Shown here: in pieces, positions 1 through 29,980 of the stretch
Layout of the letters: each line of letters starts with the position of its first letter
Position numbering within the stretch: the stretch's first letter is position 1
DNA from: Utricularia gibba
Taxonomy: Eukaryota > Streptophyta > Magnoliopsida > Lamiales > Lentibulariaceae
Length of the DNA stretch: 29,980 bases
NCBI GenBank assembly: GCA_002189035.1
Contig: NEEC01000104.1
Coordinates: 1-29,980 of the forward strand
Reading direction: 5' to 3'
Notes under the pieces: generated by a model
Databases searched by the model: none
What the model saw: the letters and a program-made list of their open reading frames with translations, nothing else
Told to the model about the DNA's origin: nothing
Program-made: the position numbers and the translations under genes

Positions 1-899
1 GAAGTACATGCTGAAACTCGACAATGAGAACTTGCCCATTGAACACATTACTAAAGGAATCATGTTTCTGGACCATGTGTTATGTCGGAGAGTTGTGTAC
101 CCAACTCTGAGGTATACAGCTACTGGGGAAAGATAATAAGTGAAAAGGTGTTGGGACTCTACTGTCTGTCACAGCTAGCTTGAAACAGTGTATCAGGCAA
201 TTCAGGAAATTGAACTTTCTAAAAGGGGATCGAGATCCAGATCCTCAACCGTGTTTCAGGATGTTCCATGCCACTCAGGCACACACAAATGCTCAGATGA
301 ACAAGTTCTTGTCAACCATTGTCGAGTGGTATCGGTATGCTGACAACAGGAAAAAAATTGTTAATTTTTGTTCATACATTATCAGGGGTTCCCTGGCAAA
401 ACTGTATGCTGCAAAGTACAAGCTACGATCCAGGGCCAAGGTTTACAAAATAGGGTCTCGGAATTTGAATCGCCCTTTGAAGGAAAAGAAAGGGCAGTCA
501 CCTGAGTATCACAATTTGTTGAGAATGGGGCTGGCCGAATCAATTGATGGCGTTCAATACACAAGAATGTCTCTTGTACCTGAAACAGATTATTCTCCGT
601 TCCCAGCTGGCTGGAGGCCTGACCACGAAAAAGCTCTGCTTGAATATATAAAGCTTGATGACTCAAAAACTCTTGAGGACCAACGTGACTGCCTTAAAGA
701 ACAAGGCCTGATTTCTCCTCAAGATTACATCTCAATGTTGGTTTGGAATTACAAAAGAAATAGTGTTACATTAAATCGCTCCTCCTCAGTATTAGATGAT
801 ACTCGGACGTTGCTCGGGTCAAATGACAAAAACAATGTTAGAGTATATACAAGTGATGAAGACAAGGAAGAAGGGGTTCGTGCTATACAATCCTGCTAG
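1..899 (+). CDS. Nuclear-encoded group II intron maturase, C-terminal part (nMAT1/nMAT2 type)
   Basis: This is the 3' end of an intronless maturase gene whose 5' part lies before the window. The family helps splice group II introns in plant mitochondria. The frame from base 2 reads KYMLKLDNENLPIEHITKG, the end of the reverse-transcriptase/thumb region. From base 180 it continues into a typical maturase domain X, with FRMFHATQAHTNAQMNKFL, NRKKIVNFCSYIIRGSLAKL, RSRAKVYKIGSRNL and SPQDYISMLVWNYKRN, and stops at 897-899. Between bases 110 and 180 the frame moves twice by one base, at the G run 125-128 and at the GG near 147. Supplying one G at each point gives uninterrupted family sequence, so these look like sequence errors rather than decay. 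The retained motifs favour nMAT2 over nMAT1, but I cannot separate the two firmly. There is no homing-endonuclease domain in the visible part. Confidence 0.85.
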
Positions 900-1697
900 T
901 CATGTGGTTCTTTTTGGGGGAGTTTTAGTCGACTGCTCTGCAGCCATTGCCAAAGTCCTATCGGGTGGGCAAGCATATATTACTAAGATTGCTCTAACCT
1001 TCGAATTCGTGATCATGGTTTCAGTTACAGTGGACTTGTGATCATGTTTAGTTTATGAACGTATCTGCATGTGAAAATCTGCATCTGCAGGCTGATACGT
1101 AAAGCCGCTTCTGACCAGTTTATATGCTAGTTTTGATTTTTGATGACTACTTCATGAAGTTCACGAAGCTTGGTTCCTCGGTGAAGTCCCTAACCTGCTA
1201 CATGAGTTTTTCGCTCACATGGGTGATGAGAAGCGTAACAGAGGAAAGTTGAAAAAGACACGGACTGTTTCGTACTTTTGTAGGAAAAATGTGGGTTTTC
1301 AAGAATGCCCCACTGCAAAATGGTCTCAGAAATTAGAAACACTCCAAAAAGAGAAAAGAAGCAGGTGAAGAAAAAGCTACTAGTGAGACTGAAAAGATAT
1401 AGATGAGCTTTGGAAACTGAATAGCCTTTTTGACTTGTTTTCAGGCTCTGTCTCACTTTTTTCCCTCCGCACCACGCCACCAGAATTACAGAATGAGATG
1501 GAGAGTTCACTTTCAAACATAAAAATTTAATTTGGTCTTTCGAAGTTTTCAGCAGTTTATTCTCTCACTACAAGCTAGCAGGCACCAGTCCATCACATTC
1601 TCCTCGAAACTGCCACCCCACTTTCTCCACTACTTGCCCTTTGCTGTTATAACCCGCTTTGCTTCTCTAGGTTACACATTTTCGAAAGTTCAGGGTG
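900..1697. other. Intergenic: maturase 3' flank and patellin promoter/leader
   Basis: This is the gap between two genes on the same strand. Short open frames here show no family features. The stretch 1520-1697 is pyrimidine-rich and ends in the patellin start codon, so it is probably the patellin 5' leader. I see no RNA gene or repeat. Confidence 0.5.
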
Positions 1698-3562
1698 ATG
1701 AATCAAGAAGGAAAAATGGGCGTGGGAGCTGAGGCTGTAGCTCATGAACCCGAAGAAACTGAAGCGTTTTTGGATGTGAGTGATACTCCTGTAGCTGATG
1801 AAACCAGCAGCCCAGAAGAAAAAGAAGCTGTTTTGGTAGAAGATGACTTGATCCCATTGAACTCAGAAAACTCCTGCTTATCGCAAGAGAATGCAGCTTC
1901 TGCTGTTGCTGAGGGAGAAGAAAACACCAGATTTTTAGATGCTCTTCCTGAAAATGAGCGGGCAGTGTTGCAAGAGCTGAAGCATCTGATCCAGGAAGCG
2001 ATCAAGAATCGTGAATTTGGTGGTGATATGGCATCCAAAGAGAAGAATGCCCTGAAATCAGCCCCTGAAGCTGAAAATGAAAAAGCTTCCATCCCAGATA
2101 CAGATGAAGATGGCGCAAAAACTGTAGAGGCCATTGAAGAAACCATCGTTTCTCGAGCACCATCGACTCCAACCATACAAAACGCTCCGGAGACAGTTTC
2201 CGAAGGAGTCTCAATTTGGGGAATCAAGCTGTTGGAAGACGAGAAAAGCGATATGATTCTATTGAAGTTCCTTCAAGCCCGTGAATTCAAAGTAAAGGAA
2301 GCCTTCACCATGATGAAAAACACCCTCAAATGGAGAGATCAATTCGGGATTGAAGAACTCATGGAGGAGGATCTTGGGTTCGAAAGCGATTTGGAAAAGG
2401 TGGTTTTCATGCATGGCCGCAGTAAACAGGGACACCCAGTTTGCTACAACGTCTACGGCGAGTTTCAGGACAAAGAGCTCTACCAGAAAGTGTTTTCCGA
2501 TGTGGAAAAGCGGCGGAGGTTCTTGAGATGGAGGATTCAGTTTCTTGAGAAAAGCATAAGAAAACTAGATTTCACCCCAGGTGGGGTTTCAACCATTATT
2601 AATGTTAACGATCTCAAGAACTCCCCTGCACCAAATCGATGGCAACTTAGACAAGCCGTGAACCAGACTCTTCATCTGCTCCAAGATAACTATCCTGAAT
2701 TTGTAGCAAAACAGGTACGCGTTTAAAGCTCAAAATGTAATCTTCACATTTTTTTTAACTGTTTGTATCTGCAGATATTTATCAATGTTCCATGGTGGTA
2801 TTTGGCTTTGAGCAAAATGATTAGCCCTTTTCTGACACAAAGGAGCAAAAGCAAGTTCATTGTAGCTGTTCCTGCGAGATCAGCAGAAACCCTCTTGAAG
2901 TTAGAATGATTTCACATGAATCTTTTACTTTAAAATCAGTGTTAACAGGGGAGTATGCATATATTGGAGTTCTAAAAAGCGTTGTTTACAGATACATATC
3001 AGCAGAGCAAATCCCGTCACACTACGGTGGGCTCAGCAATGAAGGAAACATTGAAGAAGACAACTGTGCCAATGAAATTGTTCTGAAGCCATTAGCTAAA
3101 CACATTGTGGAGTTCCATGCCAACGAGGTTTATACTCATTTCATTTCATAGCATAAGAAAGAAAGAGAACTCTACTGATGTTCATTGGATTCTATGCGTG
3201 ATGATGATAAAAACTTGGCCCCTTTACACTTTTTAGAAAAAATCATGATAAAGTTGATTGCTTTAGTAAGAACCTTTTTACTTTCTGGTGTCATCCAGGG
3301 ATGCGTTGTGATGTGGGAAGCAAGAGTTGTGGGATGGGAGGCGAGTTACAGTGCGGAGTTCGTTCCTAGCGCTGAAGATGGATACACCGTGATCATCAAG
3401 AAGACACAGAAGCTAAAGGCGTCGGCTGAAACGGAAGAGAATAAGCTCATTGCTGATAGCTACAAAGTTTCAGAACCCGGGAAGCTGCTGCTTACATTTC
3501 ATAATCTCACCTCCAGGAACAAGATCCTTGTTTATCGCTTTAACTCCAAATCGTCTGTCTAG
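1698..3562 (+). CDS. PATL: Patellin (SEC14 CRAL-TRIO plus GOLD), PATL4/6-like, 513 aa
   Basis: Four exons join in phase: 1698-2714, 2775-2899, 2992-3127 and 3299-3562. All introns are GT-AG, and the product of 513 residues is typical of patellins. Residues 1-170 are acidic and low in complexity. From about residue 172 comes the CRAL-TRIO N segment (SIWGIKLLEDEKSDMILLKF), followed by the SEC14 lipid-binding fold with FLRWRIQFLEKSIRKLDF, LLQDNYPEFVAKQ and FINVPWWYLA. The fold ends near YISAEQIPSHYGGLS. The C-terminal GOLD domain has MWEARVVGWEASYSAEFVPS and ends ILVYRFNSKSSV. Patellins bind phosphoinositides on membranes and act in cell-plate formation, auxin transport and trafficking. The in-frame GTG at 1695 is not the start, because ATG follows at 1698. 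No frame break is seen, unlike in most neighbours. It is convergent with the CHFR-like gene, 206 bp away. Confidence 0.92.
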
Positions 3563-3768
3563 TGACAAGTTTCACAACACTTGCTGCTATCTTCATCCTA
3601 ATTGCCTGTATGAATGAAAAATATCTACTTCTACATGCATCCTTCCATTAATCAAAATTGTTACAGCACTTTCTGAAGATTTAAAACCAACTTATTTCCA
3701 ATTAACATACAAGTCTTGCATTATGTTTGACAACTGAACACAAGACGCATTGGCGACAAAGGTAATTT

Positions 3769-6700
3769 CTAGGATGGAAACGCACTACCTCTAGTTGGAC
3801 GACAGACATGGTTTCTCTTACGAGCATGTTCTTCGTTATGGTGCTGTGTCCGGCACGCATATCCATACCAGCAATCCTTCCTCTGGGTGGCTTCTGGAGG
3901 TAGATACTGCAGAGGGGAACTCCTTACGTTCAAGCAACTGCTATCTGTTGAAGTAAAGGTGATAAAACGAACACTGAGATATAAGCCTCACCTGTTTCGG
4001 CAGCGAGGTGCGGAACCAATACAAGAGATATGAGACAAACTTGTCATAACAATCACTGCAAATGCCATCAGAATCAACTATTGAATAATACTACATTTTT
4101 TGGTGGCCAATCTGCTCAATTAGAAAATGAAAATGAGTACAGAAACTCACTGGCAAACATGCGCCTGAGGAGTAATCGTCTCAGCATGGTTCAAATTAAG
4201 CCTTGACCGATCTGAAACAGGGGATTTCTGTTCTGTAAGAATGACTCAACTTTCTAGTCAAAACAATATCAATGACAACAGAGTGGTTCCAAGGTTGCAA
4301 AAGGTGATTCAACGGTGTTCCTCTAAGACCATTTCAGGGTGCTGAATGTGGAAATGCTAGATACCTATCTCCCCATCACCAAACCTTCTTGTCCATTCGG
4401 CAATGACATCCTGCAAACTTCTTCCCGTTCTCCTGATACACTTTTCAGTTATCTGAAAAGAAACACTTATAAACATCGTAGGAGGAAATAAGGCAAAGAA
4501 AAGTTCCATTACATCATGTTCATGTCGATTCTTCTCATGTGCAATGAAAGGTATCCGTGCAGCAGAATGTGCAGAAATCTGCAATACAAAGGAAAATACA
4601 TTCACAAATAGCGAACAAGAAAACAAGAATGCTAACTAAACATAACATAATGCTCTAATAAGCTGATTTTAATAGCAATCTATCATCATAGCTTCAAAGG
4701 TATATTAAAAAATCTTTGTAATATTCCTCAAAAAAATAAATAAAATAAAATAAAACAAAAACATGATACATGAGCTTCAAGACAACACAAAGAAAACTGA
4801 AATGTGCTCACTGGTTTCAAAGTTTCATGGTTGCACCAAGCATACGCATCAGAAGCATCAATACCCATGGCATTCCAATAGGCACCACAAAAAGCTCGAT
4901 CACATCCCAAGCCTGTAAAGAAATTAAAGTGATCAATATTACAACAGCTCACACTGAATGCTAGAACACTGGCATTCAGTAAAGTAAGGTTTAACGTGCA
5001 TGAGAATCTATAGAAATTACAATGTTGCGGTACAGGGGCATCCGATCTAAAAGGCATCATTCCACCACATGCTTGGCATTGAAGATGAACTGTTGTTGCA
5101 TTACAACGAAAGCCACCATATGCCATAACTGAGGCGCAACATAATTTAAGAGGGTGATTATTGACTAAATTGGAGAAAACTTACAGTAGAGACAGAGGAA
5201 AAAAAATGAACAAGGCATCTAAAGCTATGCATAGTGCATTTTAGCACATGTTTTTAAAGCAACGGAGTTGACTTGTATCCTGAAACTGAATCTACAAATG
5301 AAGGAAATTCTGTTATTACCACATTGTGGGCACTGCGAGTCATGTAAGTTATCCTCATGTTCCAGAGCAAGAGCCCTCTTCCGACCAAGTAGTCTCCCAC
5401 CACGAATAACCTTAACAACATGACAGGAAATTGCAGTTACCTAGTCTGAAAACTGTCCAAAGAAACTTCCACCATGCCTTAAAACATAGAAAATGGAGTG
5501 ATTTATCTTCTCTGAAAACAAAAGTACTCACCAGGGGTGATTTAATGGACGCAATGGAGACCATGAGCGCAAGTTCCTCATTTGAACGTCTCAGTGAAGA
5601 ATCAGAAAGCACGATGTCCTGCACAAGTATGTAACATGAATCGAAGAATAACCATACAGAAAAACTGGGGACATAAAAAGTAGAACATTACACCTCATCT
5701 GGACTACTAAAGAAAATATAAAACAACAGGAAAAAAGAGAAAGAAAGTAAGTTGATGTAACATATGCAGCTCGAAACCAGAAATTGACATCCTCAAAAAA
5801 CATCAGTAATAAACTGAAAGAAAGAAAATGAGAACGAAATAGGTAAGCAAGAACGAGAGTGAACCTCTTCAATTGCACGTAAAAAATGGTTTCTTCCTAC
5901 AAACTGTACTTCGGTTCTACAGTGAGGGCATAAGACCTGGAAATGTTTCTCTTGACATGTTTTCAACCACTCTGAGAAACACCCATTGCTGCAACGAGAG
6001 GCAATTGTTGGTGTCAGATTTCAAGGTTTGACAATGGCAAAACTGGATGACTAAATAATGCTATACCAGAAATTGTGAAGGCAGGGTGCTACTGTTACGA
6101 CATCATGCCAGACATTTAGACATATAGAGCATTTCATATGTTCCGGATTAATGCTTATCTATAACCAAAAAACTAACATCAGAGTCTGTAACTATAACAA
6201 AGACAAAAGCTTCCGTCAAAAATTTAGAAGCTATGACTCACACATATACCTTCAGCTGCTTCTCGGAATCCGAATTTGGCATTGCTTTAAACATGTACTT
6301 CAAGGAACCTAAAAATGTAAAGCCACAATGCAGGAAAACTTTAGAAAACGCAAGGCAATAAAAGCTAAATACACTACTTTAGGGAAAACGGATAGCACTG
6401 GGATAACCAATACCTATTACAGTGATCCCCTAGACTTAATAGAAAACTAATCAATGCCCCCAAAATTTAAAAACGTAGCCCACCAATTTAACCTACAGGA
6501 TGATACTAAGTAAGTGATTCGTATAACTGGAGAACTTTATATCACTTCTTACCATCAGGATCAAGGCCAAGAATTATTTCACTGCCACACGTCATGACTG
6601 CAGAATGATCAGGTTGAACAGCTTCACCATCGATAGTGATCGAACAAATGCTAAATTGCACGATGGAAGAAACTCATGTCTAATCAGAAACCACTACAGA

Positions 6701-7377
6701 GTGTAAAATACAAACGAAAAAAAGCATACTTGGATGGTGAAATTCTGAATACCTCTTGTTTATTATTGTGGCGGAGACTTGGTCCTTTCGCCTAATTATC
6801 TTGCAAACAAATTCATTCCCACTAGAAGAACCCCCATTCTCCAAGGAGATAGCCTCCTCATTTCCTCTTAACTCTACATCAGAATAGTCGGAGCGCAGAG
6901 GTACTGCCCATAAATATATATTAGTAGTTTAAAGAACTGAACGTCCGCCCAAATGATAAATCGATTTAAATCCTGAAACTGCAGAATTATGATTGAAAGT
7001 TTTGCAGGCAAATAACCCAGAATTATAAAAAACTATAAACAACAAAAATCAACCCACATTCTACGAAAGGCGCCATTTAACCATTAGCAATTAAAATCTG
7101 TGAATACTGAAAAAAAAACAACAAAACAGAAAAATTACAGTCCCACTTGCTGCGATCCAAAATCACAAACAACTCCTTAAAGACTACAAAAAGAACATGA
7201 GAACACACAACACTAATGAACGAACTGACGTAAAGAAGCAGGCTTCGACTTCACGGCATTAAACCCATATCAAGGTTAACAAAACCCATTTTTCCATACT
7301 TCTGGTTCTTCATTACCTAGTTTCGCCCACACATCATCATTGGAAGAATTTGAACTCGAGCTCTCTACTCTATCCAT
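3769..7377 (-). CDS. CHFR: CHFR-like E3 ubiquitin ligase: FHA, RING and PBZ zinc finger, 462 aa
   Basis: I assembled 15 exons on the minus strand: 7377-7317, 6903-6753, 6650-6553, 6308-6250, 6158-6067, 5988-5865, 5618-5532, 5410-5320, 5128-5021, 4912-4812, 4578-4513, 4452-4365, 4211-4151, 4055-3992 and 3906-3769. Every junction is GT-AG and all phases agree, giving 463 codons with the stop. Residues 1-123 look like a divergent FHA domain (KIIRRKDQVSATIINK, CSITIDGEAVQPDHSAVM). Residues 133-177 are a C3HC4 RING (CSIC, CLHNFCNGC, CPHC). Residues 225-324 are rich in paired cysteines (CPQC, CQAC, CLGC). Residues 429-452 form a CHFR-type PBZ finger (CWYGYACRTQHHNEEH, then HVC). The animal relative is a mitotic-checkpoint ligase that binds poly(ADP-ribose). 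The role of the plant protein is inferred only from domain order. The longest uninterrupted exon is 151 bp, so open-frame listings miss this gene. Confidence 0.9.
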
Positions 7378-8393
7378 CGTATCGTACAATCTGCATCGAC
7401 AAAACTCAACCCAGCCCCAATTAAAACCCTTGCATTACAAAAAAAAAAAAAAAAAGAGCAGAGTGCTTTTCGTTAAAACCGGGTCAGAGCAATACAGGTT
7501 CCGGGGCCCGAGAGTCCGCTCCAGACCAACGGGCAAGACTCTTCGAAATTTGTTTTATATTTTCAAAATTAAAACCAATAAATTAATTTGAAATACACGT
7601 ATTATAACATTTGAAGAGTATTTACCCAAAATTTTGAAATTATAATTAAAATATGAAAATTCAATTTCGAAATATCAATATAATAATTTGGAAAATCTAC
7701 AACTATGCGACATTTTTTATTATTAATATACTTTAATAAATAATATTATAAATTATTTTTATACTTTAATTCTTGTTAATTTAAGATAAGGCCACCCCCT
7801 GACTCTTGAACATCGCTCGTTCTTGCAGATTTCATTGGCCCACAATGTGTGGCGCTGCTCGTTGGCGGGGGCACGTGGCGGGCCAAGAGTGGGGCAACGT
7901 GGATAAGCTGGGATTCCTCTAGTATGACAATCTGCAAATGCAGGATGTCATCCACAAAAGCAGTTCTAATAATGGACATTAGCGTCTTAAGTGGAATGTA
8001 TTCCTCTCCAGTGTAATCCGCGTTCAATTTCGGGCACCCCAGGTATTCTACCTGCAGGTAATGAGAATATGCACTATTGATCTCGGAGTGTTCGATGAAA
8101 TGTCTAGTTCAGGAATAGAAAACTCTGTTGATAACTAGTTGGGAGGGAATCTGTCCGCACGTGGGGTGTGATGCCAATTGGCAGGGCTAAAAAAGGGATG
8201 CCTGTAGTGGATTCAAGTAAGGTCTATGAGTTGTAGTGGCCATCATAAGCTGTATGTCTAGATCATCTTTCTTGTCTTGTAAAGCTACTGTACCAAGAAT
8301 ATGGTGTCCTGATTGCATCTGAATGATCTTAACAGGGATTGTAACATCGTTTTGAGAAATGTATCACTTATTTTAAACACTTTTGTAGGTAAA
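7378..8393. promoter_or_regulatory. Divergent intergenic region between the CHFR-like and rhomboid-like genes
   Basis: The two genes start head to head, 1016 bp apart. The part next to CHFR holds a run of about 16 A at 7440 and an AT-rich block at 7560-7780. A GC-richer patch at 7785-7900 carries a G-box core CACGTG at 7872-7877 and GGCCCA/GGGCC-type elements, as in promoters of housekeeping plant genes. The sequence TTTTGTAG just before the rhomboid start at 8394 could be the 3' splice site of a 5'UTR intron. The short open frames here look like chance. Confidence 0.5.
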
Positions 8394-10234
8394 ATGGCCA
8401 CGATTTCTAAATGTAGGGTGTGGTGCAGAGATCATAATCTGTTTATTCCGACAGGTAATTGATGAACATTGCCATGAACTAATAGCTTCGGTTTTGCTAC
8501 TGTAATTGTAAATTGGGATATACGATATTTCAGGCAACTGGGAAGGTGTGTTACACCTTGCAACTAATAAAGCAACGAATCCTAGGTATGAGAAACTGGG
8601 TTTTCCTTGTTATTGAGTTCATAAGCTGACATTTTTAGCTCTAGTGGCAGGAACCGTTGGAAGGGAAGGTACCGCACAGTTATCAGAGCACTCAGTTCTT
8701 TTGAAAAGCATAAAAGATCACTAGATTCTTACATTGAGAAACTCCATCAAGATACATCCTTTCTGTCCCTGAAATTCCTGAATCCCATAGAGGAAACTAA
8801 TGATAGTCATGAAATAGACAACAGCTTCAGGCCCTTGGAGAATTATCTTGATAAAGATGAAGTAGGTAATATCACTTTCCATGATCTTATCTGCTGCTGA
8901 TTACTTCAAAGCAGCAATAATCACAGCAAGAGACTGATGTAGCTGATGTGGCAGGCAATAATTTCCTGGAAACTAGAAGCCAAAGTCAGAGATTTTTGAA
9001 AAATTATATGGAGTACGGAGCTGATGGGGATGGCCTCAATCAGATTTCTGAGGATGAAGCTTTCAATTTCTACGTGATGTAATGTTTTTTTTTTAAATTA
9101 AATGTTATGTAGCTCAATGATATCCAACTGACGCTTTTTTGTGTTGGATCCTTTGGCAGAGGCACACTGGTTTCTATAAACATAGCAGTTTTTCTTTTCG
9201 AGATAGCTTCTCCAGTAAAGATCTCAAACTGGGGGCTGGTTTCACTCCCACAATTTACGGAGCCAAGATAAATAGCTTGATTTTAACTGGAGAATGGTGG
9301 AGATTTGTGACGCCAATGTTTCTGGTACAAGGCTGATGACTCGGTTCGTGCTTTGATACTATAATAATGTTCACCCGTAGGATGATGCTCTCATGTTGCA
9401 TGTTAGCCATTCCCATACATAATCCAGATGCATCTTAAATGTTGTGGAAAATGTTCAACTTCTCTGGTTTTTGTGCTTCATAGTCCATCTTGAAGGCCCT
9501 CTCTCTCAGACTACTCATTTACTTGGTTGCAGCATACTGGAATCTTGCATTTACTTCTTGGTAGCTGGACCCTCTTCACTTTTGGTCCCCCAGTATGTGG
9601 GGCTTATGGTTCATTCACCTTTCTACTTATATACATTCTTGGGGGCATCTCCGGAAACTTGATAAGCTTTTTGCACATCCCAGATCCAACAGTTGGTGGG
9701 ACAGTAAGTTCTTCACCAATAATAGCATGGTTTATCTCTCTGTACACTCTAGCTAATGAATCAAAGCTTCTTCCCCAGGGACCTGCCTTTGCTGTCATTG
9801 GAGCATGGCTTGTCTATCAAGCTCAAAGCAAAGATGAAATTCCAAGGGAGCTATCTGACAAATTGTACATGAAAGCAATCATCGCCACCGCCCTGAGCTT
9901 CATCATCAGCAGCTTTGGCATGATCGATGACTGGTGAGCCAGCCTCCTTCAGCACCTGTGATTCATCACAGAAACTCATCTCAACATTCAACCTTATTTT
10001 CTTCCTAGGGCGCATTTCGGATCAGCCTTCTCAGGCATCACATACGGACTCCTAACATCCCCCACTTTCCAAGTGAAGGATGCTCCATCTCCACTAAAAG
10101 GTACACAGGAAGACCGAATCGCAATCGTAAAACGGTACGCCGATCCCTGCAAGTCACTTGCATACTTCTCCGTCCTCCTCTTCCTTCTCAGCTCCCTACT
10201 CTTCATCTTCGAGCCTCCATTGGCCCTAGATTGA
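8394..10234 (+). CDS. RBL9: Plastid rhomboid-like protein (RBL9-type), catalytic serine absent, about 399 aa
   Basis: Eight exons join in phase: 8394-8454, 8534-8585, 8645-8861, 8927-9078, 9160-9324, 9533-9703, 9779-9933 and 10009-10234. The N-terminal half is poorly conserved and probably includes a transit peptide. The rhomboid core starts in exon 5 with SINIAVFLFEIASP and IYGAKINSLILTGEWWRFVT. It continues with GSFTFLLIYILGGISGNL, TVGGT/GPAFAVIGAW and DDW/AHFGSAFSGITYG. Active rhomboids have GxSG in the fourth core helix. Here the position reads GTGPAFA, so no nucleophile is present, although the histidine of the later helix remains. Family knowledge and this gap suggest a non-proteolytic plastid membrane protein. 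Exon 5 contains one frame slip near 9245-9253 (CTCCCACAATTT); one added base restores frame and phase. The stop at 10232-10234 follows EPPLALD. Confidence 0.85.
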
Positions 10235-11078
10235 GCTCCCTAGTCTACCAATATATATAGCTCCGCTTGCTTGTGTATCCGTACATGGGTATTTGCTTTT
10301 TAGGCTTCCTTATTGGGCCTTTAGCCCATTAATGCTACACATCCCTCACATTTTTAATTTTAATTATTTTTAATATTAAAATAAAATTTAAAAATAAAAA
10401 AAATAAAAAAATAAATATTAACTGTGCAGGTTGACCTAATTGTCCCTGCCTTTTAGAATTCCAATCACATCGAGACAACAAGAATGAGTCTTAATCCAGG
10501 CCCAATTACTAATTATTTTTTAAAAATATAATATTTTAATGCATTATTACCGAACTTAGGGGGGCAATCCTCTGCATTTGGCATCATGAAAGTCCCACAG
10601 GCTCCCATAAACCCAACAAGCACTATACAATATCGTATCATGATAATATATTATATTTAAATTTTAATATATTTTTTTAATTAGAAACATCGAAAGTGAT
10701 ATTACATTGCGCCTGCCTTTTACCTCCATCCCAAAATTTTTGTAAATATGTTAAATAATTTGTATAAAAATAGATATCTTTATTTTTTTATTTTTTAAAA
10801 TAAAAGGTGTTATTAATAAAATTGTACACTACTACATTCTTTTTCACATATTTAGATAACATAAAATAAATATAGAATGATTATTTTTTTATATATAATG
10901 TCTGACATATGGTCAAAATTCTAATTCGATTGTTACTGAAAAAAGTTGCATTTTCCATGAAAAAAAAAGGTATTCTTATTGGAATGTTAAGTATCCACAT
11001 AAAATCGGATTGCAATTATTAAAATTGGATTAAAAAAATGATTATATATGGAGGGCTTCTTGCCGTTGCTATTTATAT
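10235..11078. other. AT-rich intergenic region and CYP735A upstream region
   Basis: The first 80 bases are probably the rhomboid-like 3'UTR. The rest is AT-rich with many short A and T runs (10340-10420, 10620-10900). A TATA-like ATTATATATGG lies at about 11040, and a near-copy TATTTATATATGG ends at the first possible CYP735A start codon. No gene is seen. Confidence 0.5.
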
Positions 11079-11114
11079 ATGGAGGAATTTTGTGTGAGGG
11101 TATTGTTGGGGAGG

Positions 11115-12961
11115 ATGGGTAGTGTGCTGGGGCTAATGGCGGTTGCGGCGGGGTTTCTGTGTCTCTGCTTCTTGATGAAGCATGTTTACCAGACGGTGTG
11201 TAGCTACTTGCTGACACCCAGACGCATCAAAAGGGTAATGGAGAGGCAAGGGGTGAAGGGCCCGCCGCCGCGGCTGTTGGTCGGAAACCTACTGGAGATG
11301 GCGGCGATGGTGAAGGAGACAACCGCCGGGGATATGGATGGGATCAGCCACGACATCGTCGGCCGCCTTCTTCCGCACTTCGTGGCGTGGTCCAGAGCTT
11401 ACGGTGGGGTGAAATGGATGGATGATTTTTGGGGTTTGTGTGTGTCTGGTGGTGATGGAGATGCCGGGTTTTGCAGGGAAGAGATTCATATACTGGAACG
11501 GGACGGAGCCGCGGATGTGTTTGACGGAAACGGAGATGATCAAGGAGCTGCTCTCCAAGCACAGTACGAGTTCGGGGAAGTCGTGGCAGCAGCAACAGGG
11601 ATCGGAGCACTTTATCGGCAGGGGACTTTTAATGGCGAATGGCGACGAGTGGTACAAGCGCCGCCACATCGTCGCGCCGGCGTTTATGGGGGATAAGCTC
11701 AAGGTAATTGATTAATCTGCTGATATCACGTGAATAATATATATGCATTTTTCGGATTATTATTCTGGGCGTAGAGCTACGCAGGGTGCATGGTGGAATG
11801 CACCAAAGAAATGGTGGAGACGCTACGGGCGGCGGTGGAGGGAGGCGCGACGGAGGTGGAAATCGGAGAGCACATGACCCGGCTGACGGCGGACATAATC
11901 TCCCGGACGGAGTTCGACTGCAATTACGAAAAGGGGAAGCAGATTTTTCATCTGCTCACTGATTTACAGCAGCTCTGTGCTCAGGCGACTCGCCGGTTTT
12001 GCTTCCCCGGTAGCCGGTAATTCTGATAGTGATGATTTTCCATTCCAAAGGTCTACGCTTTTTGAGAAAGAAATATTAATATTTGTGGGTCAAAACCTCA
12101 GGTACCTTCCTAGTAAATACAACAGAGAAATAAAGATGCTGAAAAAGGAGGTGGAGAAGCTGCTTATGGAAATCATACAGAGCCGCCGCGACGGGGTTGA
12201 GATTGGCCGGCGAAGCTCTCACGGCAACGACTTGCTCGGAATGCTTCTAAACGAAATGCTATCCGGCGACGGGCTCTGCCTGAATCTTCAGCTGATAATG
12301 GACGAGTGCAAGACGTTTTTCTTCGCGGGCCACGAAACCACCGCGCTCCTCCTCACCTGGACAGTGATGCTCCTCGCCACGAACCCGTCGTGGCAGGACA
12401 GAGTCCGGTCGGAAATCAACGACTTTTGCGGCGGCCATGTGCCTTCCGTCGACCACCTCTCCAAACTCACAATGGTAAGCCATTCCCCCGTCCCCACCCT
12501 GAATCATTAAACCCCACTAACAAGATTCCCTCTTTCCAGCTAAACATGGTGATCAACGAATCTCTCCGGCTATACCCGCCGGCGTCCCTCCTCCCCCGAA
12601 TGGCCTTCGAGGACATTAAGCTAGGGGACCTCCACATCCCAAAAGGACTCTCCATTTGGATCCCCGTCCTAGCAATCCACCACAGCAAAGAAATATGGGG
12701 AGAAGACGCAAACCAGTTCAACCCCGGCCGGTTCTCCACCCGGAGCTCAGGCTCCGGTCGGAGCTTCCTACCCTTCGCATTCGGACCTAGAAACTGCGTG
12801 GGACAAGGGTTCGCGCTCATGGAAGCCAAGATCATATTAGCAATGCTGATTCCCAAGTTCAGGTTCACCATCTCCCCAAATTACCGCCACGCCCCGTCGT
12901 CGTCCTCACCATCAAACCCAAGCATGGAGTTCAAGTGTGCTTGAACCCCATCACTCCCTAA
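11115..12961 (+). CDS. CYP735A: Cytochrome P450 CYP735A, cytokinin trans-hydroxylase, about 517 aa
   Basis: The enzyme hydroxylates isopentenyladenine nucleotides to trans-zeatin forms at the ER membrane. Exons are 11115-11403, 11477-11703, 11775-12016, 12102-12474 and 12540-12961, all GT-AG and in phase. A membrane anchor near residues 5-30 is followed by LLTPRRIKRVMERQGVKGPP. Family signatures follow: RFIYWNGTEPRMCLTETEMI, LTADIISRTEFDC, the I-helix AGHETT (12324-12341), ESLR as the ExxR motif (12558-12569) and the haem loop FGPRNCVG near 12780-12803. These match CYP735A better than CYP734A or CYP72. The start is ambiguous: ATG at 11079 is in frame, but it overlaps a TATA-like stretch, and 11115 fits the family length. 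Near 12891-12900 (GCCCCGTCG) one base is missing. As written, the frame ends early at 12944. With one base added it continues to TAA at 12959-12961 with a normal C terminus. Confidence 0.9.
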
Positions 12962-14830
12962 ACTCCACGACACAAACTACACCTTCCTTTCCACACAGGC
13001 CTCTATTTTTGCATCGAGATTGTAATAAACAGACCATCCAAAACAAGTGAAATTTACCACAAGAAAATACACACAAAGGAGATGAGCGAATCTAGTGGCG
13101 ATCCAACCATGTGGCCGACTCGGCGACATACAATCAACAAAAGAAAACAATGAACTGCTACAGCAAATATTTGTTTATATATATATTCGTATCATCATCA
13201 CCTTTCTTCTTTTATCATGGAAAAAGTCTGGGCACCTTTGTGTCCCCAATTATTATCAACATCATCGAAGGCAACACAAATATCGTTTGTCTTGGGAGAA
13301 CAATAGAGGGCGTTCCAAATTTTTTCTAATTTGATCAATATTTTTATGTACTTTGGTTTATTTAATTAGATTATTAATTTTAACATAATATCATAGTACT
13401 TGTTTTGCGGCATTGTTTGAGTGGTCAAGATGAGTTTAGTATTGGTATGAATTTTGATTAAAAAAATAAGAAGATGCATTAAGTTTAAGTCATAAAAATT
13501 AAATTTACCTATGATTTAAAGACTAAATACAATCACAAAAAAACAAGTATTAAATAGATTTAAGATCAATTCTAATTCAGAGTGAATATTAGAATAAACA
13601 ATATCACATCGATATTTTAAAATAAAATAATTAAGTATATAAGAAATTACATATCAATAATAATTGATTGAGCTTATTTTTTAAAATATAATTTATATTT
13701 TTTATGTATTTAAGTTTCGATGTGTTCATCCGATTTATTCGATACTTAATTCCAATAGGGGTTGGGATGAAAAAATAACAAGGAGATCGAAAGCAAGCTA
13801 ATGTGGGTATGGCGATGATGTGCTTTAGTGCATGTAAGGTAGCGCCCGAGGAGCATATCTTGTAATAAAACTTTCAAAGCTGGATCAGATCCATTTATAG
13901 TTGTCAGATGTGTACGTACCCATAAAAAAAAAGAAAAGAAACTTTATCGAGCCAATCATGATGTGACACCTCATCTTTATAAAATTATACTCCTTTATTA
14001 TTATTTTATTGCAAAATTAATATTATAAATGATTATTGTCATTACACATGCCATATGATGGTCATGTTCTTAAATAATTGCTAAAATCAGCTCCTTTCTT
14101 ACCTTTTTTTTGTTTCATTAGTTATTTCAAAAAGTGTCATGACAACAAATATTTAAAATATTATCACAATTTTAATATATTTAAATTTTTGTTCAAGATT
14201 CCATTTTAAAGTTATAAACTTAATATATTTGAAAAATAACATTGTAATGGTGAATTAATTCCAATAATTATTACTCTCTCCCCTACAACAAAATAAAACG
14301 ATGTGAAAAACGATATTATTTACCAATTACATGATGGACTATAGTTCATATACTTTTTCCATTTGAGTGATAATATGCACTTCCATCATGAGAAACATAA
14401 ATTAAGTTGTATTTAAAAAGTTAGTTGCACAATATGGAAATAATTTTCAAGGTTTGATGGGCATGCCCAAAGAGCATGATTTGTAAATGAGAAATAAAAT
14501 AATTTTCTAAATTTTAGACTTTTTTTAAATTTGGGTAAAAATTATTAAATCGAATCTAAAGAATCATACTTTCAATATGAATGGGATCTAATCATCGAAT
14601 TCAGCTACAGATTTGAAAAGGAAGCGACATTTCTCTAACAAGAAAGTTAGTCATGTGACCGAAGGGCACTGTACCCACTAAGCCGCAACTATTCAGACAA
14701 ATCGACACAATGATATGGATAGTTTATAAGAATCTTGGTATTTGGACTCCATAGGTCAATGTGGGACGCCACCCAACTCCAGGGAAGATCAAATGAGCTC
14801 TGAAAAGTCAGTATATTCGTCTGCTGATAA
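12962..14830. other. AT-rich intergenic region downstream of CYP735A
   Basis: 12962-13340 probably includes the CYP735A 3'UTR; two overlapping short frames there have no recognisable product. 13340-14640 is strongly AT-rich and contains one copy of a dispersed repeat (13587-13755). I see no gene, tRNA or inverted-repeat transposon with clear ends. Confidence 0.5.
13587..13755. repeat. Dispersed AT-rich repeat, family A, copy 1
   Basis: The copy begins ATTAGAATAAACAATATCAC and ends near CGATACTTAATTCC. It shares ordered blocks with copies at 15852-16020 and 27927-28053: AATCAAGTATATAA-like, ATTAATAATnGATTG, TGTATTTnGGnTT and a CATTCGATACTTAA-like end. Identity by eye is only about 60-70%, so the copies are old. 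It could be a remnant of a solo LTR or small nonautonomous element. Confidence 0.45.
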
Positions 14831-14834
14831 GCTT

Positions 14835-14885
14835 TTTCGAGACCCTTCTAGATAATTCGATCTCGAAACACTGTATATAAGAGAG
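14835..14885. promoter_or_regulatory. Inverted repeat with TATA-like box, promoter-like
   Basis: TTTCGAGA at 14835-14842 is matched by its inverse TCTCGAAA at 14861-14868. Between them are TTCTAGA and TTC elements resembling an imperfect heat-shock element. TATATAAG follows at 14874-14881. The arrangement resembles an inducible promoter facing right, but no convincing gene follows. Confidence 0.3.
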
Positions 14886-15700
14886 ATGCTGATCAAGAAG
14901 AAGATGCCATAAGATTACGTGATCGGGAGCAGGTGGAGCAGAATCGAAGAGTGATTGATAATGTGTGCTCTTTTATAGCGCACCCAGGGGCAAGGGGGGC
15001 CGCACAGTTGTACCTACAGTACAGGAAACTAACAAAAGGGTGGTGCAGAAGGGAGGAGGAGGGGCCGGGAACGATGCAGACACAAAAGGCGTGAGTGCGG
15101 CGGCCTGTTTCCGAGCAAAAACTGTTAGAAAACCGTAAAGTGCGCACCCCCACTCCACCAATGTGTGTCTCATGATACGTCTTAATCGCGAATGATTTTG
15201 ATAAGACACACGCATGTTAGTGTTTTCTTTTCTTTTATTGCAGAAAACCCTTGTGGTTTGCTTTGAGTATCCCTCGTTTTCCTGGTCTCTGAGGCAAAGA
15301 CTGATCTTGCATTTTGAATAACAGCATTTGAATTGCAACACCCTCTTGGTCTTTCAGGGAGAAGAGTGTTTTGTGCACCGACATGCTGTCAGCAGATGAA
15401 CAAGAATGGTGTCCACTGTCCGGGAGGTGCCCGTTTGTAAGAGCCCATCGAGAAATCTGGGTTTTCCTCTGTCTTTGGACACCCATTTAAGAGGCCCAGG
15501 CGAAACTCTTGACAACTCAGAGTGCGCAGGCTGCATCATGCTTGGAACACTTAAAATATGCAATAAAAAGGAGACATAACCAGAGGAAGTCGGTCGGCGC
15601 CGTTGATGCAGCTTCTGTAACACAGCGGCGGCAGAGTTTCACCGTTTCTGCCCGTTGGCTGGGGTGAACTCCGACTCCCTCACTCTCTCGGGTCAATCTT
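14886..15700. other. GC-richer island without an assignable gene
   Basis: This segment is clearly richer in G and C than its surroundings and has open frames on both strands. On the plus strand a frame without a good start codon runs through about 15090 and contains DAIRLRDREQVEQNRRVIDN. The sequence TTTTCTTTTATTGCAG ending near 15241 looks like a 3' splice site, and a second open stretch covers about 15355-15500. I do not recognise any family. Given the many missing bases elsewhere, a short real gene with broken frame is possible. A decayed transposon is equally possible. Confidence 0.3.
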
Positions 15701-15835
15701 GTTGAAATTTAGTATGAATATGCATGTAAAACTCAAGTGTATAATAAATGTGAATCACATTATAAAAAATTAAGTATAATTAATTACTAATGATTTATAA
15801 TTTTTTATATATTTGATTATGTAACTTTTATTTTT
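15701..15835. repeat. Dispersed repeat, family B, copy 1
   Basis: The copy starts GTTGAAATTTAGTAT and includes ATAATAAATGTGAATCACAT followed by TTAATTACTAATGATTTATAA-like sequence. It resembles 16066-16200 (same order and orientation) and 28960-29045. Identity is moderate by eye. Confidence 0.45.
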
Positions 15836-15851
15836 TGTGATATTATATCAT

Positions 15852-16020
15852 ATTAGAATATACAATACCACATCGAAAAATGAAAATGACATAATCAAGT
15901 ATATAATAAATTGTGAATCATTAATAATCGATTGTATCTATTTTTTTTTTAATATGAATCACATTTGTTGTATATTTGGGCTTCGTTAGTGCACTCATAC
16001 AACCTATTGAATCCCGAATT
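15852..16020. repeat. Dispersed repeat, family A, copy 2
   Basis: The copy starts ATTAGAATATACAATACCAC and contains ATAATCAAGTATATAATAAA and GTATATTTGGGCTTCG, ending near CCTATTGAATCCCGAATT. It lies between two family B copies in the same orientation, which suggests that A and B are parts of one older element. Confidence 0.45.
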
Positions 16021-16065
16021 TAAACAATTCTCATTTAGCCACCCCATTGAGCCAATATGAATTGT

Positions 16066-16200
16066 GTTGAAATTAAGAATCTATAGAATCGTATAAATAC
16101 ACATAAAACCAAAGCATATAATAAATGTAAATTACATTAGAAAATATTAATTTTAATTTATTATGATTAATCTATAATTATTTATACACATGATTATTTT
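16066..16200. repeat. Dispersed repeat, family B, copy 2
   Basis: The copy starts GTTGAAATTAAGAATC and includes ATAATAAATGTAAATTACAT then TTAGAAAATATTAA. It is a direct repeat of 15701-15835 at a distance of 365 bp. Identity is moderate, so this is not a recent LTR pair. Confidence 0.4.
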
Positions 16201-16420
16201 AATTTCAAATTTAATTGTTTGTTTTAATAAATTGGGGTTACTACCAGATTTGGAATCACCCAACATGACTGCTGTGCTGACTGATTCTTTTCCAAAACCA
16301 TCAATCTGTAAACGGGTTCGGGTGATCCATTTTGAAAGATGGGGGATGGATACGGAGTGCTTGACCCGGACCACAGGTTCCATTCGACTCGTACAAGTTA
16401 CTAATTTAGGCAACTCTAGA

Positions 16421-16522
16421 ACGGCACACGTGGAGGTAGATCAGGCGCCCTCGCTAGAATGGCGCCACGTGTGTTTTTTCACTAACTATTGGAAACCGTC
16501 AGCTTTTTTATTTATATATTTA
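16421..16522 (+). promoter_or_regulatory. LEA gene promoter: two ABRE/G-box sites and TATA box
   Basis: ACACGTGG lies at 16426-16433 and GCCACGTGTG at 16464-16473. Both carry the ACGTG core bound by ABA-responsive bZIP factors. A TATA stretch, TTTATATATTTA, lies at about 16511-16522, and the start codon is at 16579. Paired ABREs at this distance are typical of LEA genes and point to ABA and dehydration control. Confidence 0.65.
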
Positions 16523-16578
16523 CTGCTCCACGGTACTCCCTCTTTCCCGGTAGATTGCTGTTCTGACTGTTTTCCGAT

Positions 16579-17064
16579 ATGGCGGTGAAGACGGCGGCGT
16601 TGGTGTTCATGTTGTGCGTCTTTGTGGCGGCGCGTGGGGAGGAAGAGGCGCCGGCCACTTCCGATGACGATAGAAATTCCGCCAGTTCTTGGGCGGGTTG
16701 GGCCACAAACACTTTCTCTAGGTACATAATTTTTTACTCCTCTTTTTAGTTTTTGTAATTTTGAATTAAATTAATTTATTTTAGAGGAATCAACATGGGC
16801 TCGGAGGAAGCCCAGAGAGCGGCTGAGAAAACCCAGGAAGCTGCTGGAGAAGCCACCGACACCGTGAATTCAGCTACATTTGGTGCATTTCTTGCTTCGT
16901 TTCATTGTATGTGATTCTGGAAGTTTGATCATTTTTTCTTTCTTCCTCTTTTTTTTCATCTCTCAGAGACGTCGAAGCAGGCCTCTGAAAAAGCGAGCGA
17001 CTTCGCCCAAAGCACATGGCAGAAAATGAAGCCTGAAGACCAGGACACAGGCAAACAAAACTAA
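16579..17064 (+). CDS. LEA-type secreted protein, 5' exons (gene split by the retrotransposon)
   Basis: The start MAVKTAALVFMLCVFVAARG is a signal peptide and is followed by an acidic stretch and SSWAGWATNTFS. This layout resembles plant LEA-domain proteins that enter the secretory pathway. Exon 1 is 16579-16721 and exon 2 is 16785-16863, with EEAQRAAEKTQEAAGEATDT. Exon 3 begins at about 16969, with TSKQASEKASDFAQSTWQKM, and meets a stop at 17062-17064. The alanine, lysine and glutamate repeats are typical amphipathic LEA_4-like helices. The donor of exon 2 has an alternative at GGTGCA, 16879. Before insertion, exon 3 may have spliced from a GC donor (CAG/GCAAAC, after 17050) to the exon now beyond the element at 22743; that intron would have been about 123 bp. 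Otherwise the protein ends at 17064, at about 105 aa. Confidence 0.7.
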
Positions 17065-17165
17065 ATTTGTTGTGTGGTTTGCTCTGAAATGGGCGCTGCA
17101 CTCATTCACTAATCATGCTCTGAAACGAATAGTGGGTTGTGCTCTGTTATTGATGATGCATCTTC

Positions 17166-17611
17166 TGTCAGCAAGTGGTGGAGCAACGAAGATCCGGGAA
17201 GTCTCAACCCGCGAAGATGAATGGCGCGCGACCTCTGTTCCTCCCATGAGAAGCAACCCTCAATTAGATTGGGAAAAAGGCCTTATCATACTTGGGCCTC
17301 AACATTCCAAACTACTGGCCCAAGAAGAAGCATCTGAAGCCCAGTCCATGAAAGAAGTCCTAGTAAATTCTGGCTGCTACACAGTAGATGAACAAGAGGA
17401 CTAATCTACAGACTAAAGGCAACGGTCATATTTTAGGCCTGATATGATCCAACGGGCAACTCTCCTCATCTATATAAATCCCTGTTTGCTTTATGAAAAA
17501 AAAGGAAAGTTCTTTTCGATCCAAAAACAATAGTCAATATCCACAAACTTCAACATTCTCTCAACGTTCAACCAAGTCTCCAACAAAATCAAGCAGCCAA
17601 AAATACTTTTA
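17166..17611 (+). repeat. 5' long terminal repeat
   Basis: The LTR is 446 bp. It carries a TATA box (TATATAAAT) at about 17471, followed by the A run at about 17495 where it has eight A. The ends are TG...TA rather than the usual TG...CA. An open frame of about 79 codons, starting at SASGGATKIREVSTREDEW, runs through its first part. Confidence 0.93.
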
Positions 17612-17628
17612 TGGTGAACCCGACGTGA
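17612..17628 (+). other. Primer-binding site (not of the initiator-Met type)
   Basis: TGGTGAACCCGACGTGA follows the LTR without a gap. TGG matches a tRNA CCA end. The following bases do not match the TGGTATCAGAGC site, complementary to initiator tRNA-Met, found in most plant copia elements. I cannot name the tRNA. Confidence 0.6.
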
Positions 17629-17676
17629 AGATACTTCACCGACTCCCATCTCCTCTTATCATTGCAGTCTCTCAGA

Positions 17677-20600
17677 ATGGCAGCCCTCCAACAAGCTCCT
17701 CCAATCTTCACTGGTCAGCGCTACGCTTCTTGGGCAGTACGAATGGAAAGTTACCTGCAAATGAACGACTTATGGTCTGTGGTGGATCCTGTACGTCCAG
17801 ACTCCTCTGAAATAGCCACAGCAGAAAGTCTCAAACTCACAGATGCTCAAGTAAAGAAAGCTAAGTATGCTCTGGATCAAGCCTTATCTGAAGAAGTGTT
17901 CAACCGTGTTATGCTACTGAAAAGTCCCAAAGACATCTGGAAAAAATTGGAGGAATTCTACGGAGAGGATACGGAAGCCCGTGAGAGCCGCATTCAACGT
18001 CAATGGGAGCTCTTTGACAACCTGAAATTCTTACCAGGTATGAGTATCTCTCATTTTTCAGAAACGCTAATCAAAATTGTCACTGAGTTACAGACCTTGG
18101 GAGAGCCCTTGGAAGACAGAAGAATTAAATCAAAAATACTCAGTTCCCTACCGCGGTCCTTTGCCCCTGTAGTCACTACTTTGCGGGTCACAGGCATTCA
18201 CTCCATATCCTCCAGAAAACTACTAGAAAGACTCAGTGAATCCGAAGTTGAAGTCGGACTTGGTGAAGGCCAGGAACTTGCCTTCAAGGCAACAGAAAAT
18301 CAGAAAGGCTATGGTTCTCAATCATCAAATGAACCGGTGATCTTTCAAGCAAAAATTGAGAAACCAAGTACTGGAGATTCATGCCCATTCTGCAAGCGAA
18401 AAGGCCATTCACCAACACAATGTTTCTGGAGCCCTGACGCCAAATGCCTGTACTGTTCTCTCCAAGGTCATGTGGACAAAGTGTGTCCCCTGAAAAAATA
18501 CCATCAGATTGGAGGAAAGGCTGCAGATCCTAAGGACAAACTTACTAGCGCTATGAATGATGTAAATCTCGCAGCTGAAATGAATAAGAAGAAGATTGAT
18601 ATTTACTCTCTGCGCCGCAAAACTCTAATCACATCATTTGTGGATCTAAGGAAACAAGACATCTGGTTTATCGATAGCGGATGCAGTCATCATATAACCA
18701 ACGACAAGAGTCTATTCACAACCTTCATCGAGCTAACTGGGAAAGTAATCGAAATTGCTGATGGAAATCACTTACAGGTCATCGGTCAAGGAACAGTTTG
18801 CCTTGAAACTGTCCAGAAATTAATCAAGATCACAGACGTGTATCTGGTGCCCCAGGCCTACCACAATCTACTAAGCACTGGCCAGCTGGTTGAAAAGGGG
18901 ATGAAAGTTCATCTGGAAAGTAATGAGTGCAAAATATTAGATGAAGAAGATAATATACTCCTTACGGTTGCTATGACTGATAGGGTCTTTCCACTGCTTC
19001 CGAATGCTACATCCATCGATTACAACATTTGCCTCAAGTCCCTAGAATCATCTGAGATTTGGCACCAACGGTTAGGTCACCATCACTATGCCTCCCTTAT
19101 ATCCATGAAGAAGAGAAACCTGGCAGAGGGGATTCCTAATATAATTCCTGAGGAAAAACACTGCAGAATATGCTTTCAAGGGAAGATGAGCCGAACACCA
19201 CTCCCTAAGTCCAGCATTCATTCTCAGAAAAAATTGGAAGTTGTTACCAGTGACGTCTGTGGGCCCATGGCCTCTCCTACTCGAGCCGGCAACAAATATT
19301 ACGTGATCTTTATTGACGAATATTCAAAGTATACCTGGATCTATCTCCTGAAGCATAAATCAGAGGTTTTGCACCACTTCCAAGTCTTCAAGGTCCTTGC
19401 AGAAACTCAAAGCAATAGTAAGATTCTAACACTCCGGTCAGACAACGGAGGTGAGTACAAATCAACTGAACTGAGACACATTTGTGAGACAAATGGTATT
19501 ACTCACCAGTTTACAACGCCATATACGCCAGAGCAGAACGGCATATGTGAACGAAAGAACAGGACAATAGTCAATATGGCTCGGTGTCTACTCTATCAAA
19601 AACACTTACCTCTAGAATTCTGGGCGAAGCAGTCAACACAGCCGTGTATCTGTTGAACCGCCTGCCAACCAAAGGAAATAAAGACTGTAAAACTCCTTAT
19701 GAGCTATGGTACAACAAAATTCCAAGCCTAGATCACATGAAGGTATTTGGATCACCCTGCTATATATACATTCCAAAGGAGAAGAGATCAAAATGGGACA
19801 AAAGATCTGATGAAGGAATTTTCCTGGGATATAGCAATACAAGTAAAGCCTACAGGGTACTGAATCTAAGAACAAATGAGGTGGAACTCAGTCGTGATGT
19901 AACAGTAGACGAGACTAGAATTTACAACTGGAGTTCCTCGACAACACATGACAAAAATCATTCTTATTCAGAAAATATATGGAATTTATTCCCTCAACAA
20001 GGACATGATGCAACAACCGAACCCCTCAGCATCCACCCAGCGAGGAACAGTCCTAGTCAAGACTCTATTCAACAAGAAATGACAGCCTCAGGAACAAATA
20101 TGTTAAGGGTCCAAGCAACCCTAGAAGATCAAATCACAAACTCAAATGATCGAGCCTCAAACTCAACAGATTTAAGAGGACACTCGGTGTCAACGACAGA
20201 CATCCTAGAAGTCTCTAATAGCGAAAATTTGCCACCACCTAGTCCTGATGTTCCGAGAACAATTGAGCCCGAAAGCCCCTGTACAACAGAAGATCCTGTT
20301 AATACCCAACAGTTTCCAGAAGGCTCCTTGGCCACTACTATCGAAGACATGAGATATGAGGATGCAGACTCAGAGCACATACCTGAACAAACTCTAGAAT
20401 GTCATGAAACCCTCATCAACAGCATCAGAAATCCAAAGGAAATCACTGAGCTATCATCAACCGATACATCAGAAGAAGAAAACTCATCAGGAGAAGATGA
20501 AGAAACTCAAAACCGAGGACCCAACCTAGCAGCAAGAAATCCTATACTCATTCCCTCACCTCAAAGGCAAAGTTACCTGGAAGATTACGGACAAGAAGGG

Positions 20601-22523
20601 GTTCCTTACACCCCACATCATCTATGTATGGATCTGAAACAAAATGAAGACAGCTCACCTGTGCGAGGATATGCACCAATCAACGATATCTATGATAGGG
20701 CATTGAGCACCTATGAACCAGCAAGCGTTCAGGAAGCTCTCGCTGACCCAGATTGGAAGAAATCCATAGACGAAGAATTCAACTCCATCCAGAAACACGG
20801 CGTTTGGACAGCAGTGCCTAAGCCGAAGCAGAAAAAACCTCTGGACCTAAAATTCATATTCCGTCCCAAGTTAAATCCTGATGGCACTCTGAACAAAAGA
20901 AAATCCAGACTGGTGGTAAAGGGATATTTACAGAAAGAAGGGATTGATTACCTGGAAACCTTCGCTCCGGTGGCAAGATTAGACACCATTAAGCTGATTA
21001 TTGCACTTGCGGCCTGCAACAAGTGGTATTTACATCATCTGGACATAAAAACGGCCTTTCTGCATGGAGAGTTAAGCGAAGACATATATGTGAACCCCCC
21101 TCCAGGTTTCATCATCCGAGATAATCCAGAATATGTACTGAAATTAAATAAAGCTTTATACGGACTCAAGCAGGCCCCAAAGAATGGTATACTACCATTG
21201 ACACTTTCTTTCTAGAGCTGGGATATACAAGAAGTCAAAATGATACTACATTATACATATCTGAGGATATCCAAGGAAAAGTTATTGTCTCCTTATACGT
21301 AGACGACATTCTAATCACAGGCAGCAGTGAAGAACGAATTTCTGAATTACAGAAGCTATTGCAGCAAAGATTTGAACTCACCAATCTGGGACATGCACGT
21401 TATTTCCTAGGAATGGAGATCATTCAACATAAAGACTTCATATTTTTGAACCAACGTAGATATACAGAGAACTACTCAAAAAATACAGCATGGAATCATC
21501 AAAAGTATCTACTACTCCTTTCTCACCAGAAGTTAGAAAGAAATTATCTGACCTTAATTCTCATCCAGTTGACTCTCATAACTACCAGAAACTCATTGGC
21601 GCTCTGATGTATTTAACTGCTACTAGACCGGATATAACCTTCGCCGTATCATTTCTGGCCAGATTCATGCATCAGCCACACAACACACACCTGGAAATAG
21701 CAACACGTATCCTGAAATATTTGAAGGCCACAACTTCCTTTGGTTTATATTACAAGAAAGGTACTAACCCTATTTTGCAGGGATTTGTTGATTCAGACTT
21801 TGCTGGCGACGAACAAGATTGTAAATCTACCACAGGCTATCTATTCAACTTAGGATCAGCGGTATTTTCATGGAACAGCAAGAAACAAGCCGTCACTGCA
21901 CAATCATCGGCAGAAGCCGAATACATCGCAGGAGCTGCTGCTGCCAACCATGCGCAATGGTTGGTGAAATTATGCGATGACCTGAAAATTCAAATTACAA
22001 GACCGATAATACTCAAGATAGATAACAAATCTGCCATTAGCATCGCAAAAAATCCTGTGATGTTCGGTCGACCAAGCACATCAAGCTTAAATACCATATA
22101 CTCAGAGATTATGTGAAGGAAGGACTGATTAAACTTGAGTACTTACCATCGGATGAGCAACCTGCAGATATTCTCACCAAATGCTTATTCCCAAGGAATT
22201 TCAACAGAATCAGAGAAATGCTGGGAATTCGGAGAAATCCTCTTGTGACAACAGCCGGATCTTCATTACTCCCTCAGGGAGGAATGTCAGCAAGTGGTGG
22301 AGCAACGAAGATCCGGGAAGTCTCAACCCGCGAAGATGAATGGCGCGCGACCTCTGTTCCTCCCATGAGAAGCAACCCTCAATTAGATTGGGAAAAAGGC
22401 CTTATCATACTTGGGCCTCAACATTCCAAACTACTGGCCCAAGAAGAAGCATCTGAAGCCCAGTCCATGAAAGAAGTCCTAGTAAATTCTGGCTGCTACA
22501 CAGTAGATGAACAAGAGGACTAA
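17677..22523 (+). CDS. Copia gag-pol polyprotein (frame broken four times)
   Basis: The frame starts MAALQQAPPIFTGQRYASWA, the usual gag N terminus. Two CCHC zinc knuckles follow at 18382-18423 (CPFCKRKGHSPTQC) and 18445-18486 (CLYCSLQGHVDKVC). The protease motif WFIDSGCSHHIT is at about 18664. A pre-integrase zinc region follows, with HQRLGHHH and CRIC. The integrase core carries SDVCGPM, RSDNGGEY and a glutamate in the segment ending CERKNR. The reverse transcriptase has LDIKTAFLHGEL and YVDD (about 21296). RNase H has DSDFAGD and SSAEAEY. Breaks lie near 19626, 21180, 21473 and 22072, each consistent with one lost base. The last block stays open through the purine tract and 79 codons into the 3' LTR, to a stop at 22521-22523. 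Confidence 0.9.
22275..22284 (+). other. Polypurine tract
   Basis: CAGGGAGGAA lies immediately before the TGTCAG start of the 3' LTR. Its purine part is the expected plus-strand primer for reverse transcription. Confidence 0.8.
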
Positions 22524-22729
22524 TCTACAGACTAAAGGCAACGGTCATATTTTAGGCCTGATATGATCCAACGGGCAACTCTCCTCATCTATATAAATCC
22601 CTGTTTGCTTTATGAAAAAAAGGAAAGTTCTTTTCGATCCAAAAACAATAGTCAATATCCACAAACTTCAACATTCTCTCAACGTTCAACCAAGTCTCCA
22701 ACAAAATCAAGCAGCCAAAAATACTTTTA
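22285..22729 (+). repeat. 3' long terminal repeat
   Basis: The LTR is 445 bp and, by eye, identical to the 5' copy except for seven rather than eight A near 22615. Its TATA box at 22590-22598 faces the orphaned LEA exon, which begins about 150 bp downstream. Confidence 0.93.
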
Positions 22730-22742
22730 TCTTCTGCTGCAG

Positions 22743-22959
22743 AAGGAACAGGCCAGGGATCAAAGATGGTGGCTCAGAGGCGTATGAAAAGGGCAAAGAA
22801 AAGATAAAAATGGCGACGGAGAAAGCTTCTGATTTGTACGAGGACGCAAAAGAGAAGGTTGGGGAGACGTATGAATCCATGTCTGCAGAAGCGAGGCAAA
22901 AATATGAAGCAGCCAAAGAGAGAGCTTCACAGGCAGCAGGAGATATAGGGCCCAAATGA
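22743..22959 (+). CDS. LEA-type gene, orphaned last exon
   Basis: After the target duplication, TGCTGCAG provides a 3' splice site. The exon reads EAYEKGKEKIKMATEKASDL, then YEDAKEKVGETYESM and QKYEAAKERASQAAGDIGPK, with a stop at 22957-22959. These alanine, lysine and glutamate heptad-like repeats continue the style of the 5' exons, so this is very likely the end of the same gene. Joining it to the 5' part by the GC-donor model leaves the frame off by one base between 22743 and 22790 (GATGGTGGCTC is the likely place). As the DNA stands, a 5.56 kb element lies in the intron. Splicing across it or termination in the LTR would decide whether any full-length mRNA is made. Confidence 0.65.
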
Positions 22960-23160
22960 GGAGGGAAGTGCAGAATTGTGAGAAGTCTCTGTCTTTTGTT
23001 CATCAATAAGGTTTTGAACCACTGGAAATCAAACATCTTAGTAACATATATCAGATTTTGGAGTATGCATAGAAAATGATTCTCCATGGAAATCAAGTAC
23101 GTTGCTTTTCAATGTACACCGTCATACCAAAAAAACAGTAAGAAGCTGAGAAATTGAAGC

Positions 23161-23655
23161 TCATCCAAAGCACTGTTCGCTGGGAAGAGGACCGGGAAGG
23201 GAACCCTGATCGAGAAACTGCAATCCAAACACCACAATTATTCCCAACAGACACAGATACGAGAGACCCTCAACGGCTCCCAGTAATCCAAATGGCCCGT
23301 TCGGAAGACCCGAACCCGTTTTGCTCTTCGTGTACAGAGACCACGCCACGATTGCGCCAACCGTCAGAAAACTCACTCCCTCCAGCGCGCCGATTGATCC
23401 TCCAGGACCCGGAGGGAGCCCGCATCTGGTGGTCTTAAGTGTGTACAGAGACCAAACCACCACCGGTTCGCGATTAGACCTCCTATAATGGCTGCGCTCT
23501 CCACGACGGTGGGGCTGCCGCTACCCTTCGCCACGGGCCATGGCGTGAATTTTGAGATACGGCAACGGGGAATGGATTCCGGCCGGTGCAGAAGGCGGCA
23601 TAGCGACGGCAGCTTGCGATTGCGGGAATTGAAAGGGGGTTGATAGCAGCAACAT
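23161..23655 (-). CDS. Small plastid-type membrane protein with twin GLPxGPxG repeat
   Basis: The minus-strand frame contains two tandem units. The first is VWSLYTLKTTRCGLPPGPGG plus SIGALEGVSFL. The second is AWSLYTKSKTGSGLPNGPFG plus LLGAVEGLSYL. A hydrophobic segment (LCLLGIIVVFGLQF) and the end PGPLPSEQCFG follow. I recall such proteins as conserved in plant chloroplasts and of uncertain function. The upstream part is serine- and arginine-rich like a transit peptide and includes ESAAIIGGLIAN. One base is missing near 23455-23468 (CCGGTGGTGG on the coding strand) between IIGGLIAN and VVVWSLYT, and a second slip is likely within the transit region. The start at 23655 is therefore tentative. 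The gene is convergent with the LEA exon. Confidence 0.7.
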
Positions 23656-23719
23656 TTTTTTTCTGGATGGAGCTTGTGGCTGCGAACTGGCTGCCTTAGC
23701 TTCAGATGCGAGAGCAATG

Positions 23720-24539
23720 GCTACAAAAATATTAGCTTTTTATTCTTTATTTCTTTTATTGTACAGAATTACACATCGCATACATCACCCCTAATCAGAT
23801 CCGTTGCCAAGATCCGAATCATCCACCTCTCACGAACTATTTAGCTACTGTATTTTGCAAACTCAGGTACAGAGTCCTCGTTCAGATCTGTCCAAGCTAC
23901 ATTTTTTCAACGAAAACTTTAAAAAACGGAATCTGGTAGCAATTTGAAGTGCTAGTTGCAGCCAGGAATGGTGAGGCAGGAGGCAACTCCACTATACGGT
24001 GTACAGGCCACGTTGCCCACCGACTCATCACGTGAACGGACGCAAATTCCTGGCTCATTTCTCGCTTATGTTCCGCTTTAATCGCGAATCGTCAATGCGT
24101 TTTGCCTTTAGTTTTAGTTTGTCATCCAACGCTCCCCTGTTGGTGTCGGTCTGAAATTTCTCTCTTTTATCTCAAATCTCCAAATGGGTTTCGTTGTTTT
24201 TCCTTTCCCTTTGATGGATGCCTCCTGTTGATAGATCCATGTTTTGCATTCTTGCCTAAGGATCATTTTCTGTGATTTGCGAATTGGTAGGAAGTAGTTT
24301 GGTTCATCGTTTTGAATCAGTTTCGCAATTGCACAGGGTTTTCCATCTAATTCAACTCCAAAAACAATCTGAACTTTTGCTGCGTTACATACGTTTTTGA
24401 AGGAAAATTCCATCTTTACAAGGGAAATGGAACATGGGGTCAATTCTCTCGAGCTTGCAGTTTTCTTGTACAGTACAGTTTCTCATAGATGCAACATTTC
24501 TCTTTGCCGTAGGCTGTAAGAAGCTAGCTTTGCCACAAA
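23720..24539. other. Intergenic: upstream region of the E2 gene
   Basis: This gap separates a minus-strand gene from the plus-strand E2 gene, so it probably carries both promoters. 24100-24539 is T-rich and likely part of the E2 leader. CACGTG occurs near 24030. The long minus-strand open frame at 24114-24443 shows no family features. Confidence 0.4.
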
Positions 24540-25449
24540 ATGTCCTCCCTAGCAAGAGGCGCGATATGGACATCATGAAACTGTGAGTATTGCTTTCCCA
24601 TGGTTTTTCTTCGCTGACGCGATATGGATATCATCTACATGACTGCAGAATGATGAGTGATTATAATGTTGAATCGGTTGATGATCGCGCAAATGAGTTC
24701 AACATAGAATTTCATGGACCCAAAGAGAGTAATCTACCAACCTTGTCATTGTGCAAAGATGACAATTTTGTTTACCTACTGTTGCTGTCTCTTTCACTTG
24801 TTGATCACTTTCTTCTCTGCGCTGCATCTGATTTAGGTCTGTATGAAGGTGGAGTATGGAAGGTTCGAGTTGAACTTCCTGATGCATATCCTTACAAGTC
24901 TCCTTCTATCGTGTTCGTGAACAAAATTTTCCACCCCAATGTCGATGAACTGTAAGCTCTGCAAGTCTTTCTGTTTCTGTGTGCATCTGAGTAGCTAGCG
25001 CCTTCCTTGTCTTGATAGGTCTGGATCTGTCTGCTTGGATGTGATAAATCAGTCTTGGAGTCCGATGTTCGGTACGCACAAAGTTTGCTCGAATTCTTCT
25101 TGTCGAATCCAGGGCATATTGGTGTCTTCTTCTAATGCAGATCTGATAAACGTGTTCGAGGTGTCCTCCCTCAACTACTGCTTTATCCAAACGCAGCAGA
25201 TCCCTGAATGGAGATGCTGCCTCCCTCATGATCAAAGACAGGACCCAATACGAACAGAAGGTGAAGGGTATGTTCTCTACCTTGATCCTTTCTTTTATCA
25301 TGGGAGCTGAGATGGTTTCGGTGATCAGAATACTGCGAACGCTACGCGAAGCAGACTGTGGGTAACGCCGGATCGGAGGAGAGTAGCGATGAGGCAAGTG
25401 ATGAGGAAGAATTCAGCGACGAGGATGTTCTGGTCATGCCGATCTGTGA
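24540..25449 (+). CDS. UBC5: Ubiquitin-conjugating enzyme E2, UBE2H type (Arabidopsis UBC4/5/6 group), about 180 aa
   Basis: Exons are 24540-24582, 24649-24728, 24837-24951, 25019-25071, 25141-25267 and 25329-25449. The product carries ubiquitin as a thioester and passes it to E3 ligases. Clear signs are [20 protein letters not shown], the HPN motif in FHPNVDEL, and the active-site cysteine in [17 protein letters not shown]. The C-terminal tail is acidic ([16 protein letters not shown]), as in this subfamily. Four one-base losses break the frame: the CCC at 24547-24549, 25164, the CCC at 25202-25204 and the GG at 25432-25433. Each added base restores family sequence, and the frame then stops at 25447-25449. 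All splice phases fit the corrected frame. The choice of UBC5 within UBC4/5/6 is nominal. Confidence 0.88.
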
Positions 25450-25600
25450 TTTCCCGTTTCCTCAACTCCTTGATGATTGCTGTGAAACTAGAACCAGAAA
25501 CCGGGTGTTTTTTTTTTTTTTTACCAGAAAAGATGAAAAGAATTAAGTTTTTGCATTCAAACAAACGTAAATGCAGACAAAAGAGACACTGACCGATCCC

Positions 25601-26060
25601 TCAGTGCGGAGTGCTCTGCAGATTCTTGATCGCCCCCGGAATCGCCGCGTATCGCGCCGAGAAGTCCCTGAAAACCACATCGCTATCGTCCTCGGCTCCT
25701 GTCCCCGTCCGTCGTCGAAATTGAGGGCGTAGCTCAAAGGATCGTACTGAAATCTCGTCGGCTTCACTCTTCCGGAAGTCTTGTTAAGCCGCCGAATGAA
25801 CGTCTTCCACTTAGGCCCAGCGAGGAGCTCCGACCATTCCCTCACCTTCTTCAACGCATCCACAGAATTCATCGAAAAACTCCGATGACGTGTTCCGGCA
25901 CAGAAATCCGCTCCCAACCTTCCGATTTTCTGGATCCAAAACAGGGGAATTGGAGGCAGCGGGAGCCCCATCCAGAGCTATCAAAGACACCTGAATTCGA
26001 TTCATCAACGGGCTCATTCGCGTCGCTTCTTGAGGGTAAACCGGCGGCGAGTTGCGCCAT
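25601..26060 (-). CDS. Conserved plant protein of unknown function, about 153 aa
   Basis: This looks like a single exon, from ATG at 26060 (MAQLAAGLPSRSDANEPVDE) to TGA at 25603-25601. The middle carries VREWSELLAGPKWKTFIRRL and FQYDPLSYALNFDDG, and the end reads VVFRDFSARYAAIPGAIKNL. I recall this tryptophan/arginine-rich core and the YDPLSYALNFD motif from small plant proteins without an assigned role. No signal peptide or membrane segment is evident. Two one-base losses break the frame, near 25880-25884 and near 25709-25711; both are consistent with a lost G on the coding strand. The gene is convergent with the E2 gene, with stops about 150 bp apart. A run of about 17 T lies at 25506-25522 between them. 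Confidence 0.7.
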
Positions 26061-27758
26061 TAAACCGAACTCAAAAGAAACCCTAGCAGAAAACTCCCAT
26101 ATTCAAAAGCTTTCTTCCCTCTTACTTCGAGTTTCCTGCTGATTTCCCTGATCTAAACCGGCGAGTGGAAAAACGGTAACTCGGAAGGGCTACGGGGAAA
26201 CGCCGGTTTCAAGAAGCGCCATCTTTACTACGCTCTTTAAAGAAGTAGCCAGATGGCAACCGGCAGATGACCGGAATACACCTGGGTATAGAATTCCAGG
26301 TCAGTGAGGTACAACGGTCGAGCTACGGCCTAGGTTTTTAAACACTCCATCGGTGGGTTAGGTTTTAGGGCTTTCAACAATAAAAATGATACATTTAATG
26401 AAATTCATTATTTATTAATAAAATATATGAAAAAAATAAATTATACAAAGAAATAATGAGGTTAAAACATTAAACTTGAGACTTAAACATTTTTGAAAAA
26501 TTTTTGAAATCATATATTTACTTTTTAAAAATAAAAATAATTTTGTTCTAAAATATTAATAATTATAAAAGTAATTTTATCAAAAATATTTTAAAATTAT
26601 ATTATAAAAATTACTTTTAAAAAATAATAAATATATTACTTTTACTTTTCTAAAATAATTTTTAAAAAGTAAAAATAAATTCCAAAAATTTTCCAAAACA
26701 ATATTTTAGATGATATTCTACACGACTTTTTGAATTACTTCTCCTTATACAATCATAATAATACGAATATAATCAGAACAATAAATAATTATCTTTTTTC
26801 TTTTGTTTTTAAATTTTTCTTTCTTCTTATTCATCCATTCCCTATCATTTAAAATGGGATAGACACCAAGTTTTATCATCCTAAAAATATTATATGAATT
26901 TACCTTTAATATGCTAGATTTTGTTTTTTGAAACTTTTTGATAATAAACTACCTTTTATAACCTCTTAAAAACAATAAATATCTATATTTTTTTTTCAAC
27001 CAAAAATCGTTTATGTTTTTCGTCTGATCTACCAAAATCGCTGATTTGTTGAGAAAATATTTAATTTAATCTTCTTTCATATAATAAAAATAGAATTTAG
27101 AAAAATACCCATTTTTAGATGCCCACATTGAAACTTGTTCGATATTTTGGCCTCGCCAAGCCACGAGCCGCCGTTCAGCCCAACGTAGTGGCCCATATTG
27201 CAATGTCCACTTTGCTTACCGCGTATTCATATGATATTTTAATTTACTCAATATTAAATGTAGGTGGAATTAATTTAGATAAAAAATAAATAATTTCAAA
27301 AATACGAATGTGTTTTATAAATATTATTATTAATTAAGAATCATTTCTCACGTGCATGATATAAAGTTTATGATGAAATTCACATATGATATTATCAAAA
27401 TTCTATATTAAATAATTATAAACACACATTAGATTAATATTGAAATTTCATCAAATGATTAAATAAACTCATTTTAAATAAAATAATTACTTAAATGTAC
27501 AATCCATATTATTAAATATCAGTCCTTAACAAATATGTGACTAAGCTCTAAAATATTATATAACTAATGAAATATGCAATAAAAATTCTGAAATATTGTT
27601 AAGACTGGTCTAGTGGTGGCAGGTTGTGCAAGAGAAGGGGTTGAAGGCCAATAAGCAATACACGTTTCGTGTGTGCTCCAAGGCGCTAAGGATTAGACAC
27701 CTACCAGAAGACATTAACATATACCTAAACCTCTGCTCCCCTCCTCACTGTGCACTAC
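26061..27758. other. Intergenic: 5' flank of the minus gene, then AT-rich DNA
   Basis: 26061-26380 is of mixed composition and includes the likely leader and promoter of the 26060 gene, with TTAGGTTTTAGGG (telo-box-like) near 26358. 26380-27600 is very AT-rich with long A and T runs and no open frame of interest. A short GC-richer patch lies at 27150-27230. I see no mobile-element ends. Confidence 0.45.
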
Positions 27759-27878
27759 CTTGTGATCATCTTGGCCACATGACACTAGCCGAGCATTCAT
27801 TTGGAACAACATGCAGTTCAGATCCTCCCACCTCCTCTTAATGCCATCCTTGATTCGCATCCATTCAAACTCGTTGTT
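27759..27878 (-). other. Isolated exon-like stretch, 40 codons, unknown family
   Basis: On the minus strand TTTACAG precedes and GTAGTG follows a 120 bp stretch open in phase 0. It reads NNEFEWMRIKDGIKRRWEDL followed by NCMLFQMNARLVSCGQDDHK. The composition is protein-like (tryptophan- and charge-rich), unlike the surrounding AT-rich DNA. No neighbouring exon is recognised, so it may be a captured or relict exon. Confidence 0.35.
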
Positions 27879-27926
27879 CTGTAAAGTATGCGTGGGTGGA
27901 GCTAAATCAGAGAAAGTTAAAAGTTA

Positions 27927-28053
27927 AATAATCAAGTATATAAAAAAATATATATTAATAATGATTGGTTCTATTTGATATTTTATAATGTAATTCATGT
28001 TTATTATGTATTTGGATTTTAAGTAATCATTTGATTCATTGGATACTTAAGTT
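27927..28053. repeat. Dispersed repeat, family A, copy 3
   Basis: AATAATCAAGTATATAAAAA, ATTAATAATGATTGG, TTATGTATTTGGATT and CATTGGATACTTAAG follow the order seen in the two other family A copies. The left part of the unit is missing or diverged here. Confidence 0.4.
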
Positions 28054-28352
28054 TAATATTAGGTGAACAAGGAAGCATGCTGGCTAGATGTTCCGTTTTT
28101 TAATCTTTCTCACCCAAGTGCATGAAAATGGTGAAATTTTTTTCGTGTAGTTGAGTTTTTGGTGCAATGAGCGGTATGCATTGTAAAAGTGCTGGTTTAA
28201 GAGAGTAATCATTTGCATCTTGTGTTCACCAATCATGGCGTATGGTTGAGATATTTCATGGAACTGGTTAGAATACCCCCCAATAATTTGATATTTCTGC
28301 AGTCGCACACACAAGCCACACACACGTAAAGCAGCGTCGATCAATACTCGTT

Positions 28353-28614
28353 TCAGTTGTGTACTACCTCCATGACGGTTTCCCGACGATGAAAGCTCCG
28401 GTGGCAGCCGCAGGCGGCGCAAATGAGGGCCCCACGGGTGCCGTCCTCGCGGAGCCATGAACTCCCGCAGCCGTCCACTGCGTAGCCGCCCTCATTCGCA
28501 ACCTGGTTCTTCTGGCACTCGCGTACCTCACCGTCCGCACGGTGGAGCGGAGCCGGTAGAGTTGGTCGGAAATTGGTCGTCGGATTTCAAGCAGACCACG
28601 TGGCGTTTCTTCAT
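28353..28614 (-). CDS. MIF: MINI ZINC FINGER (MIF) protein, about 88 aa, frame broken several times
   Basis: The start is MKKRHVVCLKSDDQFPTNST, as in MIF proteins. The ZF-HD-type zinc finger follows in pieces across frames: TVRY, ECQKNQVANEGGYAVDGC, EFM, then EDGTRGALICAACGCHRSFH and RRETVMEVVHN with the stop at 28355-28353. The MIF family has only this zinc finger and no homeodomain. Its members pair with ZF-HD homeodomain factors and block them, affecting hormone response and floral meristem ending. About four slips fit lost G or C bases: near 28512-28550 (before TVRY), at TACGCGAG, at TGCGGGAG and near CTCCGCGAG, the last possibly of two bases. The GC-rich coding sequence may explain the density of errors. 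The 88-residue reconstruction matches the family length. Confidence 0.75.
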
Positions 28615-28705
28615 TCGGACGGGGAGTGAGATGCTCCCTGTCTCCTCAAGATTGTTATCTCCACCAAATCGGACTGGTTTTCTTCTTCGTCTATGTGCAG
28701 CGGGG

Positions 28706-28719
28706 AACCCTAACCCTAG
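28706..28719 (-). promoter_or_regulatory. Telo-box-like element upstream of MIF
   Basis: AACCCTAACCCTAG lies about 90 bp upstream of the MIF start codon. Such telo-boxes occur near transcription starts of plant genes active in dividing tissue. Confidence 0.45.
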
Positions 28720-28959
28720 ATAGCTCCATTTATACAGCGAGACAGAAGATTCCTTTCAAACGTGAACCACTAAACATATTTGTTTGGCAGATATTTTTTA
28801 ATTATTCCGTTAATCACCATATTATAACACTTTGTTCCTGTACGAAATACCGAAAATCAATAAACAAAAAAACGAGCCATTCCTCCCGTTGCCTATTCAT
28901 GATACATCTGGTTTCATGGACTAGTCAATTCTAAATATTAAATAAGTTATAGTATACTT

Positions 28960-29045
28960 GTTGAAACTAAGTATCGAAGTAATTCAAATATATAAAAAAT
29001 ATAGATCACATTAGAAAAAATTATATTCAACTAATATTTAATTAT
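28960..29045. repeat. Dispersed repeat, family B, copy 3
   Basis: GTTGAAACTAAGTATCGAAG, ATATAAAAAATATAGATCAC and ATTAGAAAAAATTA parallel the family B copies at 15701 and 16066, with a shorter preserved length. Confidence 0.4.
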
Positions 29046-29856
29046 TTTTTCTAATAATACTTTGTATTTTCACTTAGCTAGTATTATATTAATATCAACT
29101 AATTATCTTTATATTTCCACTAGAGTCATAAGTAACTCCCCACCCTATTTTAGTCTCAACTAATAATGAATTGATGGCGCCCAACTACCCTGCTTCCAAG
29201 CCTCACTTAGCGAGGCCCACTCACTAGATTATTGGAAGACCCCTGGCCCCACACCACGTTCACTTCATTTCACCCCTCAGGACCGACGGACGACGCCGTT
29301 TCCTACAGGAGGCGACGGGGTGTTATTAAATAAAAATATAGATTATATTACATACTGTATTTCACGAATGCTTTAATTCAACTGCAAATTTGTCGTCAAA
29401 ATTATTTTATTTTGCTTTTCAATCTGAAAAGGTCGACGACAATGGAATGTTTGTCGGTACTAGTAAAATTGAATTGAAAAAAAAATAAGATTATAAATTG
29501 AGCATCAATTATGTCATTAATATAAATAATAGCAACTGTTTTTTTATTTTTAAATAATAGAAATCAATTATAAATGGTTTTGCGTAGCTGAGGGTCAATG
29601 AGATGGGCCCATGCTTCACCATTTAAAATAATGATATAATAACCAAAAATACGTAAGCCATGCCATGCATGCGGTGTTGGGTTGTGGGGGAGGCCCATGT
29701 GAAGTCATGGCCCAATCCTCTCCCTGCTGCAGGCCCAGCAGCTGGTGGATGGGTCCTTTTGTCCCAGTAGGAAGGACATGAGATGGGGTAGGGGCCAGGG
29801 GCTCCAATGATGCGGCTCTGCTTGGCCCAGCAGCTGCTTCCATTCAAAGCATTTAT

Positions 29857-29880
29857 GGGTCCGGGTCCGGGTCCGGGTTT
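29857..29880. repeat. Short tandem repeat (GGGTCC)
   Basis: There are about three and a half uninterrupted units of GGGTCC. It is low-complexity sequence that generates proline-glycine reading in several frames. Confidence 0.8.
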
Positions 29881-29980
29881 TGTCCATGTAATTTGGTCCA
29901 CTCCCGAGTTTACATCAACCATTTGGTCCAATCGTACCGCATCACTTCAAATCACATTACGCCCATCATAATCACCCTGT

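Follow-up and report, generated by a model that had tools for sequence, protein, structure and literature searches.

Plant LTR retrotransposons of the Ty1/copia type (Pseudoviridae), among which Tnt1, Tto1, Tos17, ATCOPIA78/ONSEN and ATCOPIA93/EVADE are active, share the order LTR, primer binding site (PBS), gag, integrase, reverse transcriptase (RT), polypurine tract (PPT) and LTR, the position of integrase ahead of RT being the copia order. The family described here has the same order, the same 5-bp target-site duplication (TSD) and the same domain families (gag, PF14223; rve, PF00665; RVT_2, PF07727), and like them it has recent insertions in or beside genes. It differs in being present in few copies (at least 11 full-length) and in its primer site, which fits tRNA-Trp, whereas plant copia elements generally use initiator tRNA-Met.

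The window, i.e. the whole stretch of DNA that was analysed, is the entire small contig C343 (29,980 bases) of Utricularia gibba, a plant with a very small genome, and genome searches covered one U. gibba assembly (100,091,633 bases, 516 contigs). The analysis confirmed that a copia element inserted recently into the last intron of a LEA-like gene and that the insertion is still polymorphic; at least eight insertions of this kind by the family are present in the assembly. The best explanation as a whole, at a probability of roughly 80%, is a recent tRNA-Trp-primed Ty1/copia insertion in this intron, with C343 and C328 (a 2.64-Mb contig carrying the allele that lacks the element) representing the two alleles, and with an inserted allele that makes little normal mRNA and is masked by the other. 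Both the element and the type of event are well known, and the useful part is that a set of filled and empty alleles is directly visible in one assembly. Among the titles and opening parts of abstracts listed, none dealt with this element or with copia insertions that are polymorphic in U. gibba, and such a report may still exist in print.

The element spans 17166-22729 (5,564 bp) and lies in sense orientation relative to the gene. Its parts are as follows:

17161-17165, + strand, left copy of the TSD, TCTTC (sequence; one copy in C328)
17166-17611, + strand, 5' LTR, 446 bp (repeat search and alignment)
17471, + strand, TATA-like TATATAAAT in the 5' LTR (sequence)
17612-17627, + strand, PBS complementary to the 3' end of tRNA-Trp (anticodon CCA)
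17662-19656, + strand, reading frame with gag (PF14223), beta-barrel, gag-pre-integrase and integrase (PF00665) (ORFs, Pfam)
19584-21215, + strand, reading frame with SH3-like domain and part of the RT (PF07727) (ORFs, Pfam)
21490-22280, + strand, 3' part of pol in two further frames (ORFs)
22275-22284, + strand, PPT, CAGGGAGGAA, purine except for its first C (sequence)
22285-22729, + strand, 3' LTR, 445 bp (repeat search and alignment)
22730-22734, + strand, right copy of the TSD, TCTTC (sequence)

The LTRs are direct repeats that start with TG, end with TA and have the 5-bp TSD outside them, the PBS lies immediately behind the 5' LTR and the PPT ahead of the 3' LTR, all as in Ty1/copia elements. 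Among direct repeats of at least 40 bases within 16000-24000, the LTR pair, divided in two by a gap, was the only one found. The Pfam domains occur in the order PF14223, Pol beta-barrel, gag-pre-integrase, PF00665, SH3-like and PF07727, which places integrase before RT. The original prediction had described a perfect TCTTC duplication and LTRs differing by one A in a homopolymer, and both descriptions were accurate: the duplication is present at each end, and the LTRs align with 0 substitutions, their one difference being a gap base within an A-run. Several breaks interrupt the polyprotein frame, and the second half of the element is 2-4 bases shorter than in nine other copies with full-length matches. 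For RNase H, Pfam at E 0.01 matched nothing in 21490-22116, the frames of this copy being broken; of the two 3' pol frames, the first had no Pfam match at E 0.01 and the second none at E 10. Some of the polyprotein breaks may be sequencing errors, because single-base losses are frequent in C343 beyond the right end of the element.

The 16 bases behind the 5' LTR can pair with the 3' end of tRNA-Trp, CCA included. The genome contains 45 occurrences of a 13-base core of the PBS (22 forward and 23 reverse), compared with 2 and 3 of a backwards control, and these sites include copies of the element itself and of related elements. ARAGORN called tRNA-Trp genes at three of the 13 core sites scanned, each with the core at its 3' end; these were L066, L067 and L069, out of ten loci in the second batch, and no tRNA gene was called at L058-L060 (0/3).

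Each flank of the insertion has two matches in the assembly, one on C343 and one on C328. The left flank (16400-17165) matches C328:1302019-1302782 and the right flank (22735-23400) matches C328:1302783-1303451, the two matches directly adjoining at a site with one TCTTC. Since LTR elements do not excise cleanly, this clean site with a single TSD copy and no solo LTR is the pre-insertion allele, and its presence in the same assembly means that the material sequenced is polymorphic for the insertion. The original prediction had called the insertion recent and perhaps still polymorphic and had named the search for an empty site as the check; both claims are borne out. A recently active tRNA-Trp-primed Ty1/copia retrotransposon would then have entered the 123 bp last intron of the LEA-like gene in sense orientation. 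A misjoin of the element into the intron during assembly could be suspected of a contig as short and error-rich as C343, but a perfect TSD and complete LTR termini are not creatable in this way, and ten other full-length copies have TSDs of their own, so that an artefact is scarcely credible.

Outside the element, C343 and C328 are alignable over window positions 1-17167 and 22729-29980 at 99.0-99.8% identity, with 16 mismatches and 24 gap openings in the left alignment (17.2 kb), and 5 mismatches and 59 gap openings in the right (7.3 kb). When every event was kept, 100 differences were counted, 63 of which are single-base length changes in runs. The 39 events on the left consist of 16 substitutions, 8 losses and 14 gains in C343 and 1 complex event, and the 61 on the right of 49 losses (42 of them of one base) and 2 gains in C343, 7 substitutions of 1-2 bases and 3 complex events. 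The right part of C343 is considered to be of lower quality because of these many single-base losses. Small contigs in such an assembly may be alternative alleles, and their frameshifts are unreliable. We infer that C343 and C328 are two alleles of one plant. Paralogous duplicated segments, with the insertion fixed in one of them, would look similar where the evidence is assembled sequence rather than read depth, but exactly two matches per flank, the high identity with differences mostly of single bases in runs, and the recurrence of the pattern at eight loci, where a contig of at least 739 kb pairs with one of 25-60 kb that differs by one element, make paralogy very improbable.

The host gene, for which we use the allelic reading, was modelled with four exons:

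16427 and 16466 (16427-16471), + strand, two G-box/ABRE-like CACGTG motifs, 152 and 113 bp ahead of the ATG respectively (pattern count)
16579-16721, + strand, exon 1, with a hydrophobic, signal-peptide-like start (best 13-residue mean hydropathy 2.88, from residue 6)
16785-16882, + strand, exon 2, with an uncertain 3' end, an alternative donor being likewise in frame (gene model)
16967-17050, + strand, exon 3, ending at the GC donor ACAG/GCAAAC (gene model)
22743-22981, + strand, exon 4, with the stop of the C328 frame at 22979-22981 (gene model)

The introns are 63, 84 and, with the element removed, 123 bp long, the third being 5,692 bp in the window. On C328, all four exons are contained in 836 bp, and exons 1-3 join exon 4 in frame via a GC-AG intron. 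In-frame joining requires the window version of exon 1 and the C328 version of exon 4: exon 1 of C328 has one G fewer than the window, and three G-runs within 22756-22963 are each one G shorter in C343 than in C328, so that the frame of the window breaks soon past the exon junction. Neither assembled allele therefore reads through the four exons in this model, and a composite (window exons 1-3 and C328 exon 4) specifies 188 residues. The predicted intron of about 123 bp with a CAG/GCAAAC donor was borne out, and exon 4 fits the same gene, which answers the concern that the 3' exon might belong to another. The gene end had been placed at 22959, and this was incorrect, as it uses a frame absent from C328. 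A chimeric LTR-LEA protein (ORF 22612-22959, from the 3' LTR into exon 4) was considered and rejected; it hinges on the G missing from C343 at 22756, and the LEA frame of C328 differs.

From residue 21, the inferred protein has a GRAVY of -1.18, contains no Cys and is rich in Ala, Glu, Ser and Lys, which is as strongly hydrophilic and Cys-poor as a hydrophilin. Hydrophilic LEA-type proteins with a signal peptide likewise have a hydrophobic start and a Cys-free, hydrophilic mature part rich in these four residues, but the product here differs in that neither LEA_4 nor any other LEA Pfam model was listed at E up to 10 for the 177- and 188-residue models, in a search where HMMER filters discard most weak matches. 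Those matches that were seen lie far below the cut-offs, e.g. to apolipoprotein. LEA-like is accordingly a term for apparent composition and hydrophilicity, and the earlier assignment to an ABA-type LEA gene with an ABRE promoter stood in part: the composition agrees and the Pfam models do not, while ABA control is suggested by the two upstream CACGTG motifs, the whole window having 8 CACGTG. A genome protein search (E up to 0.1) for a paralog that might buffer the gene returned only the two alleles (8 matches, on C343 and C328); it used the 177-residue model and best candidates only, and a distant paralog may be missed.

The gene had also been described as split by the insertion. The element does lie within the gene, but it interrupts an intron and not the coding sequence, being positioned 8 nt, plus the 5-nt TSD, ahead of exon 4. 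Behind the LTR end TACTTTTA, the native intron retains its final 13 nt, acceptor AG included, and correct splicing of the 5.7-kb intron is therefore possible. Read-through from exon 3 meets a TAA after GKQN, giving 112 residues and omitting the last 80 of 188. The inserted allele probably makes little normal mRNA, because the element has displaced all but these 13 nt of the native intron end by 5.6 kb in the upstream direction, and the 5' LTR may terminate transcripts. An insertion that is functionally near-silent, with the element spliced out, would accord with the retained acceptor AG and pyrimidine-rich tract (TACTTTTATCTTCTGCTGCAG ahead of exon 4 in the filled allele) and with the absence of AATAAA from the 5' LTR; against this, the other introns of the gene are 63 and 84 bp long, a GC donor is of an uncommon type, and sense-orientation LTRs have their own promoter and 3'-end signals. 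We regard such clean splicing as unlikely, though it deserves some weight, and loss of normal mRNA as the more likely outcome. The inserted allele is then likely to be a recessive loss-of-function or truncating allele, the defect of which should be masked by the intact one.

A genome search with the LTR gave at least 29 matches, of which 22 form 11 full-length pairs and 7 are single LTRs or fragments at 76-98% identity, both the match counts and the 11 copies being lower bounds. TSDs were found at all ten other full-length copies (nine are exact at 5 bp, and the tenth lacks one T of a T-run), and a solo LTR on C412 has GCTTC at both ends. Joined flank pairs (90 + 90 bases) of the ten copies were used as queries for empty sites, a complete unbroken match being required, and seven gave one, which together with C343/C328 makes eight of 11. 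The ten copies are listed below by contig, with the empty site, the substitutions per ~8 kb between the filled and empty haplotypes, and the sequence at or near the insertion:

C412; empty site on C5; 1 substitution; amino-acid transporter ~0.6 kb away (Pfam)
C236; empty site on C505; 1 substitution; PPR protein, near its start (Pfam)
C422; empty site on C414; 2 substitutions; inside a 138-residue ORF with no Pfam match
C328 (2411134); empty site on C338; 1 substitution; just past a GC donor as judged from the sequence, with a protein kinase match ~1 kb away (Pfam)
C486; empty site on C480; 0 substitutions; TPR protein, in an intron according to splice motifs (Pfam)
C413; empty site on C248; 11 substitutions; ABC transporter nucleotide-binding domain (Pfam)
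C451; empty site on C73; 2 substitutions; NIN-like GAF region just below the Pfam cut-off, with RWP-RK and PB1 nearby
C213 (752834); no empty site found; pectinacetylesterase (Pfam)
C213 (1916707); no empty site found; ribose-5-phosphate isomerase upstream (Pfam)
C321; no empty site found

Pfam was run on ORFs at or near nine of these sites (C321 was left out) and eight had a match, with the exon or intron status of the sites deduced from their sequence. In U. gibba, insertion into genes would be continuing against the trend to small genome size.

The family is young enough for eight of its 11 full-length copies to retain an empty-site partner, and the eight pairs, in four of which the small contig carries the element and in four the empty site, are ready-made markers. 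A polymorphic insertion with its empty site identifies the element as recently active. All eight copies with an empty site have LTR pairs with 0 substitutions (one gap base in three), and the three copies for which none was found have 0, 0 and 2, the last being the sole pair with substitutions. Relative to C343, the LTRs of C422 carry 1 substitution and those of C328b carry 2, shared by the two LTRs of each copy, which is what joint copying of the LTRs would produce.

By themselves, the LTRs of the C343 copy (0 substitutions in 445) bound the age of its insertion weakly. In the comparison of flanking haplotypes, three pairs were extended by ~11-12 kb each, adding 0 (C486/C480), 1 (C236/C505) and 0 (C412/C5) substitutions. 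In sum, the six low-divergence pairs have 8 substitutions in ~83 kb (~0.01%), a count that leaves out alignment pieces of less than 150 bases (up to 300 bases in the extension), scores gap-touching substitutions as indel events, and may be too low if polishing of near-identical contigs with reads of both haplotypes has hidden substitutions. They also have 81 indel events, taken to be mainly long-read errors, as in C343. Divergence is higher (~0.1%) for C413/C248 and for the left side of C343/C328 (16 in 17 kb). At the Arabidopsis rate of 7e-9 substitutions per site and generation, 0.01% corresponds to a point estimate of ~7,000 generations since the haplotypes parted, and the insertions in the six pairs are younger than that split; for the left flank of C343 the figure is ~66,000 generations.

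These near-identical haplotypes also bear on whether the sample was a mix of plants or clonal lines, with insertions polymorphic between individuals and not heterozygous within one. A mixture is indistinguishable from heterozygosity by assembly alone and would suit the six similar pairs; we consider it improbable, though well short of negligible, and retain two alleles of one plant as the preferred reading. The six insertions may postdate the last inbreeding or be clonal. It is possible, if at less than even odds, that transposition of the family is going on at present, in the recent past of the sequenced line as an inbred or clonal lineage, with new copies lying as if in already homozygous regions and some in coding exons; if so, the plant would offer a natural setting for observing retrotransposition de novo, and possibly in somatic tissue.

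Internally, the 11 copies are 100% identical (rounded) over both halves, the second half of C422 being matched in two pieces, and DNA identity to the nearest relatives in the genome is 64-75%. The RT part matches without a stop in seven of the 11 copies and with two internal stops in four. The open frames around these matches vary widely, one exceeding 1,600 codons, and copies with longer open frames therefore exist.

One family copy, located at 39210-45387 of contig C422 in the Utricularia gibba assembly, is about 600 bp longer than the element in the window, and its second half carries about 920 bp in place of about 310 bp of that element. Despite the replaced segment, its two LTRs are identical to each other, and an empty site for this copy is present on another contig, C414.

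A second Copia family in the same assembly is related to the window's element (RT 74% identical in protein), and is represented by many copies with equal scores. Six of these keep a frame of 1,593 codons open, and one or more sit on small contigs. This may be another young, polymorphic family. Copies lie at:

C2:5455849, second Copia family
C3:596659, second Copia family
C4:3374813, second Copia family
C213:2868187, second Copia family
C244:1608698, second Copia family
C508:151325, second Copia family
C245:19827, second Copia family, small contig

Judging from sequence, two host genes with insertions of the first family, the LEA-like gene (window 17051) and a protein kinase gene (locus L030, near 4092), seem to use GC donors. 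Both insertions are near splice sites, but two are too few to call a preference for such positions.

When the window (contig C343) was aligned to C328, the contig with the empty site, losses in C343 made up 49 of the 61 difference events in the 7.2 kb to the right of the element (22735-29980), and 8 of 39 in the 17.2 kb to its left. Because the right flank is so rich in losses, frameshifts there are unreliable. Two other ORFs were listed in the window:

1695-2726, ORF for a putative Sec14/patellin-like protein
11079-12944, ORF for a putative CYP78-type cytochrome P450
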